Shown here: piece by piece, positions 1-64,000 of the stretch
How the letters are laid out: every line of letters begins with the position of its first letter
Position numbering within the stretch: position 1 is the first letter of the stretch
Origin: Terrimicrobiaceae bacterium
GTDB taxonomy: Bacteria > Verrucomicrobiota > Verrucomicrobiia > Chthoniobacterales > Terrimicrobiaceae
DNA length: 64,000 nt
Assembly: GCA_018402345.1 (NCBI GenBank)
Contig: JAGYIV010000008.1
Coordinates: 620,001-684,000, forward strand
Reading direction: 5' to 3'
Position numbers and translations under genes: made by a program
Notes under the pieces: model-generated
The model's database searches: none
Seen by the model: only the letters and a program-made list of their open reading frames with translations
What the model was told of the DNA's origin: nothing

Positions 1-3000
1 CGTTCCTGTAATGAAGGCTGTCCGCGCTTCATTCGCTGAAGCGAAGACAAAATTCAAGGCCCGATCTTCGGTATCCGGATCACCGTCGCTGAAACCGGAT
101 GCATCCAACACATCCCCAGCGTGGGAATATACAGTAGTAATACCAGCCAAGTAAGCAGTAAGGGCAAATGTGTAGCTCGCATTTGAGTTAGCTTCGGTTA
201 CAAAGTTCTCAATCGCGCCGATATCGCCCGCCAAATTCACCGAGCCAACACGGACGAATTGATTGTCTGCGAAGGCACCAGCGACATCCGTCACCGTCAG
301 CGTATCGGACCCACTCCCGCCAACAAGCGAGGCTGCGGTCGCATCAGTGCTCAACTTCGTGGCATCCATCACGAAATTGATGCCCGTGGTGTTGGCGAGC
401 ATGCTGATGGTGTCGAAGCCCGACCCACCATAGATCGTCGAGAGTCCCGCATCGTTCCCAAGGACCACAAAGTTGTTGCCGCCTTGGAGTTGAAGCGCTT
501 CAAATGTTCCATTGAGGGAAGTGATGGAGCGCGCTTGTGAGCTGACAATCTGGAGCGTGTCATTTCCGCCTCCACCGATGAACACCAAGTTTGCCAGCGC
601 CCCAAAGGAGGTGAGAAGCAAGTCGTCTCCCAAGCCACTTGCAACGGTCAAGGCCCCAGCAAACGCCGTTACATCAATCGTATCATTGCCATCTGACATG
701 GTCAGAGTGTCCAAACCGGTCCCTTGGGCCGTCGCACCAAGCGTGACGGTGTTATCCGATGCAGTCCGCATGAAAACAGAGCCGATATTGCCTTGATACA
801 TGCGGGCGAAATCGACGTCCTCCAAGACGCCCCCATCCAAAATCACAGCTCCCGGAGTATTTCCGCCAATAATTTTTGCGTATTCGAAATTATCCGTCGT
901 GCCGACCAGCGTGTAGCCCGCCCCAGCACTCAGATCGACCGTGATAACGTCGTCATCGCCCGCTGGCGTGTAAAGCACGCTGCTGCTCATATCGATCGTA
1001 TCGCGCCCCGTGCCGCCAATGATCGTTTCGAAGCCGGCATTCACAAATGTATCGGCAAACAAAAACCGGTTGTTGCCATTGGCCGTGCGCAGGACTTCTA
1101 TGCCATGGAGATTATCGACATTTTCGTCGGTCACCGACACGCCGTCACGGGAGAACTTGAGGGTATCAATCCCTTCTCCGCCGACCAATGTTGTCATGTT
1201 TGAGAGATAATCTTGGTCGGTGACTTGGAAGAGGACGCCCGCCGTGCCGTAGGCAGCGGTGTTGAAGGTATTCCCCGTGCCATTGTCAGAGCCTTCCCCG
1301 CCAACAAGCGTCCGGATGCCGGCGACAAGCGCATCAAGCCCGAGCACGATATCATTTCCGGCTGCATTAAACTCAAGGGTGCCGATTTTGGACAGCGAGG
1401 ACAGATTTCCATCAACTATCGTCGCATCGTTCGTGAATGCAAGTGTATCAAGACCATTGGAACCACCCATGATAGAGTTTGTTCCGACATCGCCGATCAC
1501 AAACTTATTTCCCCCGGCCGATCCGCCGATGAGGGTGTTGGTATGGCTCGTTGCAGACCCCAGCAACCTCGCCCCCGAACTGGCGCTGGCATCGATCGTG
1601 ATTCCCACGGCATAGGCACTGGCATCAATCGTATCCGCACCCGTCCCGCCGACCACTGTGGCAATGCCTTTGCTTCGGGCGATTGCGCCAAGAGTAATGC
1701 GGTTGCCGATAGCGGCGCTGCCGAGCTGGAGTTGCTCGATGCTGGAAATGTTGTTGAACGCCGAGTCGCCGAGGGTCTGGGCGCCAGCGAGGAGTTGGAT
1801 CGTATCCACACCGGTGTTTCCTGTGATCTGGCTGTTTTGCAGATTCGCGCCGTTTTTGATTTGGAAGAGGTTGCCATCCAATCCTCCCAGCAGACTATCA
1901 CTGCCGTTGCTGGCCCCCATGATCCATGTCAAAGGATTCGCATTCGTGTTGTAGCCTGCGGCATGGATCGTGTTCGGCCCGGTGCCGCCGACGATTGTGG
2001 TGATTCCCAAAGCTCCCGCCAGCGTGACCCTGTTGCCCGCTCCGGCGATGTCCAAAACTTCGACCCCGGAGACACCAGAAAGAGTATCCGCTGCAATCGT
2101 CTGGGCATTGGCGGCAAGCCGCAAGGTGTCCGTGCCGCCACCGCCGACGACGCTGGCTCCTTGAAGGGCAGAGGCCGAGTTGAAAATAAAGAGGTCGTTG
2201 GCACCTGCCGCCTGCCCTCCAAGAAGGGTGTTGTCGTTCCCGCCCGCTGTAAATACCGACCCGTTCACCCCAGCCAAGGCATCGGCGTAAATGCGGTCTG
2301 AATTCACGGCCGCGAAATTCAGCGTGTCGGCACCGTTCGCACCACCCAGGATTGAGATCGTGCCACCAAAAGCCGCTTCCGCCGTGGTTCCCAGAGTGAT
2401 GGAATTTCCCCTGTCCGTGAGCAGGATACGATCCATGCCGGCAATTTTTGCAAATGCGCCGTCCGTGAGCGTTTGAAATCCTGTGGTCAATTGAAGGATA
2501 TCCGAAGAAGAAGCCCCACCTGAAATCGAGTTGTTGGCGAGGAGCGACGCCGTCGTAATGCGGTAGTAGTTTTCCGCTCCAGCCACATTATTGCCAACCA
2601 GCGTGGCGAGACTGGTTCCTATTCCAGCAGCCAGCGTGTCACCCACAGTGGATGTCCCGCCAACCACATCGCCTTGAATCCAAATATTCCCGCTGTTCAT
2701 GCCTGCCGCGCTCAATAAATCTGAAGATGCTCCGCCGAAAAGAGAGAGCGCAACATCTGAGGGAACGCCCGCTTGAGCATTCACACCCAGCACAATCGAG
2801 TTCCCCGCAAGCGACGAGGCCTGCACCACCTCCACCCCGCTCACATTCGCAAACTGCGCATCCGTCACCGTGGCTGCCGCCGTGAACGCAAGCGTATCGG
2901 TGCCTGTGCCACCTACCACCGTGTTGTTGGCCAATTGCACTCCACTCACAAACAGGAAGCTGTCGTCACCATCCCCGCCATCAAGCGAGGCTGTCCCCGT

Positions 3001-3618
3001 GGCATTTGCCACAAGCGTGTCGTTGCCAGATTCTCCAAGAAGCGTGTCGCTTCCCGTTCCGGCCACAAGACTGTCAGCATCCGCTCCACCCACGATGCTG
3101 TTGTTGCCGTTTCCTCCCAGGATCGTGTCGTTGCCAACCCCTCCGAGCAGCGTGTCGTTGTCCGCTCCGCCAACGATACTGTCGTCCCCATCTCCTCCAA
3201 CGATGCTGTCGGCTCCAGCCTCCCCAAGCAACGTGTCGTTGCCGTCGCCGCCAAGGATCGTGTCGGCTCCCTCTCCTCCAAGGATGCTGTCATTGCCCTC
3301 GTTGCCCATCAAGCTATCCGCTCCGCTTCCCCCGCTTATCACATCGTCCCCGCCAAGACCAGAAATCGTGTCTTTCAGCGGCGTGCCTACAAGCGTGTCG
3401 TTGCCGGCAGTGCCAACCTGGGCTCCCAGCGCCTCCACAACGAATATCGCCGATCCCCCGTTGACCGTCGTGTAATTCGTCACATCCCCCTGGACGATAA
3501 TGTAGTTCGTGCCGGCATCCACCAACTCGTTTTCAATCACCCAATCCCCGTCCTCTCCAACGTAGTAGGTGTCGTTGCCCTTGCCGCCCACCATCGTGTC
3601 GGCTCCGGCTCCGCCATC
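1..3618 (-). CDS. Giant RTX-type repeat protein, segment 5 (partial, runs off left edge)
   Basis: Last visible reading-frame segment of one giant predicted secreted calcium-binding repeat protein whose start is at 19305. The frame is open from about 3618 to base 1, so the real stop lies outside the window. The right part (about 3000-3450) is a run of RTX nonapeptides of the form GGxGxDxLx, which bind calcium in parallel beta-rolls. The rest is built of roughly 80-residue units carrying SGVEVL-like, LGxxAxAAGI-like and GGxGxDTL motifs, more divergent here than in the upstream segments. It joins segment 4 by restoring one base near 3618: the upstream frame reads GGDGADVL and this one continues [12 protein letters not shown]. 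No enzymatic domain is visible. Adhesion or matrix function is inferred from the family only. Confidence 0.75.
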
Positions 3619-6600
3619 AATACGTCCGCTCCATCTCCACCCACCAGCCAGTCGTTCCCCGTTCCACCAAACAGCGAGTCGTCCCCTTGACCCCCATCGA
3701 GCGTCAACGCACGTGTAAATGCCGTCGCATCCAAAGTATCCTTCCCGGCCCCGCCGATCACTGTTGCGATTCCCGCCGCCTCGGCATTGGTTCCCAGCAC
3801 AATCCGGTTGTCTCCGTTGGCTGTCCTGAGCACCTCGGTGGTGAACACATTGTCAAAGGCCGCATCCGTCACCGACAGCGCGTCCACCGAGAACGCCAGC
3901 GTATCGACCCCATCACCGCCCACAATCGAGCTTTGCGCCAGCACGGCTCCGTTTCTGACAACAAGGCTGTCGTCCCCGGCTCCTCCACTTAGCGTCATTC
4001 CCACCGTGTAGGCCGCCGCATTCAGCGTGTCGTTACCCCCGCCGCCCAGGATTGTGCGAACGCCTCCCGCTTGCGCGTTGGCTCCCACTGTCAGCGAAGA
4101 GGCTCCCGTCGCCGCCGCTCTCAGCACCTCCACCCCGCTCACATTCGCAAGATTTCCGTCAACGAGCGTCGTCGCTTCCGACATCTCCAGCGTGTCGGTG
4201 CCATCTCCGCCAACCACCGTGCTCCGCCCCACCGCCGCAGCATTGGCCAGCGTGATTCCGTCATTGCCTGCTCCAGCGAGGATTCGGTTTGCCGCGCTCG
4301 AACTGCCGATAATCTCATCAGCGCCCTCTCCCGCATCGATCGTCAGCGAAGGTCCATTGAATGTCTCCGCATCAATCGTGTCGGCTGCCGTCCCGCCGAC
4401 CAGAGTCAACAGGCCGGAGGCTGCCGCCGCCGTTCCAAGGTTCACATAGTTCGTGCCGTTCCGCGTTTGGATCGCTTCAACACTTGCGATGCGAGCGAAG
4501 TTGTCGTCCGTGATCGAGAGGCCGTCTTCGGAGAACGTCAGCGTGTCGCTGCCCAACCCGCCCTCGATCGAACTCACCGACAGCACGTTGTTGTTCAGCA
4601 ACCGGAACGCGTCATTTCCACCTCCGCCCAAGAGTGTCGCTCCCTGATCTGCCGTGGTGTTCGCGTTCGCGCTCGCGTCCAGCGTCACATCCACCGTGTA
4701 GGCGCTCGCGTCCAGCGTGCCCTTGCCCGATCCACCGATCACCGTGCGGATGCCTGCCGCCTGCGCGATGGCGTCCAACACAAAGCTGCTTTCCCCGTCT
4801 GCGGCCGCTTGTAGCACTTCCATCCCGCTGACTTTTGCAAACGCATCACCGTTGCCCAGCACCGTCGCCTGACCGAGCGCCAAGGTGTCTGTCCCAGCTC
4901 CTCCCACCACACTCGCTGCGGCCATCTGCGTCGCATTATCAAATACAAACCGGTCGTCTCCCGCTCCGCCGTCCAGCGTGATCGCCGTCGTGCCGAAGGC
5001 ACCTGTTGCGGTGAGCGTGTCCGAACCGCTTCCTGTTGTGATGCTGTCCAACCCACCAGCCACCGTCGCAATGCCCCGCGCCACATCGCCCAGCGTCACG
5101 CTGTTGGAGCCATTGGCCAACTGAAGCGCCTCGATGCCTGTCAACCTGTCCAGATCGGTGTCCACAACGATCTGCCCGTCGGTGGTCACTTGCACCGTGT
5201 CGGTTCCCAGCCCGCCCACAATCGACGCGTTGTTGAGCACCGCCGATGTCGCCACCTGGATCAAGTCCGCTCCGCTGCCGCCGTGCAGCGTGTTGCCGCC
5301 TGTGAATGCCGGATCTCCCAACCCGCCAACCAGCGTGCTGCCAAGTGTCGATTCACTCGCATCGATCCAAATCTTCGCGTTCGCTCCCGTATAGCCCCCC
5401 GCGTTCAGCGTGTCGCCTCCTGCCGCTCCGCCCTTGAGCGTTGCCACGCCAGATGCCAGCGCATTGGCTCCGAGCGTAATCGAGTTCCCCGCAAGCGACG
5501 AGGCCTCCACGACCTCCACCCCACTCACATTCGCGAACTGAGCGTCCGTCACCGTGGCAGCCGCCGTGAACGCAAGCGTGTCCGTGCCCGACCCACCTAC
5601 CACTGTGTTGTTGGCCAACTGCGCCCCGCTCGCAAATTCGAACCGGTCATTGCCTCCGTTGCCGATGAGTCTGGCAGTGCCGCTTCCCGCCACCAGCGTG
5701 TCGTTGCCAGTGTTGCCCGTCAGGCTGTCCGTCCCAGCTCCGGCGGTGAAATGCACATTTCCAGTGTAATCCCCGTTTGCCGTCAGTGTCGAATTGGCCG
5801 CTCCGCCCGAGAGCGTGGCGACGCCGAGTCCTTGAGCGGCCGAACCGATCGCAATGTTGATATCCCCCGCCACCCCACTAAAATCGTAGGACTCGATGCT
5901 TTCGAACCCGCTGAAAGCCGCGTCAACAAGCGTCATGCCCCCTGTTGAAACAAACCGCAGGGTGTCATTGTCATCGCCACCGTCCACGGTTCCCACTCGT
6001 GCCGCGTCCACCACCAGCGTGTCGTTGCCGTCTCCACCGGAAAGGTTGTTCGTGCCGGAGGACGACGCATCGATCACATTGGCCAAGGCGTTGCCGACAA
6101 AGGTCGCATCTCCCGTGCCCGTGTAGGTCAGGTTTTCGATGTTGGCGGACAGCGTGTAGTTCGTTGCCGAGACGAGCACCAAGTCCGTGCCTTCCCCGGC
6201 CTGCTCCTCGATCGCATCGTCGCTCGAATCCACCACATAGGTGTCGTTGCCATCACCACCGATGAATGTGTCCACTCCCCCGTTGCCCACGATTGAGTCC
6301 GCACCGGATCCTCCTCGAATCGAGTTGTTCAGGGCATTGCCCACAAGCGTCGCTCCGGAAACCCCCGTGTAATCAAGGTGCTCGATTTGGTCCCCGCCGC
6401 CTGCAAGCGTGTTCGACAGGTTGTAGGATACCGACGCAAACACCCTGTCATCGCTGTCGCCTCCCTCTTCAACTATCGTGTCGGTTGTCGAATCCACAAA
6501 ATACGAGTCGTTCCCGAGCCCGCCGATCAGCGCGTCGATCCCCGCTCCGCCGTCCAGGCTGTTGCCCTCATCGTTGCCGATGATCGAGTTCGCCAGCGCG

Positions 6601-9600
6601 TTGCCAGTGCCGCTTACCGCAGTCCCTGTGAGCACAAGATGTTCGACATTCGCCGCCAGCGTGTGATCGACCGAACTGATGACCACATCCGTGCCGGCGT
6701 TCGCTCCCTCCACAACCACATCGCCCGCATCATCCACAAAGTAGGTGTCGTTCCCGGCGCCGCCGACCATCGAGTCCGCACCCGCGCCGCCAGAGATCGA
6801 ATCCGCTCCGCTGCCGCCCACAAATGTATCGGCCCCGCTTCCGCCAACAAATGTCGTCGATCCGCCCGCGAAGCCCGTTACTGCAAACCCTTCGCTCTGA
6901 TTGGCGAGATTCACGGTCAACCCGGTGGCTGTCACCACCACGTTCTCGATGTTCACGATCTGCTCGTCTCCGCTCGACGTGAAATTCGCCCCGATTGCCA
7001 GCGTGTCGATATCATCTCCGCCGTCCAACAACGCGTCTTCCTGCGACCCGATGATCGTGTCGTTCCCGGCCCCGCCGATCAGGCTATCCACTCCTGCGCC
7101 GCCAGAGATCGAATCCGCTCCGCTTCCACCAACAAATGTATCGTTTCCGCTTCCTCCCACAAATGTCGTCGATCCGCCCGCGAAGCCCGTTACCGCAAAC
7201 CCTTCGCTCTGATTGCCCAGATTCACGGTCAACCCTCCGGCTGTCACCACCACGTTCTCGATGTTCACGATCTGACCATCTCCGCTCGACGTGAAATTCG
7301 CCCCGATTGCCAGCGTGTCGATATCATCTCCACCGTCCAGCAACGCGTCTTCCTGCGACCCGATGATCGTGTCGTTCCCTGCCCCGCCGATCAGCGTGTC
7401 GATCCCCGCTCCGCCGTCCAGGCTGTTATCCTCATCGTTGCCGATGATCGAGTTCGCCAGCGCGTTACCCGTGCCGCTTACCGCAGTCCCTGTGAGCACA
7501 AGATGTTCGACATTCTCCGCCAGTGTGTGATCGACCGAACTGATCACCATATCAATTCCCTCTTCGGCATTTTCAACCACCACATCACCCGCATTGTCCA
7601 CAAAGTAGGTATCGTTCCCGAGGCCGCCGACCATCGAGTCGGCTCCAGCGCCGCCAGAGATCGAATCCGCTCCGCTTCCGCCCACAAATGTATCGTTTCC
7701 GCTTCCGCCCACAAATGTCGTCGATCCGCCCGCGAAGCCCGTTACTGCAAACCCTTCGCTCTGATTGCCCAAATCCACGGTCAACCCGGTGGCTGTCACC
7801 ACCACGTTCTCGATGTTCACGATCTGACCATCTCCGCTCGACGTGAAATTCGCCCCGATTGCCAGCGTGTCGATATCATCTCCGCCGTCCAGCAATGCAT
7901 CCTCCTCCGAGCCCACGATCGTGTCGTTCCCAGCCCCGCCGATCAGGCTATCCACTCCTGCGCCGCCAGAGATCGAATCCGCTCCGCTTCCACCAACAAA
8001 TGTATCGTTTCCGCTTCCGCCCACAAATGTCGTCGATCCGCTCGCGAAGCCCGTTACCGCAAACCCTTCGCTCTGATTGCCCAGATTCACGGTCAACCCG
8101 GTGGCTGTCACCACCACGTTCTCGATGTCCACGATCTGGCCATCTCCGCTCGACGTGAAATTCGCGCCGATTGCCAGCGTGTCGATATCATCTCCGCCGT
8201 CCAGCAACGCGTCTTCCTGCGACCCGATGATCGTGTCGTTCCCAGCCCCGCCGATCAGCGTGTCGATCCCCGCTCCGCCGTCCAAGCTGTTGCCCTCATC
8301 GTTGCCGATGATCGAGTTCGCCAGCGCGTTGCCAGTGCCGCTTACCGCAGTCCCTGTGAGCACAAGATGTTCGACATTCTCCGCCAGCGTGTGATCGACC
8401 GAACTGATCACCAAATCTGTGCCGGCGTTCGCTCCCTCCACAACCACATCGCCCGCATTGTCCACAAAGTAGGTGTCATTCCCGGCGCCGCCGACCATCG
8501 AGTCCGCACCCGCGCCACCCGAGATCGAATCCGCTCCGCTTCCGCCCACAAATGTATCGTTTCCGCTTCCGCCCACAAATGTCGTCGATCCGCCCGCGAA
8601 GCCCGTTACTGCAAACCCTTCGCTCTGATTGCCCAAATCCACCGTCAACCCGGTGGCTGTCACCACCACGTTCTCGATGTTCACGATCTGACCATCTCCG
8701 CTCGACGTGAAATTCGCCCCGATTGCCAGCGTGTCGATATCATCTCCGCCGTCCAGCAACGCGTCCTCCTCCGAGCCCACGATCGTGTCGTTCCCTGCCC
8801 CGCCGATCAGGCTATCCACTCCTGCGCCGCCAGAGATCGAATCCGCTCCGCTTCCACCAACAAATGTCGTCGATCCGCCCGCGAAGCCCGTTACCGCAAA
8901 CCCTTCGCTCTGGTTGCCCAAATCCACGGTCAACCCTCCGGCTGACACCACCACGTTCTCGATGTTCACGATCTGACCATCTCCGCTCGACGTGAAATTC
9001 GCCCCGATTGCCAGCGTGTCGATATCCGCTCCGCCGTCCAGCAACGCGTCCTCCTCCGAGCCCACGATCGTGTCGTTCCCGGCCCCGCCGATCAGGCTAT
9101 CCACTCCTGCGCCGCCAGAGATCGAATCCGCTCCGCTTCCGCCCACAAATGTATCGTTTCCGCTTCCGCCAACAAATGTCGTCGATCCGCCCGCGAAGCC
9201 CGTTACCGCAAACCCTTCGCTCTGATTGCCCAAATCCACGGTCAACCCGGTGGCTGTCACCATCAAGTTCTCGATGTTCACGATCTGCCCGTCTCCGCTC
9301 GACGTGAAATTCGCGCCGATTGCCAGCGTGTCGTTATCCGCTCCGCCGTCCAGCAACGCGTCTTCCTGCGACCCGATGATCGTGTCGTTCCCAGCCCCGC
9401 CGATCAGGCTATCCACTCCTGCGCCGCCAGAGATCGAATCCGCTCCGCTTCCGCCCACAAATGTATCGTTTCCGCTTCCTCCCACAAATGTCGTCGATCC
9501 GCCCGCGAAGCCCGTTACTGCAAACCCTTCGCTCTGATTGCCCAAATTCACGGTCAACCCGGTGGCTGTCACCACCACGTTCTCGATGTTCACGATCTGA

Positions 9601-9668
9601 CCATCTCCGCTCGACGTGAAATTCGCCCCGATTGCCAGCGTGTCGATATCATCTCCGCCGTCCAGCAA
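3537..9668 (-). CDS. Giant RTX-type repeat protein, segment 4
   Basis: A 2043-codon open frame that is an internal segment of the giant repeat protein, not an independent gene. Its apparent ATG lies inside a repeat unit and its last 30 or so residues are out-of-frame translation after a one-base deletion near 3618. The N-terminal half is the array of 104-residue units (DGGDDIDTLAIGANFT, IVNIENVVVTA, GFAVTGFAGGSTTFVGG, GADSISGGAGVDSL). It is followed by units with [12 protein letters not shown] and [14 protein letters not shown] motifs, then about 80-residue units. Glycine and aspartate dominate and cysteine is almost absent, as expected of RTX beta-roll proteins folded by extracellular calcium after type I secretion. 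No transporter genes are in the window. Confidence 0.8.
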   Translation of the reverse strand: MLDGGDDIDTLAIGANFTSSGDGQIVNIENVVVTATGLTVNLGNQSEGFAVTGFAGGSTTFVGGSGNDTFVGGSGADSISGGAGVDSLIGGAGNDTIIGSQEDALLDGGADNDTLAIGANFTSSGDGQIVNIENLMVTATGLTVDLGNQSEGFAVTGFAGGSTTFVGGSGNDTFVGGSGADSISGGAGVDSLIGGAGNDTIVGSEEDALLDGGADIDTLAIGANFTSSGDGQIVNIENVVVSAGGLTVDLGNQSEGFAVTGFAGGSTTFVGGSGADSISGGAGVDSLIGGAGNDTIVGSEEDALLDGGDDIDTLAIGANFTSSGDGQIVNIENVVVTATGLTVDLGNQSEGFAVTGFAGGSTTFVGGSGNDTFVGGSGADSISGGAGADSMVGGAGNDTYFVDNAGDVVVEGANAGTDLVISSVDHTLAENVEHLVLTGTAVSGTGNALANSIIGNDEGNSLDGGAGIDTLIGGAGNDTIIGSQEDALLDGGDDIDTLAIGANFTSSGDGQIVDIENVVVTATGLTVNLGNQSEGFAVTGFASGSTTFVGGSGNDTFVGGSGADSISGGAGVDSLIGGAGNDTIVGSEEDALLDGGDDIDTLAIGANFTSSGDGQIVNIENVVVTATGLTVDLGNQSEGFAVTGFAGGSTTFVGGSGNDTFVGGSGADSISGGAGADSMVGGLGNDTYFVDNAGDVVVENAEEGIDMVISSVDHTLAENVEHLVLTGTAVSGTGNALANSIIGNDEDNSLDGGAGIDTLIGGAGNDTIIGSQEDALLDGGDDIDTLAIGANFTSSGDGQIVNIENVVVTAGGLTVNLGNQSEGFAVTGFAGGSTTFVGGSGNDTFVGGSGADSISGGAGVDSLIGGAGNDTIIGSQEDALLDGGDDIDTLAIGANFTSSGDEQIVNIENVVVTATGLTVNLANQSEGFAVTGFAGGSTTFVGGSGADTFVGGSGADSISGGAGADSMVGGAGNDTYFVDDAGDVVVEGANAGTDVVISSVDHTLAANVEHLVLTGTAVSGTGNALANSIIGNDEGNSLDGGAGIDALIGGLGNDSYFVDSTTDTIVEEGGDSDDRVFASVSYNLSNTLAGGGDQIEHLDYTGVSGATLVGNALNNSIRGGSGADSIVGNGGVDTFIGGDGNDTYVVDSSDDAIEEQAGEGTDLVLVSATNYTLSANIENLTYTGTGDATFVGNALANVIDASSSGTNNLSGGDGNDTLVVDAARVGTVDGGDDNDTLRFVSTGGMTLVDAAFSGFESIESYDFSGVAGDINIAIGSAAQGLGVATLSGGAANSTLTANGDYTGNVHFTAGAGTDSLTGNTGNDTLVAGSGTARLIGNGGNDRFEFASGAQLANNTVVGGSGTDTLAFTAAATVTDAQFANVSGVEVVEASSLAGNSITLGANALASGVATLKGGAAGGDTLNAGGYTGANAKIWIDASESTLGSTLVGGLGDPAFTGGNTLHGGSGADLIQVATSAVLNNASIVGGLGTDTVQVTTDGQIVVDTDLDRLTGIEALQLANGSNSVTLGDVARGIATVAGGLDSITTGSGSDTLTATGAFGTTAITLDGGAGDDRFVFDNATQMAAASVVGGAGTDTLALGQATVLGNGDAFAKVSGMEVLQAAADGESSFVLDAIAQAAGIRTVIGGSGKGTLDASAYTVDVTLDASANANTTADQGATLLGGGGNDAFRLLNNNVLSVSSIEGGLGSDTLTFSEDGLSITDDNFARIASVEAIQTRNGTNYVNLGTAAAASGLLTLVGGTAADTIDAETFNGPSLTIDAGEGADEIIGSSSAANRILAGAGNDGITLANAAAVGRSTVVGGDGTDTLEMSEATTLVDGNLANVSGVEVLRAAATGASSLTVGANAQAGGVRTILGGGGNDTLNAAAYTVGMTLSGGAGDDSLVVRNGAVLAQSSIVGGDGVDTLAFSVDALSVTDAAFDNVFTTEVLRTANGDNRIVLGTNAEAAGIATVIGGAGKDTLDATAFTRALTLDGGQGDDSLFGGTGNDWLVGGDGADVLMAEPEPTRWWAARATTPTTLERTGIG
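3690..5760 (-). repeat. About 2-kb internal duplication (partner 11110-13150)
   Basis: The two stretches align colinearly with an offset of about 7.4 kb. Examples are tgtaggcgctcgcgtcc near 4700 and 12125, and cgagttccccgcaagcgacg near 5480 and 12883. Both encode the same series of about-80-residue units. A shorter third copy of part of the block lies at 2720-2960. It explains why unrelated-looking regions of the giant protein have almost the same sequence. Confidence 0.8.
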
Positions 9669-10400
9669 CGCGTCTTCCTGCGAGCCCGATGATCGTGTCG
9701 TTCCCAGCCCCGCCGATCAGGCTATCCACTCCTGCGCCGCCAGAGATCGAATCCGCTCCGCTTCCACCCACAAATGTATCGTTTCCGCTTCCGCCAACAA
9801 ATGTCGTCGATCCGCCCGCGAAGCCCGTTACTGCAAACCCTTCGCTCTGATTGCCCAAATCCACGGTCAACCCTCCGGCTGTCACCACCACGTTCTCGAT
9901 GTTCACGATCTGACCATCTCCGCTCGACGTGAAATTCGCGCCGATTGCCAGCGTGTCGTTATCCGCTCCGCCGTCCAGCAACGCGTCTTCCTGCGACCCG
10001 ATGATCGTGTCGTTCCCTGCCCCGCCGATCAGGCTATTCACTCCTGCGCCGCCAGAGATCGAATCTGCTTCGCTTCCTCCCACAAATGTATCGTTTCCGC
10101 TTCCGCCAACAAATGTCGTCGATCCGCTCGCGAAGCCCGTTACTGCAAACCCTTCGCTCTGATTGCCCAGATTCACCAGCAACCCAGTGGCTGTCACCAC
10201 CACGTTCTCGATGTTCACGATCTGACCATCTCCGCTCGACGTGAAATTTGCCCCGATTGCCAGCGTGTCGATATCATCTCCGCCGTCCAGCAACGCGTCT
10301 TCCTGCGACCCGATGATCGTGTCGTTCCCGGCTCCGCCGATCAGCGTGTCGATCCCCGCTCCGCCGTCCAGGCTGTTGCCCTGATCGTTGCCGGTGATCG
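6870..10400 (-). repeat. Array of 312-bp (104-residue) repeats in the giant gene
   Basis: Ten near-identical copies can be counted from the anchor gacgtgaaattcgcc (plus strand), at about 6976, 7288, 7840, 8152, 8704, 8989, 9301, 9613, 9926 and 10238. Neighbouring copies are 312 bp apart. Larger gaps hold one inserted [12 protein letters not shown]-type unit, and one gap of 285 bp lacks a 27-bp piece. Each copy encodes EDALLDGG, TSSGDGQIVNIENVVV, NQSEGFAVTGFA and GADSISGG motifs. Differences between copies are mostly synonymous or single substitutions. Confidence 0.9.
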
Positions 10401-11559
10401 AGTTCGCCAGCGCGTTACCCGTGCCGCTTACCGCCGTCCCTGTGAGCACAAGATGTTCGACATTCGCCGCCAGTGTGTGATCGACCGAACTGATCACCAT
10501 ATCAATTCCCTCTTCGGCATTTTCAACCACCACATCACCCGCATTGTCCACAAAGTAGGTATCGTTCCCGAGGCCGCCGACCATCGAGTCGGCTCCAGCG
10601 CCGCCATCCAAGCTGTTGTCGCTTGCATTACCAATCAGCGTGTTGGCAAGCTCATTGCCCCTACCAGCGACGATCCCCTCGCCCAACACAAGCCGTTCGA
10701 TACCGGCCCCCAGCGTGTAGTCTTCCAACTTGGAAAGAACCGTATCCGTTCCTCCGGTTTCGTTGACGATCACATCCCCCGCATCGTCAATGACGTAAAA
10801 ATTGTTTCCGTCCCCGCCGACCAGCGAGTCGGCTCCCTCTCCACCATCCAAGGTATCATCCCCGCCCGCGCCGATGAGCGTTTGCGAGCCCGCATTGCCG
10901 ACGATCGAGTTGGCTGCCGCATTACCCGTCAGCGTCGCGTCGCCGCTGCCGGTGAATACCAGGTTTTCGATGTTGCTGGCGAGCGTCGTCTGCGTGGCGC
11001 TTGTCGCCACCGTGTCGATGCCTCCGGCATCCACCACCATGTCGGCGCTGGAATTGATCACATAGTAATCATCCCCCGTGCCTCCCAAAAGCGAGTTACT
11101 GCCTGCTCCGCCGTCCAGCGTCACCCCGCGGGTCATCGCCGAGGCGTTCAACGTGTCATTACCTATGCCGCCGACGACTGTGGCGATGCCTGCCGTCTGG
11201 GCGTTGGTGCCGAGGATGATGCGGTTGTTGCCGTTGGCTGTTTTGAGCACCTCAGTGGTGAACACATTCTCAAAATCCGCATCCGTCGCCGACAACGCGT
11301 CGATCGCGAATGTCAAGGTGTCCTCCCCATCGCCGCCAACCACAGAACTCTGCCCGAGCACCGCGCCCGTCGACACCACAAGGCTGTCATTGCCGGCTCC
11401 GCCGCCGAGTGTCATTCCCACCGTGTAGGCCGCCGCATTCAGTGTGTCGTTGCCATCGCCGCCCAGGATTGTGCGAATGCCTCCCGCTTGCGCATTGGAT
11501 CCCACCGTCAGCGAGGAAGCGCCTGTTGCCGCGGCTCTCAGCACTTCTACCCCACTCAC
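9649..11559 (-). CDS. Giant RTX-type repeat protein, segment 3b
   Basis: Internal segment of the giant repeat protein. It is in the same frame as segment 3a (11599-15168), separated only by one TGA codon at 11599-11601, after which the frame reads AGNDTLGDSQLAHVSGVEVL, matching the repeat consensus. The ATG at 11559 is therefore probably not a real start. The segment holds two about-80-residue units, two GNDTYFVD-type units and the first three copies of the 104-residue array. It ends out of frame after a one-base insertion near 9684, where GNDTIIG should continue SQEDALLDGG as in sister copies. Confidence 0.75.
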   Translation of the reverse strand: MSGVEVLRAAATGASSLTVGSNAQAGGIRTILGGDGNDTLNAAAYTVGMTLGGGAGNDSLVVSTGAVLGQSSVVGGDGEDTLTFAIDALSATDADFENVFTTEVLKTANGNNRIILGTNAQTAGIATVVGGIGNDTLNASAMTRGVTLDGGAGSNSLLGGTGDDYYVINSSADMVVDAGGIDTVATSATQTTLASNIENLVFTGSGDATLTGNAAANSIVGNAGSQTLIGAGGDDTLDGGEGADSLVGGDGNNFYVIDDAGDVIVNETGGTDTVLSKLEDYTLGAGIERLVLGEGIVAGRGNELANTLIGNASDNSLDGGAGADSMVGGLGNDTYFVDNAGDVVVENAEEGIDMVISSVDHTLAANVEHLVLTGTAVSGTGNALANSITGNDQGNSLDGGAGIDTLIGGAGNDTIIGSQEDALLDGGDDIDTLAIGANFTSSGDGQIVNIENVVVTATGLLVNLGNQSEGFAVTGFASGSTTFVGGSGNDTFVGGSEADSISGGAGVNSLIGGAGNDTIIGSQEDALLDGGADNDTLAIGANFTSSGDGQIVNIENVVVTAGGLTVDLGNQSEGFAVTGFAGGSTTFVGGSGNDTFVGGSGADSISGGAGVDSLIGGAGNDTIIGLAGRRVAGRRR

Positions 11560-11598
11560 ATGGGCCAGCTGCGAGTCGCCAAGCGTGTCGTTGCCTGC

Positions 11599-14500
11599 TC
11601 AAGAGCCTAGCGTATCAGGTTGCCAGTCTCCGCCAATCACCGTGCTCCGCCCCACCGCTGCCGCGTCGGCCAGCGTGATTGAGTCATTGCCTGCTCCAGC
11701 GAGGATGCGATTCGCATGCGTGGCGCTTCCCGTGATCACATCACTCCCGGCTCCCGCATCGATCGTCAGCGCGGCATTAAACGCCCCCGCCTCGATCGTG
11801 TCCGCTCCGCTCCCGCCAATCACGGTCGCAAGCTCAGCCGCTGCGGCATTTGCGCCCACCTCCACATAGTTCGTTCCGTTGCGCGTCTGGATCGCTTCGA
11901 TTTCCTGGATATTCGTCCCGAACATGTCGTCTGTGATCGAGAGGCCATCCTCGGCAAAGGTCAGCGTTTCGCTGCCTGCTCCGCCCACGATCGAACTCAC
12001 CGACAGCACGTTGTTGTTCAGCAACCGGAACGCGTCATTCCCCGCTCCACCAAGCAATGTTGCCCCTTGCCCCACTCCTGTATTCGCGTTCGCGCTGGCG
12101 TCCAGCGTTACGTCCACCGTGTAGGCGCTCGCGTCCAGCGTGCCCTTGCCCGATCCACCGATCACCGTGCGGATGCCTGCCGCCTGCGCCGTGGCGTCCA
12201 ACACAAAGCTACTTTCCCCAGCCGCTGCCGCTTGCAGCACTTCCATGCCGCTGACTTTTGCAAACGCATCACCATTGCCCAGCACCGTCGCCTGACCGAG
12301 CGCCAAGGTGTCTGTCCCAGTGCCGCCGATCAGACTCGCCGCAGCCATCTGCGTCGCATTATCAAATACAAACCGGTCGTCTCCCGCTCCGCCGTCCAGC
12401 GTGATCGCTGTCGTGCCAAAGGCTGATGTTGCGGTGAGCGTGTCCGAACCGCTTCCTGTCGTGATGCGATTCAGTCCTTGCGCGTTGATTCCCAGCGTCA
12501 CGCTGTTGGCTCCGTTGGCCAGTTGGAGCGCCTCGATGCCTGTCAACCTGTCCAGATCGGTGTCCACAACGATCTGCCCGTCGGTGGTCACTTGCACCGT
12601 GTCGGTTCCCAGCCCGCCCACAATCGACGCGTTGTTGAGCACCGCCGATGTCGCCACCTGGATCAAGTCCGCTCCGCTGCCGCCGTGCAGCGTGTTGCCG
12701 CCTGTGAATGCCGGATCTCCCAACCCGCCAACCAGCGTGCTGCCAAGGGTCGATCCACTCGCATCGATCCAAATCTTCGCGTTCGCTCCCGTGTAGCCCC
12801 CCGCGCTCAGCGTGTCGCCTCCTGCCGCTCCGCCCTTGAGCGTTGCCACGCCAGAGGCCAGCGCATTCACACCCAACACAATCGAGTTCCCCGCAAGCGA
12901 CGAGGCCTCCACGACCTCCACCCCGCTCACATTTGCAAACTGCGCATCCGTCACAGCACCCGCCGCCGTGAATGCAAGCGTGTCGGTGCCTGTGCCACCT
13001 ACCACCGTGTTGTTGGCCAGTTGCGCCCCGCTGGCGAATTCGAAACGGTCGTTGCCTGCACCGCCCACGAGACTGTTGTTGCCGTCGCCACCGAAGAGGG
13101 TGTCGTCGCCTGCGCCGCCGAGGAGGGTGTCGTTGCCGCCCAAACCAAAGAGCGAGTTGTTCCCGCTGTTGCCGATAATGGTGTTGTCTGCGTCGTTGCC
13201 GGTGCCGTTAAGGGCATCCGATCCTGTCAACTCCAGCACTTCCAGATTGTCTCCCAGGGTGTAACTGATCGAGGCGCGCACAACATCGATCCCCTCGTCC
13301 GCTGCTTCCACCACCACATCGCCGACGGCATCCACCACATAGGTGTCATTCCCCGCTCCGCCCACCATGCTGTCGTTGCCCGTGCCACCGTCGAGGCTGT
13401 CGTTGCCATCGCCGCCAAGAATCGTGTCGTTCCCGCCCAACCCGGAAAGCACATTATTTCCGTTGTTGCCGGTGATGGTGTTATCTGCAGCGTTGCCGGT
13501 GCCGTTGAGGGCCACGGTTCCCGTCAGTTCCAGCGCTTCGATATGGTCTGCAAGTGTGTAGCTGATCGAGGCCCGGACCACATCTGTGCCCCCGCCGGCC
13601 GCTTCCACCACCACGTCGGCTGCGGAGTCCACCACATAGGTGTCATTGCCCGCTCCGCCAACCATGCTGTCGTTGCCCGTGCCGCCATCGAGAAGATCGT
13701 CGCCATCACCCCCGAGGAGCGTGTCGTTCCCTCCACCGCCCAGAAGCGTGTCGTTACCGCTGTTGCCGCTCAGGCTGTCGGCTCCGGCTCCTCCGCTGAA
13801 ATGAACCGCGCCCGTATAATCGGCATTCGCCGTGAGGGTCGAGTTTGCCGTGCCGCCGGAGAGCGTGCCGATGCCGAGCGCCTGCGCGTTGCTCCCGATC
13901 GTGATGTCCACATCCCCGACCACTCCGCTGAAGTCGTAGGTCTCGATGTTGGAAAACCCGCCGAAGTCGGCGTCCCCGAGGGCCATTCCGGTGGTGGAGA
14001 CAAATCGCAGCGTGTCGTTTCCTTCACCGCCGTCCACAATGACTGTGTCCGCTGGATCTACTACCAGCGTGTCATTTCCGGCTCCACCCAGCAGCGTATC
14101 TTTCCCGCCACCGCCCACAAGGCTGTCATCCCCATCACCGCCCACAAGACTGTCATCGCCCGCTCCGCCGAGCAGCGTGTCGTTGCCCGCTTCGCCCATC
14201 AATGTGTTGTCACCGCCCAACCCGGAAAGCAGATTGTTCCCACTGTTGCCGGTGATTTCGTTGTCCAAAGCATTGCCGGTGCCGGCGAGATTTCCCGAAC
14301 CGGCCAGTCTCAAGTGTTCGACATTATTGGCGAGCGTGTAACTGATCGAGGCGCGCACGACATCGATCCCCTGGTCCGCTGCTTCCACCACCACATCGCC
14401 GACGGCATCCACCACGTAGGTGTCGTTCCCCGCTCCACCGATCAGTGTGTCGTTGCCGGTTCCACCATCGAGAAGATTGTCTGCGGTGTTTCCGGTGATT

Positions 14501-15168
14501 GTATTATCGAGGCTGTTCCCCGTGCCTGCAATGACGCCATCGGCCAGTGTCAACTGCTCCACATTGGCTCCCAGCGTGTAACCGCTCACCGAGGCCACCA
14601 CCAAATCCGTGCCCTCTCCGGCGTTTTCAATCACTACATCGCCCAACGCGTCCACGAAATAGGTGTCGTTCCCGAGACCGCCGACCAGCGTGTCCGCGCC
14701 AACTCCGCCATCCAGGCTGTTCCCGAGTTCGTTTCCAGTCAGCGAGTTGGACAGCACATTGCCTGTGCCACTCACCGCCGCGCCCGTGAGCACAAGATGC
14801 TCGACATTCGCCGCCAGCGTGTGATCGACCGAACTAATCACCATGTCCGTGCCCTCGCCGGCATTTTCAAAGACCTTGTCACCGGCATGATCCACGAAAT
14901 AGGTGTCGTTCCCCGCCCCGCCGATCATCGAGTCGGCGCCGGCGCCGCCGTCGAGGCTGTTCGCAATGGCGTTGCCCACAAGCGTATTGGCTTCGGCATT
15001 CCCTGTGGCTCTGACTGCTGTGCCGGTGAGTTCGAGCGTTTCGATATTTGCTCCCAAGGTGTAGCTGATCGACGCCCGCACCACATCTGTGCCCCCGCCT
15101 GCCGCTTCCACCACCACGTCGGCTGCGGAGTCCACCACATAGGTGTCATTGCCCGCTCCGCCCACCAT
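11599..15168 (-). CDS. Giant RTX-type repeat protein, segment 3a
   Basis: Internal 1189-codon segment of the giant repeat protein. The first ATG (15168) is inside a repeat unit; the open frame continues upstream to the insertion at 15236-15238. It contains alternating blocks of RTX nonapeptides ([18 protein letters not shown] type), about 95-residue units with [18 protein letters not shown] and IEALELTGT motifs, and a C-terminal stretch of about-80-residue units that is nearly a duplicate of the sequence at 3.7-5.75 kb. It stops at TGA 11599-11601 just after [11 protein letters not shown]; the same frame then continues with recognisable repeat sequence, so the stop is either a substitution or an error in one base. 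Confidence 0.78.
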
Positions 15169-16980
15169 GCTGTCGTTGCCCGTGCCGCCATCAAGGAGAT
15201 CGTCGCCATCGCCCCCGAGGAGCGTATCGTTGCCACCCTAGGCCCTCAAGCACGTTGGACCCGTCGTTGCCGGTGATGCTGTTGGCTTCGGCATTGCCCG
15301 TCCCATTGCGCGCCGTGCCCGTAAGCACCAGATGCTCGACATTCGCCGCCAGCGTGTGATCGACCAAACTGATTACAGTGTCCGTGCCCTCTCCGGCGTT
15401 TTCAATCACTACATCGCCCAACGCGTCCACGAAATAGGTGTCGTTCCCGAGACCGCCGACCAGCGTGTCCGCGCCTGCGCCACCATCCAGGCTGTTCCCG
15501 AGTTCGTTTCCAGTCAGCGAGTTGGACAGCACATTGCCTGTGCCACTCACCGCCGCGCCCGTGAGCACAAGGTGCTCGACATTCGCCGCCAGCGTGTGAT
15601 CGACCGAACTAATCACCGTGTCCGTGCCCTCGCCGGCATTTTCAAAGACCTTGTCACCGGCATGGTCCACGAAATAGGTGTCGTTCCCCGCCCCGCCGAT
15701 CATCGAGTCGGCGCCGGCGCCGCCGTCGAGGCTGTTCGCGATGGCGTTGCCGACAAGCGTATTGGCTTCGGCATTCCCTGTGGCTCTGACTGCTGTGCCG
15801 GTGAGTTCGAGCGTTTCGATATTTGCTCCCAAGGTGTAGCTGATCGACGCCCGCACCACATCTGTGCCCCCGCCTGCCGCTTCCACCACCACGTCGGCTG
15901 CGGAGTCCACCACATAGGTGTCATTGCCCGCTCCGCCCACCATGCTGTCGTTGCCCGTGCCGCCATCGAGAAGATCGTCGCCATCGCCCCCGAGGAGCGT
16001 GTCGTTGCCACCCAGGCCGAGCAGTGTGTCGTTCCCGCTATTACCGCTCAGGCTGTCGGCACCTGCGCCTCCAGTGAAATGAACAGCGCCCGAGTAGTCG
16101 GCATTCGCCGTGAGGGTCGAGTTCGCCGTGCCGCCGGAGAGCGTGCCGATGCCGAGTGCCTGGGCGTTGTTTCCGATCGTGATGTCCACATCCCCGACCA
16201 CTCCGTTGAAATCATAGGCCTCGATGTTGGAAAACCCGCCGAAGTCGGCGTCCCCGAGGGTCATTCCGGTGGTGGAGACAAATCGCAGCGTGTCGTTTCC
16301 TTCACCGCCGTCCACAATGACTGTGTCCGCTGGATCTACCACCAGCGTGTCATTTCCGGCTCCACCCAGCAGCGTATCTTTCCCACCACCGCCCACAAGG
16401 CTGTCATCCCCATCACCGCCCACAAGGCTGTCATCGCCCGCTCCGCCGAGCAGCGTGTCGTTGCCGTCGCCGCCGATCAATGTGTTGTCACCGCCCAACC
16501 CGGAAAGCTCATTGTTCCCACTGTTGCCTGTGATTTCGTTGTCCAAGGCATTGCCTGTGCCGGCGATGTCCTCGGTGCCCGTCAACTCCAGCGCTTCCAG
16601 ATTGTCTCCCAGCGTGTAACTGATCGAGGCGCGCACGACATCGATCCCCTGGTCCGCTGCTTCCACCACCACATCGCCGACGGCATCCACCACGTAGGTG
16701 TCGTTCCCCGCTCCGCCGATCAGTGTGTCGTTGCCGGTTCCACCATCGAGAAGATTGTCTGCGGTGTTTCCGGTGATTGTATTATCGAGGCTGTTCCCCG
16801 TGCCTGCAATGACGCCATCGGCCAGTGTCAACTGCTCCACATTGGCTCCCAGCGTGTAACCGCTCACCGAGGCCACCACCAAATCCGTGCCCGCTCCGGC
16901 GTTTTCAATCACTACATCGCCCAACGCGTCCACGAAATAGGTGTCGTTCCCGAGACCGCCGACCAGCGTGTCCACACCTG
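13555..16980 (-). repeat. Recent internal duplications in the giant gene
   Basis: The block 13555-14700 is repeated at 15837-16980 (offset about 2.28 kb), and 14705-15235 is repeated at 15478-16010 (offset about 0.77 kb). Identity is high enough that long runs are base-for-base the same. The frameshift at 15236-15238 lies at the edge of one of these copies, a place where short-read assembly is easily confused. Confidence 0.8.
15191..16975 (-). CDS. Giant RTX-type repeat protein, segment 2
   Basis: Internal segment of the giant repeat protein. The open frame runs from about 17064, where a missing base in a C-run (minus strand G-run) shifts it from segment 1, down to a premature stop at 15191. 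The stop comes from an extra base in the CCC run at 15236-15238: the frame reads LEGLGWQRY where sister units read [13 protein letters not shown]. Units are the [19 protein letters not shown] and [17 protein letters not shown] type plus RTX nonapeptides. More than 1 kb of this segment is nearly identical to 13555-14700, so recent internal duplication is evident. Confidence 0.78.
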
Positions 16981-17001
16981 CGCCGCCATCCAGGCTGTTC
17001 C

Positions 17002-19305
17002 CTAGTTCGTTGCCCCGCAGGGTGTTCGCCGCATTGTTCCCCGTGCCGAAAACAATGCCCTCCCCAAGACCAACTGCTCGGCGTTTTCCGCCAGGGTGTA
17101 GCCTTCCACCGAGGTCACCACAGTGTCCGTGCCGCCGTCCACCGCTTCGATGACGACGTCTGCCAACTCATCCACAAAATAGGTGTCGTTCCCCGCTCCG
17201 CCGACCATCGTATCCACGCCGGCACCGCCATCCAGGCTGTTGCCAGAGGCGTTGCCCGTCAGTGTGTTCGCCTGCGTGTTTCCCGCGCCAGAGACCACTC
17301 CGTCCGACAGGATCAACTGCTCCACATTCTGCGCCAGCGTATAGCCGCTCACAGAAGTGACCACGACATCCGTGCCCTCTCCGGCGTTTTCAACCACTAA
17401 ATCGCTTGCCGAATCTACGAAATACGTGTCGCTACCGAGACCGCCGACCAGCGTGTCCACTCCGGCACCGCCATCGAGGCTGTTGCCGAGCGCATTGCCG
17501 GTGATCCTGTTCGCCAGCGCGTTGCCCGTGCCGTGCCCTGCCGTGCCCGTAAGCACAAGGTGCTCGACATTCGCCGCCAGCGTGTGATCGACCGAACTAA
17601 TCACCAAATCCGTGCCCTCTCCGGCGTTTTCAATCACTACATCGCCCAACGCGTCCACGAAATAGGTGTCGTTCCCGAGACCGCCGACCAGCGTGTCCAC
17701 ACCTGCGCCGCCATCCAGGCTGTTCCCGAGGGCGTTTCCAGTCAGCGAGTTGGACAGCACATTGCCTGTGCCACTCACCGCCGCGCCCGTGAGCACAAGA
17801 TGCTCGACATTCGCCGCCAGCGTGTGATCGACCGAACTAATCACCGTGTCCGTGCCCTCTCCGGCATTTTCAAAGACCTTGTCGTCGGCATGATCCACGA
17901 AATAGGTGTCGTTCCCCGCCCCGCCCACCATGCTGTCGGCACCAGTGCCGCCGTCGATCAAGTCCTCCCCGCCCCCGCCGAGAAGCGTGTCATTTCCCCC
18001 GCCACCCAGCAGCGTGTCGTTGCCACCCAAGCCTGATAGCACGTTGTTCCCACTGTTGCCGGTCAACGAGTTGTTCAACTCATTGCCTGTTCCGTTGATA
18101 TCGGCGGAGCCCGTCAATTCCAAATGCTCGACATTTGCAGCCAATGTATGGGTAACCGAGGCGCGGACCAGGTCGATTCCCTCGTCTGCATTTTCCACCA
18201 CGATATCGCCTGCGGCATCGACTACATAGGTATCATTTCCCGCTCCACCGACCATGCTGTCGTTACCGGCGCCGCCATCCAACAAATCATCCCCCGCAAG
18301 ACCCAGCAACGTGTCGTTTCCACCAAGGCCGGACAATGTGTTTTTGCCGCTATTGCCGGTGAGCACATTGCTCAGGTCATTGCCTTCGGCGGAAATGTTT
18401 GCCCCTCCGGTCAAACTCAAATTCTCGATCTTAGGGAAATTGCGTAGGGAAAATCCAGCGACCTCGGTCTTGATCGTCTCGGTGCCAGAAAGGTTTCCAG
18501 CGATGTAGACATCCGTGCTGGACACCAAGAAGGTGGCATTTGCCGAGGCGCTCGAAAGGGTTTCGCCCGGGTAGGATTGGATAGTGTTGCTCGTCGGAGG
18601 TGTTGGGGGTTGCGGAGCCACCACCGGTGGCTGCGCAGGAGCCGGGGCGCTCCCGCCGCCGGAACTTGACCCACCGCCGCCATTGCCTGCAGCTTCCGCA
18701 CCAAGGCTCAGGCGGATTTTCGAACTCTTTTTCGTGCCGCCGCCTCCGGCTTTCTTGCGATTGCTTTTGGTCTTTTTCTTGGAAGACCCGCCATCCGCCT
18801 TGGTCTTTTTCCTGCCGGATTTCTTTTTCTTGGCGCCCTCGACGAGCACCGATTCGTTGCGCTCGTCGTAAACCACACCCCAGCCTTCCTCGGACCGCCA
18901 GGCAGCGCGTTGCGCGGCTGTCGGTGCGATTCCAAGGACTAATGCGGCAAAGCACGCCCCTTCCTCACCGGGGGTCTCCTCAGCGCACAATGCGCGATCC
19001 AAAAAGTGCCCGACCTCCTCCAGCAACACCTCGGCCACCCGCTCGGGTGGGCACTCGGCGGAGAGGTAGATGCGGTTTTTCTCCCGGCTATAGCCACCCC
19101 ACAACCCTGGCATCCGCTCGGCCTCGAGGGTCACCACTGGCGGCAGTTCCGCGAAATCCCCCTGCTGAAATTTGTGAAGCCATTGGGCGGCGCGTTCGGA
19201 GTCCATCGCGCTTCCAAAGATGCAGCGAAGATCCTCCATGGCTCCGGCACGGCGGCTCCAGGCGGACAAAAACGGAAGAAGGATGAGGGAAACGGGCAAG
19301 TTCAT
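17002..19305 (-). CDS. Giant RTX-type repeat protein, segment 1 with N-terminal domain
   Basis: N-terminal 767 codons of the giant protein and its only credible start. Residues 1-140 form a conserved domain with the motifs [11 protein letters not shown], then [10 protein letters not shown], then [19 protein letters not shown]. The same domain is encoded at 30197-30784, and similar EEIGHxxD plus GDEGxxFAALV motifs occur at the start of cyanobacterial RTX proteins (from memory). Residues about 155-200 are lysine-rich ([11 protein letters not shown] type), then comes a Gly/Ser and Pro-rich linker to about 240, then RTX units. There is no convincing Sec signal peptide, which fits type I secretion. 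The last residues after VEQLVLG are out of frame because of a deletion at 17062-17065. Confidence 0.8.
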
Positions 19306-19335
19306 GGGATTTTTGTAGACTTAAATATTTGTAAT

Positions 19336-19372
19336 TTGCTTATTTATAATTTTTAATGCAGAATAAAAACAA
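19336..19372 (-). promoter_or_regulatory. Candidate promoter of the giant RTX gene
   Basis: In an AT-rich stretch upstream of the ATG at 19305 the minus strand reads TTGTTT (complement of 19367-19372), an 18-base spacer, then TATAAA (complement of 19343-19348). This resembles a sigma70-type promoter with a start near 19336. No good Shine-Dalgarno sequence is visible before the ATG. Confidence 0.35.
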
Positions 19373-19433
19373 CTCTATGCTTGGTTGGGGCACATCTGCG
19401 GCATGTCGAACGTCGCTAAGGTCATGGGTCGGG

Positions 19434-21602
19434 TCAACCGCGATTTTTCTTTTTCTTGCCCGACTTTTTCTTCTCGGAATCCTTCGACTTCTGGGTGGAT
19501 TTCGATTTTTTCGAGGGCTTGGACTTCTTGGAGGATTTCTCCGAGCTGGCGGGGGATGCCGCGTGGGAACCGTGCGCGTGGGAGGATCCGCTATTCGATC
19601 CACTTGAGGTGCCCAAGGCGGCTGATTTTTCGGGTTTTTTCTGATCCGGGATCGGTTGGCCGGGGCCGGGTTGCCGACGGTCATCGATGCCGTCATTGTC
19701 GCTGTCCACCCAATCCGCGGTGGTCACTGCATCCGGCGGCAGGTTGATCCATTGCCCATAATGCGAGGCTGGCGAGGGTGCCGGTTCGGCGGGCTCGGCC
19801 TCATCAAGCGCCTTGCCTTTCAAGATGATCTGCGAGGCATTCGACGCTTGGCGCAGGAGGGAATAGGTCGCTTCGGGATCAAGCGTGAACCCAGCGGGGG
19901 TCCATTGCCCGTCGACCACGGCGGCCTCGGCGGCGGGGCCGAGGAGGCGGTCGCCTTCACTGGCGTCGTAGTCGGCCAGCGCTCCGGCGAGCGTCGCGGG
20001 ATCGGGATTCACTGCGGTGGTGAAGGTGTTCCAACCGGGCGCCACCTCGACCACTTGCTCGACTTCCTCGTAGGCGACCCGGTAGCGCTTGGGCACAGAA
20101 GGAGATCCGATGGTGCCGCCGGCAGTGAATGGCACCTTCTCGTCAAGCACCAGGATTCCTTGGGTGGCGGCATCGTAGACTTTCAACCGCAACGGCTCGG
20201 GATTCGGGTCGGCAGAGGTGATGCCCAGTTCGTAGCGTGTGGTCTGCGGGATCGGCTCGGCCAATCCGAGCACCTTGCCCTCCTCGGTGGCCGACAGGAG
20301 GCTGCCGGGGGCGGTCAGGAACTGCGATCCATCCACCACCTCGGCATGAACGACCATCTCGTGAATGGCGGGCGGCACGACCACCCAGCCGAGGGCATCG
20401 GAATCTGTGTGGTCAGTGGGTTCGCAAGATACTAAATCAATGGAGGATTCCGATCCCTCAAGGAGTTCTGAAGGATCGACGGGCGACTTGGATGGCCCAC
20501 CTCCGCCCATATACAGCGTTGCCGCAGAGCGTTCCAGCACCGTGAAGGATTCCTCAACGGATGGCGGGGATACCGGCTCCGCCGCGAGAATGATGTTGTC
20601 GATGAGATTTACGCCCGAGGCGGCCGTGGCTCCGGTGAGGCGAACCCGGAGGTAGGCCTGCTCCTTGTCTGCCAAATCGGAAAATTCAGGCAACTCAACC
20701 CTGGCGTAGCCGGCCGGATTGGACAAGCTCGCCTGACCCGTCGGAACGACAACGGGTTGCAGATCCCTCCAAGTTTCGCCGTCGGAGCTGTATTCCCACA
20801 CATGGGCGGTAAACCCCGGCTCACCTGTGGGGTCTCCTGTGGCGGAGTAGCTCACATTCAGGTTGGAACGGCCCACCATGCTGAACTCGAAAACGAGAGA
20901 TTTGCCTTCGGCTCCGATATTTTTCCCGCCGCGAAGCAGAAGCGCCTGGTTGGTCAAGGGCTCCAACATCTCCGCCACCGCGTTGAGCGGAGTGCCGGAA
21001 CCCACCCAGATTTCCCCGTTTTGATGGCTCCAGCGGTTGGAGCTGTTGGAGGTCGTGAATGCGCCACTGAATGTCAAATTCCCGGAACCGAAATTGGCAG
21101 GGTATTTTCTCGCGGATTGGATCACTGTTCCCAGCGGCACTACGCTGGAAGTGGTTGTATCGAAATCCCAGGCGGCAATGGGAAGCGGCAGCACCTCGAC
21201 TTCGATGCCCCGCGAGGTGGCTTCCCCGCCTTCACCGGTTGCATTCACAGTGAAGGTGTAGTTCCCAACGGCATTCGCTTGGAGTGTCCAAGTGCCATTT
21301 TCTGAAGTGCCCAAGGAATCACCGTCCATAAACGCTTCCAGTGTGATTGGGGCATGGGCATCGGACGCATGCGGGTCGATGGCCGTGGCGTTGAGGGTGA
21401 GAATCGAGCCGACGAACACACTCGACTGCGAGGCTTGCACTGTTACCACCGGTGGGGATTGCCCGTCGCCACCGGATCCGTGCCATAGACGACAAGATCG
21501 GCCTCCGTGAGACTGCCGGGCGTGGCACTGTCGCTGGTGATCGTCAGTGTCCAAGTGCCATTCGACATCTCGCCCCAGTTGCGCACGGTCATGAAGGTCC
21601 AA
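19434..21602 (-). CDS. S8 serine protease, C-terminal part (Ig-like, beta-sandwich, Lys-rich tail)
   Basis: This frame carries the C-terminal two thirds of the protease that starts at 23742; the first 50 or so residues up to about 21475 are an out-of-frame artefact. From SPPVVTVQAS onward there is an Ig-like domain, a beta-sandwich region with WSHQNGEIWVG and SYSATGDPTGEPGF, and a LIDNIILAAEP segment typical of jelly-roll modules. Next comes a domain with APGWNTFTTAVNPD, a thrombospondin type 3-like calcium motif DSDNDGIDDR, and a tail made almost only of Lys and Ser ending GKKKKNRG. The tail resembles the Lys-rich linker of the neighbouring giant protein. Total joined length is about 1436 residues. 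The function of the C-terminal half is unknown; substrate or surface binding is inferred. Confidence 0.7.
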   Translation of the reverse strand: MDLHDRAQLGRDVEWHLDTDDHQRQCHARQSHGGRSCRLWHGSGGDGQSPPVVTVQASQSSVFVGSILTLNATAIDPHASDAHAPITLEAFMDGDSLGTSENGTWTLQANAVGNYTFTVNATGEGGEATSRGIEVEVLPLPIAAWDFDTTTSSVVPLGTVIQSARKYPANFGSGNLTFSGAFTTSNSSNRWSHQNGEIWVGSGTPLNAVAEMLEPLTNQALLLRGGKNIGAEGKSLVFEFSMVGRSNLNVSYSATGDPTGEPGFTAHVWEYSSDGETWRDLQPVVVPTGQASLSNPAGYARVELPEFSDLADKEQAYLRVRLTGATAASGVNLIDNIILAAEPVSPPSVEESFTVLERSAATLYMGGGGPSKSPVDPSELLEGSESSIDLVSCEPTDHTDSDALGWVVVPPAIHEMVVHAEVVDGSQFLTAPGSLLSATEEGKVLGLAEPIPQTTRYELGITSADPNPEPLRLKVYDAATQGILVLDEKVPFTAGGTIGSPSVPKRYRVAYEEVEQVVEVAPGWNTFTTAVNPDPATLAGALADYDASEGDRLLGPAAEAAVVDGQWTPAGFTLDPEATYSLLRQASNASQIILKGKALDEAEPAEPAPSPASHYGQWINLPPDAVTTADWVDSDNDGIDDRRQPGPGQPIPDQKKPEKSAALGTSSGSNSGSSHAHGSHAASPASSEKSSKKSKPSKKSKSTQKSKDSEKKKSGKKKKNRG

Positions 21603-21709
21603 TTGGTGAATTCGTTGCCATCCTCGGGGTCGTTATCGCTGTGCGGTTCGCAAAAGACGCTTTCCGTTCCATCCGGGGAAGTGAGCGTGATTGTGAGATT
21701 GCCTTTTTG
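21443..21709 (-). CDS. S8 serine protease, middle part: P domain (third frame)
   Basis: Between the two longer frames the protein continues in a third frame: KGNLTITLTSPDGTE, then FTNWTFMTVRNWGEMSNGTW, then TEADLVVYGTDPVATG. This is a proprotein convertase P domain, the beta-barrel that follows the catalytic domain in kexin-like S8 proteases. The frame is entered by restoring one base in the T5 run at 21705-21709 (A6 expected on the coding strand) and left by restoring one base near 21470-21477, giving DPxGDGQSPPVVTV. Presented separately only because the reading frame is broken on both sides. Confidence 0.7.
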   Translation of the reverse strand, partial: QKGNLTITLTSPDGTESVFCEPHSDNDPEDGNEFTNWTFMTVRNWGEMSNGTWTLTITSDSATPGSLTEADLVVYGTDPVATGNPHRW

Positions 21710-23742
21710 ATGTCCTCGATCGTCAGACGCAGCGTGACATGCTCGACACGAAGCTCGTTGCCACTCACAGCAAATGTTCGAGTAACCGTCGAATCTGCAG
21801 AAACCTCTGTTGTGTTGTTGGTTGGAACGGTCAGAGTTTTTTGCGGGCCGAGATTGTTCCAATTAGATGCAAGATTCACGGCAGCAGCGGCATCCACAAG
21901 GCCAGCACCGTATTTGTCGTTGAAGTGGAGACCGGCACCGTTCTCGATCCAGTCGGCGTCGTCTTCATCGACCTTCACCGCCGAGCGAATCAAAATCTCC
22001 TGCACATCACGCCAGCCGAGGTCGGGATTTTTCTCCAGCATGAGCGCGATCACGCCGGAGACAACGGGACAGGCGGAGGAGGTTCCACCGAATGTTTTTG
22101 TAACATCCCCGGAACCGGGAAAATCATCCGAATCAAATCCCGGATTGTATCCGAAACGCCCCTTGTTGTCCGTGGTCATGATGCCGAGGCCGGAACCGTC
22201 CGTTGTGTTGGAGGGTGCGCTGATCAGCAGCGCTGCACCGATTTGGCTGTAGTTGGATTTCACCCCCATGCTATTCACCGCACCGACGGCGATGGTGTAG
22301 ATGGAACTTTGCAGAGCGCTGAAATCCATACGGGCACCGGATTTTTCAGAGGTGATGCTTTGGTCCTCTTGCATGACATAAAACTCGTCAGAGTTTCCCG
22401 CAGCGAAGGTGATAATCGTCCCCCTGCCGCCTCGGCCATAATCCACAGCATATTTCAGCGCCGCCTCTGTCAGCGGGCCGTTCTCGCGGAGCGGATACCA
22501 GGCTAATGACCAGTTGGGAGTGCTTTGAAAGGGCGGGTAGACCCAACTATTGCTCAAGACATGGATGTCTCCCATTTTCCAGGTCATGGCCTCGGCTTCG
22601 TCGAGGTCGGTGCTCGGACCCGCGATCAACCGCATGCCTGCAAGATTGGCCTCCGGAGCCACTCCACTGACTCCAATGCGGTTGTTGCCGCGGGCGGCAG
22701 CGACGCCGGCACAGGCGGTGCCGTGATTGTCAGGATCGAGATATCCATCCGCATCGACCTTGAAGTAATCCGGCTGGGGATCATTATCCTGCCCATTCCA
22801 GTCGTATTGAAGCTCCTTGATCACATTCGGAGCCAGATCGGGATGGCTCCACTCCATGCCGTCATCCACGATGCCGATGACGACTCCCCTGCCCCGGATG
22901 GAATCTGAAGCGTTCGTGGAGGGGTAGTTCCAAACGGACTCCACATTGATATCGGTGCCCGCAACCGCCCCCTGCTGGCCTTGGTATTTCAAGTGCCATT
23001 GAAGTTGAACAAACGGGTCATTCGGCATACGCAATTTGGCGCCCTTTCCTGCCAAAAGTGGGGTTGCCGTAACTTCGGCGACCTGTTGTGAAAGAACACC
23101 CAAGGCGGCGAGAGAGGTCGGAGCCTCGTAAACAAAAGCATTCGGCGCGAAGACGGGGGCTTTTTGGAAGACAAGCCCTTGGTCAGCCGCAAGGACATCC
23201 GCCTCGGCGCGGGTGGGGGCGTTCACGACCACCTCGCGCGTGACAATACGGCGGGTGAATTCGTCGCGCGGGAAGCCTGCGGGGTAAAGGACGAGTTCAG
23301 GCTCGGTGCCGTGATCGGCGCGGGCTTGTTCGATGGCGGCGGCGAAGGCCTCGGGGGAATCCGTGGCTGGAATCGAAAGGATGCGGGAAGCCCCATCCAC
23401 GCCGCGCAGATACAGTTGGTCCGTAGCAAGCTCAAACTGACGCTCCCTGCCGCCATCTTGAATTGCAATGGGCGCGGATACAAATGAAGCGATTTGTGCA
23501 GCTTCGCTGATGGTGGATTCGGCAGCTGCGGGGGTGGAAGTGTAGGGCGGGCGTCCCGCCTGCCTTGGTGGTTCCATCACAGGCGGGACGCCTGTGTTAC
23601 TATCTCGGCGGTCATAGACCGCCGCTACAGGGGCGGTGTCTGTGCTACTACGGGCTGCTGAGTTGGGACTGGGGTTGCTGGTCAGGACCAGCCCGATCAC
23701 TGCGGCAAGAATCAACAGAGCAAAGAGCCAGATTTTTTTCAT
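21589..23742 (-). CDS. Kexin-like S8 serine protease, N-terminal and catalytic part
   Basis: Predicted secreted subtilase. It starts MKKIWLFALLILAAVIGLVL, a signal peptide or N-terminal anchor. A propeptide-like region follows, then the S8 domain. The catalytic triad is visible: Asp in GIVDDGMEWSHPDL (about residue 291), His in NHGTACAGVAAA (about 340) and Ser in GGTSSACPVVSG (about 555). The oxyanion region is in ITFAAGNSDE. The VDDGxxxxHPDL form and the following P domain place it with kexin-like S8B enzymes. The last 25 or so residues, after LTIEDIKK, are out of frame. Residues about 34-66 are encoded by an inserted palindromic repeat. It sits between two RTX proteins on the same strand, so processing of those proteins is possible but unproven. 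Confidence 0.82.
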   Translation of the reverse strand: MKKIWLFALLILAAVIGLVLTSNPSPNSAARSSTDTAPVAAVYDRRDSNTGVPPVMEPPRQAGRPPYTSTPAAAESTISEAAQIASFVSAPIAIQDGGRERQFELATDQLYLRGVDGASRILSIPATDSPEAFAAAIEQARADHGTEPELVLYPAGFPRDEFTRRIVTREVVVNAPTRAEADVLAADQGLVFQKAPVFAPNAFVYEAPTSLAALGVLSQQVAEVTATPLLAGKGAKLRMPNDPFVQLQWHLKYQGQQGAVAGTDINVESVWNYPSTNASDSIRGRGVVIGIVDDGMEWSHPDLAPNVIKELQYDWNGQDNDPQPDYFKVDADGYLDPDNHGTACAGVAAARGNNRIGVSGVAPEANLAGMRLIAGPSTDLDEAEAMTWKMGDIHVLSNSWVYPPFQSTPNWSLAWYPLRENGPLTEAALKYAVDYGRGGRGTIITFAAGNSDEFYVMQEDQSITSEKSGARMDFSALQSSIYTIAVGAVNSMGVKSNYSQIGAALLISAPSNTTDGSGLGIMTTDNKGRFGYNPGFDSDDFPGSGDVTKTFGGTSSACPVVSGVIALMLEKNPDLGWRDVQEILIRSAVKVDEDDADWIENGAGLHFNDKYGAGLVDAAAAVNLASNWNNLGPQKTLTVPTNNTTEVSADSTVTRTFAVSGNELRVEHVTLRLTIEDIKKAISQSRSLPRMERKASFANRTAITTPRMATNSPIGPS
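23545..23640. repeat. Palindromic interspersed repeat inserted in frame in the protease
   Basis: The stretch contains gggcgggcgtcccgcc, then caggcgggacgcctg, then cggcggtcatagaccgccg, three palindromes in a row. It is translated without stops as VYDRRDSNTGVPPV and neighbouring residues. The same module occurs outside genes at 23816-23880 and partly at 46109-46130. Confidence 0.75.
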
Positions 23743-23922
23743 TTCACTAGATGGTCAAGAGCCAGAGGAGTTGGGGACAGAATTAACAGAATTTAGAGAA
23801 TTTTTTGCGGTCTGAAATGTAGGGCGGGACGCTTGGGCTGCAGGCTCGGCGGTCATAGACCGCCGCTGCTACAGGGGGTGGGTTTTTTGACTCTTCCATG
23901 CTTAGGAATATTTCCAAAGGGA
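23743..23922. repeat. Intergenic stretch with repeat fragments
   Basis: Between the protease and the second RTX gene lie a fragment of the acagaattaacagaattt family (23775-23800) and another copy of the palindromic module gtagggcgggac ... cggcggtcatagaccgccg (23818-23875). No gene is seen. Confidence 0.7.
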
Positions 23923-26900
23923 TCAGACAATCTGGCCCATCAAGTCCGAGAGTGAGGCGATGCTGGCTTGTGGCGTATAAGGTTGGTCCACATATTGTGC
24001 AAAGTTGCTAGTGCCCAACTCATAAAATTGCCCCCAACCCATAGTTTTAGGTGCATTGGCATAATCTGATTGCAGGTAGGTTTCCCCCGTGTAGCCATTT
24101 CTTGCGACTAACTCGTTGTTTTGCACTCCATCAAAATTAGCATCAAACCCAAGAGCACCATCCCTGTTAGTATCTAATAGATCCGTTGAGGATTTAATCA
24201 CAGCAATAAGCTTAGGAGCCTCAATACCTATCGTTGTAATAGCACCAGTTAATGTGTCGGCGGTCGACTGAACTTTACCAGTATAATAAATTCCGAACTC
24301 CATTCCAGTAAACTCCTCAGATCCGTCAACGCCGGATGGTGTCACCTTGATATCGCCCAATTTTTTAGAATCATCGCTTGAAGGCAATGCGCCGATCGAA
24401 AATTCATTAATATCCCCATTCAATGTAAGAACATCTCCGGGTTCAAAGTCCCTAATCACAACAAAATCATCGTCCTTGTAAACAGACGTTGCTTTTCTCC
24501 AGACCCAACGCGCTGGAGTCCCGGCGGTTGGATCCGCCGCCACATTTTCAATCTCAGGCTCCCAAGTCATTGCACCTCTGTATTCTCGCACTCCTTTCCC
24601 ATCATCCACAATGAAATTATCCGAGCTTCGCGACCCATCGAGATCGATGACCCCATCCCCATCGACATCCACATTCCCATCGCCAATTAGCGTATCGATA
24701 CCGGTCGCCCCAACTCCTCCACCAAAGAGGATATTGTCGAACTCATTTCCAACAATGAGGTTGGATCCTGTTCCTGGGTTGCCTGTGGATGAAGCGTTCC
24801 CCGTGCCATCCCGCGCGGTAGGAGCGCCCATTTGGAGAACAAGGTTGGAGATGTCCTCGGCGATTGTGTAGCTGTTCATGGCAAGGGTCTCGCCTTCTTC
24901 ATATCCCGTCCACCAGAGGTTGTCGGAGTCGGTGAAGGTCACGGTGTCGTTACCGCCATTACCGAAGACGGCGTCACCGAATTCAATAAATTTCGAAAAC
25001 CCGGGTTCAATCTCTCCAGGCCCGGCGCTCACAAAGAAGTTGTCGCCCTTTTTATTGTCGGTTTCCGAACCGACCAATGAGTCGTAACCAGCGCCGCCGT
25101 CGAGGGTAGAGGCATCGTTGGCGACCAAAGTGTCTCGGTTGCGATTGGGGTCGAAGACCCTGCCGTAGTAGCCGGGCACGAACCAGAACTGGCTGGGATC
25201 GGCGGTTCCGGGACCATTCGGGTCGGCAGGAATCGGGTCGGTATCGCGGAAGATGCTGGATGTTAATCCATTTCCTCCATCCGCAATCGAGGCAAAATCC
25301 CGGATAGCGAACCCGACATTATCGAGGCCATAGGCATTGCCGCCGATAAGCACATTTCCCGCTCCGGAACCCACGATGCTGTCGCGCCCGGTGCCGCCGA
25401 CGAGGGTGTTCAATCCAAACCCTCCGTCGTAAATATAATTGTCCAACCGGTTGCCCATGCCGAATTGGCCGGCACCAGCTAGTCCGAGTTGGTCGATGTA
25501 TTTGCCTTGGTGGATCAAGGTGTCACTCAAGCTGAGGTAGGACACTGCGGAGATCACAAGATTGTGTTGGCCGCCATTGAGCGAAGCTCCGACACCGCCT
25601 TCGCCGTAGTTCACAGGCGTTTCGTTCCCACGCTTCATAACCCAGTCAAACTCATCGCCGAGTGCTTGGCCACCGTTGAGCACCACAAAGGTATCGCTCC
25701 CTTGACCGCCATCAAGCGTGTTGAGTCCCTTGAAAGTAATCCCTTGGAACTCGTAGTCATCACCGGAACCGTCATTGACAAACGCACCGGCCAGGAGATC
25801 GTCGCCAAACCCGCCATCCACATACGTGGCAAATCCCTGAGGGAGAGTCGGCCTGTGCTGGTAAGGACCGGGGTTGAAAATGAAGCCCGTGGGAAGTGGC
25901 GCGATCGGATTATTACCCACCAGCGGAAGAGTGTAGCCATCTAACAAAACACCTCCGGGAAGGCCCTTGGTCAGCCGCAATCCGAAGATACCGTCGTTGC
26001 CCGCACCGCCTTGGAGCGTGACATGCTGCGCCGCAACGGGCTTGCCTGCACCATCCGCATCCCTCACAACAGGAATCGCCAATCGTTGGGCGGTCACGCG
26101 GAAGTCGTATGCGCCATCCTCCAAATTGGTCACTGTGAGCGCCGGGTTCTCCGGGGTGCCCTTGAAATCCTGCGATGTGCCGTTGACGTAGGTCAGCCAG
26201 ATGGCATCCGGATTTCCAACTGCCTTGTATTCCACGGTATACCCTACGACCTCGGACTCAAAAAACGGCTCGGCAGCCCAGGAGAGGTCGAACTGGTATT
26301 TCCCGACATTCCTCAAATCATCAAACTTTGGCCCGACAGAGAGATTTCCATGCAGGGTCGTGAACTGCTCGGCTCCGTTTACGGAATACATCAATTCCAT
26401 GGTGTTCGCATTATCCTGCCCTACAACAAGCGAACCCACACTAAGAGCCACCGTGCGATTGTTTCCACCCTCGGTGCCGAAAAATGACGCATAGCTGGCA
26501 ACCTGGTCTTGGCCGGTGATCGAGTTGCCGTTCTCGTCGCGGTCTTGGGATTTCACCATGAGCATGAGCTTGCTGATGCCGTCCGGTGCCTTGGAGATAT
26601 TCACGGAGGTGATGAGTTCATTGCCCCCGCCGCCGGTGGCGACAATATAGTCATCCGTGTGGTCCTGCACGAAGGTATCGCTACCATCCCCGCCGATCAT
26701 CGTGTCGAACCCGCGTCCGCCGTCGAGGTAGTCATTCCCCGCGCCACCCTCGAGGTAATCGCTGCCATAGGAACCGACCACGCCGTCCATGAACGCCTTC
26801 GTGCGCGTATCGGTGGGCGCCGTGGCATAGAGGTCTGGGCTGGCGTAGAAATCCGGGGTGTCGCCGTAGAGTGTGTCGTCGCCGGCATTTCCGATCAAGG

Positions 26901-29900
26901 TATCCTCGCCGCCCATACCGAGTAGGAGCGCAGAGGAGTTGCCTGCAGTAATAGAATTCCCCAAGGCATTGCCCACGCCATAGACCGCTTCGCCGAGCAA
27001 CTCGAAGTTCTCGAGATTGTAGAAGGATTCCAAATCCTTGGAGGCAAAGGAAGGCGCCTTGGTCGTGGAGGGCGAGTTATCGGGTTGGTTGGGTTGGAAT
27101 TGCTCCAACTCGCTGCCTTGGATCGGGTCGAAGTTAAAATAGGTGCGCACGAGATCCGTGCCGCCATCGAGACCAGCGATTTCATTGATCACGCGGTCGT
27201 TGCGGTCGTTGACGATGTATGTGTCATCGCCGAGGCCGCCATCCATCGTGTTTTGGCCGGATCCCCCATCCAGCAGATCGCCGCCATCGCCGCCGATGAG
27301 GTAGTCGTTGCCTCCTTGGCCGAGGAGGGTGTCGTTGCCTGCCGCCCCGACAAGGAGGTTGTCGCCGAAGTTGCCCACGAGGCTGTTTGGATCGCCATTG
27401 CCGAGCACGTAGAGGTTCGCGGAACCCACGAGGCTGGCATGCTCAACATTCGCAAAATTGTTCTGCAAATCGATATCGAAGCCTTCGCCAGTGCTCGAGT
27501 CCAGACCGGCAGCCGAGGCTGCGTCATCCAACGCGAAATAACCGGCAGCGAGGTCGGTTGCGAAATCCCGAACGACCGTGCTGATCTTAAACACACCAAG
27601 GTCATCCGTGCCACCGTCGTCCTCTTCAACAACAATATCCTCAGCAACATCAATGTAGTAGGTGTCGTTCCCAGCCCCGCCGATCATTAAATCCATTCCA
27701 TTCCCACCATCAATGAGATCGCCACCGGCACCGCCGAGAAGCGTGTCGAGAGGCAACGCGACTTGCCCGTCGCCGCTTCCTGCAAGAGTCGCTTGGAATA
27801 CCTCACCCACAACCGACTTTGCCGCTCCCAAACTTATCCAGTTCGTTGTTCCCAAAGATGTAATCTGATAGTATCCTCCAATTGCTATATCGATCGCATC
27901 AATGATCTGCCTAACCTGTCCAGTGCCGCTTCCAGCACTAGTCGCTTGAAAAATCGTGCCTAAAGCCAAGCTTGAGGCACCAATGTTAACCCAGTTCGTC
28001 GTTCCTGGGGAGGTAATTTGATAAAATTCCCCGACTACTATATCTGTCGCACTGACCCCATGGTCTAAGTCCACACTCCCAGGGATGCCATTCGTGCCAC
28101 CCATCAAGATGTCACCAAGGAAATTCCCCTCCGCATCGCGACCAGCCACCGCGACAAGCTTGTCGGCCCCCAGTCCGCCGATCAAGGTGTCGGAGGCGTT
28201 GTCGGCGAGGACTTCGGGGAAGTCGTTGGATGCCTTGAGAACAACGTCACTTATAAAACCTAACTCACCCTCGCGAATGAGGAGATCGGGGTTAACATCA
28301 AAGAAGACAGTGTAGGAACCCAATGCCGGTCCAGCTGCTGTCACGGGGATATAAAACTCCCCATCGTCAAATGATGTGAAGCTAAATCCACGAATATTAT
28401 TTTGCTCGAAAAACTTGCCGTTTTGTTGACCAAAGTCAACAGGTCGCCGTAAATCAGTAGAATCTAAAATTCCTAGAGCATTTGATCTATCGCTATTTAA
28501 AATTAGAGACTGATGGGTCAAAAATCCAACAAAATCCCCAACCTCACCGAACTGGTCTCCGACTACCCCAAACGCGACATCACTATTTACCCTTAATGCT
28601 TCACTAATGCTCCCTGCATATTCTCTTACAATTCTAAAATAATAAGTCACACCCGCTTGGAGCGACACCCGAAGCCAGTCGGAGTCCTGACGAAATTCGA
28701 TTTTCCCTTGATACTTTTGGCCGACAGCGAGCGTGATCGGCGTCGCGGCATCGGCAGGAATATCCGTCTGAGGTTGTCCACCACCGACCAGGAAATCATT
28801 ACCCGCACCGCCATTGACGACATCCGCTCCCAGACCTGCGATCACGGTGTCATTTCCCGCCCCGGCATCGAGGCGGTTGTCGCCGTCATTGCCGGTGATG
28901 AGATTATCGGAATCGCTGCCGGTTCCTCGCAGCGCCGCATCACCGATCAGGTAGAGATTTTGGATATTGGCGGCGATGTTTGGGTTGTATTTCAGGGAGA
29001 AATCCACCGTGCTGGCGACAGTGTTGGTGCCCTCGGTGTCCTGATAAGTGTAAGCCGTCTGGGAATTCACGACATACCAGTCGTCCCCCGCGCCGCCGGC
29101 CAGCGTGTCGCTGCCCTTGCCGTCGCGGAGCGTGGTGCCGAGCGAACCGACCACCACACCATCCGCCCATTGGGTCACGACCAGCGTGTCGTTTCCAGCT
29201 CCACCGACGAGGCTGTCTGTGGTGTCGCCGCCAAATATATAGTCATCGCCATCACCGCCGCGAATGGCATTGCGAACGGTCAATCCTCCGTAAATCGTGT
29301 TATTGCCGTCATTTCCGGTAAGGTTTGAATTGCTTCTGCCTTTGTATTCCAGCACTTCGACATTGGTGGCCGCCGCCATGCTATAGGTCGGAATCGCGGT
29401 GGAAATCGTATCATTGCCACCGAGGGCATCATCCAACTCCACAATCCTGGTGGTAACGTTGTCGACGAAATAGAAGTCATCGCCCTGCCAACCAATCAAG
29501 GTGTCCCCCGCAGACCCGAAGAGCGTGTCGGCATCGGTGCCGCCGGTAAGGACGTTTGCGAGAGCGTTCCCCGAGAGGGTGGCCGAGCCAGTGCCGATAA
29601 AGGTGAGGTTCTCGACATTTGCGATGCCGAGGTCAGCCAACGAGGTTTCGTTGATGGTGGTCAGAATCGTGTCATTGCCTTCGCCGGGCAGTTCCACGAT
29701 TTGGTCCAGGGTGTCGCGGTAAACATAGAAATCATCCCCCGGGCCACCGATGAGGAGGTCTTCGACGGCATCCTGCCCACCATCCAGCGTGTCGTTGCCC
29801 CCACCGCCGAAGATCGTGTCCTTCCCGCTGCCGCCGTTCAGGGAGTTGTTTCCGGAGTTTCCAACTATGGTATTGGCTTTCAGATTTCCTGTGCCGGAAA

Positions 29901-30096
29901 TGTTCCCCGAGCCGGTCAGCACGAGGTTCTCCACGACCGGATGCTTGCTGAGATCGAAGGAGACTGAGGAATACACCGTGTCATTCCCGCCTGGATCGCG
30001 GATCTCCACATCCGCCCTGTCCACAGTGAAGGCATCGTCGCCAAAGGTGCCAAGCAATGGCTGGGTGGGAGAAGTCGTCCAGGTTTCAACTGTCAT
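23923..30096 (-). CDS. RTX-type calcium-binding multidomain protein
   Basis: A 2057-residue predicted secreted protein. It opens with RTX units ([35 protein letters not shown]). Residues about 445-600 resemble a PPC/jelly-roll domain (DSDWLRVSLQAGVTYYFRI, ending SYTVFFDVNPD). Residues about 680-776 hold two copies of a short YYQITSxGTTNWxxxGA module. Residues about 1259-1337 are fibronectin type III-like (YTVEYKAVGNPDAIWLTYV, YDFRVTAQRL). Many further RTX units follow, and the C-terminus contains VVIRDFEPGDVLTLNG and ends SIASLSDLMGQIV, compatible with a type I secretion tail. The frame is intact throughout. Unlike the giant protein, the repeats are diverged. Its natural N-terminus may be the domain encoded just upstream at 30197-30784. 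Confidence 0.85.
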   Translation of the reverse strand: MTVETWTTSPTQPLLGTFGDDAFTVDRADVEIRDPGGNDTVYSSVSFDLSKHPVVENLVLTGSGNISGTGNLKANTIVGNSGNNSLNGGSGKDTIFGGGGNDTLDGGQDAVEDLLIGGPGDDFYVYRDTLDQIVELPGEGNDTILTTINETSLADLGIANVENLTFIGTGSATLSGNALANVLTGGTDADTLFGSAGDTLIGWQGDDFYFVDNVTTRIVELDDALGGNDTISTAIPTYSMAAATNVEVLEYKGRSNSNLTGNDGNNTIYGGLTVRNAIRGGDGDDYIFGGDTTDSLVGGAGNDTLVVTQWADGVVVGSLGTTLRDGKGSDTLAGGAGDDWYVVNSQTAYTYQDTEGTNTVASTVDFSLKYNPNIAANIQNLYLIGDAALRGTGSDSDNLITGNDGDNRLDAGAGNDTVIAGLGADVVNGGAGNDFLVGGGQPQTDIPADAATPITLAVGQKYQGKIEFRQDSDWLRVSLQAGVTYYFRIVREYAGSISEALRVNSDVAFGVVGDQFGEVGDFVGFLTHQSLILNSDRSNALGILDSTDLRRPVDFGQQNGKFFEQNNIRGFSFTSFDDGEFYIPVTAAGPALGSYTVFFDVNPDLLIREGELGFISDVVLKASNDFPEVLADNASDTLIGGLGADKLVAVAGRDAEGNFLGDILMGGTNGIPGSVDLDHGVSATDIVVGEFYQITSPGTTNWVNIGASSLALGTIFQATSAGSGTGQVRQIIDAIDIAIGGYYQITSLGTTNWISLGAAKSVVGEVFQATLAGSGDGQVALPLDTLLGGAGGDLIDGGNGMDLMIGGAGNDTYYIDVAEDIVVEEDDGGTDDLGVFKISTVVRDFATDLAAGYFALDDAASAAGLDSSTGEGFDIDLQNNFANVEHASLVGSANLYVLGNGDPNSLVGNFGDNLLVGAAGNDTLLGQGGNDYLIGGDGGDLLDGGSGQNTMDGGLGDDTYIVNDRNDRVINEIAGLDGGTDLVRTYFNFDPIQGSELEQFQPNQPDNSPSTTKAPSFASKDLESFYNLENFELLGEAVYGVGNALGNSITAGNSSALLLGMGGEDTLIGNAGDDTLYGDTPDFYASPDLYATAPTDTRTKAFMDGVVGSYGSDYLEGGAGNDYLDGGRGFDTMIGGDGSDTFVQDHTDDYIVATGGGGNELITSVNISKAPDGISKLMLMVKSQDRDENGNSITGQDQVASYASFFGTEGGNNRTVALSVGSLVVGQDNANTMELMYSVNGAEQFTTLHGNLSVGPKFDDLRNVGKYQFDLSWAAEPFFESEVVGYTVEYKAVGNPDAIWLTYVNGTSQDFKGTPENPALTVTNLEDGAYDFRVTAQRLAIPVVRDADGAGKPVAAQHVTLQGGAGNDGIFGLRLTKGLPGGVLLDGYTLPLVGNNPIAPLPTGFIFNPGPYQHRPTLPQGFATYVDGGFGDDLLAGAFVNDGSGDDYEFQGITFKGLNTLDGGQGSDTFVVLNGGQALGDEFDWVMKRGNETPVNYGEGGVGASLNGGQHNLVISAVSYLSLSDTLIHQGKYIDQLGLAGAGQFGMGNRLDNYIYDGGFGLNTLVGGTGRDSIVGSGAGNVLIGGNAYGLDNVGFAIRDFASIADGGNGLTSSIFRDTDPIPADPNGPGTADPSQFWFVPGYYGRVFDPNRNRDTLVANDASTLDGGAGYDSLVGSETDNKKGDNFFVSAGPGEIEPGFSKFIEFGDAVFGNGGNDTVTFTDSDNLWWTGYEEGETLAMNSYTIAEDISNLVLQMGAPTARDGTGNASSTGNPGTGSNLIVGNEFDNILFGGGVGATGIDTLIGDGNVDVDGDGVIDLDGSRSSDNFIVDDGKGVREYRGAMTWEPEIENVAADPTAGTPARWVWRKATSVYKDDDFVVIRDFEPGDVLTLNGDINEFSIGALPSSDDSKKLGDIKVTPSGVDGSEEFTGMEFGIYYTGKVQSTADTLTGAITTIGIEAPKLIAVIKSSTDLLDTNRDGALGFDANFDGVQNNELVARNGYTGETYLQSDYANAPKTMGWGQFYELGTSNFAQYVDQPYTPQASIASLSDLMGQIV
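27768..28055 (-). repeat. Two tandem YYQITSxGTTNW modules in the RTX protein
   Basis: Two copies of an about 45-residue module: VGEFYQITSPGTTNWVNIGA and IGGYYQITSLGTTNWISLGA, each followed by GxxFQATxAGSGxGQV. From memory, related short modules occur in phage tail and capsid decoration proteins. The DNA here is richer in A/T than the flanking RTX units, suggesting separate origin. Confidence 0.7.
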
Positions 30097-30196
30097 CGCG
30101 GAGATTCTTTGCGCTATGAGACACTCCGACCACCTCCGCCACCTCCAGCGTCTCCGCCGCCGGATGCCACCGCAATCCCTCCGCGTGTCTTTGAGT

Positions 30197-30784
30197 TCAG
30201 GCTATTCGAGGATTTTTTCCTATTTTTGCCTTTCTTGGATTTCTTGATTTGCCACCGGCTTTGCCGTTTTTACCTCTCTTGCGGCGGGCGGCTTCCACGA
30301 GGTGGCTTGCGCCCATGAAGTGGATTTCCGCAAGGCGGTCATCCTCGTGCGCTTCGGCGAGATCGAACCCGAGCACCATGGCGGCGAAGCGCGCGCCTTC
30401 CTCACCGGGCGTTTCCTCGGCGCAAAGTTCCTGATCTAAAAAGTGGCCGATTTCCTCGATCAGCACCGGCGTTAAGGCATCCGGCGGGCAGGCATCGGAA
30501 AGAAAAATGCGGCGCAACTCGCGGCTGTATCCGCCCCACAGGCCAGGCATGTCGGCTGCGGGCAGAACGGTGACAGGTGGCAACAGCGAAAAATCCGCCC
30601 TTGACAACGCCGCCAAATGGAGCGCAGCGGCGGCCTTGTCGCGGGCCGGGCCGAAGAGGGCAGCCAAGTCACGGTCGGCGCGGAAGCGGCGTGCCCAGCC
30701 AACGAGCGGCTGAAGAAGGGCGGCGAGCCGCATAGAAAGGGGGTTCAGAGGGAGGTCTGGAAGAGTCATGTGCGGGTTTGACAT
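30197..30784 (-). CDS. N-terminal domain of the second RTX protein (EEIGHFLD domain), split off
   Basis: A 195-residue ORF homologous to the first 160 residues of the giant protein at 19305. Shared motifs in the same order are [39 protein letters not shown] and FAAMVLGF. It ends in a basic tail (RRKRGKNGKAGGKSRN). In another frame the next 90 bases encode KKSSNSLNSKTRGG and a long glycine run, like the linker that follows this domain in the giant protein. A one-base shift may therefore have split a single gene formed with the RTX protein starting at 30096. As written it would give a free domain. Function unknown; the EExxH element could be a degenerate metal site, which is only a guess. Confidence 0.65.
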   Translation of the reverse strand: MSNPHMTLPDLPLNPLSMRLAALLQPLVGWARRFRADRDLAALFGPARDKAAAALHLAALSRADFSLLPPVTVLPAADMPGLWGGYSRELRRIFLSDACPPDALTPVLIEEIGHFLDQELCAEETPGEEGARFAAMVLGFDLAEAHEDDRLAEIHFMGASHLVEAARRKRGKNGKAGGKSRNPRKAKIGKNPRIA

Positions 30785-32100
30785 TTTATATCGGCCAAAT
30801 GTTCAGGCGAAAAAGGTTTTTTTGTAAAAATCTGGAGTTTCTTTTGGGTGAGGGTGGGAGTTGCAGAGCATGGACCATGCCACCCGCAGCACTCTTCCCG
30901 CCGGTGTCTTTGCCCCGAACAATCCACACGCCCTCGCGCCACCCCACTCGAGGATAAGGAATCAGCGCCTGCCGCCTGATGCTCTTCATGGTTCTCTCAC
31001 AGCGCCACAAAGCCCACAACGGTTCACACCTGAAATCGGATTTTTTGGACAGGATGGCAGGAGGGGAGATGGGCGACACTGAAAACTTAATCCTTAAAAC
31101 TGAAAACTCCTCTCCGCCAGCCCGCAGGGCGAGCAAGGCGAGTCAATTTACAGAATTAAGGGATTTTAGACAGAATTAACAGAATTTTAGACAGGAGGAC
31201 AGGAGGACAGGATTCGCAGGATTTACAGGAGGGAGGATGGGCGACACTGAAAACTTAATCCTTAAAACTGAAAACTCTTCTCCGCCAGCCCGTAGGGCGA
31301 GCAAGGCGAGTCAATTTACTGAATTAAGGTATTTTAGACAGAATTAACAGAATTAACAGAATTTATGGAATTTTAGACAGGATGACAGGATTGGCAGGAT
31401 TTTTAGGAGGGGAGATGGACGATACTTAAAACTTAATCCTTAAAACTGAAAACTCCTCTCCGCCAGCCCGTAGGGCGAGCAAGGCGAGTCAATTAACAGA
31501 ATTAACAGAATTTTAGACAGGATTGGCAGGATTTACAGGTTGTGGGCTTGGGCGACACTTAAAACTTAATTCTTAAAACTGAAAACTCCTCTCCAGCAGC
31601 CCGTAGGGCGAGCAAGGCGAGTCAATTTACTGAATTAAGGTATTTTAGACAGAATTAACAGAATTAACAGAATTTATGGAATTTTAGACAGGAGGACAGG
31701 ATTGGCAGGATTTTTAGGAGGGGAGATGGACGATACTTAAAACTTAATCCTTAAAACTGAAAACTCCTCTCCGCCAGCCCGTAGGGCGAGCAAGGCGAGT
31801 CAATCTACTGAATTAAGGGATTTTAGACAGAATTAACAGAATTAACAGAATTTTAGACAGGAGGACAGGAGGGCGGGGGATAGGCGATACTTAAAACTTA
31901 ATTCTTAAAACTGAAAACTCCTCTCCGGCCGCCCAGCAGGGCGAGCAAAGCGAGTCAATTCACAGAATTCAGAATTGCATGGAAAGGACATGCGGCCAGA
32001 AGCGAAGGGATTTTTCAGTGCTGACTGATGCTTTGTAACTCATTCTTATAATTCTGTTAATTCTGTTAATTCTGTCTAAACTCTTCTATCGCTGGATCCA
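30785..32100. repeat. Interspersed repeat array, family C (left block)
   Basis: About 1.3 kb without a credible gene. From 31070 on it consists of copies, 135-176 bp apart, of a unit with three parts: cttaatccttaaaactgaaa, then ctccgccagcccgtagggcg followed by agcaaggcgagtcaat, then strings of acagaattaacagaatttta and gacaggaggacaggattggc. At least six copies start near 31085, 31250, 31430, 31560, 31737 and 31895. The block ends with a different 120-bp element at 31975-32098 (gcatggaaaggacatgcggc) that recurs at 33552-33680. The first 280 bp (30785-31065) hold no recognisable gene or repeat. Confidence 0.85.
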
Positions 32101-32171
32101 GGATTAACACGACGGCCACTTAGGAACCATGATGCCATGCGCCTCACACAGCAAGAGCAGCGGCAGTGCGG

Positions 32172-32446
32172 TTATGGCAGAGCCACGCAGGCGTTCTCGA
32201 TGACGGACGAGAAACTTTGCTTCTTTTTCTTGGCGATCGCGGTGATTTTTTGAATCGCCTCCTCCGAGAGAAGCACTTGCTTCCTCACTTTGCCAAGAGG
32301 CTTGCGACCGGCTCCCGCGCGTTTTCCACCCCACACTACGGCTCGCGAAAATCAAAATAATCACTCACATCCTTGCCGGCGTCGAACCGCTCCTCCAAGT
32401 TCTCCAGAGTAGTGATTTTAGGCGTCTTTGTAGTTTTTGATTTCAT
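32172..32446 (-). pseudogene. brnA: BrnA-type antitoxin, frameshifted
   Basis: Starts at the ATG at 32446, overlapping the end of brnT by 29 bases as is usual for brnTA. It reads MKSKTTKTPKITTLENLEER, then KDVSDYFDFREP, and then hits a TAG. Restoring one base near 32340 continues as VVWGGKRAGAGRKPLG, VRKQVLLSEEAIQKITAIA and FSSVIENACVALP to a TAA at 32172, a plausible 91-residue antitoxin with a DNA-binding C-terminal part. The family assignment rests mainly on its position after BrnT. Either a real lesion, which would leave BrnT without antitoxin, or a sequence error. Confidence 0.6.
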
Positions 32447-32678
32447 TTTTTCGACTCCTTCTTGCGCTGATGATTCGTGTTTTATTGTTTCTCCGTGTTA
32501 CGATTACAGTCCAAAATCTGGAATCCAACTGCCCGACCGCAAGCCATCGTTGCTCTGAGCTGTTCCGGGCAGGAGCGGCAACCACCTTGCCATCCCAAAG
32601 CAGTTGGATTTGGTCAAAATCGATCCCATGCTTCGCAAGGTTGATGGCGCTTTTCTCGGGATCATATTCGAATTCCAC
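32418..32678 (-). CDS. brnT: BrnT-family toxin (DUF497)
   Basis: Type II toxin of the BrnT family, a RelE-like ribonuclease fold. It reads EFEYDPEKSAINLAKHGIDF, then RWLAVGQLDSRFWTVIVTRR and KTRIISARRSRKNEIKNY, the characteristic start and end of the family. I chose the GTG at 32678, which gives 86 residues, the usual size. The longer open frame upstream runs into repeat sequence. The antitoxin follows with overlap. The module lies between two blocks of family C repeats. Confidence 0.75.
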   Translation of the reverse strand: MEFEYDPEKSAINLAKHGIDFDQIQLLWDGKVVAAPARNSSEQRWLAVGQLDSRFWTVIVTRRNNKTRIISARRSRKNEIKNYKDA

Positions 32679-32769
32679 TCTTGAAAAAATACACTCCTTT
32701 TCAAATGCCGCAATGTTTTCTTTGAGCACCCCGTAGCGGAAAATTGAACATTTTTCGCCCTCCGCAGGA

Positions 32770-33650
32770 TCTACAGAAGGGGGGGATTTTAGACAGAATC
32801 GGAGCGGAGCGGAGAAAGACTGCCAACGGCAGTCCGTAGGGCGAGCAAGGCGAGTCAATTTACAGAATTTACAGAATTTTTTAGACAGGATTGGCAGGAT
32901 TTACAGGTTGTGGGCTTGGGCGACACTTAAAACTTAATCCTTAAAACTGAAAACTCCTCTCCAGCAGCCCGTAGGGCGAGCAAGGCGAGTCAATTTACTG
33001 AATTAAGGTATTTTAGACAAAATTAACAGAATTAACAGAATTTATGGAATTTTAGACAGGATGACAGGATTGGCAGGATTTTTAGGAGGGGAGATGGGCG
33101 ACACTGAAAACTTAATCCTTAAAACTGAAAACTCCTCTCCGCCAGCCCGTAGGGCGAGCAAGGCGAGTCAATCTACTGAATTAAGGTATTTTTTGACAGA
33201 ATCGGAGCGGAGCGGAGAAAGACTGCCAACGGCAGCCCGTAGGGCGAGCAAGGCGAGTCAATTAACAGAATTAACAGAATTTTAGACAGGAGGACAGGAG
33301 GGCGGGGGATAGGCGATACTTAAAACTTAATTCTTAAAACTGAAAACTCCTCTCCGACTGCCCAGCAGGGCGAGCAAGGCGAGTCAATCTACTGAATTAA
33401 GGGATTTTAGACAGAATTAACAGAATTAACAGAATTTTAGACAGGAGGACAGGAGGGCGGGGGATAGGCGATACTTAAAACTTAATCCTTAAAACTGAAA
33501 ACTCCTCTCCGCCAGCCCGTAGGGCAAGCAAGGCGAGTCAATGAACAAAATAAACAGAATTGCATGGAAAGGACATGCGGCCAGAAGCGAAGGGATTTTT
33601 CAGTGCTGACTGATGCTTTGTAACTCATTCTGTTAATTCTGTTAATTCTG
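32770..33650. repeat. Interspersed repeat array, family C (right block)
   Basis: Copies of the same family C unit as at 30.8-32.1 kb (cttaatccttaaaactgaaa near 32933, 33110, 33325 and 33480), alternating with acagaattaacag strings and with a variant cggagcggagaaagactgcc at 32800-32825 and 33203-33228. It ends with the 120-bp element at 33552-33680, which is nearly identical to 31975-32098. No gene is seen. Confidence 0.85.
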
Positions 33651-33713
33651 TTAATTCTGTCTAAACTCTTCTATCGCTGAATCGACTTTGGAAATCAAAT
33701 CGCGCCTTTTCAT
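33651..33713 (-). pseudogene. hicA: HicA-type toxin remnant, cut by a repeat
   Basis: Directly after the HicB-like gene, with an ATGA overlap, an ATG opens MKRRDLISKV, the normal beginning of HicA toxins. After ten residues the sequence becomes DSAIEEFRQN and stops. That part is the end of the 120-bp repeat element, which is also present at 31975-32098. The toxin has therefore lost all but its first strand and helix region, including the catalytic histidine region. Confidence 0.65.
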
Positions 33714-33901
33714 GCCAATTCCAACTCTTCTACTTTTTTGATCCCCGGAAAGTGTCCTTCGGAAAAGGTTTCGTAGAGGTCCCGAAGGTGAGCCTTGAGA
33801 TCCTGCAGGGATTCCTCCTGTGTCCAGTGGTCCGGAAAGTCGTTCAGATAACCAAGGAACTTTCCGACATCTTCCTGCCAGTAGGTGAATTTAGTCGTCA
33901 T
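33710..33901 (-). CDS. hicB: HicB-like antitoxin
   Basis: A 63-residue protein reading TKFTYWQEDVGKFLGYLNDF, then LQDLKAHLRDLYETFSEGHF and GIKKVEELELA. This matches short HicB-like antitoxins that lack a separate DNA-binding domain. I chose the second ATG (33901); the upstream one at 33922 adds seven unremarkable residues. Because the partner toxin gene is truncated, it is probably an orphan antitoxin. Confidence 0.65.
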   Translation of the reverse strand: MTTKFTYWQEDVGKFLGYLNDFPDHWTQEESLQDLKAHLRDLYETFSEGHFPGIKKVEELELA

Positions 33902-34131
33902 GATGGGAGGATGACCGGTCATCGAAGTGTTGTTTGGTATTGTTTAGCCATCTTCCAAATGAACCGGACTCTGTCATCGGAGCGTTCGGTTGTTTTCCAA
34001 GACGGCTTCCGTCTCAAAGGCAATCACAACGAGCTCATCGCCATCTGGATGGGATTCTCAAGGTTTTTGTAGTCCACCCGCTCAACCACCAAAAATATGT
34101 CATTATGTGGAACCCCTCAGCCCCGCTGCCA

Positions 34132-34452
34132 CTATCCCTCCATTTCCAGAGCCAGATACTCTCCCGCCCGAATCGACTCCACGGCTTTGGCGAGGCGCGT
34201 GGCCAGCGGCACCAACAAAGGCCAACGGTTCGTCGGCAACTCCAGGATTGCAATCCGTCGGTCTCCCATCTTTTGCTGATACCTCATGTTTTTATCCGCC
34301 AGAATAAAAACATCAAACGATGCCTCCGCCAAACTCAACAACTCCCCGTTGAGGACACCCCTCCAACCACACTCCTGAACGGTCGAGACCTTGTGGTCTG
34401 CAAGAAAGCGCTTCAGAGGCCGAGGCACATTCTCATCGAGAAGGATTTTCAC
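34132..34452 (-). CDS. DUF5615-family PIN-like toxin
   Basis: Probable toxin RNase of a small type II module. It starts KILLDENVPRPLKRFLADH, the conserved acidic start of this PIN-like family, then has VFILADKNMRYQQ and ILELPTNRWPLL. The GTG start at 34452 overlaps the TGA of the DUF433 gene (GTGA), so the two are translationally coupled. 106 residues is the usual family length. Family membership is by motif recognition only. Confidence 0.75.
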   Translation of the reverse strand: MKILLDENVPRPLKRFLADHKVSTVQECGWRGVLNGELLSLAEASFDVFILADKNMRYQQKMGDRRIAILELPTNRWPLLVPLATRLAKAVESIRAGEYLALEMEG

Positions 34453-34655
34453 ACCTCCCCCTGCAACAACTCCAAAAAGGCCTCCGCATCCTGCCGATCC
34501 ACGGATGGGAAAAAATCCAGAAATTCCTCCAAAGAAAAACCATCCGCCAAATAATCCACTAAAGTTTGCACTGGCACACGAGTGCCCGGAAAAACCACCG
34601 CCCCCCCCAACACACCGGGGTCCGAAGATACCGGACTGCGTTCCAATGTCAGCAT
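34449..34655 (-). CDS. DUF433-family antitoxin
   Basis: A 68-residue protein when started at the ATG at 34655: MLTLERSPVSSDPGVLGG, then GTRVPVQTLVDYLADGFSLE and FPSVDRQDAEAFLELLQ. The PVQTLVDYL and LEEFLxxFPxV motifs are typical of DUF433, a winged-helix VapB-like antitoxin family commonly paired with DUF5615. A longer open frame upstream runs into palindromic repeat family A and is not part of the gene. Confidence 0.75.
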   Translation of the reverse strand: MLTLERSPVSSDPGVLGGAVVFPGTRVPVQTLVDYLADGFSLEEFLDFFPSVDRQDAEAFLELLQGEV

Positions 34656-34734
34656 AGCATGCAAACTACTCCCCAGATCGGGCGAATGCAACCCCAAACC
34701 TTTTGCATGGAAAGCCCGCTCGCAACCATGTAGG

Positions 34735-35555
34735 GCGGGCGTCGTTCGCCAATTGGTAGGGTCGGCTCGCCGTAGCGGACCCAAGCTTCAGGCGCGAAGC
34801 GCCGTCTCGGGGACGGGGGCGGCAAGCCGCCGCGAGAGTGGGACCCCTCGGCGAGGCGTCCCTACCTTCTCTTTTCGAGGGCGCTCTCGCGCCATTCGCG
34901 CGTTGGGTGCACCCGTCGTTCCCAATTGGTAGGGTCGGCTCGCCGTAGCGGACCCAAGCTTCAGGCGCGCAGCGCCGTCTCGGGGACGGGGCGGCAAGCC
35001 GCCGCAAAAGTAGGACCCCTCGGCGAGGCGTCCCTACCTTCTCTTTTCGACAGGCGCTGCTGCGCCGACTGCGCGTTGGGTGCCCCCAGTCGTTCCTAAT
35101 TGGTAGGGTCGGCTCGCCGTAGCGGACCCAAGCTTCAGGCGCGCAGCGCCGTCTCGGGCACGGAGACGGGGGCGGCTCCCGCCTCCGCGCTTCGCGACTC
35201 CGGCGCGGCAAGCCGCCGCGAGAGTAGGACCCCTCGGCGAGGCGTCCCTACCTTCTCTTTTCGAGGGGCGCTGCTGCGCCGACTGCGCGTTGGGTGCCCC
35301 CCGTCGTTCCTAATTGGTAGGGTCGGCTCGCCGTAGCGGACCCATGCTTCAGGCGCGAAGCGCCGTCTCGGGGACGCGGGCGGCAAGCCGCCGCGAGAGT
35401 AGGACCCCTCGGCGAGGCGTCCCTACCTTCTCTTTTCGAGGGGCGCTGCTGCGCCGACTGCGCGTTGGGTGCCCCCCGTCGTTCCCAATTGGTAGGGTCG
35501 GCTCGCCGTAGCGGACCCATGCTTCAGGCGCGAAGCGCCGTCTCGGGCACGGGGG
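34735..35555. repeat. Palindromic repeat family A, five tandem copies
   Basis: Five copies, about 172-215 bp each, start at the anchor aattggtagggtcggctcgc near 34752, 34925, 35097, 35313 and 35489. Each contains the palindromes aggcgcgaagcgcc, ggcggcaagccgcc and cctcggcgagg. There are no spacers between copies. Open frames across it, on both strands, are by-products of high GC and are not genes. Confidence 0.85.
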
Positions 35556-35935
35556 AATGCAGCGAAATTATCTGCGCCTGCCTCGTTCCAACCGGGGATG
35601 CCCTCGTCAAAAACGGCGCGGGCGTCGTTTATCAGGACGCTGTCCTGCAAAAAAACGACGCTGGGGGAGTAAAAAACGAGGCTCGCGGAGAAAAACACAC
35701 CGCCCGCCTCGTTAAAAACGAGGCCATCCTCTAAAATTACCACGCTGTGCTGCAAAATCACGAGGCCATCTTCCAAATGAACGATGTCGCCCGCGAAAAA
35801 AACGCCGCCCGCCCTCTTTGCAGTGACGGGATTCTTGCTTCCTTTAACTCTCTCCCCGCAACTGCTGCGTAGCAGCTTTCTGACACGACTCCGAAGGAGT
35901 TAAAAACGTCAAGAATTTATGCCTGCCCCCTTCAG
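35556..35935. repeat. Repeat family B, copy 1
   Basis: An about 380-bp non-coding element that always follows family A here. It starts gaatgcagcgaaattatctg, passes through short alternating A-runs and gcgtcg/gaggc blocks (for example aaaaaacgacgctggg, then aaaaaacgaggctcgc), and ends ccgcaactgctgcgtagcag with tgacacgactccgaaggagt. Other copies are at 37372 and 38935. Confidence 0.8.
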
Positions 35936-35964
35936 ATACCCATCCAGCGCTGCGGTTCCCAAGT

Positions 35965-36282
35965 TCAGGCGGCGGTGAGGATTTCGGGGTGTTGGCGGGC
36001 GATTTCGAGCAGTCGGAGGGCGGCGCCTGAAGGGTTGCGGCGGCCTTTTTCCCAACTGATGGCAGTGACTACAGGCACATTGAGCATGGCGGCGAAGACA
36101 GGCTGGCTCATTTTGAGGCGGGTGCGCAGTTGCTTGAGTTCGCGAGGGCCTATGGCGGGGGCCGGGGCGGGCAGTGTGGTGGTGCGCAGGGTGAGCTTGC
36201 GGCGACCGGTGACAGCATCGCGGACCTCTTCGACACTGCGGACGAGGTCTTCAGGTTGTAAGGTGAGGGTCTTTTTTTTCAT
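35965..36282 (-). CDS. higA: HigA-like antitoxin (XRE-type HTH)
   Basis: A 105-residue DNA-binding antitoxin. The C-terminal half is a helix-turn-helix of the XRE/Cro type: ELKQLRTRLKMSQPVFAAML, then VTAISWEKGRRNPSGAALRL. The N-terminal half (LTLQPEDLVRSVEEVRDAV) would contact the toxin. It starts at the ATG at 36280-36282, overlapping the toxin stop (ATGA). Toxin-first order and the domain layout match higBA-type modules, where the antitoxin represses its own operon. Confidence 0.78.
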   Translation of the reverse strand: MKKKTLTLQPEDLVRSVEEVRDAVTGRRKLTLRTTTLPAPAPAIGPRELKQLRTRLKMSQPVFAAMLNVPVVTAISWEKGRRNPSGAALRLLEIARQHPEILTAA

Positions 36283-36611
36283 TTGGCGTGGTGGTTTTTG
36301 ATGTCTTCGAGGGCTGTTCTGAGGCGTTTTTTCTGGTCTGGAGAGAGGTCGGCGAGGTCGCCTTTGGTGTAGGCTTGGAAGAGGTAGATGAGCCCGGGGT
36401 GCACGAGGAGAAGGTAAATGACGCGTGCGCCGCCGCGTTTGCCGCGGCCTTTGGCGGACCAACGCACTTTGCGAAGACCGCCCAGACCGGGAATGGGATC
36501 GCCGGCGTGGGGGTGGGCGGCGAGAAATTGCTGGAAGGCCGAGTATTCGGCGTCCGACCACAGGTCGAGGCATTGGGTTGTAAATAATGGGGACTCGACA
36601 AAGGTAAGCAC
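36279..36611 (-). CDS. higB: HigB/RelE-like toxin
   Basis: A 110-residue RelE/ParE-superfamily toxin. Motifs are FVESPLFTTQCLDLWSDAEY, then GGLRKVRWSAKGRGKRGGAR, VIYLLLVHPGLIYLFQAYTK and DLSPDQKKRLRTALEDI. This order (IPGxGGLRKxR, then RVIYxxx) is that of RelE-type mRNA interferases. First gene of a two-gene operon with the antitoxin downstream, flanked on both sides by repeat families A and B. Confidence 0.8.
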   Translation of the reverse strand: MLTFVESPLFTTQCLDLWSDAEYSAFQQFLAAHPHAGDPIPGLGGLRKVRWSAKGRGKRGGARVIYLLLVHPGLIYLFQAYTKGDLADLSPDQKKRLRTALEDIKNHHAK

Positions 36612-36709
36612 TGGGCATTACTATGTGATGGTTTTTGGGTTTTTGCAAGTGCGAAAAAATGGGCCCCGCAAAGAGAAAAAAGCCGCAAGCTGAAATGCTG
36701 ACCCCACAG

Positions 36710-37371
36710 CCAATTGGTAGGGTCGGCTCGCCGTAGCGGACCCAAGCTTCAGGCGCGAAGCGCCGTCTCGGGCACGGGCGGCAAGCCGCCGCGAGAGTAG
36801 GACCCCTCGGCGAGGCGTCCCTACCTTCTCTTTTCGAGGGGCGCTGCTGCGCCATTCGCGCGTTGGGTGCCCCCCGTCGTTCCTAATTGGTAGGGTCGGC
36901 TCGCCGTAGCGGACCCAAGCTTCAGGCGCGAAGCGCCGTCTCGGGGACGGGGACGAGGGCGGTTCCCGCCTCCGCGCTTCGCGACTCCGGCGTGGCAAGC
37001 CGCCGCGAGAGTGGGACCCCTCGGCGAGGCATCCCTACCTTCTCTTTTCGAGGGGCGCTGCTGCGCCGACTGCGCGTTGGATGCCCCCAGTCGTTCCCAA
37101 TTGGTAGGGTCGGCTCGCCGTAGCGGACCCAAGCTTCAGGCGCGCAGCGCCGTCTCGGGCACGGGGCAGCTCCCGCCTCGCGCTTCGCGACTCCGGCGTG
37201 GCAAGCCGCCGCGAGAGTAGGGACCCTCGGCGAGGCGTCCCTACCTTCTCTTTTCGACAGGCGCTGCTGCGCCGACTGCGCGTTGGGTGCCCCCCGTCGT
37301 TCCCAATTGGTAGGGTCGGCTCGCCGTAGCGGACCCAAGCTTCAGGCGCGAAGCGCCGTCTCGGGGACGGG
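36710..37371. repeat. Palindromic repeat family A, four tandem copies
   Basis: Copies start at the same aattggtagggtcggctcgc anchor near 36712, 36886, 37100 and 37307, with the same internal palindromes as the block at 34.7-35.6 kb. The 100 bp between higB and this block hold nothing recognisable. Confidence 0.85.
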
Positions 37372-37748
37372 GGAATGCAGCGAAATTATCTGCGCCTGCC
37401 TCGTTCCAAACGGGGCTGCCCTCGTCAAAACCGGCGCGGGCGTCGTTTATCAGGACGCTGTCCGTGCAAAAAAACGACGCTGGGGGAGTAAAAAACGAGG
37501 CTCGCGGAGAAAAACACACCGCCCGCCTCGTTAAAAACGAGGCCATCCTCTAAATTACCACGCTGTGCTGCAAAATCACGAGGCCATCTTCCAAATGAAC
37601 GATGTCGCCCGCGAAAAAAACGCCGCCCGCCCTCTCTGCAGCGACGGGATACTTGCTTCCCCTTCAACTCTCTCCCCGCAACTGCTGCGTAGCAGCTTTC
37701 TGACACGGCTCCGAAGGAGTTAAAAACGTCAAGAATTTATGCCTGGCC
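37372..37748. repeat. Repeat family B, copy 2
   Basis: Almost the same sequence as 35556-35935, ending with the same ctgctgcgtagcagctttct and gtcaagaatttatgcctg motifs immediately before the vapC stop region. No gene is seen. Confidence 0.8.
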
Positions 37749-37756
37749 CCTTAAGC

Positions 37757-38203
37757 TCACCCCAACGGATTCACCACCAGCAATCCAGCCATTCCGGCCA
37801 AGGCCGCCTGGCGCTGGTCGCGCGTCACCATTTCTTGCACATCGAGTTGCAGGGCGCTCGCCACATGGAGCGTGTCCAATGTCCGACATCCCGTGGTCGC
37901 GCCATGCGCCCGCGCAAGTCTCTCCGCCCGTTCCCACACCGCATCCCAATCCAAAGCCGTCGGCCGCAACACCCCCGCGTCCACATCCTCATCGAGAGCC
38001 GCCAACGCCGCCGTTGATTGCTCCAAACGGCATTCTCCACGAAACACTTTCAGCCGCAGCGCCGAGACACATTCCGAGCGGTGAAGCGATGTAAAAACCA
38101 ACGCCTCGCCGCCCCGCACCACCCAATCCCGCACTTCATCCGCCCCCTCCTCGACCGTATAAAGTTTGAGCAGGACGCCTGTGTCGTAATACCGCGTCAC
38201 CAC
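37757..38203 (-). CDS. vapC: VapC-like PIN-domain toxin
   Basis: A 148-residue PIN-domain ribonuclease. It starts YYDTGVLLKLYTVEEGADEV, with the first PIN aspartate in YDTG. It then has SLHRSECVSALRLKVF and TGCRTLDTLHVASALQLDVQ with the conserved acidic residue in LDTLHVA, and VTRDQRQAALA. It starts at a GTG at 38203 that overlaps the end of the Phd gene by seven bases. The PIN domain is complete. Confidence 0.82.
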   Translation of the reverse strand: MVTRYYDTGVLLKLYTVEEGADEVRDWVVRGGEALVFTSLHRSECVSALRLKVFRGECRLEQSTAALAALDEDVDAGVLRPTALDWDAVWERAERLARAHGATTGCRTLDTLHVASALQLDVQEMVTRDQRQAALAGMAGLLVVNPLG

Positions 38204-38436
38204 GCTCCCCGGCTTTCATCCAGCAGTTCGTCCGTTCCCGCACCTTGCCAAGCAACGCCCCAGATTTTTTGCGCCCGGTCCTTGAAATCCGGAAACACCG
38301 GATCCTCCTGTTTTATAGGAACAATCCGTGCCACCGGTCTGCGCCGACGAGTCACAACAAACTCCGAACCCGCTTCCACTTTCCGAACAAGCGCCGCTAA
38401 ATTATGCTGCGCCTCCATGATCGAGCAAGTTTTCAT
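38197..38436 (-). CDS. Phd/YefM-type antitoxin
   Basis: A 79-residue antitoxin for the VapC-like toxin just downstream. MEAQHNLAALVRKVEAGSEF followed by VVTRRRRPVARIVPIKQ is the Phd/YefM DNA-binding fold, and the C-terminal DKRAQ/WQGAGTDELLDES-like part is the toxin-binding tail. I chose the ATG at 38436; the open frame runs further up but into duplicated non-coding sequence. A second copy lies upstream at 38508-38768. Confidence 0.78.
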   Translation of the reverse strand: MKTCSIMEAQHNLAALVRKVEAGSEFVVTRRRRPVARIVPIKQEDPVFPDFKDRAQKIWGVAWQGAGTDELLDESRGAW

Positions 38437-38866
38437 AACGCATAAAAGTAACGCAGAAAAATACAGCGTCAAGCAGTCCTTGCCAAGCCGCACGCACCAA
38501 AAATATGTCAATATGTGGGACTGACCCCACAGCCCGCTCCCCGGCTTTCATCCAGCAGTTCGTCCGTTCCCGCACCTTGCCAAGCAACGCCCCAGATTTT
38601 TTGCGCCCGGTCCTTGAAATCCGGAAACACCGGATCCTCCTGTTTTATAGGAACAATCCGTGCCACCGGTCTGCGCCGACGAGTCACAACAAACTCCGAA
38701 CCCGCTTCCACTTTCCGAACAAGCGCCGCTAAATTATGCTGCGCCTCCATGATCGAGCAAGTTTTCATAACGCATAAAAGTAACGCAGAAAAATACAGCG
38801 TCAAGCAGTCCTTGCCAGGCCGCACGCACCAAAAATATGTCAATATGTGGGACTGACCCTACAGCC
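38203..38866. repeat. 332-bp tandem duplication covering the antitoxin gene and its leader
   Basis: Bases 38203-38534 and 38535-38866 are a direct tandem duplication with only about two differences (ccaagccg versus ccaggccg, gaccccac versus gaccctac). It includes the whole Phd-type coding region and the sequence upstream of it. Confidence 0.9.
38508..38768 (-). CDS. Second Phd/YefM-type antitoxin copy (orphan)
   Basis: Copy of the antitoxin gene created by the 332-bp tandem duplication. The first 76 or so residues are identical to the copy at 38197-38436. The C-terminus diverges at the duplication junction, ending GAGCGVSPTY instead of GAW, and no toxin gene follows directly. It could still make functional antitoxin, since the toxin-binding tail is kept. 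Confidence 0.7.
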   Translation of the reverse strand: MKTCSIMEAQHNLAALVRKVEAGSEFVVTRRRRPVARIVPIKQEDPVFPDFKDRAQKIWGVAWQGAGTDELLDESRGAGCGVSPTY

Positions 38867-39330
38867 AATTGGTAGGGTCGGCTCGCCGTAGCGGACCCAA
38901 GCTTCAGGCGCGAAGCGCCGTCTCGGGGACGGGGGAATGCATCGAAATTATCAGCGCCTGCCTCGTTCCAAGCGGGGCTGCCCTCGTCAAAAACGGCGCG
39001 GGCGACGTTTATCAGGACGCTGTCCTGCAAAAAAACGACGCTGGGGGAGTAAAAAACGAGGCTCGCGGAGAAAAACACACCGCCCGCCTCATTAAAAACG
39101 AGGCCATCCTCCAAAATGACGAGGCCATCCTGTAAAATTACCACGCTGTGCTGCAAAATCACGAGGCCATCTTCCAAATGAACGATGTCGCCCGCAAAAA
39201 AAACGCCGCCCGCCCTCTCTGCAGCGACGGGATTCTTGCTTCCTTCAACTCTCTCCCCGCAACTGCTGCGTAGCAGCTTTCTGACCCCAGCTCCCCAGGA
39301 GTTGAAAATGTTAAGGATTCCTGCCTGGCC
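38866..39330. repeat. Family A fragment plus repeat family B, copy 3
   Basis: A single partial family A unit (38866-38934) runs straight into family B (38935-39330). This B copy has one extra internal sub-repeat around 39110-39140 compared with copies 1 and 2. No gene is seen. Confidence 0.8.
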
Positions 39331-39588
39331 CCTTAATCTCACCAAAATATGTCAATATGTGGGACTGACCCCACAGCTGACCCCAGCTCCGCAGGAGTTG
39401 AAAATATTAAGGATTTATGCCGACCCCTTCAGCTCACCAAAAATATGTCAATATGTGGGACCCCACAGCCACGATCGCCAACATGACAGGATTGCCCGGC
39501 CGGAAATTCCACACCACAAACCGAGCCAAGTCAGGTCGTTTCACCACATCTTGTCGACTGACTCAAGAACTACTAGTGGCCGCAAGCA
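39331..39588. repeat. Non-coding stretch with a short dispersed repeat
   Basis: Contains caccaaaatatgtcaatatg (39341) and caccaaaaatatgtcaatat (39435), each followed by gtgggac and a ccccacag motif. The same short element is at 38497 and 38829 and, diverged, at 34087. No gene is seen. Confidence 0.7.
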
Positions 39589-40233
39589 CTAATTAAAAGT
39601 TGGTTTAGAAAATATAAAATTCGGAACTACAACTATATTTGATTTTTCAATATTCGAACCATCCAATAAGACCAAGGTATAATGCAGCGGTTCTTGAAAC
39701 TCGGCTTCAAAAACTGACCCATCTTCCACGCGAAAGGCAAAGTTTGATGAAACACTACCCATATCTTGGTATTTATATTTTTTTAATAAAACTGGGCCTT
39801 TTTTAGTTGTTATTGTAGTTGAATTTTTTGATCCAACATAAATTATACCAGCACTAAAGCCTGCATCATTTCGGACTTTATACTCGAGCGGCTCAATTTT
39901 AATAACCTCTTCTTGCGGTTCAGTTTGGTTGGTTGCAAGTAAAATTACTGCCAGATTTGATTTGTCTTTTTCAATCTTTAGAGGTTCCGACTCATCTTTG
40001 AGCCCCTCAATTTTCGCTGATATTCTGACTACACCTGCCGGAACAACCAAACCTCCGGTTATGGCACCATGTTGGAATGAAGGGTTCAACTCCGCGTCAT
40101 TGACGGATAGTGCCAAAGGCTTCCCTGTTCCATTTATAATATTCAGAAAACCAACATCTCCTTCAGCAATAGCTTTAATATTTAAAATAAAAAATGCGAT
40201 CAAAACGGGGGTTATTACGAAATTATTTTGCAT
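39589..40233 (-). CDS. Small secreted protein following Verru_Chthon A
   Basis: A 214-residue protein of unknown function. It begins MQNNFVITPVLIAFFILNIK and continues AIAEGDVGF, a plausible signal peptide cleaved after IAEG or nearby. The mature part has FLNIINGTGKPLALSVNDAE and GGLVVPAGVVRISAKIEGL, suggesting a small beta-sandwich, and no cysteines. Its start overlaps the end of the Verru_Chthon A gene by 11 bases, so it is the last gene of the cassette operon. Codon usage is more A/T-rich than in the housekeeping genes. Confidence 0.7.
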   Translation of the reverse strand: MQNNFVITPVLIAFFILNIKAIAEGDVGFLNIINGTGKPLALSVNDAELNPSFQHGAITGGLVVPAGVVRISAKIEGLKDESEPLKIEKDKSNLAVILLATNQTEPQEEVIKIEPLEYKVRNDAGFSAGIIYVGSKNSTTITTKKGPVLLKKYKYQDMGSVSSNFAFRVEDGSVFEAEFQEPLHYTLVLLDGSNIEKSNIVVVPNFIFSKPTFN

Positions 40234-42835
40234 ATATTATTTTGGGATTAATGGTTGCGGTGTTTCCATTTTGAGTAGGCTCTAAAAAGACATTGTAAAT
40301 CCGATCCACAGAAGAAATCACATCCCCATTTGCATCAAGCGCCTGCCCGCATACGAAAACCAGAAAGTTTCTGCTTCTTACAGTTACTAGCGGATAAATT
40401 TCTGAAAAGAGTTCTTCCCTTGAGCTGTCATTCCACATTGTGGGGCCCTCATTGGTGTTGCCGCTCCATTGGTTCGTATTGCCAAAGTAATAGCCGAGCG
40501 AGTTTGTGATATTCGACAACTGTGCGACCGACAAGTAGGGCCTACTCGCAATGACAGCCTCGGCAAACCTATTGCCTGCTTCCCCTCCAGATGACCTGGC
40601 TGCATAAATCGCGCGGTTGGTTGGTTGTAGGTTTTGGTTGGTCCGATATTGAATGCCAGCAACCAGAGCACGAAGTGCATCGGTGGTTGCCGTATTCAGA
40701 TTTATGGATGCTTGATTTGTTCTGTTTGCAGAAACAGTAAAAAGATCAAGAAGTTGGTAGGACCGATTCCCTGGCGTGTTGTAAACCGGGAACTCACCTT
40801 GGCCAATTCTTAAACTATATCCTCCACCTGATGCTGTGGATGCGGTAGGTGAAGTATTTGTAATGGAATTCCATTGCGAAGGATCGAAAATGTTTCCTAA
40901 TTCACAAATATTGGAGAAGCTTCCTGCATTGCTGATTCTTGCAGGAGCCAAGTTTGTAAGTGCAGTTGGTAGCGGGATACTGGTCGGCACAGTTCCGGGC
41001 CCGAAGCCCCGCCAAGTTCCTCGGCCATTCCGTGGAATAAACCATGGCCTCCCAGAAGTGCTAGGCGGGCTCTCGATGTCGGACTGCGGTCCATTAGGCC
41101 CACTCAAAGGCGATTCTGCAGTCACTGACGGAAAGTTGGGCCCATCATTACTAGGATCTGGCCAACGGGTAAAACGAACTTCCTTGAAGTTTGAATCTGA
41201 GATGCCAGACGAAAATTGCCGCCCTCCCCACGCAGTGTTGGCGTCATAATTACGAGGATAGACGGCCTGATTTATATAGAAAGAGCTCCTAGGATCACCT
41301 ACTTGGCCTATGCTGTAGTCCAAAGCCGTAGCGTTTGCTTTAAATCTTCTTTTTGAGTCGCCAGAAGGGAGAAAGCTACCCGTCTCACTTCCGGAGTTCT
41401 TCGCGCCCCCCCTGAATTCATCTACGAGCTGACCGTTCCAGTGAAAACGAAAAGTTGTATTGATATCTGCGGACATATTTTTCCACTGAAGTGGTGATGC
41501 CACTGCGGCGGAAGTTGAGAAGCTGTAGTTGGTGCTACCCACCTCTCTTACAAGGTAGCCGTTAGGTGGTATGCTGGGCAGGCTGGTAAAACCTGAGAAA
41601 GTTTCAGTAGTAAAATTTTGAGTAACCCCTACCAGAATAAAGCCATTTGAATCCTCATACTCAAAATTGCAATTTCCAGCTGCCGTTGCAACGCTACTTG
41701 GATTCCAAAAGTTTACAAATGTTCTTATTTGGATTTGAATTGGACTTCCAGCACCGCCTGCCCCGCTTGTCCAAGCATATCGGCGAGCAATAAGCGTTAC
41801 CAAAGGATATGAATCAAATCCCCTGTAATTAGGGCCGACAGTTGGATTATTATCTGTATCCGCATAATCAATAATATTGGCCGCAAGTGTCTCTGTATAA
41901 TTTCCTCGGTCGAATCCGCCACGACGCGAAGCATCAAAGTTCGGCAGGTTTCTGCTGATTATTCCCGCGATCGAAGAGACACTTGAAAGGTTGGTATTGA
42001 TATTAAATTTATTTGTCCCTTCATCGGCATATTGGAAGCCAACGGGAATAATTTCCGGCTCAACATATCTTCCGACTCGCGATGAAAGCGAGCCCAATAT
42101 GTTTGTAAAAGTCTGGTCGAGCAGAAGTGCGGATTGGGGAGTAAGGAATGCTTGACGGGATTGGATGATCTGGCGTGAAAAAACTTCACCTGGGTCAGTC
42201 TGCGAGAAATTATCGAAAATTGTGAAGAGCGCGATCGAGGATGGGGCATTGTTTGTTTCACGGGAATGGGTTCCATTTATAGAGTTTGTATTTCCTGCAA
42301 ATTGAAGGCTTACCCCTCCTTCAAGATCGCTGGCGGTGTAGCAGTATCGAATGGATCGAATCGGACCGCTTGTAGATATGTTTGTTTGTATCCAAGCTAC
42401 GATGGGTTGGCTTGCAAAAAGATAAGAGGGGACATCTGGTTTTCCTGAGGCAATGGTTAGATTTGAAGTTAATGATACGACGGGGTTTGAATAAATATTG
42501 TTTGAACTAACCTCACCTCCTGAAAAAAGAGGAGTGTAGACAACATTGGAACTGCTGCCGCCGAGTGGGTTACCAATGAAAAAGTATTCTGAGTTGTTGG
42601 TTGATACCTTAACCACATTGAATGTATAGTTTGTGGAAAGATTTGCAGCTTTCGAAATAAAAGCATTTAACCCCGCCTCAGCTGCGAGTTCCGCTTGGTA
42701 TTTATTCTGCATACTCCGGGAAATCTTCCGCTCCAGCGAGGAGCTTTCCATAAACGCCAGCACGATCGTGCTGAGAACGACCAAGACAAAAAGCGTGGTC
42801 AGCAGCGCGGAGGCTTTGTTGCGGTATTTGGTCAT
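40223..42835 (-). CDS. Verru_Chthon cassette protein A (GspK/PilX-like)
   Basis: An 870-residue protein with an N-terminal hydrophobic helix, ASALLTTLFVLVVLSTIVLA, followed by FMESSSLERKISRSMQNKYQ and AELAAEAGLNAF. This is the layout of PilX/GspK-type minor pseudopilins. The rest is a large, mostly beta extracellular region with NINTNLSS, WKNMSADINTTFRFHWNGQL and a C-terminal QASINLNTATTDALRALV (a GspK-like helix-hairpin-helix motif). Size and order relative to the B, C and D genes match the Verru_Chthon cassette. Precise function is unknown; assembly of or export by a type II secretion-like pseudopilus is inferred. Repeat sequence reaches to within a few bases of its ATG. Confidence 0.8.
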   Translation of the reverse strand: MTKYRNKASALLTTLFVLVVLSTIVLAFMESSSLERKISRSMQNKYQAELAAEAGLNAFISKAANLSTNYTFNVVKVSTNNSEYFFIGNPLGGSSSNVVYTPLFSGGEVSSNNIYSNPVVSLTSNLTIASGKPDVPSYLFASQPIVAWIQTNISTSGPIRSIRYCYTASDLEGGVSLQFAGNTNSINGTHSRETNNAPSSIALFTIFDNFSQTDPGEVFSRQIIQSRQAFLTPQSALLLDQTFTNILGSLSSRVGRYVEPEIIPVGFQYADEGTNKFNINTNLSSVSSIAGIISRNLPNFDASRRGGFDRGNYTETLAANIIDYADTDNNPTVGPNYRGFDSYPLVTLIARRYAWTSGAGGAGSPIQIQIRTFVNFWNPSSVATAAGNCNFEYEDSNGFILVGVTQNFTTETFSGFTSLPSIPPNGYLVREVGSTNYSFSTSAAVASPLQWKNMSADINTTFRFHWNGQLVDEFRGGAKNSGSETGSFLPSGDSKRRFKANATALDYSIGQVGDPRSSFYINQAVYPRNYDANTAWGGRQFSSGISDSNFKEVRFTRWPDPSNDGPNFPSVTAESPLSGPNGPQSDIESPPSTSGRPWFIPRNGRGTWRGFGPGTVPTSIPLPTALTNLAPARISNAGSFSNICELGNIFDPSQWNSITNTSPTASTASGGGYSLRIGQGEFPVYNTPGNRSYQLLDLFTVSANRTNQASINLNTATTDALRALVAGIQYRTNQNLQPTNRAIYAARSSGGEAGNRFAEAVIASRPYLSVAQLSNITNSLGYYFGNTNQWSGNTNEGPTMWNDSSREELFSEIYPLVTVRSRNFLVFVCGQALDANGDVISSVDRIYNVFLEPTQNGNTATINPKIIYAK

Positions 42836-43426
42836 GGGTTTTTGGGACAGAATGAACAGGATTAAGGGGTTTTAGACAGAATCGGAGCGGAGCGGAGAAA
42901 GACTGCCAACGGCAGCCCGTAGGGCGAGCAAGGCGAGTCAATTAACAGAATTAACAGAATTTTAGACAGGAGGACAGGATTGGCAGGATTTACAGGATAG
43001 GCAGGGTTGGGTTTTGACAGAATGAACAGAGTTAAGGGATTTTAGACAGAATGAACAGAATTAACAGAATTTTAGACAGGAGGACAGGATTGGCAGGATT
43101 TTTAGGATAGGCAGGTTGCGGACTTGGGTGATACTTAAAACTTAATACTTAAAACTGAAAACTCCTCTCCGGCAGCCCGTAGGGCGAGCAAGGCGAGTCA
43201 ATTAACAGAATTAACAGAATTTATGGAATTTTAGACAGGAGGGCAGGATTGGGTGGTGGGATTTTTTGGGCTTGGGTTCGGGATTTTGCGCGGCCATCGG
43301 AAAGGCAACCGTATTTGCGTATATTAATGAATATCATTTTTTAATTCTGTTAATTCTGTCAATTATGTCTAAAAAACTCTTATTTTTTCCTGTTCCTCCT
43401 GGAAATCCTGTCATCCTGTCAATTCC
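42836..43426. repeat. Family C repeats between cassette genes C and A
   Basis: Bases 42845-43250 are made of acagaattaacagaatttta, gacaggaggacaggattggc and one full cttaatacttaaaactgaaa unit. The remainder (43260-43426) has attctgttaattctgtcaat and cctgtcatcctgtcaattcc, the same motifs in inverted orientation. No gene is seen. The array separates two genes that would normally be adjacent in the cassette. Confidence 0.8.
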
Positions 43427-44188
43427 CTATGGAGTGGGGAGCGGGATGCGGGTGGTGAAGGTTTTGGTGTGTTTACGATAGTCGGCGAGGTCAATATCGT
43501 TGTCAGGCTGGGAAAAGTCGACCCACTCGGCGGACGCGTTCCGCGGGCTGAACCGCATGGTGCGCTCGTTGTTCACAGCGGTGATCCGGATTTCCACGAG
43601 GTCGGGCATGGGGGAAGCCACGCTCTGCGTCCAAGTGGTAAAATCGCCCGCGTTATTTGTCGTGAAATAGTTGACTTTAAAGCTGGCAATGTTGCGCGCG
43701 AGGATTTCTGAACGGTTTGTGGAGGGATCGAAGTCGGGGAAGAGATCGGAGCCTTGGGACAGATTGGTGAAGGTGTCGTTGCTCTCCACAAAGTAGCGGT
43801 AGAGATTGTAACTTTGGCGTCCATCGTCGGCGGCGACGGGGCTTTTGTTGTCGTAGGCGAAGAGGTATCCGACCGTGCAGACGTCGCCGAGGCTGGTGTC
43901 GAGCTGGGAATCTCGAGGCATGAGGGCAAGGAAAGCCAACTGGTTGGTGGAAAAAATGAAATGGGTGGTGTTTGTAGAGGGCAGGAGATTGTTTAAATCG
44001 CGAGAGATCACCTGCATGGCGGCGCGGGCCTCGCGGTAGGTCTCCATGCGGTTCTCGGAGTTCCTCCAGAGGGTGGCAGCGCTTTGGACGATATTCAGCA
44101 GCAGGACCAGCAGCATCCCGAGCACCGCCACAGCCACAAGGATTTCCAATATGGTGAAGGCAGCTGTTTTTTTGGACAGGATGGACAA
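43427..44188 (-). CDS. Verru_Chthon cassette protein C (pseudopilin-like)
   Basis: A 253-residue pseudopilin-like protein. AFTILEILVAVAVLGMLLVL is a type IV prepilin-like N-terminal helix with Glu at position 5 after the expected cleavage site, then LRNSENRMETYREARAAMQV and the RDLNNLLP motif of minor pseudopilins (GspJ-like). The globular part follows to TFTTRIPLPTP. The first residues (MSILSKK from a TTG at 44188) are encoded by the edge of a family C repeat, so the natural start may have been altered. No prepilin peptidase gene is in the window. Confidence 0.75.
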   Translation of the reverse strand: MSILSKKTAAFTILEILVAVAVLGMLLVLLLNIVQSAATLWRNSENRMETYREARAAMQVISRDLNNLLPSTNTTHFIFSTNQLAFLALMPRDSQLDTSLGDVCTVGYLFAYDNKSPVAADDGRQSYNLYRYFVESNDTFTNLSQGSDLFPDFDPSTNRSEILARNIASFKVNYFTTNNAGDFTTWTQSVASPMPDLVEIRITAVNNERTMRFSPRNASAEWVDFSQPDNDIDLADYRKHTKTFTTRIPLPTP

Positions 44189-44233
44189 AATTTCTCTGGG
44201 TTAAGAGTTACTTGGACAGAATTAACAGAATTT

Positions 44234-44638
44234 TCAAAATTTAAAACTGTGGGGATGGCTGTGCTGTAATTGCTTTCGGAATTTCTTTTTGAATTGAAGG
44301 CTGTCCGCTCCAAAATTGATAAGAACCCCTTCCTCAATGCCAGTTGCAGTGAGATAATTGACCAGCTGCACTTCATGGATTTGAAGAATGCTTTGGACAG
44401 ATTTCAACTCAACGATCAGCAAATTCTCGACAACAATGTCAGCGACAAAATCACCAACACATTGTTCTTTATAATTCACCCTCATTTCTTTTTGAAACTC
44501 AAACCCAAGATTTGAGGCTCCCAACTCTATACCCAGCGCATTCTCATAAACAGACTCGACAAAGCCAGGCCCCAAAGACCGGTGAACCTCCATAGCCATA
44601 CCAATCACTCTCCCAGCCAAATCATATTCCTTTTCCAT
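44234..44638 (-). CDS. GxxExxY-family protein
   Basis: A 134-residue protein of the GxxExxY family: MAMEVHRSLGPGFVESVYEN, then ALGIEL, FVADIVVENLLIVELKSV and QLVNYLTATGIEEGVLINFG. The D(x)n ExK pattern (DIVVENLLIVELKSV) is that of PD-(D/E)XK nuclease-like folds, but no function has been shown to my knowledge. It sits between cassette genes C and B and is bounded by family C repeat sequence on both sides, as if carried in as a passenger. Confidence 0.8.
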   Translation of the reverse strand: MEKEYDLAGRVIGMAMEVHRSLGPGFVESVYENALGIELGASNLGFEFQKEMRVNYKEQCVGDFVADIVVENLLIVELKSVQSILQIHEVQLVNYLTATGIEEGVLINFGADSLQFKKKFRKQLQHSHPHSFKF

Positions 44639-44706
44639 AAGTTTATTATATTCTGTTAATTCTGTTAATTCTGTCTAAAACCCAATCAGAAATCCTGTCA
44701 TCCTGT

Positions 44707-45201
44707 CTAAAACCCAATCAGTGTCACAAACGAGTTTGTTGTGCGGCGGGCTGCTGGGGCGGCGGCGGGGTAGGCGATATCGACTTGCACGCGGGAGAGG
44801 TTGGTGAAGTCGGTGTTAGTGATGGAGATCTGGGCGTAGTAGTCGTAGGCGGCGTTGACAGGCGCGTTTGTCGAGAGAAACAGCGCTTGCGGCAGGCCGT
44901 CTTCTGAGAAGGCTAAGTTATTCGTGCTGGTTGCGGCGAGGTTGAGATTTGTCGTTCCGTTTGCTGAGATGAAGAGAGTGCGGTTCCCTCCAGTTCCTGT
45001 CTTGAGCTCTGCAAAAACCCTGCGGGCGATCAGGGTGGCATCCGTCTCCCGCATGCTGTCACCGGCCGACTTCACGGCGACGGGCATGAGACCCATGATT
45101 CCCACAATGGCAAAGGCAATAATCCCAAGCGCCAGCACGACCTCAACAAGGCTGAAGGCGCTTTGGCAGGGCTGGACGCTCGTGTGGACCATGGTCTTCA
45201 A
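44707..45201 (-). CDS. Verru_Chthon cassette protein B (pseudopilin-like)
   Basis: A 164-residue pseudopilin-like protein with AFSLVEVVLALGIIAFAIVG as prepilin-type helix (Glu at +5) and IMGLMPVAVKSAGDSMRETD directly after it, as in GspI/PilV-like minor pseudopilins. The rest is a small beta-rich domain ending TTNSFVTLIGF. The first possible start is a TTG at 45201 overlapping the stop of protein D (TTGA); an ATG at 45192 is the alternative. Second gene of the cassette in transcription order. Confidence 0.77.
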   Translation of the reverse strand: MKTMVHTSVQPCQSAFSLVEVVLALGIIAFAIVGIMGLMPVAVKSAGDSMRETDATLIARRVFAELKTGTGGNRTLFISANGTTNLNLAATSTNNLAFSEDGLPQALFLSTNAPVNAAYDYYAQISITNTDFTNLSRVQVDIAYPAAAPAARRTTNSFVTLIGF

Positions 45202-45563
45202 TCAGGAACTGGAGGAATCGGGACGAGATCCATGGTCGCCCGACCGGTGTAGCGTGCAAGGGAAATGACTTCGCGGAGATCGCCTTTTTGTTTTTTCACA
45301 GTCAGCGAATCGCTCCCGCTGGTGCGTTGGCCTTCGGTAAGGGAAACGATAAGTTGTGAGGCGGTGGGGGATTTCACAGATCCTGTGGAGGAGAACCGAA
45401 CCCAGCGGAGATGGGGAGTCACTGTGGCCAGATTGTTCACGCCCGGGAGGGTGTTGTTGTTCACATCAGGTAATGATGAAAAGAGTTCGGTATTTGTAAA
45501 AATCGCCGAGTGCGGGGTCCGTCTCCTTCGAAAAACAGCACGCCCTTCGGCAGCTTGCTCCAC
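45198..45563 (-). CDS. Verru_Chthon cassette protein D, C-terminal part (after frameshift)
   Basis: C-terminal part of protein D in a shifted frame. The genuine sequence starts at TPHSAIFTNTELFSSLPDVN (about 45520) and goes on with RWVRFSSTGSVKSP and QRTSGSDSLTVKKQKGDLRE, ending VPIPPVPD at the start of gene B. This is a GspH-like C-terminal pseudopilin domain. The listed ATG at 45563 lies in the wrong frame for the preceding part and is not believed. Joining with 45461-45928 by one base near 45520 gives 243 residues. Confidence 0.7.
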   Translation of the reverse strand: MEQAAEGRAVFRRRRTPHSAIFTNTELFSSLPDVNNNTLPGVNNLATVTPHLRWVRFSSTGSVKSPTASQLIVSLTEGQRTSGSDSLTVKKQKGDLREVISLARYTGRATMDLVPIPPVPD

Positions 45564-45928
45564 CGCGAGACCGGCTCCCAGTCGTTGTCATCAGCATTCC
45601 GCTGGAGCACAATCATGGCGTCCTGCTCATCGAACTGTGTGGTGGTGCCGTTTTTTTTCCAGAAAACCACAACCACATCGCGTCCTTTCTGGATGGAGGC
45701 GACCCGCGCTTGCTCCAGCGTGTTCATCACGATGGTGACGGCTCCTTTTCGCCCGGCCGGAGAGGCCAAGCCCTCGACCACCGGCCCCATGAACGACAAC
45801 AGGAGCCCGATGATCGCGACGACGACAAGAACCTCGATCAGCGAAAATCCCCGCGCGCCCCGCTGCCTGCTGGTGCTTCTTCCCCAGGCAGGTCCGCCAA
45901 ATTGATCAAAACGCTCCAGTGTTTTCAT
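45461..45928 (-). CDS. Verru_Chthon cassette protein D, N-terminal part
   Basis: First gene of the cassette. The type IV prepilin-like signal is RGFSLIEVLVVVAIIGLLLS with Glu at +5 after the Gly/Phe cleavage site, then VVEGLASPAGRKGAVTIVMN and TLEQARVASIQKGRDVVVVF (GspH-like). After LPKGVLFFEGDG the frame is lost by a single missing base near 45520, and the last 18 or so residues are artefact. The 200 bp upstream (45929-46130) would hold the cassette promoter, and I see no clear -35/-10 pair there. Confidence 0.75.
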   Translation of the reverse strand: MKTLERFDQFGGPAWGRSTSRQRGARGFSLIEVLVVVAIIGLLLSFMGPVVEGLASPAGRKGAVTIVMNTLEQARVASIQKGRDVVVVFWKKNGTTTQFDEQDAMIVLQRNADDNDWEPVSRWSKLPKGVLFFEGDGPRTRRFLQIPNSFHHYLM

Positions 45929-46130
45929 AATGATTGTCTTATTTTAGGGAGTGGAGGTGCTCCCAATGGACATTTAAGGGCACCGCTCGACGGGTCGCAT
46001 CATATTGAACGTGACGTTTTTGTTACAATTTCGGCAACGCGGCAGCGGACTCGCCTCGAGCCCGGCGGCACTCGCCCGACAAAGAAGCAGGATGCGGGCC
46101 AATAGACCCGTAGGGCGGGCGTCCCGCCGG

Positions 46131-47648
46131 TCAGCGCCTCAGCAACTCGCGCAGGAGATCCGCCATCGGCACGATCGCAAAGCGCGATGACGTGTCCGAC
46201 ACCGCATACGGCAGCACGAGATTGCCGCCGTGGATCAGCGCCCCGCAACTATAGAGCACATTCGGCACATAGCCTTCCCGCTCGTCTGTGCCCGGACGCA
46301 GTAGCGGGTGCTTCAATCTCCCGATCACCCGCGAGGGATCGTTCCTGTCGAGCAACGCCGCCCCGAGACAGTATTTCCGCATCGGCCCGACCCCGTGCGT
46401 GATCACCAACCACCCGGCCTCGGTCTCGAGCGGCGACCCACAATTGCCGATCTGCACAAATTCCCATGGCAGCGAAGGCCTCATCAAAATCTGTGACTCG
46501 TGCCAGAAGTGCAGATGCTCGGAGAACATGAGGTGGATATTCTCGCCGTCCTGCCGCCCCAGCATCGCATAGAGCCCGTTGATTTTTCTTGGAAACAGCG
46601 CGAGCCCCTTGTTGCGGATCGCCGGGCCGTTCAGCGTGGTGATGTTGAACTCATGGAAATCACGCGTGTGAAGCATCTGCGGCATCACCAAATTGCCGTC
46701 GTAGGCCGTGTAGGTCGCCAGGTAGGTTGCAGAGCCGTCATCATCGACGAATCTCACAAAGCGCGCGTCCTCGATGCCGTTCACCTCGCTCGGAGCATAC
46801 GGAAAGAGGATTTTTTCGGAGATATCCAACCCGTCACGAAACCGCACCGTGTAATTCGACTGCGCCAGCAGCAACGCCTGCTCGGCCGCACGGCACACCG
46901 AGGGATCCTCTGGATTGCAACGCACCCGCCGCACGATCGCCACGAGTTCGCTCATGAGAAAATGGTCGGGCAACCCTCTCGTGGCGGCATCCACCGCGAC
47001 GGGTTCGACACCCATCTCGACAAGCTTTTTGCGAAACGTCCTCAACTCGTATCTCGCCGCAGGGTGCGGACGCGGTTGGTGGACAAAGCGCGAGACCGGA
47101 TCCATGCGCACGTCGCCCTCCCTGTCAACAAGCCCGGAGCGGAAGGTGATCGAGGAGATATGCCCCTCGCCGGTGGCGCGCAGGCTCACGATGAAACGCA
47201 GAGCGCCCTCTGGCACCCCGCTCTGGTCGGGCGCGGGCATGATCCCCGGATTGAACAGCGCCGTGGACTCCAGCGAGTATTCATTGGTGAAATACGACCC
47301 CAGCAGCAACCGCCGCGCCTCGCTCAACTCCCGGTCGGTTGGCAACAAGTGCCGCACCTGCTCGAACCTCGCCTCGAAAATGTCGTGGATCCGTTGGTGC
47401 CTCTCGTGGAAATCCGAAAACACCTCCTCAAGCTTTGCCTTCACCCCCCGCTCGTCCAGGTGCATCACCCGCGAATACAAGCTCACCACCCGCGGATTCG
47501 GCTCGTGCGACGGCAGCGGCTTCACAATCAGCGACGGGATGAACGGCCGCAGCAGGACCCGCCGGGGGTTCGGCCCCAGCGTCAGCGCGAGACGGCGCAC
47601 TTTTGATTCCAGAAGCGAGAGCGGGTGTTTTCGGACGGATGGTTCCAT
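46131..47648 (-). CDS. GH130-like beta-mannoside phosphorylase/glycosidase
   Basis: A 505-residue protein when started at the ATG at 47648. It resembles the five-bladed propeller of glycoside hydrolase family 130: LFNPGIMPAPDQSG, then FPYAPSEVNGIEDARFVRFV, TYTAYDGNLVMPQMLHTRDF, IRNKGLALFPRKINGLYAML, HESQILMRPSLPWEFVQIGN, and near the end GYVPNVLYSCGALIHGGNLV. The EDARFV motif carries the acidic residue typical of the family. Known members phosphorolyse or hydrolyse beta-mannosides; the substrate here cannot be told. A longer frame upstream overlaps typA and is not believed. Divergent from typA. Confidence 0.75.
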   Translation of the reverse strand: MEPSVRKHPLSLLESKVRRLALTLGPNPRRVLLRPFIPSLIVKPLPSHEPNPRVVSLYSRVMHLDERGVKAKLEEVFSDFHERHQRIHDIFEARFEQVRHLLPTDRELSEARRLLLGSYFTNEYSLESTALFNPGIMPAPDQSGVPEGALRFIVSLRATGEGHISSITFRSGLVDREGDVRMDPVSRFVHQPRPHPAARYELRTFRKKLVEMGVEPVAVDAATRGLPDHFLMSELVAIVRRVRCNPEDPSVCRAAEQALLLAQSNYTVRFRDGLDISEKILFPYAPSEVNGIEDARFVRFVDDDGSATYLATYTAYDGNLVMPQMLHTRDFHEFNITTLNGPAIRNKGLALFPRKINGLYAMLGRQDGENIHLMFSEHLHFWHESQILMRPSLPWEFVQIGNCGSPLETEAGWLVITHGVGPMRKYCLGAALLDRNDPSRVIGRLKHPLLRPGTDEREGYVPNVLYSCGALIHGGNLVLPYAVSDTSSRFAIVPMADLLRELLRR

Positions 47649-47763
47649 GGTTTTCCGGCGGCGAACCGCACGGTTGGGAGAATCGCACCGCCAACCCGCC
47701 GCGCCCATGGGGTGTTCTTGCCCCTTGATTTGAGAAAATCCCGGAACATTCCCGTCGGGCTGA

Positions 47764-47792
47764 TTGACACACACCCGCGACCTCAGCATATT
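47764..47792 (+). promoter_or_regulatory. Sigma70-type promoter of typA
   Basis: TTGACA at 47764-47769, a 17-base spacer and CATATT at 47787-47792, with transcription expected near 47799 and the typA ATG at 47830. It lies in the 181-bp divergent region shared with the GH130-like gene. Confidence 0.55.
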
Positions 47793-47829
47793 CCCTGCCC
47801 TTTCACCCCGGGGCAAGCAACCCGCACCT

Positions 47830-49653
47830 ATGGAAAATATTCGCAACATCGCCATCATCGCCCACGTCGATCACGGCAAGACCACACTCGTCGACCAGCT
47901 TCTCAAACAAGCCGGCACCTTCCGCTCCAATCAAAAAACCGATGAGCGCATGATGGATTCGATGGACCTCGAGAAAGAAAAAGGCATCACCATCCGCGCC
48001 AAGAACGCCGCGTTCCGCTGGAAGGACTACCACGTGAATATCGTGGACACCCCCGGCCACGCCGATTTCGGCGGCGAGGTCGAGCGCATCATGAAGATGG
48101 TCGACGGCGTTCTGCTCGTGGTCGACTCCCACGACGGCCCGCAGGCGCAGACAAAATTCGTGCTCCGCAAGGCCATGGAAAACGGCCTCAAGCCAATCGT
48201 GGTCATCAATAAAATCGACCGCGAAAACGCCCGCCCGCACAAGGTCCTCGACATGGTCTTCGAGCTGTTCATGGAGCTCGACGCCAGCGACGAGCAACTC
48301 GACTTCCCTCACATCTACGCCAGCGCCAAGCAGGGCTTTGCCAAAAACGAGGTCACGGAAACCTCCGACACCATGGAGCCCCTCTACGAGGCGATCGTGA
48401 AACACATCCCGCCGCCGCCCAAGCCCACCGTGGACTATTTCCAGATGCTTGTGTCGAACCTCGACTACAGCGACTACCTCGGCCGTATCGCCTACGGCCG
48501 CATCATCAGCGGCAAGGTCTCGATGGGCCAGAGCATCGTGTGCATCCACAGCGGCGGCCGCAAAGAGCGCGGCAAAGTCACCGCCATCTTCTCCCACGAG
48601 GGACTCGAAAAAATCCAGATCGAGGAAGCCTCCGCCGGCGACATCGTGGGCATCAGCGGCTTCGAGGAGGTCTTCATCGGCGAAACCCTCGTGGACTCTG
48701 AGGATCGCGAGGCGCTGCCATTCGTGGAAATCGACCCGCCTACGATCTCGATGAAGATCTGCGTGAACGACTCGCCGCTCGCCGGCCGCGAAGGCAAGCT
48801 CCTCACCGCCCGCCAAATCCGCGACCGCCTCGTGCGCGAGACCCGCGGCAACGTCTCGATCTCGTTCGCCGACACCGACTCCGCCGGCCACTTCGATGTG
48901 AAGGCACGCGGAGAGATGCAGATCGCCGTGCTCGTCGAGCAGATGCGCCGCGAGGGCTTCGAGCTTCTCGTCTCCCGCCCCGAGGTCATCTTCAAGCGCG
49001 GGGAGGACGGCTCGGTGCTCGAGCCCATGGAAACCCTCTACGTAGACGTGCCCTCCGAAAACCTCGGCGACATCCTCCAATCCCTCGCAGGCCGGAAGGC
49101 GGAGATCGTGAACATGGAACACAAGCCCCACAGCGTGTTCGTGCAGGCGACCATCCCCACCCGCGGCCTCATCGGCTTCGAGACCGATCTCGTTAACGCC
49201 ACCAAGGGCCACGGCATCGCCAGCCACCTCTTCAAGGAATACGGCGCCCACAAGGGCGACATCCCGAGCCGCGGCAACGGTGTGCTCGTCTCCATGGAGG
49301 CAGGCACCAGCATGGCCTACGCGCTCGATGGCATCCAAGAGCGCGGACGCCTCTTCATCGGCCCACAAGAGGAAATCTACGAGGGCATGATCATCGGCGA
49401 AAACTCCCGCCCGGACGACATGCCGGTGAACCCCTGCAAGGCGAAAAAACTCACCAACATGCGCAGCCAAGGCGACGGCAAGGGCATCTCGCTCGCGCCG
49501 CCAGTCGTGATGACCCTCGAGCGCTCGCTGGAATACATCGCCAACGACGAATACGTCGAAGCGACTCCGAAGTCGCTCCGCCTCCGCAAGAAAATCCTCG
49601 ATGCCAACGCCCGCAAACGCGCCGAAAAATCCGCCGGCGTCTTTGCCGATTGA
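47830..49653 (+). CDS. typA: Ribosome-associated GTPase TypA/BipA
   Basis: A 607-residue translational GTPase of the TypA/BipA family, close to the normal length. G1 is AHVDHGKTT (residues 11-19), the switch region has [20 protein letters not shown]-like sequence, G3 is [15 protein letters not shown]4 is [13 protein letters not shown]. Elongation factor domain II, an EF-G-like C-terminal domain ([20 protein letters not shown]) and the BipA-specific C-terminus ([19 protein letters not shown], here [20 protein letters not shown]) follow. It acts on the ribosome in large-subunit assembly and stress adaptation. I chose the ATG at 47830, at the family start [17 protein letters not shown]. Confidence 0.95.
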
Positions 49654-50515
49654 GCAAAGCACCGCACGGCGTCTCGCTGAATCCGACTGGCAACAGCTCA
49701 AGTCGGACCACGAGCGCCGTGTGGACCCGTGGATCGCCCCGCGCCTCCGCCGCACATCGCGCGGCGAGCGCCATGCGGTGGACGATTTTCTTTTCGAATA
49801 CTATCCGAACCGTCCGTCGCTCCTGAGGCGCTGGTCGCCAGGACCGGGCGTCATCCTTGTCGGGGAGTCCGCTGCCTCGCTCCCTCTCCAGCCTGCTCTG
49901 GTTCCATGCGGCGAGGGATTTTGCCTCCCCCCACCCCCGCCCGGCAGACGCCCATTCATCCAGTGGCTGGGCCGGTTTCTCGAGTCAACCGCCGAGCGTG
50001 CGCCATTCTTCGGCTGCCACGGGCTCCACGAGTGGGCCATGGTTTACCGCACCAACGAACCCCGCCACGAATCACTCCCCTTGCGCCTCCCCCCGGAATC
50101 CATCGCCGCTGTGGTCGAGTCGCTGCCGGTGCGCTGCTCGCACCACGACGCATTCCGGTTTTTCACTCCCGAGGCCCGTCCGCTGAACCGCCTCCAACCG
50201 ACCCGCGAGTCCTCGATCGCCCTCGAGCAACCGGCCTGCCTGCACGCGAACATGGATCTCTACAAGTGGTGCTTCAAACTCGCCCCGTGGTGCCCCTCAG
50301 AACTCACTGCCGATGCCTTTGAACTCGCCCGCGACATCCGCGAACTCGACATGCGCGCCAGCCCCTACGATGTGTCCGCCTACGGCCTGGAGCCCGTGGC
50401 GATCGAAACCTCTGCCGGCCGACGCCTCTACGAGGACCTCCAGCGCGGCTTCGCGGAGCGCGCATCACCCATCCGCCAGCGCCTGATCGCCCTCTGCACC
50501 GCACTCGCCGATTGA
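49601..50515 (+). CDS. Conserved protein of a family often labelled 3-methyladenine DNA glycosylase
   Basis: A 304-residue cytoplasmic protein with RRVDPWIAPRLRRTSRGERH, then AVDDFLFEYYPNRPSLLRRW, ACLHANMDLYKWCFKLAPWC and IRELDMRASPYDVSAYGLEP. Actinobacterial relatives with the same motifs are often named 3-methyladenine DNA glycosylase, but I know of no evidence for that and see no glycosylase motif. The first ATG overlaps the end of typA by 53 bases in another frame; a TTG near 49643 just before typA ends is the alternative start. Probably co-transcribed with typA. It ends one base before the convergent MetK-like gene. Confidence 0.7.
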   Translation: MPTPANAPKNPPASLPIEQSTARRLAESDWQQLKSDHERRVDPWIAPRLRRTSRGERHAVDDFLFEYYPNRPSLLRRWSPGPGVILVGESAASLPLQPALVPCGEGFCLPPPPPGRRPFIQWLGRFLESTAERAPFFGCHGLHEWAMVYRTNEPRHESLPLRLPPESIAAVVESLPVRCSHHDAFRFFTPEARPLNRLQPTRESSIALEQPACLHANMDLYKWCFKLAPWCPSELTADAFELARDIRELDMRASPYDVSAYGLEPVAIETSAGRRLYEDLQRGFAERASPIRQRLIALCTALAD

Positions 50516-50516
50516 T

Positions 50517-51674
50517 TCACCCCCACTCCCATGGACCACGTGTGCCGGTGAATGTTCCCGAGATCGGGAGCTCGGTCCAATTGACCCTGGTGAGCTCGAG
50601 ATCATTAACGATCGATTCGATGGCGAACCAGCGCGGGAGTGGCACTTTCACGGGATCGGCCTCGCGCCACGGCATGTCGGGTTGGTCGCGCACGAGGACA
50701 TCGCGCAGGGAGGGGATGTCCTCGCCGGGGGCCCAGCCGAGCACGACCTTGGCCTCGTGGTGACCTGAGCGGACAAGGCGCTTGGCAAGTTGGCGGGCTC
50801 GAAGCGGGCCGCAACGGTCGACTTTCCAGACATCCTTGCCGCACAGCGCGCCGCCTCCGATCGGCACCGAGGGGCCGTAGTGGTCGACAACGAGTTTTTT
50901 TCCCGAGAGTCCGTTATCACCGCGGGGGCCGCCGATGACGAAATCCCCGGCGCCATTGAGGTGCAGATGCTCTGGCAAAAAGGAGGAAAGGGCTCCCTTG
51001 AGTGCCGCGATCTCGATCCCTTCGAGGTAGGCGGTAAGGATCGGCAAGATCGTGCGGTGTTGCTCCTCCATGGTAACCCCCCGCGCATGCTGGATGCTCA
51101 GAACCAACTTACGCCACGTGATCGCCTGGCCGTCGGTGGTGAGATCGACGAGGATTTTGAAATCCGGACCGAATCGGTCGGCGTGTTGCTGCCGGAACGA
51201 CCCGAATGCCAACCCAAGGGCATGCGCAAGAAAATGGGCGGGCGGCACGTCATTGGTCGAGGGACTTGCGATGGCATAGCCGATCACGATGTTCTGGTCG
51301 TCCGAGTAGGGGCGGATGTCGGCCTCCTCGGCGGAGAGTTCCTCCTCGCAAACCCGCGTGATCACCTTGAGCGAATTCGGGGAGGGGCCCCAGCGTTTGC
51401 TGTAGCCGGCGAGGTCGTAGACATTGCGGGCGATGTCCCGGAAATCAACGGGGAGGACCGGTTCTCCTTTTTGAGGGCGCTGCACGGCAATGCGTCCGTC
51501 GATGAACACTGTGGATTCGTGGATTGCGACCTCCACGCCCGCGAGCGAGCGGTTGGGTTCGCCGGGGTTGGTGCGTGGAGACTGGACGAGATCGACAATG
51601 CGGTTGGCGATGGCATCGGCAAGGCGGTCGGGGTGTCCTGGCGAGACATATTCAGCTTGGTCGTGGGTTTTCAT
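50517..51674 (-). CDS. Divergent S-adenosylmethionine synthetase (MetK-like)
   Basis: A 385-residue homologue of MetK. It retains YVSPGHPDRLADAIANRIVD (canonical SEGHPDK, with the catalytic His and metal-binding Asp), RFGPDFKILVDLTTDGQ (region of the catalytic Lys), FVIGGPRGDNGLSGKKLVVD and GGGALCGKDVWKVDR. The usual GAGDQG motif is replaced by YSDDQNIVIGYA. I chose the ATG at 51674, which overlaps the stop of the VWA gene (ATGA), making this the last gene of the MoxR operon. It probably can make S-adenosylmethionine from methionine and ATP, but sequence drift and context suggest a specialised paralogue rather than the housekeeping enzyme. Confidence 0.8.
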   Translation of the reverse strand: MKTHDQAEYVSPGHPDRLADAIANRIVDLVQSPRTNPGEPNRSLAGVEVAIHESTVFIDGRIAVQRPQKGEPVLPVDFRDIARNVYDLAGYSKRWGPSPNSLKVITRVCEEELSAEEADIRPYSDDQNIVIGYAIASPSTNDVPPAHFLAHALGLAFGSFRQQHADRFGPDFKILVDLTTDGQAITWRKLVLSIQHARGVTMEEQHRTILPILTAYLEGIEIAALKGALSSFLPEHLHLNGAGDFVIGGPRGDNGLSGKKLVVDHYGPSVPIGGGALCGKDVWKVDRCGPLRARQLAKRLVRSGHHEAKVVLGWAPGEDIPSLRDVLVRDQPDMPWREADPVKVPLPRWFAIESIVNDLELTRVNWTELPISGTFTGTRGPWEWG

Positions 51675-53026
51675 ATCGGGAGTCGTAGGATGCGGGCGTT
51701 GAGTTTTTGGAATTCGGAACCCGAGTCGTGGCCGACGATGGCGGCGAAAAACCGGAGTCTCGAGAGATTGCGGACATGCGTGGAGTGGGGCGTGCCAACC
51801 CATCCGTCGGTAACCAGCAGCACACGGCGCGGGCGTTTTCGAGGGGTGATGGATTCCAGATGCCGGAGGACGCAATTGATGTCCGTGCCGAAGGTGTTCG
51901 GCACCTTGCACTCGAGGTTGCGCGGTTCGACTTCACCCACCACGGTGGAAAACACAAAGAGGCGCAGCAGGCCCTGCTTGTGCGGACGGCGGAGCGCGGC
52001 GGCGAGTTTGGGCAGGACAGAACTCATCGAGCCGCTGATGTCCAGATAGACATGGGCGACAGGAAGCGGTTGGAGCCGGCGGCGCTCCTCGACTTGGACT
52101 CCGCGATAAATCAACGGCCATGCTCCGTGCAATGAACGCCAAGCGGGAATGCGGCGGTCGCGGGCTTGGGGCACCACAGTCTCGATCGAACGCGCGACGG
52201 CGGTTCTCGACAGGCGGCGTGGGGCGTTGGCCGCAGCAGCGCGAATGCCTGCCTTGCGGAGGAGGTCTTCGAAAATGCGACGGATGTTTTTTTGCGGATC
52301 CTCCGAAGCGTCGAGTTTCCAGGAGTAGGTCGGCAAGCCTTGATCGCGGCCGCTGAGAATGCGGTCGGGGCGGGGCCACTTGGAGACGATATCGCGAATG
52401 GCTTTCCCGAAAAACGGGTCCTCGGCGCTGTCAGCACCTTCGTCGGAATGATTGCCGAGCAACACGCACTGGCCGCCGGGGTTTTTCTCCAGCGATTCTA
52501 CGAGAAGCTCGAAGACCTCAAGGTAGGTGGCTCCGACCTTGGCGGGACCGTAGAGGAGTTCGACGACGCGCTGTTCCTTGGCACTGGCGTCCTCAGGTAG
52601 CTTGAGGCTGCGCGGCCAGAGGCGCGGCGGGCGCAGGAGCCGGGCTGGAAAGCTCGCGGCATCGTTGATCGCGGCGAAGAACGACCAATAGCGCTCCTCG
52701 GGAAACTGGTGGCAGAGCATGGCGTTGATCACCGCATCGAAGGCGAGGTTGTGGGCCTTGGTGGGGCGCGGAAACAGGCGCGTGTGGCCGAGCACGACAT
52801 GGTGGAGTTCGTGCAGCACAAGCATGAGAAGGTGCTCGTCGGTGCGGCAGTATTCCTCGATGAAGCCGGGATTGAGACGGAGGCGCGGACGCGCGGTGCA
52901 GTCCACGCAGGCGGTCGGGATCGACTCATCGAGAACGATGTCGAGCAGCGAGAGGAGTTCCTCCATCTGCCAAGTGGCGGCTGGGACCACATTGTAAATA
53001 CGGGTTCGGATGTCGTTGGCAGTCAC
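51671..53026 (-). CDS. DUF2201-type metallopeptidase plus VWA-like protein
   Basis: A 451-residue protein. The N-terminal half has a zinc-peptidase motif LVLHELHHVVLGHTRLF (HExxH at about residue 70) followed by LAFDAVINAMLCHQFP. The C-terminal half is a VWA-like domain with the MIDAS-type start VYLDISGSMSSVLPKLAAAL (about residue 327) and VLLVTDGWVG. This combination is the DUF2201 family, which is commonly encoded beside MoxR AAA ATPases. It starts at the GTG at 53026, overlapping the previous stop (GTGA). The much longer open frame upstream is an artefact on top of the MoxR gene. Its targets are unknown; chaperone-like remodelling with MoxR is inferred from the pairing. Confidence 0.8.
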   Translation of the reverse strand: MTANDIRTRIYNVVPAATWQMEELLSLLDIVLDESIPTACVDCTARPRLRLNPGFIEEYCRTDEHLLMLVLHELHHVVLGHTRLFPRPTKAHNLAFDAVINAMLCHQFPEERYWSFFAAINDAASFPARLLRPPRLWPRSLKLPEDASAKEQRVVELLYGPAKVGATYLEVFELLVESLEKNPGGQCVLLGNHSDEGADSAEDPFFGKAIRDIVSKWPRPDRILSGRDQGLPTYSWKLDASEDPQKNIRRIFEDLLRKAGIRAAAANAPRRLSRTAVARSIETVVPQARDRRIPAWRSLHGAWPLIYRGVQVEERRRLQPLPVAHVYLDISGSMSSVLPKLAAALRRPHKQGLLRLFVFSTVVGEVEPRNLECKVPNTFGTDINCVLRHLESITPRKRPRRVLLVTDGWVGTPHSTHVRNLSRLRFFAAIVGHDSGSEFQKLNARILRLPI

Positions 53027-53460
53027 AGGGCGCCCTCCCACACCTCGGCGGTGAATGGTTTTTGGTTGAGGAGATGGCCCGCCGAGTAATCGGGTTGGCG
53101 CGAGCGCACATAGATCTCGCCCACGCGGCGGGAGAGGACGGCGATCGAGAAGACGGTGTCGGTCAGCGCGTAGTATTTTGAGTTGTCCGTGGAATGAGAA
53201 CGAACCCCGATGAGAAAGGCTGGCATGTTGCGGACGGCGGCCTCGACCTGCTCGCGGGGTGGAATGTTGTCCAGCCCGCAGTCGAAGATCGGGCGTGCGA
53301 GATTGCGTTTCGTCAGCGGCTTTGCGGGCTGTGTCAGTTGGAACACAAAGAATGATCCGGTGACCGCTGAAACCCTCGAGTCGAACGAGGTTCGCGGGGG
53401 CGCACTCATGTTGTGGAGAACGCCTGTGGGAGTGATGGAATAGCTGCTGGCGCTCAACAT
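53023..53460 (-). CDS. Unknown protein of the MoxR operon
   Basis: A 145-residue protein that I do not recognise. Visible elements are RVSAVTGSFFVFQLTQPAKP, then LARPIFDCGLDNIPPREQVE, MPAFLIGVRSHSTDNSKYYA and RVGEIYVRSRQPDYSAGHLL. It has no signal peptide or membrane helix. It starts at the ATG at 53460, overlapping the end of the MoxR gene by 7 bases, and its stop overlaps the start of the metallopeptidase-VWA gene, so it is translated as part of the same operon and may be a subunit of that complex. Confidence 0.7.
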   Translation of the reverse strand: MLSASSYSITPTGVLHNMSAPPRTSFDSRVSAVTGSFFVFQLTQPAKPLTKRNLARPIFDCGLDNIPPREQVEAAVRNMPAFLIGVRSHSTDNSKYYALTDTVFSIAVLSRRVGEIYVRSRQPDYSAGHLLNQKPFTAEVWEGAL

Positions 53461-54401
53461 GGCAGGTGGAATTTGGCCCAGAGGGTGTTGAAGGTTTCGC
53501 GCAGGTCGGCGGGTTTGGTTCCCTTGTAGCCATCGGGCAGGAGGCTCTGGAGAAGGTTGCGGCAATGCTTGTCGCGGAGGGTGTCGCTGAGGCCAGAGCA
53601 CACGGCGGCGGTTTCCCGGCAGGCGGTGAGCTGCGTGCCGTGGACCTGGTGCGTGATCCTTGATGGCTGGATGGCTTCGCGGGCCTCGGTGGCGAGGGTT
53701 TCCACGGCGATGGCCGGCAGTTCCCGCCTGTCGCGCACCGAGAGGTAGACGACCAGCGCCAGGGCGCGGCGGTGGGCTTTGTCCACCTGCGCGGCGAAGG
53801 CCGTGGTGAGGAGTCCCGTGAAATCGGCGGTGTCGATGGATTTTCCCAACCCGGTGGCGAGGGCGAGTCGATCGACGGGATCGGATAGGGCGAGGATTTG
53901 TCGCCAAGGATCCGAGGCGTCGAGCCCGCAGAGGCTCCAGGCCTGACGGTGTGCGGCAAGAAGCGAAGAGGCTTTGGTTTTCACACCTTGGGCAATGCCG
54001 GGAAGTCCGTGCCGGAGCGCCAACCAAGCGGCGTCCTCCCAGCCTGGGCGCGTTTGGCCGGCCGCTTCCGCGAGCACCGTGCGCGAGGCTTGGATCGCGA
54101 GGATCGAGCGCAGGAGCGTGGTGATGCGGCGAGTGGAGAGCTCATGGCCAGCCTTGGCGGCGAGGGGCGCTAGCGCAATGAGATAGTCGGCGAGCGTCTC
54201 CGGTGGCGATTGGGTGAGGACTTCAAGGACGGTGCGGGTTTTGAAAACGAGTTCGGGAACCGCAACGGGAAATTCATGGCGGCCACGAAACTGGTCGAGG
54301 AGAATCGCCTTTCGGGCCTCGTCCGTGAGGGTGTCCCAGCCAGGGAACCTCGATAATGAAGGCGAAGCGGTCGGCCAGCGCGGGGTCGAGTGGTTCCGCA
54401 C
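53454..54401 (-). CDS. MoxR-type AAA ATPase, C-terminal part (after frameshift)
   Basis: C-terminal part of the ATPase in a shifted frame. The genuine sequence joins at GWDTLTDEARKAILLDQFRG (about 54340), where the N-terminal frame reads DRFAFIIEVP. What follows is helical: the ATPase lid (LADYLIALAPLAAKAGHELS, TRRITTLLRSILAIQASRTV) and a long all-alpha extension ending LRETFNTLWAKFHLPC. The ATG at 54401 is in the wrong frame for the upstream part and is not a real start. Joined length with 54274-54957 is about 500 residues. Confidence 0.72.
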   Translation of the reverse strand: MRNHSTPRWPTASPSLSRFPGWDTLTDEARKAILLDQFRGRHEFPVAVPELVFKTRTVLEVLTQSPPETLADYLIALAPLAAKAGHELSTRRITTLLRSILAIQASRTVLAEAAGQTRPGWEDAAWLALRHGLPGIAQGVKTKASSLLAAHRQAWSLCGLDASDPWRQILALSDPVDRLALATGLGKSIDTADFTGLLTTAFAAQVDKAHRRALALVVYLSVRDRRELPAIAVETLATEAREAIQPSRITHQVHGTQLTACRETAAVCSGLSDTLRDKHCRNLLQSLLPDGYKGTKPADLRETFNTLWAKFHLPC

Positions 54402-54957
54402 CGTGGTAGGCGGGCTCGTCGTCGGTGTCCTCGTCCGGCGGAGGATTCATCGCCGCCCAGCGGTAGCGGAGTTTCTCCAGGCGGATGCCTTGGATGCGGC
54501 GCTCGTGGATGATCGGGAAGAGCTTGTTTTGAAGCTCCGGACGCGCGCGGCTGATTTCGTCGATAAAGACGACCTCGGCATCCCAGATTGCCGAGGGCGT
54601 GCTGATGTAGCGCAGCGAGGTCTGCGTTTCGTCGGGCACGGGAATCCCGACGAGATCGTCGTAGTTGACCAGCGAGGCGTTGTAGAAGCGGAACTCAAGC
54701 GCGAGGGACTCGGCGAGACGCTCGAGGAGAAAACTCTTCGCGGTGCCGTGGCGGCCGATGAGCAGGAGTGGATCGCCCGAGGCGAGTGCCGCCAACACAA
54801 CAGGTTCGAGGTGCGCCCAGCCTTCAAGACCGAGCGGTTGCGTGAGCAACGATGGCGCGGGCGGAGTGCGCTCGGCAACGGGTTGGGTTTCAACCGGGGC
54901 GGCAGCCGGATCGCCTTTGCGTTTACTCGGCGTTTTGCTGCGGGGCACGGCGCTCAC
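54274..54957 (-). CDS. MoxR-type AAA ATPase, N-terminal part
   Basis: ATPase domain of a MoxR-family AAA protein. Walker A is LLIGRHGTAKSFLLERLAES (about residue 70), Walker B is EVVFIDEISRARPELQNKLF (about 130), then sensor 1 AAMNPPPDED and the arginine-finger segment EPLDPALADRFAFIIEVP. The segment YNASLVNYDDLVGIPVP is the MoxR pore/initiator region. It starts at the GTG at 54957, overlapping the stop of the 72-residue gene (GTGA). An extra base near 54338-54341 shifts the frame, so the last residues after EVP are artefact and the lid is in 53454-54340. Confidence 0.75.
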   Translation of the reverse strand: MSAVPRSKTPSKRKGDPAAAPVETQPVAERTPPAPSLLTQPLGLEGWAHLEPVVLAALASGDPLLLIGRHGTAKSFLLERLAESLALEFRFYNASLVNYDDLVGIPVPDETQTSLRYISTPSAIWDAEVVFIDEISRARPELQNKLFPIIHERRIQGIRLEKLRYRWAAMNPPPDEDTDDEPAYHGAEPLDPALADRFAFIIEVPWLGHPHGRGPKGDSPRPVSWPP

Positions 54958-55172
54958 AGCGCACCTCCCTTCACTGCACGGCGCAGGAGTTGGTCCCTCA
55001 GCTTGCGGGCCCGCTCGATGCACGGCGTGCCGAGGCTCTGGCGGACCCGGCGCTTGGTGTAGTCGGGGAGGTGGATCGTATAGTGACACCAAAAGGTGCC
55101 GTTGTTGTTCCAGAGGTGGTGGTCTGGATTGTCCGCAAGGATGCGGATGGATGCGACGGGTGTTTGTTTCAT
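54954..55172 (-). CDS. 72-residue basic protein, first gene of the MoxR operon
   Basis: A small basic protein reading HHLWNNNGTFWCHYTIHLPD, then YTKRRVRQSLGTPCIERARK and LRDQLLRRAVK. The WxCxYTxHxPDxxKRRVRxSLGT pattern followed by a helix looks like the three-stranded arm-type DNA-binding domain at the N-terminus of tyrosine recombinases, but without any catalytic part. A DNA-binding regulator of the operon is therefore possible. It has its own ATG (55172) and overlaps the ATPase start by four bases. Confidence 0.65.
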   Translation of the reverse strand: MKQTPVASIRILADNPDHHLWNNNGTFWCHYTIHLPDYTKRRVRQSLGTPCIERARKLRDQLLRRAVKGGAL

Positions 55173-55213
55173 GGTGTGTGGCCTTTCGGGTTCGCACCGG
55201 GAATCGCCGCAAT

Positions 55214-55246
55214 AAAAAAACCGCCTGCTCCCATCAGGAGCGGCGG
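55214..55246 (-). terminator. Intrinsic terminator upstream of the MoxR operon
   Basis: On the minus strand GCCGC/GGAGC arms pair (plus-strand ccgcctgctcc and ggagcggcgg with a 5-base loop and one bulge) and are followed by seven T residues (complement of 55214-55220). It ends transcription 40 bases before the ATG of the 72-residue gene, so it terminates a separate short RNA or acts as an attenuator. Confidence 0.65.
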
Positions 55247-55395
55247 TTCATTATTGGCCGTGGAGATTTTTGTTGTTCGGGTCTTTCGACCCGCACATCG
55301 CTTGGGTTGTTCCAAGCAAGCCACCGTGGGATGTTCTCCATCTCCCCGGTTGGCACCCTGACCCGCCCGATGCGGCCACAGGAATTCCTGATGCA
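55214..55395 (-). ncRNA. Candidate structured non-coding RNA or leader
   Basis: An about 180-base unit with its own promoter and terminator and no convincing ORF. Within it a long-range stem pairs 55373-55378 with 55255-55260 (TGGCCG with CGGCCA). It encloses three good hairpins: GATG-loop-CATC (55330-55342), GCTTGG-aacaac-CCAAGC (55300-55317) and CGGGTC-GAAA-GACCCG with a GNRA tetraloop (55278-55293). It does not match the SRP, tmRNA, RNase P, TPP, cobalamin or SAM-I signatures I know. A 6S-type RNA or an attenuator for the MoxR operon are open possibilities. Confidence 0.35.
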
Positions 55396-55401
55396 CCGCT
55401 A

Positions 55402-55430
55402 ATCAAACAACATTTCCCGGAAACCGCCAA
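55402..55430 (-). promoter_or_regulatory. Candidate promoter of the structured RNA
   Basis: On the minus strand TTGGCG (complement of 55425-55430), a 17-base spacer and TTTGAT (complement of 55402-55407). The expected start is about 55395, just before the structured region and downstream of the der terminator. Confidence 0.35.
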
Positions 55431-55446
55431 TCCGGATTTGTGTCAT

Positions 55447-55472
55447 AAAAAAAGACGCCCCGCGCGGGAGCG
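55447..55472 (-). terminator. Intrinsic terminator after der
   Basis: Stem CGC-CCC/GGG-GCG with a GCGC loop and one bulged A (plus strand 55456-55472), followed on the minus strand by seven T residues (complement of 55447-55453), 12 bases after the der stop codon. Confidence 0.7.
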
Positions 55473-55484
55473 GCACCTGCATTT

Positions 55485-56624
55485 CTAATCCGAAACGGTG
55501 GCCTCCGCCGACTCGCGTCCACGGAGGCGCAGAAGGATCGGCAGGCCGGGGAACTCCCATTTGTCGCGAATGCGCGCCTTGAGGTAGTTCATGTAACTGT
55601 CGGGAAGCAGGAGCGGATTGTTGACAAACATCACAAACAGAGGCGGCGCGATCGAGGAGACCCCGCTTTCCTTGGCCTGGGTGGCGTAGAGCAGCTTAAA
55701 CCGGCGGTTGCCCCGGATCGGCGGGGCCTGCCGCTCCATCGCGGCGCGGATCACGCGATTCAATTCTCCGGTTCCGGCGCGGCGGCGGGCGTGTTCCCTC
55801 ACCTTCTCGACCATCGTGAACAGCCGCCGGACATTTTCACCGGTCAGCGCCGACAGCACGACCACCGGGGCATAATCGAGAAAGAACAAGGCTCGGCGGA
55901 CCTTTTCCACATGCTCCTCGAGGAGCAACTTGGATGCCTCGCGCCCTTCCTCCTTCTCGATCAAATCCCACTTGTTCAGCACGATCACGGCGGGCTTTTG
56001 CGCCTCTTGGATCAGCCCTGCGATCTTCTTGTCCTGCATGGTCACGCCCGTGGTGGCGTCGATCACCAGGATATTCAAATCCGCACGCCGGATCGTTTTT
56101 TCGGATCGCATCACGCTGAACACCTCGACGGAAGTATTGTGCCGCGAGCGGTGCCGGATTCCGGCCGTGTCGCAGAGGATATACCGCCGCCCCTCGCGGA
56201 CGGCCTCTACATCGATCGTATCGCGGGTCGTGCCGGCGATCTCACTCACGGTGGAGCGCTTGTCGTCGAGAATCGCATTCACCAGGGAGGACTTTCCGAC
56301 ATTCGGCCTCCCCACAAGGGCGAGTTTCGGTGCCTCCTCTTCAGCCACATCGGGCTCCTCCTCTGGCGCTGGCAGGAGTCCCTCGACGACCTCGACCAAC
56401 TCGCCGATCCCCCGCCCGTGGGCCGCGCTGACCGAACACGCGTGCTCGAACCCGAATCGCGAAAACTCGAACGCCCGCGACTCGTGCCCCTCGATATCCA
56501 CCTTGTTCACGACAAGAACCACCGGCCGTGCGGAACCGCGCACCAGATCGGCGATCTCGGCATCCAGCGGCGTCATGCCATCGATCGAATCAACCACAAA
56601 GAGAATCGCGTCCGCGCATTCCAT
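55485..56624 (-). CDS. der: Ribosome-assembly GTPase Der (EngA), C-terminal part
   Basis: Carries the end of the first GTPase domain ([21 protein letters not shown]4 VVNKVD) and the complete second one (G1 [21 protein letters not shown]3 [18 protein letters not shown]4 VLNKWDL), then the C-terminal KH-like domain ([40 protein letters not shown]). Der binds the 50S subunit in assembly. The genuine frame begins at [10 protein letters not shown] near 56640; the ATG at 56624 is internal. A missing base in the C-run at 56636-56640 separates it from 56573-56857. Since Der is essential in the bacteria tested, this break is probably a sequence error. Joined length 457 residues. Confidence 0.9.
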
Positions 56625-56857
56625 GGCAACAAACGCCCCTCGCGCGTGCTTTCGGCAAAGTCCGGATCAGGCTCCGAGCCGATCCCGCCGGTGTCGGTGA
56701 CCTCAAATGGCGCCATGCCCAACCGGCACACCGCGCCGATGCGGTCGCGTGTCACTCCGGGCTGGTCGTGGACAATCGAAATCATCCGCCCCGCAAGACG
56801 GTTGAACAGGGCGGACTTTCCGACATTCGGCCGGCCGACGATGGCGACGTTGCGCAT
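56573..56857 (-). CDS. der: Ribosome-assembly GTPase Der (EngA), N-terminal part
   Basis: Start of der: [20 protein letters not shown] carries G1 of the first GTPase domain (residues 7-16), followed by the G2 threonine in QPGVTRDR and G3 in VTDTGGIG. The family start is the ATG at 56857; a longer open frame upstream overlaps the pgsA-like gene. After [11 protein letters not shown] the frame is lost and the last 20 or so residues are artefact. Continues in 55485-56640. Confidence 0.85.
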
Positions 56858-56865
56858 GGGTTTTA

Positions 56866-57435
56866 TCAATGGGTGTGGTCGTGGTGCCGAAGGCTGAGGA
56901 TTCCTCGGGCCAAGTAGTCGATGCCACTCAGCAACGTCAGGATACCAGCCAAATAAACGGACACCAGATAATGCGGCAGTTGCAGCATGACCCAAGTGAT
57001 CGCGACCATCTGGGCCGCCGTCGCCGCTTTGCCTGTCCAACTAGGTTTCACATCCAATGTCTGGTTGAGGAGATACAGCACCCCGCAACCGGTCAAAATG
57101 ACCGCGTCCCTCGCGATGACCAGCACCGGAAACCAGAGCGGAAACGCATGGTTCCAGCTCCCGAGGCTCAACGTGAGAATCGCTGTGAGCAGCAATCCCT
57201 TGTCGGCAATCGGATCCAGCACCGCTCCAAGGCGGCTCCGCTGGTTCCGGTGCCGGGCGAAATATCCATCGAGCCCGTCGCTCAACGCCGCCAGCACAAA
57301 CACCCCGATCGCCGCCAGGCGCTGCCATTCCTGCGGGTTGCCACTCTCGACACCCTGCCCGTAATACACACAAAAAAGGACAAAGACGGGGATCAACACT
57401 ATCCGCCCGATCGTGATCTGGTTGGCCAGCGTCAT
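56866..57435 (-). CDS. pgsA: CDP-diacylglycerol-glycerol-3-phosphate phosphatidyltransferase-like
   Basis: A 189-residue integral membrane enzyme. The CDP-alcohol phosphotransferase signature DGx2ARx8Gx3Dx3D is intact: [20 protein letters not shown] followed by LDPIADKG. It starts [20 protein letters not shown], as usual for PgsA, and has about five hydrophobic helices and a His-rich end. PgsA makes phosphatidylglycerol phosphate for membrane phospholipids. Substrate is inferred from size and the N-terminal TxxNxxTxxRI motif. Nine bases separate it from der. Confidence 0.85.
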
Positions 57436-57440
57436 GCCTG

Positions 57441-58040
57441 CTATCCTACCCCCGCGCCGGATCGTGGCAACCTGCCGGGTTCACCTGAGAAGAGAACATT
57501 CCCCTGATCCAACTCCCGCCAACACCCCGCCCCAAGCTTCCCGAGCTGGAACCCGCCGATCGCAACCCGGATCAATCGCAACGTGGGATGCCCAACCGCG
57601 GCGGTCATCCGCCGCACCTGGCGGTTTTTGCCCTCGTGGATTCGCAGCTCGATCCAAACATCCGCCACCGACTTGCGCACGCGCACCGGCGGCGTTCTCG
57701 GCGGCACCACCGGTTGCGGGTCCAAGACCCACGCCTGCGCGGGAAGTGTCCTGCGACCATCGATCACCACGCCTTCGCGCAACGCGGCCAACGCCTCCAC
57801 ACCGGGAACCCGCTCGACGAGCACATGATAGGTCTTGGCAACATGGCTCCGAGGCGAGAGCAGTTCCGCATTCCACCGCGCCTCGTCGCTGAGCAGCAAC
57901 AGCCCCTCGGAATCGGCATCCAGCCTGCCCACAGGATACACCCCGGCGGGAAACCCGAATTCCGCCAGCGTGCGGTTCATTCCGGCATCCGGCGTGAATT
58001 GAGAGAGCACGCCGAAGGGCTTGTGAAACGCGAGGATCAA
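57441..58040 (-). CDS. RsuA/RluE-type pseudouridine synthase
   Basis: A 199-residue rRNA pseudouridine synthase without an S4 domain. The catalytic motif is YPVGRLDADSEGLLLLSDEA, with the Asp after RL, and the start is AFHKPFGVLSQFTPDAGMN. The C-terminal RIHEGKNRQVRRMTAAVGHP and LRLIRVAIGGFQLGKLGAG are also typical. The lack of an S4 domain and the size suggest the RluE subgroup, which modifies 23S rRNA. Its start overlaps the stop of kdsD (ATGA), so the two are translationally coupled. Confidence 0.85.
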   Translation of the reverse strand: MILAFHKPFGVLSQFTPDAGMNRTLAEFGFPAGVYPVGRLDADSEGLLLLSDEARWNAELLSPRSHVAKTYHVLVERVPGVEALAALREGVVIDGRRTLPAQAWVLDPQPVVPPRTPPVRVRKSVADVWIELRIHEGKNRQVRRMTAAVGHPTLRLIRVAIGGFQLGKLGAGCWRELDQGNVLFSGEPGRLPRSGAGVG

Positions 58041-59008
58041 AGGATTTTCTGACGCGTGAGATCCTGCGAATCCACGATCCCGATCGGCTTGCCCTCGTCA
58101 TCCAGCACGACCAGATCGTCAATCCGGTGGCGTTCCAGAATCTGAAGCACCTCGGCGGCCAGCTTGTCCGCACTGATCGTGACGGGCTTCAAGGTCATGA
58201 AATCCCCCACCGGCAGACTCCCGATCCCAGGCGTGTCGGGGAAGTGTCGCGCAAAGTCGCCATGGGTGAAAATGCCGGCCAGCCTCCCCGAGCCATCCAC
58301 AAGCACCGCAGCCCCTGTCCGGCGCGCGGTCATCGCCAAGATGGCCTCGGTGACCGTGGCATCGGGACGAAGGATCGCCAACTCGCCGACGGGACGCATG
58401 ATGGCCCCCACCTTGAGGAGCAACGTGCGGCCGAGCGATCCGCCCGGATGGTATTTCGCGAAGTCCTCTTTTTTGAACCCCCGGCTCTCGAGCAGCACCA
58501 TCGCAAGCGCATCGCCGAGAACCAGCATCGCGGTCGTGCTGGAGGTGGGCGCGAGGTTCAGCGGGCAGGCCTCCTGCGAGACGCTGACATCGAGCACGCA
58601 AGTTGCCGATTTTGCGAGCGTGGACTCCCTGCCGCCTGTCACAGCGATGATCGGCAGCCCGAACCTGACAATCGCCGGCAGCACCGCCAGCAACTCCTGA
58701 GTCTCGCCGCTGTAACTGAACGCCAGCACGACATCCCCGTCATCCACGATTCCCAGATCGCCGTGCAGGGCATTCAGCGAGTTCAACACCACCGCGGTAG
58801 ATCCTGTGCTGGTCAGCGTGGCTGCGATCTTCTCGCCGATGTGCCCGGATTTTCCAACACCGAGGACGACGATCTTGTTCCGGCGCTCGAGCGCAGCCCG
58901 GATGGTTTCAACAGTATTGATGAAATCCGAGCCCAGCCTTGCCGAGACGGCGGATACCTCTGCCATCTCGATATCGAACACGCGGCGCGCCCGCTCCAGA
59001 TAATCCAT
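58037..59008 (-). CDS. kdsD: D-arabinose 5-phosphate isomerase (KdsD/KpsF)
   Basis: A 323-residue cytoplasmic enzyme that makes arabinose 5-phosphate for KDO and lipopolysaccharide synthesis. The SIS domain has NKIVVLGVGKSGHIGEKIAA, then SYSGETQELLAVLPAIVRFG and NLAPTSSTTAMLVLGDALAM. Two CBS domains follow, with GAIMRPVGELAILRPDATVT and VGDFMTLKPVTISADKLAAE. I chose the ATG at 59008 (MDYLERARRVFDIEM). Its presence indicates a Gram-negative outer membrane with KDO. Confidence 0.92.
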   Translation of the reverse strand: MDYLERARRVFDIEMAEVSAVSARLGSDFINTVETIRAALERRNKIVVLGVGKSGHIGEKIAATLTSTGSTAVVLNSLNALHGDLGIVDDGDVVLAFSYSGETQELLAVLPAIVRFGLPIIAVTGGRESTLAKSATCVLDVSVSQEACPLNLAPTSSTTAMLVLGDALAMVLLESRGFKKEDFAKYHPGGSLGRTLLLKVGAIMRPVGELAILRPDATVTEAILAMTARRTGAAVLVDGSGRLAGIFTHGDFARHFPDTPGIGSLPVGDFMTLKPVTISADKLAAEVLQILERHRIDDLVVLDDEGKPIGIVDSQDLTRQKIL

Positions 59009-59051
59009 CGCCCGATCATGCGTAACGCTCCGGCGCGGATCAAGACCGCTG

Positions 59052-60344
59052 TCACCACCCCAACGCCTCGACCCCATCCAGGGCGCGGGTCACAGGATCC
59101 GTCCTCGGCGGGATTTCAGGAAGCTCGGGCATTTTCTCGAGCATCGAATCACCGTCATCCTCCAACTGTGTCGCCTCATACCAGTTCAAATAATCGAGCA
59201 CTTCCGAGTGGCGCTGCAGCAACAGCGCTCGGAGACGCTCGAGTTCGGCGATTTCGCCATCCACCTTCGCCTTCGGCTTGCGCTCGAGGGTCATGAAAAT
59301 CCTGCGGTATTCGGAGACAACCGGCTTCATGAGCGGATGCGCACGGAACTCAAGCGCGATGCACTCCAGGGCGCGCTCCCGCATGAGGCGGTTTCCCTCG
59401 CGGGTTCTGGCCACGGCAGGCAAAGCGGCCGCTCCCCGGGTAACAATGGCATCTGGATTTTTCGGATCGGATGGTACGGCCACGGCCAACATTTCCTCCA
59501 AAGCCGCGTTGGATGCCTGAACCCCGAGTGACGAGTGGCGCTGGGGCATCGAGATTCTCGCGATCGCCAGCGTCCACCGCTTGGTCAATTCGGACTCGTT
59601 GCCACCGATCCCGGGAAACGCTGCAAGAATTCCCTCGACCCCGCCTGAGGGAGAGCCATTGACGAGAAGCCCGGCCATTCTCCTCCTCGAGTCTGGGGCG
59701 CTCCGCAGGACTTCAATCAACGCATGCGCCTGCGCCCTGTAGAGCACCAAAGACCGCGAGTCCATAATCTCCGGGCGCTCCTTCAAAAACCTTCCAAGCG
59801 ACGGGGGGCGATCGGATCGCAAGAGCGCCGCGTGCACCCCCGAGGGCACTTCACCGTCCCTCCCTCGAAGAGCCTCCGCCAACCCCTCGACCAGCCACTC
59901 GGGCGGCGGCGCAATCGCCGCGCCCGGTTTGGGCGGCTTGTCGCGATAGATCGCATGGAGCGCCAAGGCGCGCAGGACCTCGCGCGCCAGCACATCGGGA
60001 GCGGACGCGTTTTTATCCCAGAGGTCGAGCTGAACCTTGGTGCCGCCGCCCTCGAGCGCGAACACCGTGATTTTGGTGCCCGGCATGCCTTTCGGGCGCA
60101 CGTCGCCGGACCGTTCCTGGATCACAATCGGCGCCGTGGTGGCGACAGGGGAATCGATTGTTTTTTTCCAAACATCCAGCGATCGCTCGGCCTCGCGGGC
60201 GATCCGTCCCCTCAAGCTGGCATCGGGGGCATGGACAACAAACGCCCCGCTGCCGCTCACCGTGCGGTTTTTTAACAAAGAGCCCGCGGCGGGGAGGCAC
60301 TGCCCCACCGCCAAAAGCACGATTAGCGCGAAGAGGCGGACCAT
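59052..60344 (-). CDS. Secreted protein of unknown function
   Basis: A 430-residue protein. I chose the ATG at 60344, giving MVRLFALIVLLAVGQCLPAA as a signal peptide. The mature part has FVVHAPDASLRGRIAREAER, then APPPEWLVEGLAEALRGRDG, which resembles peptidase-like DUF proteins that use WLxEGLA but lacks a clear HExxH before it. SMPQRHSSLGVQASN and a helical C-terminus with FMTLERKPKAKVDGEIAELE follow. No known family is recognised. Its first 22 bases overlap the end of the zinc-ribbon gene. Confidence 0.75.
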   Translation of the reverse strand: MVRLFALIVLLAVGQCLPAAGSLLKNRTVSGSGAFVVHAPDASLRGRIAREAERSLDVWKKTIDSPVATTAPIVIQERSGDVRPKGMPGTKITVFALEGGGTKVQLDLWDKNASAPDVLAREVLRALALHAIYRDKPPKPGAAIAPPPEWLVEGLAEALRGRDGEVPSGVHAALLRSDRPPSLGRFLKERPEIMDSRSLVLYRAQAHALIEVLRSAPDSRRRMAGLLVNGSPSGGVEGILAAFPGIGGNESELTKRWTLAIARISMPQRHSSLGVQASNAALEEMLAVAVPSDPKNPDAIVTRGAAALPAVARTREGNRLMRERALECIALEFRAHPLMKPVVSEYRRIFMTLERKPKAKVDGEIAELERLRALLLQRHSEVLDYLNWYEATQLEDDGDSMLEKMPELPEIPPRTDPVTRALDGVEALGW

Positions 60345-61102
60345 TGCACAATCACCGCCCCGGGCGTGAACTCGATCCGCTTGGCGGAGGAAACCGCACC
60401 AATCGACTGCTGGAAAGACTCCACACACGGCGTCCAAAGAGGAGCGAAATAACCGACGGCGAATTCAGGAATCTCCAACCCTCCAATCGAGGCGCGAGTG
60501 AACTCAACCCCCGAGCCGCCGTCTTTCGAGACGGGCACCATGCCAAGGCGGCACACCAAGGTCCGCCCGTCGATCCCCAGCACCATGACAAGATCAAGCT
60601 CGCCCTCGCTCGTCTCGAGATAACACCTCTCGAAGCGGAGCACCTTGCCGGCAATGTCAAAGAGCGGTCGTGGCGCGGCTTTGCTCGCAAGAAACTGGTT
60701 CAGCGCTCCAATCTCGCCAACCCAATTTCCGCGACCAAACGCGGCGACCTTGGCGAACGAGCCCTCAAGATGGGCGACCGTCGAGGCATTCGAAGCGACG
60801 GGTGGCTTCACACCTGCCACGGGCTGGATGGCCTTCGACACAGCCCAACCCAACCCGCCGACAAGACAAAGCAACAGCAACAGCGCAAGATTCCGCAAGG
60901 TGTGCCTCGGACGCACCGTCTTCAATGCGGCGTATTCCTTTTTGCCGGCTTTGTAAACCGGCGGGGGCGGCTGATACGCGACCGGCGGCGCCACGGGCTT
61001 GCCATCGTCGGGTTGCGGATCGGGAAGCCGGGTCCCGCAGTCCTGGCAAATGACCCGCTTTGGGTCGTTCCGCGAACCGCACTGCCCGCACAACCGGATC
61101 AT
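60323..61102 (-). CDS. Zinc-ribbon membrane-anchored protein, unknown function
   Basis: A 259-residue protein starting at the ATG at 61102. The N-terminal zinc ribbon is RLCGQCGSRNDPKRVICQDC (four cysteines as two CxxC pairs), followed by a Pro-rich linker (PPVAYQPPPPVYKAG), one membrane helix (LRNLALLLLLCLVGGLGWAV) and an extracytoplasmic domain with ALNQFLASKAAPRPLFDIAG and TPGAVIVQWSASS. It starts within the end of the FmdB gene (ATGA). No function is recognised. Confidence 0.75.
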   Translation of the reverse strand: MIRLCGQCGSRNDPKRVICQDCGTRLPDPQPDDGKPVAPPVAYQPPPPVYKAGKKEYAALKTVRPRHTLRNLALLLLLCLVGGLGWAVSKAIQPVAGVKPPVASNASTVAHLEGSFAKVAAFGRGNWVGEIGALNQFLASKAAPRPLFDIAGKVLRFERCYLETSEGELDLVMVLGIDGRTLVCRLGMVPVSKDGGSGVEFTRASIGGLEIPEFAVGYFAPLWTPCVESFQQSIGAVSSAKRIEFTPGAVIVQWSASSR

Positions 61103-61410
61103 GCGGATGTCGACGGTTTGGGTGCGGGCGCAGGCGCCGCTGGCTTCGATTCGGTTTTCGGAGACGCCGCCCCGGAGTCCTTTTTCGCGGCGTCCTTGTA
61201 TCCCTGGCTGCGATAGTCGGTGATGTAAAATCCGGAGCCTTTGAAAATCAGGCCGGCACCGGTGCCAAGCAGTCGGCGCACCTTCCCCTTGCCCCATGGT
61301 TGCATCTGGCACGAACCCTCCGGGCAGGTCTCAAATGCGTTGTCCTTCATCGACTGGAACGCCTCGAAGGTCTTGCCGCATTTTTCACACTCGTAATCGT
61401 AGGTAGGCAT
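61099..61410 (-). CDS. FmdB-family zinc-ribbon regulator-like protein
   Basis: A 103-residue protein. MPTYDYECEKCGKTFEAFQS is the FmdB/CxxC_CxxC_SSSS zinc ribbon, then CPEGSCQMQPWGKGKVRRLL with the second cysteine pair, and GAGLIFKGSGFYITDYRS, the conserved segment after the ribbon. The tail is low complexity (Ala, Pro, Lys). The family is widespread; FmdB was described as a putative regulator of amidase genes and its role is otherwise unclear. I chose the ATG at 61410. Confidence 0.88.
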   Translation of the reverse strand: MPTYDYECEKCGKTFEAFQSMKDNAFETCPEGSCQMQPWGKGKVRRLLGTGAGLIFKGSGFYITDYRSQGYKDAAKKDSGAASPKTESKPAAPAPAPKPSTSA

Positions 61411-61457
61411 GGTGGGGCAGCATATAACACCATCCGCACCCCGCTGCAATCGCCCCC

Positions 61458-61934
61458 TCAGCGAATACGGTGGCGTCCGTCGCCGACACTCAACACCTCG
61501 ATCCCGACGCGGGTGAGACCTTGATGGTGGAAGCCGAGTTCCTTCGCCACCGGCGCGGTGACGTCAAGGATTCTGCCGCGGATGAATGGCCCTCGGTCGT
61601 TCACACGCACCTTCGTGGAGCGACCGTTGCTCAAGTTCGTCACCCGAATCACGCAGGGAATCGGCAGTGTCTTGTGCGCGGCGGCGCGGGTCCATGGCCA
61701 GAGCTTCTCGCCCAGCGCGGTCTTTCCAGGGATCAACAAAAAATGTTCGGAATAGTGCGAGGCCACTCCCGTTTCCCGATGCCCGACCGCCGCACGGGGC
61801 TCCATGGGGTGATATCGGACACCTCGGATCGAGTAGGGTTTTGTTTTGTAGCCGTTGAAATAAGGGGCCGCGCATCCGGCCAACAATGCCGCAACGACAA
61901 GAACCATCGCGGAACGGATGTTCGACCAGCGCAT
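61458..61934 (-). CDS. RlpA-like lipoprotein with double-psi beta-barrel
   Basis: A 158-residue lipoprotein. The signal peptide and lipobox are MVLVVAALLAGCAAP (LAGC). The double-psi beta-barrel carries GVASHYSEHFLLIPGKTALG, then RAAAHKTLPIPCVIRVTNLS and VRVNDRGPFIRGRILDVTAP, as in RlpA. RlpA proteins act on denuded peptidoglycan at the septum or are structural there; no SPOR domain is present. The start at 61934 overlaps the recO stop (TGATG). Confidence 0.85.
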   Translation of the reverse strand: MRWSNIRSAMVLVVAALLAGCAAPYFNGYKTKPYSIRGVRYHPMEPRAAVGHRETGVASHYSEHFLLIPGKTALGEKLWPWTRAAAHKTLPIPCVIRVTNLSNGRSTKVRVNDRGPFIRGRILDVTAPVAKELGFHHQGLTRVGIEVLSVGDGRHRIR

Positions 61935-62464
61935 CACACCCCGCCCAATAACCCGAGAACCTCGTTGCGGGAAGCGGGAATCTTTCCGCAATAACGCTCC
62001 AACTCGGGCAATGCGGATTCACCGGGCTCAAATATTCCAAGCAGACGGCAAAGCTCCTCCTCGAAAAACACCAAAGCCCTCTCGGTGGCTGGAGCGGCCC
62101 CCAGATGTGTCAACGCCCGCACGAGCAGGTTGTGGATTTCCGGCACCGCATGCCCTGGTTCTGTCGTCCGGTCGACCAACTCGGCGAAATACCCTGCCAG
62201 AAAGAGATTCGCGGCCGCGCTTGCCGCAAACGGTGCTACCAATCGTATCTCGCAGAGGGTGTGCAGATCGCCCCGCCGCGCCGGCACGTAGCCGATCTCG
62301 ACGCGGTGGAACAAATCCAACCGCCCCGCAAACGCACTGCCCGCCCGCCGCGCCCCCTTGGCCATCGTCCGCACCTTGCCGTGCCCGGACGTGCTCCAGG
62401 TCAGCACGAGGCTGGTGTCGCTCCAGGCGTGACGCCGGATCAAAATCGCCTCGGTTTGTTCCAT
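61934..62464 (-). CDS. recO: DNA repair protein RecO, short form
   Basis: A 176-residue RecO-like protein. The N-terminal OB fold is visible: EAILIRRHAWSDTSLVLTWS, then GHGKVRTMAKGARRAGSAFA and LDLFHRVEIGYVPARRGDLH. A short helical part follows (LFLAGYFAELVDRTTEPGHA, VFFEEELCRLLGIFE). RecO usually has about 240 residues; here the last part and any zinc-binding cysteines are missing. The frame ends cleanly on the start of the next gene, so this may be a real short form. Confidence 0.8.
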   Translation of the reverse strand: MEQTEAILIRRHAWSDTSLVLTWSTSGHGKVRTMAKGARRAGSAFAGRLDLFHRVEIGYVPARRGDLHTLCEIRLVAPFAASAAANLFLAGYFAELVDRTTEPGHAVPEIHNLLVRALTHLGAAPATERALVFFEEELCRLLGIFEPGESALPELERYCGKIPASRNEVLGLLGGV

Positions 62465-62494
62465 GGCCCAGCGGGCGCACCGGATCGGCGCAGG

Positions 62495-64000
62495 TTACAG
62501 CGAGATCACTTTGGCGCTGCGGATATCGGGATCGGCCGCGAATTTCGCAATCACATCCGGCCCGGGGGCGCTGTCGAGGTTCAGGAGCGTGAGTGCCTGC
62601 CCGCCCTGCTCGGTCCGCGACAGGCTCATGCTGGCGATATTAATGTTCTCCGCGCCTAGGAATGTCCCGATGTGGCCGACGATGCCGGGGCGGTCACGGT
62701 TTTCAAGCATGAGGACGACACCGGCGGGCGTGACCTCGACCGGATGGCCATTCACGCGCACGATGCGGGGATCGTTTTTCGCTCCGAAAAAGGTGCCGCC
62801 GATCGACACCTTCGACTCGCCGCTGAACACAGCGACATGAAGCCACTCGTTGAAATCGGTCTGCTCGCTGGAGCGGATCTCCTCGACATCGAGGCCGATC
62901 GTCGCGGCCATGCTGCGCACATTGACGCTGTTCACCTCCTCGCCTCCGGCATGCTTGAGGAATCCGGTGAGGATCGCCCGGCTGATCGCGTCGGTGGGCA
63001 TCTCGACTGCCTTCCCGCCATAGGTGATGACCACACGGTCATTGCGCTTCGGCGCGAGCTGTGCGACGAAGCGGCCGAGCTTGTCGCCGAGGGTGATATA
63101 GGGTTTCACCACCGCAGCGGTCTTGGCGTCGATGCTCGGCATGTTCACAGCATTGCGGATTTCACCCTCGAGCAGCGCGGCACGAATGGCCTGCGCGATT
63201 TCGATACCCACATTTTCCTGCGCCTCGGCCGTGCTGGCACCGAGGTGCGGAGTGAAGACGATATTCGCCATGGCGCGCAGCGGGAAATCGGCGGGCGGCG
63301 GCTCGACCTCGTAAACATCAAGTGCGGCGGCCCCAACTTGGCCGGACTGGAGTGCGTCGTGCAGCGCGGATTCGTCAACCAATCCACCCCGGGCGCAATT
63401 CACGATGCGAACGCCTTTTTTGCACAGCGCAAGCCGGCGGGCATCGAGCATGTGGCGCGTCTCTTCGGTCAACGGCATGTGCATGCTGATAAAATCGGCC
63501 TGCGGGAGGAGCGTGTCGATGTCCTCAACCAACTCGACCTGCAAACTGCGCGCCCGGCTTGTGGAAAGGTAGGGATCATAGGCCAGCACGCGCATGCCGA
63601 AGGCCATCGCACGGCGCGCCAACTCGGTCCCGATCCGCCCCATGCCGAGGATGCCGAGCGTTTTGTTGTAAAGCTCGACACCTTCGAATTTCTTCCGGTC
63701 CCAACGCCCGGCCTTCATGCTGGCATCGGCCTGCGGAATGTTCCGAGCGATGCTCATCAGTAGCGAAAACGCATGCTCGGCTGTGGACACCGTGTTGCCG
63801 CCGGGTGTGTTCATGACGATCACCCCACGGTGCGTCGCGGCTTCGACATCCACATTGTCCACCCCGACCCCGGCGCGGCCGACAACCTTCAGGTTCGTCG
63901 CGGCCTCGAGCACTGCGGCGGTGACCTTCGTTTGGCTCCGGACAACGAGCGCGGCGAATTCAGGAATGATTTTAATCAGTTCGGCTTCGGGCAGGCCGGT
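62495..64000 (-). CDS. serA: D-3-phosphoglycerate dehydrogenase (partial, cut by right edge)
   Basis: Catalyses the first step of serine synthesis. The frame is open through base 64000, so the true start is outside; only the first part of the substrate domain is missing. The NAD-binding fold carries KTLGILGMGRIGTELARRAM, then the catalytic Arg in IVNCARGGLVDESALHDALQ and the His in IVFTPHLGASTAEAQENVGI. The intervening domain has VITYGGKAVEMPTDAISRAI, and the C-terminal ACT domain has RPGIVGHIGTFLGAENINIA. This is the long, ACT-containing form that is usually feedback-inhibited by serine. Confidence 0.93.
   Translation of the reverse strand, partial: TGLPEAELIKIIPEFAALVVRSQTKVTAAVLEAATNLKVVGRAGVGVDNVDVEAATHRGVIVMNTPGGNTVSTAEHAFSLLMSIARNIPQADASMKAGRWDRKKFEGVELYNKTLGILGMGRIGTELARRAMAFGMRVLAYDPYLSTSRARSLQVELVEDIDTLLPQADFISMHMPLTEETRHMLDARRLALCKKGVRIVNCARGGLVDESALHDALQSGQVGAAALDVYEVEPPPADFPLRAMANIVFTPHLGASTAEAQENVGIEIAQAIRAALLEGEIRNAVNMPSIDAKTAAVVKPYITLGDKLGRFVAQLAPKRNDRVVITYGGKAVEMPTDAISRAILTGFLKHAGGEEVNSVNVRSMAATIGLDVEEIRSSEQTDFNEWLHVAVFSGESKVSIGGTFFGAKNDPRIVRVNGHPVEVTPAGVVLMLENRDRPGIVGHIGTFLGAENINIASMSLSRTEQGGQALTLLNLDSAPGPDVIAKFAADPDIRSAKVISL

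Follow-up and report, generated by a model that had tools for sequence, protein, structure and literature searches.

Within a Terrimicrobiaceae bacterium, a small gene of the GxxExxY family lies between two genes of a pseudopilin operon and has short repeats on both sides, which raises the question of whether the gene belongs to the operon and how it is related to the repeats beside it. The window analyzed here comprises 64,000 nt of this organism (assembly GCA_018402345.1, contig JAGYIV010000008.1, positions 620,001-684,000, forward strand), and the cassette region under study extends from window position 39,589 to 45,928. The explanation that we consider probable is that the gene and its flanking arms form one discrete, seldom-moving element, whose PD-(D/E)XK protein would recognize, at the DNA level, the repeats that flank its gene; that the element moves and that the protein cuts is what we infer, and on this explanation the GxxExxY protein is not a component of the pseudopilin cassette. 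Such units, in which a small nuclease gene with mirror-image repeats on either side occupies a gap within an operon, are widespread and apparently undescribed. In open-licence PMC papers no description of the role of GxxExxY was found, the mentions of GxxExxY and TIGR04256/PF13366 being incidental, and searches of the same papers gave no match for PDDEXK_3, the Verru_Chthon or TIGR026xx designations, or the repeat unit sequences as text.

Organization of the cassette and its repeats

The minus-strand gene order is D, B, GxxExxY, C, A and a small secreted ORF (Table 1). The order D-B-C-A and the prepilin N-termini of these adjacent genes are those of the Verru_Chthon cassette (TIGR02596, TIGR02598-TIGR02600), and the order is the same in relatives. 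Unlike the curated families, none of the four window proteins reaches its NCBIfam cut-off, the matches covering mostly N-terminal stretches, and the small secreted protein encoded after A is outside the four named families. The cassette is divergent from the curated families. A homologue of A occurs in 18 of 26 genomes (own genome counted), and five PF00437 matches represent type II/IV ATPases in the own genome, which is the scope of that count. The D, B, C, A and small secreted proteins probably constitute a minor-pseudopilin set served by the type II secretion or type IV pilus machinery of the cell. A sequence-only reading of the region had proposed this gene set, and all of its members are present, but D is split by a frameshift near residue 136 (the first ~136 aa fit the D of relatives in one frame), either real or an assembly error, and the family scores fall below cut-off. 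The reported overlap of D with B (D stop 45198-45200, B start 45201) exists in the second frame of D only, whereas that of A with the small gene was confirmed.

Table 1. Coordinates of the features of the cassette region, as window positions
Feature	Position	Strand	Description
Cassette protein D, 5' part (prepilin N-terminus)	45461..45928	-	TIGR02596 32.1 bits (cut-off 70); 60% identity to D of relatives
Cassette protein D, 3' part, other frame	45198..45563	-	Matches residues ~120-240 of D of relatives
Cassette protein B	44707..45201	-	TIGR02598 30.6 bits (below cut-off 51.4)
Upstream inverted arm of GxxExxY unit	44646..44715		ATTCTGTTA / ATCCTGTC units, outer end CTGTCTAAAA; repeat pair I3, L003
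GxxExxY PD-(D/E)XK nuclease gene (predicted)	44234..44638	-	TIGR04256 136.5 bits (cut-off 35); PF13366 131.1 bits (cut-off 22); model pLDDT 91
Downstream inverted arm	44170..44244		ACAGAATTAACAGAATT and ACAGGAT units
Cassette protein C	43427..44188	-	TIGR02599 47.4 bits over 58 N-terminal residues (cut-off 256.5)
Gene-less repeat array, C-A gap	42847..43420		Unit type as in GxxExxY arms; + units at left, - units at right end
Cassette protein A, 870 aa	40223..42835	-	TIGR02600 28.9 bits (below cut-off 332.3)
Small secreted protein, 214 aa	39589..40233	-	Overlaps A by 11 nt; probable divergent post-A family member

The gaps had been described as filled by the GxxExxY gene and by a single family of repeats. 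The gene does fill the B-C gap and repeats fill the C-A gap, where there is no gene, but the repeats are not one family: they comprise 9-nt ACAGAATTA/ACAGGATTT units, an array with an ACTTAAA-type 7-nt repeat at 43133-43163, and a palindromic module. A search of 16 genomes of the genus gave matches to the window repeats in 15, and gene-less arrays of the window's type also lie at 31150-32075 and 32862-33660. The repeats beside the GxxExxY gene are its inverted arms, far above chance in comparable loci. The upstream arm contains the stop codon of B (TAG, 44707-44709), and within the downstream arm lie the leader codons of C and its presumed start codon, TTG at 44186-44188.

Nor is the cassette well described as interrupted, since the GxxExxY gene recurs at the B-C position in relatives, is under purifying selection and is part of a general unit. 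Among nine loci of relatives with enough DNA upstream of C, five have the gene at or beside the B-C junction, and in four loci of relatives an in-frame fusion joins it to C. Cassettes without the gene occur in genera g3, g4 (one locus) and g5. Comparison of the window gene with that of a relative sharing the junction gave dN 0.19 and dS 1.56, by which estimate the gene is under purifying selection at this site.

Fold and active site of the GxxExxY protein

Assignment to the GxxExxY family is certain from the profile scores. Residues D67, E77, K79 and E28 are invariant in 40 aligned GxxExxY rows, and the predicted active site is shown by this alignment to be intact. A comparison with the sequences of solved structures gave nothing useful (best E 0.25), and the structural matches listed for the model include PD-(D/E)XK enzymes, with a Foldseek E of 6e-5 to SSO0001, 4ic1, and a VIA-align Z of 9.7 (rmsd 5.8 over 107 residues). 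The conserved D...(D/E)xK residues and the fold that characterize the PD-(D/E)XK superfamily are both found in the modelled protein, and nuclease activity is predicted. The likeness to Cas4 and lambda-exonuclease-type nucleases resides in the fold and the catalytic residues; the GxxExxY protein differs in being small, stand-alone and tied to a repeat pair, and in matching by sequence only weakly (E 0.003-0.06 for Cas4 models).

Inverted arms and their cores

Arms were scored at 147 GxxExxY loci representing 14 named phyla. An inverted score of at least 30 was reached by 117 loci and of at least 40 by 90, compared with 74 and 10 of 1470 mispaired-flank controls and with 4 and 0 of 480 control windows from the same loci; the other 30 loci fall below 30, and 28 of the 147 reach at least 40 in a direct, non-inverted comparison. 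Each arm repeats a 7-nt core, mostly CRCNNAR, every 8-11 nt, the spacers being 1-4 nt long. Of 155 loci, 66 have an exact tandem core pair in the left 120 nt on the gene strand and 16 on the other strand, and the corresponding numbers of loci for the right flank are 16 and 65. Mismatches between arms would pair as G.U in 138 cases and as A.C in 151 (p = 0.48), and this lack of G.U preference favors recognition of DNA rather than RNA; a hairpin of the arms in RNA was rejected, there being no pairing bias among the mismatches.

The core follows the protein that it encloses. Labelling yielded a shared core even in 50 of 155 mispaired loci, and 116 labelled loci were placed on a protein tree that has only 116 columns for its 155 rows. 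The core changes 29 times on this tree against a shuffled mean of 61.1, 19 times against 31.8 when shuffled within genomes only, and 13 times against 20.9 when shuffled within phyla only, with none of 200 shuffles as low in any of the three comparisons. Retaining one locus per group with shared flanks gave 23-26 changes against 47.9 (minimum 41), and cores differ between GxxExxY loci of the same genome. At the level of sequence, the core is shown to follow GxxExxY phylogeny.

Inverted arms are also present at genes for four-helix-bundle IVP proteins in Verrucomicrobiota (score of at least 30 in 19 of 29), with units of a different class; having such arms is therefore not peculiar to nuclease genes. 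ORF6N, likewise a small gene of scattered occurrence, was rejected as a third bracketed family, with arms at a score of at least 26 in none of the 18 loci examined among 27 matches. At one locus (L057) an ORF6N gene adjoins GxxExxY.

Placement in operons and movement

Homologous neighbors lie on the GxxExxY strand in 50 of 53 cases at left and 38 of 40 at right, as do all 12 neighbors in six annotated records, and junctions checked by profiles include gatA/gatB, trpE/trpG, carA/carB, cas4/cas1 and pheA/aminotransferase. The fabD-fabG gap measures 464 nt with a unit in Sphingomonas parapaucimobilis, and 30 nt in Rhizobium indigoferae and about 32 nt in S. paeninsulae without one. In the comparison with the element-free G014, the outer end of the right arm is exactly where homology begins. 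For elements of the own genome, a single further element-free allele was found besides G014/G019 (L054 against L006); it is an imprecise deletion and was rejected as an empty site. In the genus of G076 (40 genomes) the element's flanks are separated in the relatives listed. No target-site duplication was definable, the filled and empty fabD-fabG pair being too diverged.

GxxExxY has matches in 46 of 96 Verrucomicrobiota genomes, with at most 12 matches per genome; it is rare on plasmids (8 of 72,556 records) and was found in none of 50,697 phage records. No movement was observed, and no within-genome GxxExxY pair among 80 was at least 90% identical. Some loci hold the same junction across genera, which fits vertical descent. 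Independent insertion at the same junction was considered for gatA-gatB and trpE-trpG, and several origins were not shown: a single clade is not rejected for gatAB (AU p 0.76) or trpEG (AU p 0.20), while the starred trpEG branches require at least two origins. We therefore claim no hot spots. The units are similar to insertion sequences and MITEs in their terminal inverted repeats, single gene and gene-less versions in the window, but they have no known transposase (only TIGR04256/PF13366 exceed cut-off) and no near-identical copies per genome, and their arms consist of arrayed units whose core varies.

Proposed mechanism and alternative explanations

In the element that we propose, both arms carry one common core matched to the enclosed protein, and the PD-(D/E)XK protein would bind its cognate units in DNA and cut or process the ends, enabling the unit to enter a short intercistronic gap. 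Once inserted, the unit would be transcribed by the host operon, may supply the preceding gene with its stop codon and the following gene with its start and leader codons, and would then be inherited mainly vertically with rare movement; in the window the unit sits in the gap that separates pseudopilin gene B from C.

The gene might instead be a resident that does not move and has a host function, such as repair or regulation, its arms serving as regulatory or boundary sites. Purifying selection, the junction shared across genera, the near absence from plasmids and phages and the lack of recent copies suit such a gene, but its patchy distribution, the unrelated junctions, the element-free relatives, the up to 12 matches in one genome and the differing cores within genomes do not, and we find this unlikely. 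Still less likely, in our judgment, is an RNA-level intervening element, the transcribed arms of which would pair within the operon message and be processed much as RNase III processes the 23S rRNA intervening sequence, so that the gene is tolerated between cistrons. According to PMC4990558, 23S rRNA intervening sequences (IVS) with an S23p/IVP four-helix-bundle ORF are bounded, carry a single small ORF and terminal inverted repeats within a longer transcript, and are excised by RNase III. The armed IVP genes and the same-strand operon placement, which would imply co-transcription, agree with this likeness. Against it, the arms lie ~400 nt apart and consist of tandem 9-10-nt units whose mismatches give no sign of RNA pairing, and the GxxExxY unit lies between protein genes rather than in rRNA and encodes a predicted PD-(D/E)XK nuclease.

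REPIN/RAYT systems likewise pair a single-copy gene with an inverted repeat type that belongs to it; there the RAYT is a tyrosine (HUH) transposase, and the GxxExxY gene could similarly maintain numerous gene-less repeats of its type, dispersed over the genome. There is one protein per unit type, and the gene-less arrays of the window would be such repeats, but the protein is of PD-(D/E)XK rather than HUH/Y1 type, and no excess of dispersed cognate repeats was found: counting exact pairs only, the 400 kb covered in the own genome contain 8 same-core tandem pairs, compared with 5 in a reversed control, and 320 kb of G106 contain 5, compared with 3. A dispersed REP-type system found no support in these sequences or in G103 and G046, two genomes with no GxxExxY match from each of which 200 kb was covered, and we consider it very improbable. 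Least credible of all is a functional component of the pseudopilus cassette, which the recurrence at B-C and the fusions to C would suit, but which is opposed by the many unrelated operons that contain the family and by the cassettes that lack it.

Significance of the proposed element

GxxExxY is a common annotated protein of bacteria, and the repeat pair that it probably reads offers a testable substrate. Its arms account for a class of odd intergenic repeats and point to a pervasive guest within operons of central enzymes, with the caution for annotation that start and stop codons of neighboring genes may derive from the guest unit. The many natural pairs of protein and core provide a ready set for learning a DNA-recognition code, and the element may illuminate the origin of 23S rRNA intervening sequences. 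More tentatively, and with doubt prevailing, these units could belong to an undescribed class of operon-gap elements in at least 14 phyla, including IVP and the 23S IVS, in which a small gene lies between inverted arrays of short units and the unit serves as an address specific to the protein. The units would then be 9-10 nt long (7-nt core) for GxxExxY nucleases and ~7 nt for IVP proteins, the branch of one lifestyle that is found in rRNA would be the 23S intervening sequence, and variable core positions would constitute a readable protein-DNA code. In the window's genus, the unit would have been absorbed into the reading frames of the pseudopilin operon, even to fusion with C.

The small secreted protein after A

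The sequence-only reading had also raised the possibility that the small protein overlapping A is the substrate or a fifth subunit, a role for which a similar gene would be expected beside other cassettes. Among the 14 family loci with more than 700 nt past the A stop, 12 have a same-strand ORF with a signal-peptide-like start that overlaps A or follows within a few nt, the exceptions being L065 and L066. This partly agrees with the expectation, but the window's own protein resembles those of relatives only weakly: it has no match at E 0.01 in 25 other genomes and no useful match to the sequences of solved structures, and its structure model has a pLDDT of 27.5. A profile of the post-A proteins of relatives ranks it first of 2782 ORFs, but at E = 1.8. 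In the reverse search its best non-self matches are post-A proteins of relatives (E 0.044 and 0.16), above every decoy, and by these comparisons it is a probable divergent member of the post-A gene family.

The unit formed by the GxxExxY gene and its arms

The GxxExxY gene, which encodes a PD-(D/E)XK nuclease, lies between inverted repeat arms composed of short units that share a 7-nt core. That this unit is bounded, carries a matched core and is placed within operons is well supported. The genome of the window holds six GxxExxY genes, each with arms of a different unit type (CACGGAG, CACAGAT, ACAGAAT, ACAGGAT, CACGAAT and CGCAGAG), and one of these genes (L004) contains an internal stop codon. 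Together with 80 named loci, the best 80 of 578 matches from one scan of the contigs of named genomes, and 69 loci from other Verrucomicrobiota (29 returned and 40 fetched, from matches in 46 of 96 genomes), which were chosen best scores first and so are not a random sample, these comprise 155 loci.

Arms were scored by inverted local alignment of the left 300 nt with the right 300 nt in the 147 loci having at least 150 nt on each side. The median score was 42 for true flanks versus 18 for mispaired flanks. Scores of at least 30 were reached by 117/147 true and 74/1470 mispaired flanks, and of at least 40 by 90/147 and 10/1470. Direct comparison reached 40 in 28/147, and control windows in the same loci reached 30 in 4/480 and 40 in 0/480. 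Arms scoring at least 26 were found in none of 18 ORF6N loci; loci of four-helix-bundle IVP genes (L220-L249) had inverted arms of at least 30 in 19/29 and at least 40 in 8, with ~7-nt units unlike those of GxxExxY in sequence (AGTTTTC, AGTGGCT, GTTGAAA, TTAGGCT). GxxExxY arms commonly take the form CRCNNA(R/T) every 8-11 nt, or ACAGRAT, a form partly built in because the label search required it, and a shared core also occurs in 50/155 mispaired loci. The window additionally contains two gene-less ACAGAAT arrays (see table), whose interior units are in + orientation and whose right-end units are in - orientation, and 7-nt ACTTAAA-type repeats lie between them.

Core sequence and the encoded protein

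A core was assigned in 118 of the 155 loci, and 116 loci in seven core classes entered a test in which class changes on a tree of the matched protein region were counted against shuffled labels. The tree required 29 changes versus a shuffled mean of 61.1, and 0/200 shuffles reached 29. Shuffling within genomes only (63 Verrucomicrobiota loci) gave 19 changes versus 31.8 (minimum 23), shuffling within phyla only (53 labelled named loci) gave 13 versus 20.9 (minimum 16), and retaining one locus per shared-flank group (87 rows, 20 draws) gave 23-26 versus 47.9 (minimum 41 of 500). The link of core and protein thus does not come from host kinship or inherited junctions alone, and recognition of the core by GxxExxY would be its simplest reason. 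GxxExxY pairs within a genome (n=80) had a median identity of 42%, with two at 70% or more and none at 90% or more.

Forty aligned proteins conserve G25, E28, Y31, D67, E77, K79, Y95, N108 and F109 and nearly always keep H88 and Q91. The structure model (pLDDT 91) matches Cas4 and lambda-exonuclease-like enzymes, which fits a predicted role on DNA ends or branched DNA. Arm mismatches in 129 loci included 138 G.U versus 151 A.C; as G.U is not favoured, selection seems to act on the arms as DNA sequence and not on RNA pairing. The protein has few mentions in the open-licence papers searched.

Placement, empty sites and rearrangement

When a neighbour had a homologue next to a different locus, it lay on the gene strand in 50/53 cases on the left and 38/40 on the right (sums from the flank table, in which one locus, L072/L151, is counted twice), and so did 12/12 neighbours in six annotated records, three of which (L367, L369, L440) have clear arms and three (L368, L441, L442) do not. 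Profile-checked junctions are gatA/gatB, trpE/trpG, carA/carB, cas4/cas1, pheA/aminotransferase, phosphoglycerate-mutase-type gene/aspartate kinase and pyruvate dehydrogenase E1 beta/E2. Many recurrent junctions, among them gatAB, trpEG, carAB, guaA, purL and nadE (guaA and nadE named by eye), involve glutamine amidotransferase enzymes, a count that is uncontrolled and inflated by descent. Units were rare in plasmid records (8/72,556, query L133) and found in 0/50,697 phage records with the window query.

The fabD-fabG gap is 464 nt in Sphingomonas parapaucimobilis, where it holds a unit, 30 nt in Rhizobium indigoferae and ~32 nt in S. paeninsulae (fabG identified by eye), both without one. 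Patchy occurrence and such empty sites suggest that units move. Loss of a unit with damage to both neighbours is seen between L006 and L054. In the genus of the window, with gene names by eye, the unit before purL (L370) has a different other neighbour in different species: it follows gnd in genome G000 and gatA in G020 and G016, and in G014 a trpC-like gene precedes purL and the unit is absent. The outer edge of the right arm is precisely where homology of G014 with G000 sets in, and the homology of G016 stops within the left arm; with the changed left neighbour, these breaks indicate that the unit also marks rearrangement points.

The unit within the pseudopilin cassette

Features of the window and open frames shared by GxxExxY and C in relatives
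Sequence	Feature	Coordinates	Strand
Window	Gene-less ACAGAAT array	31150-32075	
Window	Gene-less ACAGAAT array	32862-33660	
Window	PIN-like ORF	37757-38203	
Window	Tandem ORF	38197-38511	
Window	Tandem ORF	38508-38843	
Window	Small ORF, 214 aa, secreted-looking, 11-nt overlap with A	39589-40233	-
Window	Cassette gene A	40223-42835	-
Window	Palindromic repeat module	42870-42961	
Window	Cassette gene C	43427-44188	-
Window	GxxExxY, between B and C	44234-44638	-
Window	Cassette gene B	44707-45201	-
Window	Cassette gene D	45461-45928	-
Window	D, including the part beyond the frameshift	45198-45928	
L055	Shared GxxExxY and C frame	1492-2646	
L057	Shared GxxExxY and C frame	2209-3360	
L056	Shared GxxExxY and C frame	11423-12445	
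L052	Shared GxxExxY and C frame	2-880	

The four cassette proteins match their NCBIfam models mainly N-terminally, with scores under the cut-offs. A frameshift near residue 136 divides gene D: alignment with D proteins of relatives (218-241 aa) covers residues 1-136 in one frame and the remainder in another. The shift may be genuine or may stem from the assembly. A homologue of A is present in 18/26 family genomes, the present one included, and gene order was read in 17 regions from relatives and three from this genome. The palindromic module is dispersed in the genus, and a 593-nt query around it matched 15/16 genomes, with 82 matches in this one.

The sequence-only reading had described the cassette as interrupted by GxxExxY. 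The gene does stand between B and C in the window, but it is also upstream of C in five of the nine relatives' loci with enough DNA there (L052, L054, L055, L056, L057); it was not found at this position in L053, L061, L064 and L065. L057 also has an ORF6N gene and further repeats between B and GxxExxY. In both the window and L054, TTTTAGACAG forms the outermost part of one arm and contains the B stop codon TAG, and in-frame translation of the other arm gives the beginning of C (MSILSKKTAAF in the window, LKILLILSKKSSAF in L054). Between these two loci GxxExxY has a dN of 0.19, below B (0.30) and C (0.32), and a dS of 1.56, near saturation. The frame from GxxExxY into C is free of stops in four relatives (see table), two of which end at contig ends; unless C is also started independently, the prepilin peptidase would need to cleave off the whole nuclease as an oversized leader. 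In L061, CAPGAKQSTLPPCQALSRGF-type repeats extend into the 5' part of both B and C, and INSVNSVQK, also encoded at the beginning of C, is a vestige of the 9-nt units with GxxExxY absent.

The small gene after A

Directly after A, overlapping it or a few nt away, an ORF on the same strand whose N-terminus resembles a signal peptide (assessed by eye) was present in 12 of the 14 relatives' loci with >700 nt beyond the A stop (L052, L053, L055-L064) and was not found in L065 and L066. The window protein had no match at E 0.01 in 25 other genomes. A profile of the relatives' proteins ranked it first among 2782 ORFs (E 1.8), and the reverse search gave L052 and L057 as top non-self matches (E 0.044 and 0.16), ahead of all decoys; these statistics are weak, yet both directions agree. 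Together with the 12/14 loci, they indicate that a small gene for a secreted protein, which may be a subunit or a substrate, regularly lies directly downstream of A, although homology of the window protein itself is less firm. Several post-A proteins share VQFINATSVP..L.L, with LNIINGTGKPLALSVND as its counterpart in the window. Elsewhere in the window, two near-identical tandem ORFs, antitoxin-like by eye, lie beside an ORF that appears PIN-like by eye.

What the first reader, a model, noticed from the sequence alone, without database searches (positions are those of the whole stretch)
50517..55172. MoxR-DUF2201 operon that ends in a divergent MetK
Five genes overlap end to start (GTGA, ATGA, 7-base overlaps): a basic arm-like 72-residue protein, MoxR ATPase, an unknown 145-residue protein, a metallopeptidase-VWA protein and a MetK homologue with an altered GAGDQG motif. 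MoxR with VWA partners is known as a chaperone-like remodelling pair and occurs in predicted conflict systems. A dedicated S-adenosylmethionine synthetase in the same operon is, as far as I know, not described and suggests SAM supply or SAM sensing coupled to the machine.
Basis: partly seen in the sequence, partly recalled or inferred. Interest (0 to 1): 0.75.

Follow-up and report, generated by a model that had tools for sequence, protein, structure and literature searches.

The report
SAM-riboswitch operon with altered MetK
A small set of genes that recurs together in several bacterial groups is preceded by an RNA sensor for the cofactor SAM and ends in a relative of the SAM-making enzyme that kept its ATP-handling parts but lost the parts that recognise methionine, so it probably does a new, still unknown reaction with the help of a protein-remodelling machine.

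Summary
The five-gene order is real and conserved. One correction: this copy's MoxR gene has a one-base frameshift (54343-54345); relatives are intact and selection persists beyond it, so it is an assembly error or recent mutation. A search keyed only to the divergent MetK ("MetK2") found 37 family loci; 35 have DUF2201 directly upstream, preceded by U145 and MoxR where sequence reaches. One lacks upstream sequence and one is a decayed fragment. A canonical metK exists elsewhere in this genome, and 27 of 30 related genomes hold two or more metK-like genes, so the link is not accidental. First, the leader (55399-55262) matches a SAM-I/IV riboswitch, the only one detected in the genome; relatives carry SAM-I/IV or SAM-I there. 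Second, MetK2 is one clade that keeps the ATP/triphosphate residues but has replaced residues that grip methionine (E55R 34/34, Q98 lost 34/34, I102 lost 34/34, I302P 34/34). I read it as a SAM-regulated module: a NorQD/CbbQO-like MoxR-VWA remodeller serving a neofunctionalised adenosyltransferase with an unknown acceptor. Acceptor and client are inferred. Nothing found links it to conflict or defence.

The parts
55262..55399 (-). SAM-I/IV riboswitch aptamer (Rfam RF01725) in the operon leader; P1 5' strand CATCAGGA at 55393-55386
   Evidence: 37.5 bits (gathering 41.1), E 8.5e-5 on 271 bases, all pairs standard; only RF01725 site with E<=0.001 in the 3.1-Mb genome; homologous leaders of relatives score above gathering
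55214..55247 (-). Terminator-like hairpin with T run between aptamer and first gene; its strand TCCTGATG (55239-55232) is complementary to the P1 5' strand
   Evidence: sequence; 8-bp complementarity, shuffle P 0.043 here, 11-12 bp in several relatives
54954..55172 (-). Arm protein, 72 aa, like the N-terminal arm domain of tyrosine recombinases (DUF6538-like); probably nucleic-acid binding
   Evidence: 15 of 17 family members match PF20172 (best E 1.4e-5), window copy below cut-off; dN/dS 0.16-0.28
54346..54957 (-). MoxR AAA+ ATPase, N-terminal (AAA) part, GTG start
   Evidence: AAA_5 6.9e-15, bpMoxR and AAA_3 above cut-off; RavA is the nearest solved relative of the family by sequence
54343..54345 (-). 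Frameshift site: one extra base in a CCC run (GTTCCCTGG against GTTCCGGG in L021)
53454..54342 (-). MoxR C-terminal part, in the shifted frame
   Evidence: continuous with intact MoxR of relatives; dN/dS 0.12-0.17
53023..53460 (-). U145, unknown 145-aa protein with a near-invariant M-S-x-P-P-R motif (M at 53409)
   Evidence: 27-sequence alignment; confident model pLDDT 87 without a solved fold match; no Pfam family
51671..53026 (-). DUF2201 metallopeptidase-VWA protein (GTG start), NorD/CbbO/CoxE-like partner of MoxR
   Evidence: DUF2201_N and VWA_CoxE above cut-off; HExxHxxxxH and MIDAS D-x-S-x-S, T, D conserved in 30 sequences; best solved fold match is NorD of the NorQD complex
50517..51674 (-). 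MetK2, divergent MetK paralogue, 385 aa, with a remodelled methionine pocket

Best explanation
This is a self-contained operon of the SAM regulon that recurs in distant bacteria. Shown by sequence: a SAM-riboswitch leader; the gene order (Arm)-MoxR-U145-DUF2201-MetK2; a MetK2 clade that keeps the residues that bind and cleave ATP and bind triphosphate but has replaced residues that hold methionine; intact Zn-peptidase and MIDAS motifs in DUF2201. Inferred: when SAM is low the riboswitch lets the operon be made. MoxR and DUF2201 form an ATPase-plus-adaptor remodeller like NorQD or CbbQO. Its client is the module's own MetK2, perhaps with U145, which it activates, resets or processes. MetK2 transfers the adenosyl group of ATP to an acceptor other than free L-methionine. 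Confidence by step: conserved operon 0.97; SAM-class riboswitch 0.9; loss of normal methionine recognition 0.8; catalytically active on another acceptor 0.45; MetK2 as client of MoxR-DUF2201 0.5.
For: Linkage: a scan with motifs of MetK2 alone found 39 loci, 37 of the family; 35 have DUF2201 directly upstream, with U145 and MoxR before it where sequence reaches. Extra copy: canonical metK elsewhere in this genome; 27 of 30 related genomes have at least two metK-like genes. Riboswitch: RF01725 in the window, the only site in the genome at E<=0.001; above gathering in nine homologous leaders, E<=0.05 in eight more, and SAM-I (RF00162) in two Firmicutes-type loci. The same RNA, with the same J1/2 bases, precedes canonical metK in genome G402. 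Pocket: E70R 34/34, Q113 lost 34/34 (E in 30), I117 lost 34/34, I322P 34/34, R264K 34/34, while 37 of 37 other MetKs keep E, Q, I, I, R; H29, D31, E57, D134, D179, K181, F250, D258, K265, K285, K289, D291 are kept (human numbers). Roles of E55, Q98, I102, K269, D238 in E. coli MAT: PMC3853416, PMC1282579. Clade support 1.0. NorD is the best fold match of DUF2201. Purifying selection on every gene. MoxR/VWA pairs mature dedicated complexes: PMC3893208, PMC9976466.
Against: No biochemistry exists and no acceptor is identified. D238 and K269, which also touch methionine, are kept, so weak methionine use cannot be excluded. That the client is MetK2 rests on analogy and gene order. The window riboswitch scores 3.6 bits below Rfam's gathering score. 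Close variants of SAM aptamers can bind other ligands (PMC10853860), so SAM as ligand is not proven. Four related operons (L017, L018, L028, L031) hold a canonical-like MetK, which suggests that plain SAM supply matters in at least part of the family. L056 holds a decayed MetK2 fragment without partners.
Confidence: 0.45

Rival explanations
1. MetK2 is a regulatory, prozyme-like subunit: it pairs with the housekeeping MetK and changes its activity when SAM is low, while MoxR-DUF2201 assembles or takes apart the mixed oligomer.
For: MAT active sites are built from two subunits, and E55, Q98, I102 and K269 come from the partner subunit (PMC3853416), so a mixed dimer would keep one complete site; a second metK is present in nearly all genomes; prozyme precedent for AdoMet decarboxylase in trypanosomes (PMC6221367).
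Against: Residues of both half-sites are kept, and the replacements are themselves invariant (R70, P322, K264 in 34 of 34), which looks like a new function and not decay of one half-site. MetK2 is only about 27% identical to canonical MetK.
Confidence: 0.2
2. MetK2 is simply an auxiliary SAM synthetase with a rebuilt methionine pocket that supplies SAM under starvation and needs MoxR-DUF2201 for activation.
For: SAM riboswitch control as for ordinary metK; four related operons carry a MetK with a canonical pocket; ATP residues kept; archaeal MATs hold the methionine carboxyl group with quite different residues (PMC3853416).
Against: Charge reversal E55R, the near-constant Q98E and loss of both hydrophobic contacts are shared across several phyla, whereas even distant phage MetKs keep the canonical residues. 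L028 and L031 hold both MetK1 and MetK2, which suggests that the two are not redundant.
Confidence: 0.2
3. A conflict or anti-phage system that uses a MoxR-VWA core and a dedicated SAM-related enzyme.
For: Patchy occurrence (7 of 388 genomes of the phylum have the DUF2201 protein) and spread over phyla; MoxR-VWA cores occur in predicted conflict systems (PMC7159879); the Arm protein resembles a recombinase domain.
Against: No PADLOC match of note; no shared defence or mobile neighbours; housekeeping flanks in the window; no plasmid or phage copy of DUF2201; SAM-riboswitch control fits metabolism better.
Confidence: 0.07
4. Accidental neighbourhood or annotation artefact.
For: MoxR is frameshifted in this copy.
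Against: Same order in 35 loci and purifying selection on all genes.
Confidence: 0.01

Closest known systems
NorQD / CbbQO / CoxDE / RavA-ViaA, the MoxR AAA+ and VWA remodelling pairs
   Same: MoxR ATPase and VWA partner with intact MIDAS from one operon; the best solved fold match of DUF2201 is NorD; [quoted passage not shown]
   Different: The VWA partner carries an N-terminal HExxH metallopeptidase-like domain; the putative client is a MetK paralogue; the operon is under a SAM riboswitch
MoxR with metallopeptidase-vWA pair of group 2.2 jumbo phages (PMC7824862)
   Same: Same domain pairing
   Different: No MetK or riboswitch described there; P0002 finds no phage protein at E<=1e-3
vWA-MoxR ternary conflict systems (PMC7159879; Pfam bpMoxR)
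   Same: MoxR-VWA core; bpMoxR profile matches above cut-off
   Different: No VMAP or beta-propeller component, no effector domains; the paper does not mention DUF2201, MetK or SAM synthetase
Bacterial MetK / human MAT (solved structures such as 5h9u, 2obv, 1fug)
   Same: Same three-domain family over 377 residues and the ATP/triphosphate residues
   Different: Methionine-gripping residues replaced; own clade; fixed genetic partners
SAM-I/IV riboswitch (RF01725; PMC2864571)
   Same: Aptamer architecture and leader position; the same RNA precedes canonical metK in G402
   Different: Controls a MoxR operon, an association I did not find described
Phage-encoded MetK near a DNA adenine methyltransferase
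   Same: Accessory MetK besides the host's own
   Different: Phage MetKs keep the methionine pocket and some sit by a consumer of SAM; no methyltransferase is conserved here

Membership tests
Methionine adenosyltransferase (MetK), EC 2.5.1.6 | three-domain S-AdoMet_synt family | tested here: met
   N and C domains above Pfam cut-off, M just below; full-length match to solved MATs
Methionine adenosyltransferase (MetK), EC 2.5.1.6 | ATP, triphosphate and catalytic residues (H14, D16, K165, D118, F230, D238, K245, K265, K269, D271) | tested here: met
   kept across the clade; R244 replaced by K
Methionine adenosyltransferase (MetK), EC 2.5.1.6 | methionine-pocket side chains E55, Q98, I102, I302 | tested here: not met
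   R, mostly E, variable and P in MetK2; conserved in 37 of 37 other MetKs
Methionine adenosyltransferase (MetK), EC 2.5.1.6 | NCBI equivalog score | tested here: not met
   TIGR01034 137.8 bits against cut-off 309.4
Methionine adenosyltransferase (MetK), EC 2.5.1.6 | makes SAM from ATP and methionine | not testable with these tools
   needs an assay
MoxR-VWA remodelling pair | MoxR-type AAA+ with P-loop and Walker B | tested here: met
   GRHGTAKS and VVFIDE motifs; AAA_5 6.9e-15, bpMoxR above cut-off; frameshifted in this copy, intact in relatives
MoxR-VWA remodelling pair | VWA partner with complete MIDAS | tested here: met
   D329, S331, S333, T378/T381, D407; NorD fold match
MoxR-VWA remodelling pair | oligomer that acts on a client | not testable with these tools
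   needs biochemistry
SAM-I/IV riboswitch | multistem aptamer with GCCAACC ... GGUGGC core | tested here: met
   alignment with all pairs standard
SAM-I/IV riboswitch | score at or above Rfam gathering | tested here: inconclusive
   37.5 against 41.1 bits here; above it in nine homologous leaders
SAM-I/IV riboswitch | binds SAM and switches expression | not testable with these tools
   only alternative pairing of the P1 5' strand with downstream bases was seen
vWA-MoxR ternary conflict system | VMAP or effector component next to MoxR and vWA | tested here: not met
   partners are U145 and MetK2; no PADLOC match of note

The most novel reading that the evidence does not exclude
MetK2 is an adenosyltransferase with a new acceptor: it uses the MAT reaction on ATP to make a compound or a protein mark other than SAM, in a module controlled by SAM and served by a MoxR-VWA machine. 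One specific form, not excluded, is that the acceptor is a methionine inside a protein, such as the near-invariant Met of U145's MSxPPR motif, which would explain why residues for the free amino and carboxyl groups are gone.
Probability: 0.35. Interest if true: 0.92.

Novelty: new variant of a known kind. Interest (0 to 1): 0.77.

Why it matters
All characterised MetK-family enzymes I know of do one reaction. A clade with the same ATP machinery but a rebuilt acceptor pocket would be the first sign of a second MAT-type reaction. Its fixed link to a MoxR-VWA remodeller under SAM control would also give that poorly understood class of machines a candidate client that can be assayed. The riboswitch makes the metabolic context testable.

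Tried and rejected
Accidental linkage: rejected. Programmed frameshift in MoxR: rejected, relatives are unshifted. Archaeal-type MAT: no hit in the genome. Defence island: no support. Plasmid or phage carriage: none found for DUF2201; in viral contigs only a distant canonical-pocket MetK. Altered riboswitch ligand because of J1/2 AGGA: weakened, since the same bases precede canonical metK in G402 and, by coordinates, G280. Conserved consumer of SAM beside the operon: none; LexA-like genes at 4 loci are the most frequent neighbour. U145 fold: no solved match. L056, the one MetK2 with upstream sequence but no partners, proved to be a truncated fragment. I did not test whether the DUF2201 metallopeptidase domain cleaves anything, and MAG contamination may explain some odd taxon names.
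Full report
Observation. One correction: MoxR is split over two frames. ORF 54957-54274 runs into ORF 54401-53454 at a CCC run (54345-54343) where this copy has one extra base. L021, L022 and L024 read through in one frame, and the part behind the shift has a low dN/dS (0.12-0.17) close to that of the part before it (0.08-0.12). So it is an assembly error or a very recent mutation, not a programmed shift.

Is the MetK the only one? No. The genome has a canonical metK at C2:60027-60344 (E 1.8e-34). Of 30 genomes with the operon or its variant, 27 have two or more metK-like genes; the three exceptions (G390, G391, G399) are genomes reached through MAG loci, and in one genome (G408) both copies look divergent.

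Is the neighbourhood conserved? A first look with the DUF2201 protein found 7 of 388 genomes of the phylum. Besides the window, G178 and G334 show the same five-gene order, and G280 the last four on two contigs, with a MetK of 45-53% identity; G140 and G161 have Arm, a canonical-like MetK ('MetK1'), then MoxR and DUF2201. I then searched 84,980 species genomes with motifs found only in MetK2. Of 39 loci, 37 belong to the family. In 35 of these DUF2201 lies directly upstream, and U145 and MoxR precede it wherever sequence reaches (U145 was not recognised in the broken locus L047). L052 begins 139 bases before MetK2 and says nothing. L056 is a truncated MetK2 fragment without partners in the 1.7 kb before it. 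The other two loci (L058, L059) are short canonical-pocket MetKs of Patescibacteria without partners. Record titles name Verrucomicrobia, Lentisphaerae, Kiritimatiellae, Planctomycetota and a few others; some MAG names may be wrong. L028 and L031 carry both MetK1 (after Arm) and MetK2 (at the end).

What is MetK2? It aligns over its whole length with solved MATs. In a tree of 71 MetKs the 34 MetK2 sequences form one clade with support 1.0; the operon MetK1s form another clade within the canonical part. Residue by residue (human numbers with E. coli in brackets), E70[55] is R in 34 of 34, Q113[98] is E in 30 and never Q, I117[102] is never I, I322[302] is P in 34 of 34, R264[244] is K in 34 of 34. 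In 37 of 37 other MetKs, including phage ones, these are E, Q, I, I, R. Kept are H29[14], D31[16], E57[42], D134[118], D179[163], K181[165], F250[230], D258[238], K265[245], K285[265], K289[269], D291[271]. In E. coli MAT, Glu55 and Asp238 hold the methionine amino group, Gln98 and Lys269 the carboxyl group, and Ile102 touches the side chain (PMC3853416; PMC1282579). That I302 lines the pocket is from general knowledge. So ATP handling is kept and methionine handling is rebuilt. R264H in human MAT1A weakens the oligomer and the activity (PMC7271947); here the change is to lysine.

The leader. Rfam's SAM-I/IV model matches 55399-55262 with 37.5 bits and only standard pairs. It is the only such site with E<=0.001 in the genome. 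Homologous leaders pass the gathering score in L034, L038, L039, L042, L054, L055, L043, L032 and L094 and have E<=0.05 in eight others; two Firmicutes-type loci have the SAM-I family instead. Six of the 17 short leaders searched stayed below that limit though most show a similar core by eye; L053 (Uhrbacteria) shows none by eye. In G402 the same RNA lies directly upstream of canonical metK with the same J1/2 bases; G280 has the same arrangement by coordinates. This makes SAM the likely ligand, though variants of this aptamer with another ligand are known (PMC10853860). In the window the P1 5' strand CATCAGGA is complementary to TCCTGATG in the terminator hairpin, and many relatives show 7-12 bp of such complementarity, with a matching change on both sides in L017; in the rumen-type leaders it is not above shuffled controls. 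I infer an OFF switch, that is, expression at low SAM; this was not measured.

The partners. DUF2201 has invariant HExxHxxxxH and conserved MIDAS residues in 30 sequences. Its model (pLDDT 81, pTM 0.47) matches solved NorD of the NorQD complex best. MoxR's nearest solved relative by sequence is RavA. U145 is conserved and confidently modelled but without a known fold; it has a near-invariant M-S-x-P-P-R motif. Arm resembles DUF6538, which from general knowledge is found at the N-terminus of recombinases, and was not found in the Kiritimatiellae- and Firmicutes-type operons, so it is accessory.

Mechanism. MoxR ATPases are thought to help mature dedicated protein complexes (PMC3893208), and NorQD and CbbQO act on a specific enzyme (PMC9976466). 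By that analogy the constant partner at the end of the operon, MetK2, is the best candidate client. MetK2's kept ATP site and rebuilt acceptor site suggest adenosyl transfer to something other than free methionine. The alternatives, a prozyme-like subunit of MetK or an auxiliary SAM synthetase, are not excluded.

Known or new. In the open-access papers searched I found no description of a MetK or a SAM riboswitch linked to MoxR; subscription papers were not searchable. The metallopeptidase-vWA pairing with MoxR itself is known from jumbo phages (PMC7824862).

Noticed in passing
54343-54345: One-base frameshift in MoxR in an otherwise selected gene.
   Followed up: yes
L028 5483-6586, L031 5478-6614, L017 5464-6570, L018 6758-7870: Second type of operon-linked MetK (MetK1) with a canonical methionine pocket, placed after Arm; forms its own clade.
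   Followed up: partly
L125 about 9700-10097: A second SAM-I/IV riboswitch followed by an Arm-like reading frame and a metallophosphoesterase in genome G334, away from the operon.
   Followed up: partly
L126 13297-13401 and L127 8468-8577: Two more strong SAM-I/IV riboswitches in genome G402, upstream of proteins I could not name; possible further members of the regulon.
   Followed up: no
L021 5048-5671, L026 1500-1928, L031 12606-13367, L038 1-486: LexA-like genes near the operon at four loci.
   Followed up: no
L022 1732-2892: A second, weaker DUF2201-like protein just upstream of the operon (E 1.7e-13).
   Followed up: no
L056 1727-2206: Truncated MetK2 fragment (71% identical to that of L014) without operon partners: apparent relic of a lost operon.
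   Followed up: partly
L058 3109-4032 and L059 9980-10903: Shortened MetK (307 aa) with canonical pocket but F250W in Patescibacteria.
   Followed up: no
L060 9959-11083: Distant canonical-pocket MetK on a 354-kb viral contig.
   Followed up: no
L110, L111, L112: Phage MetKs with a DNA methyltransferase gene close by: accessory SAM supply of a more ordinary kind.
   Followed up: partly
3537-9668 and 23923-30096: Two minus-strand ORFs of more than 2000 aa in the window, not examined.
   Followed up: no
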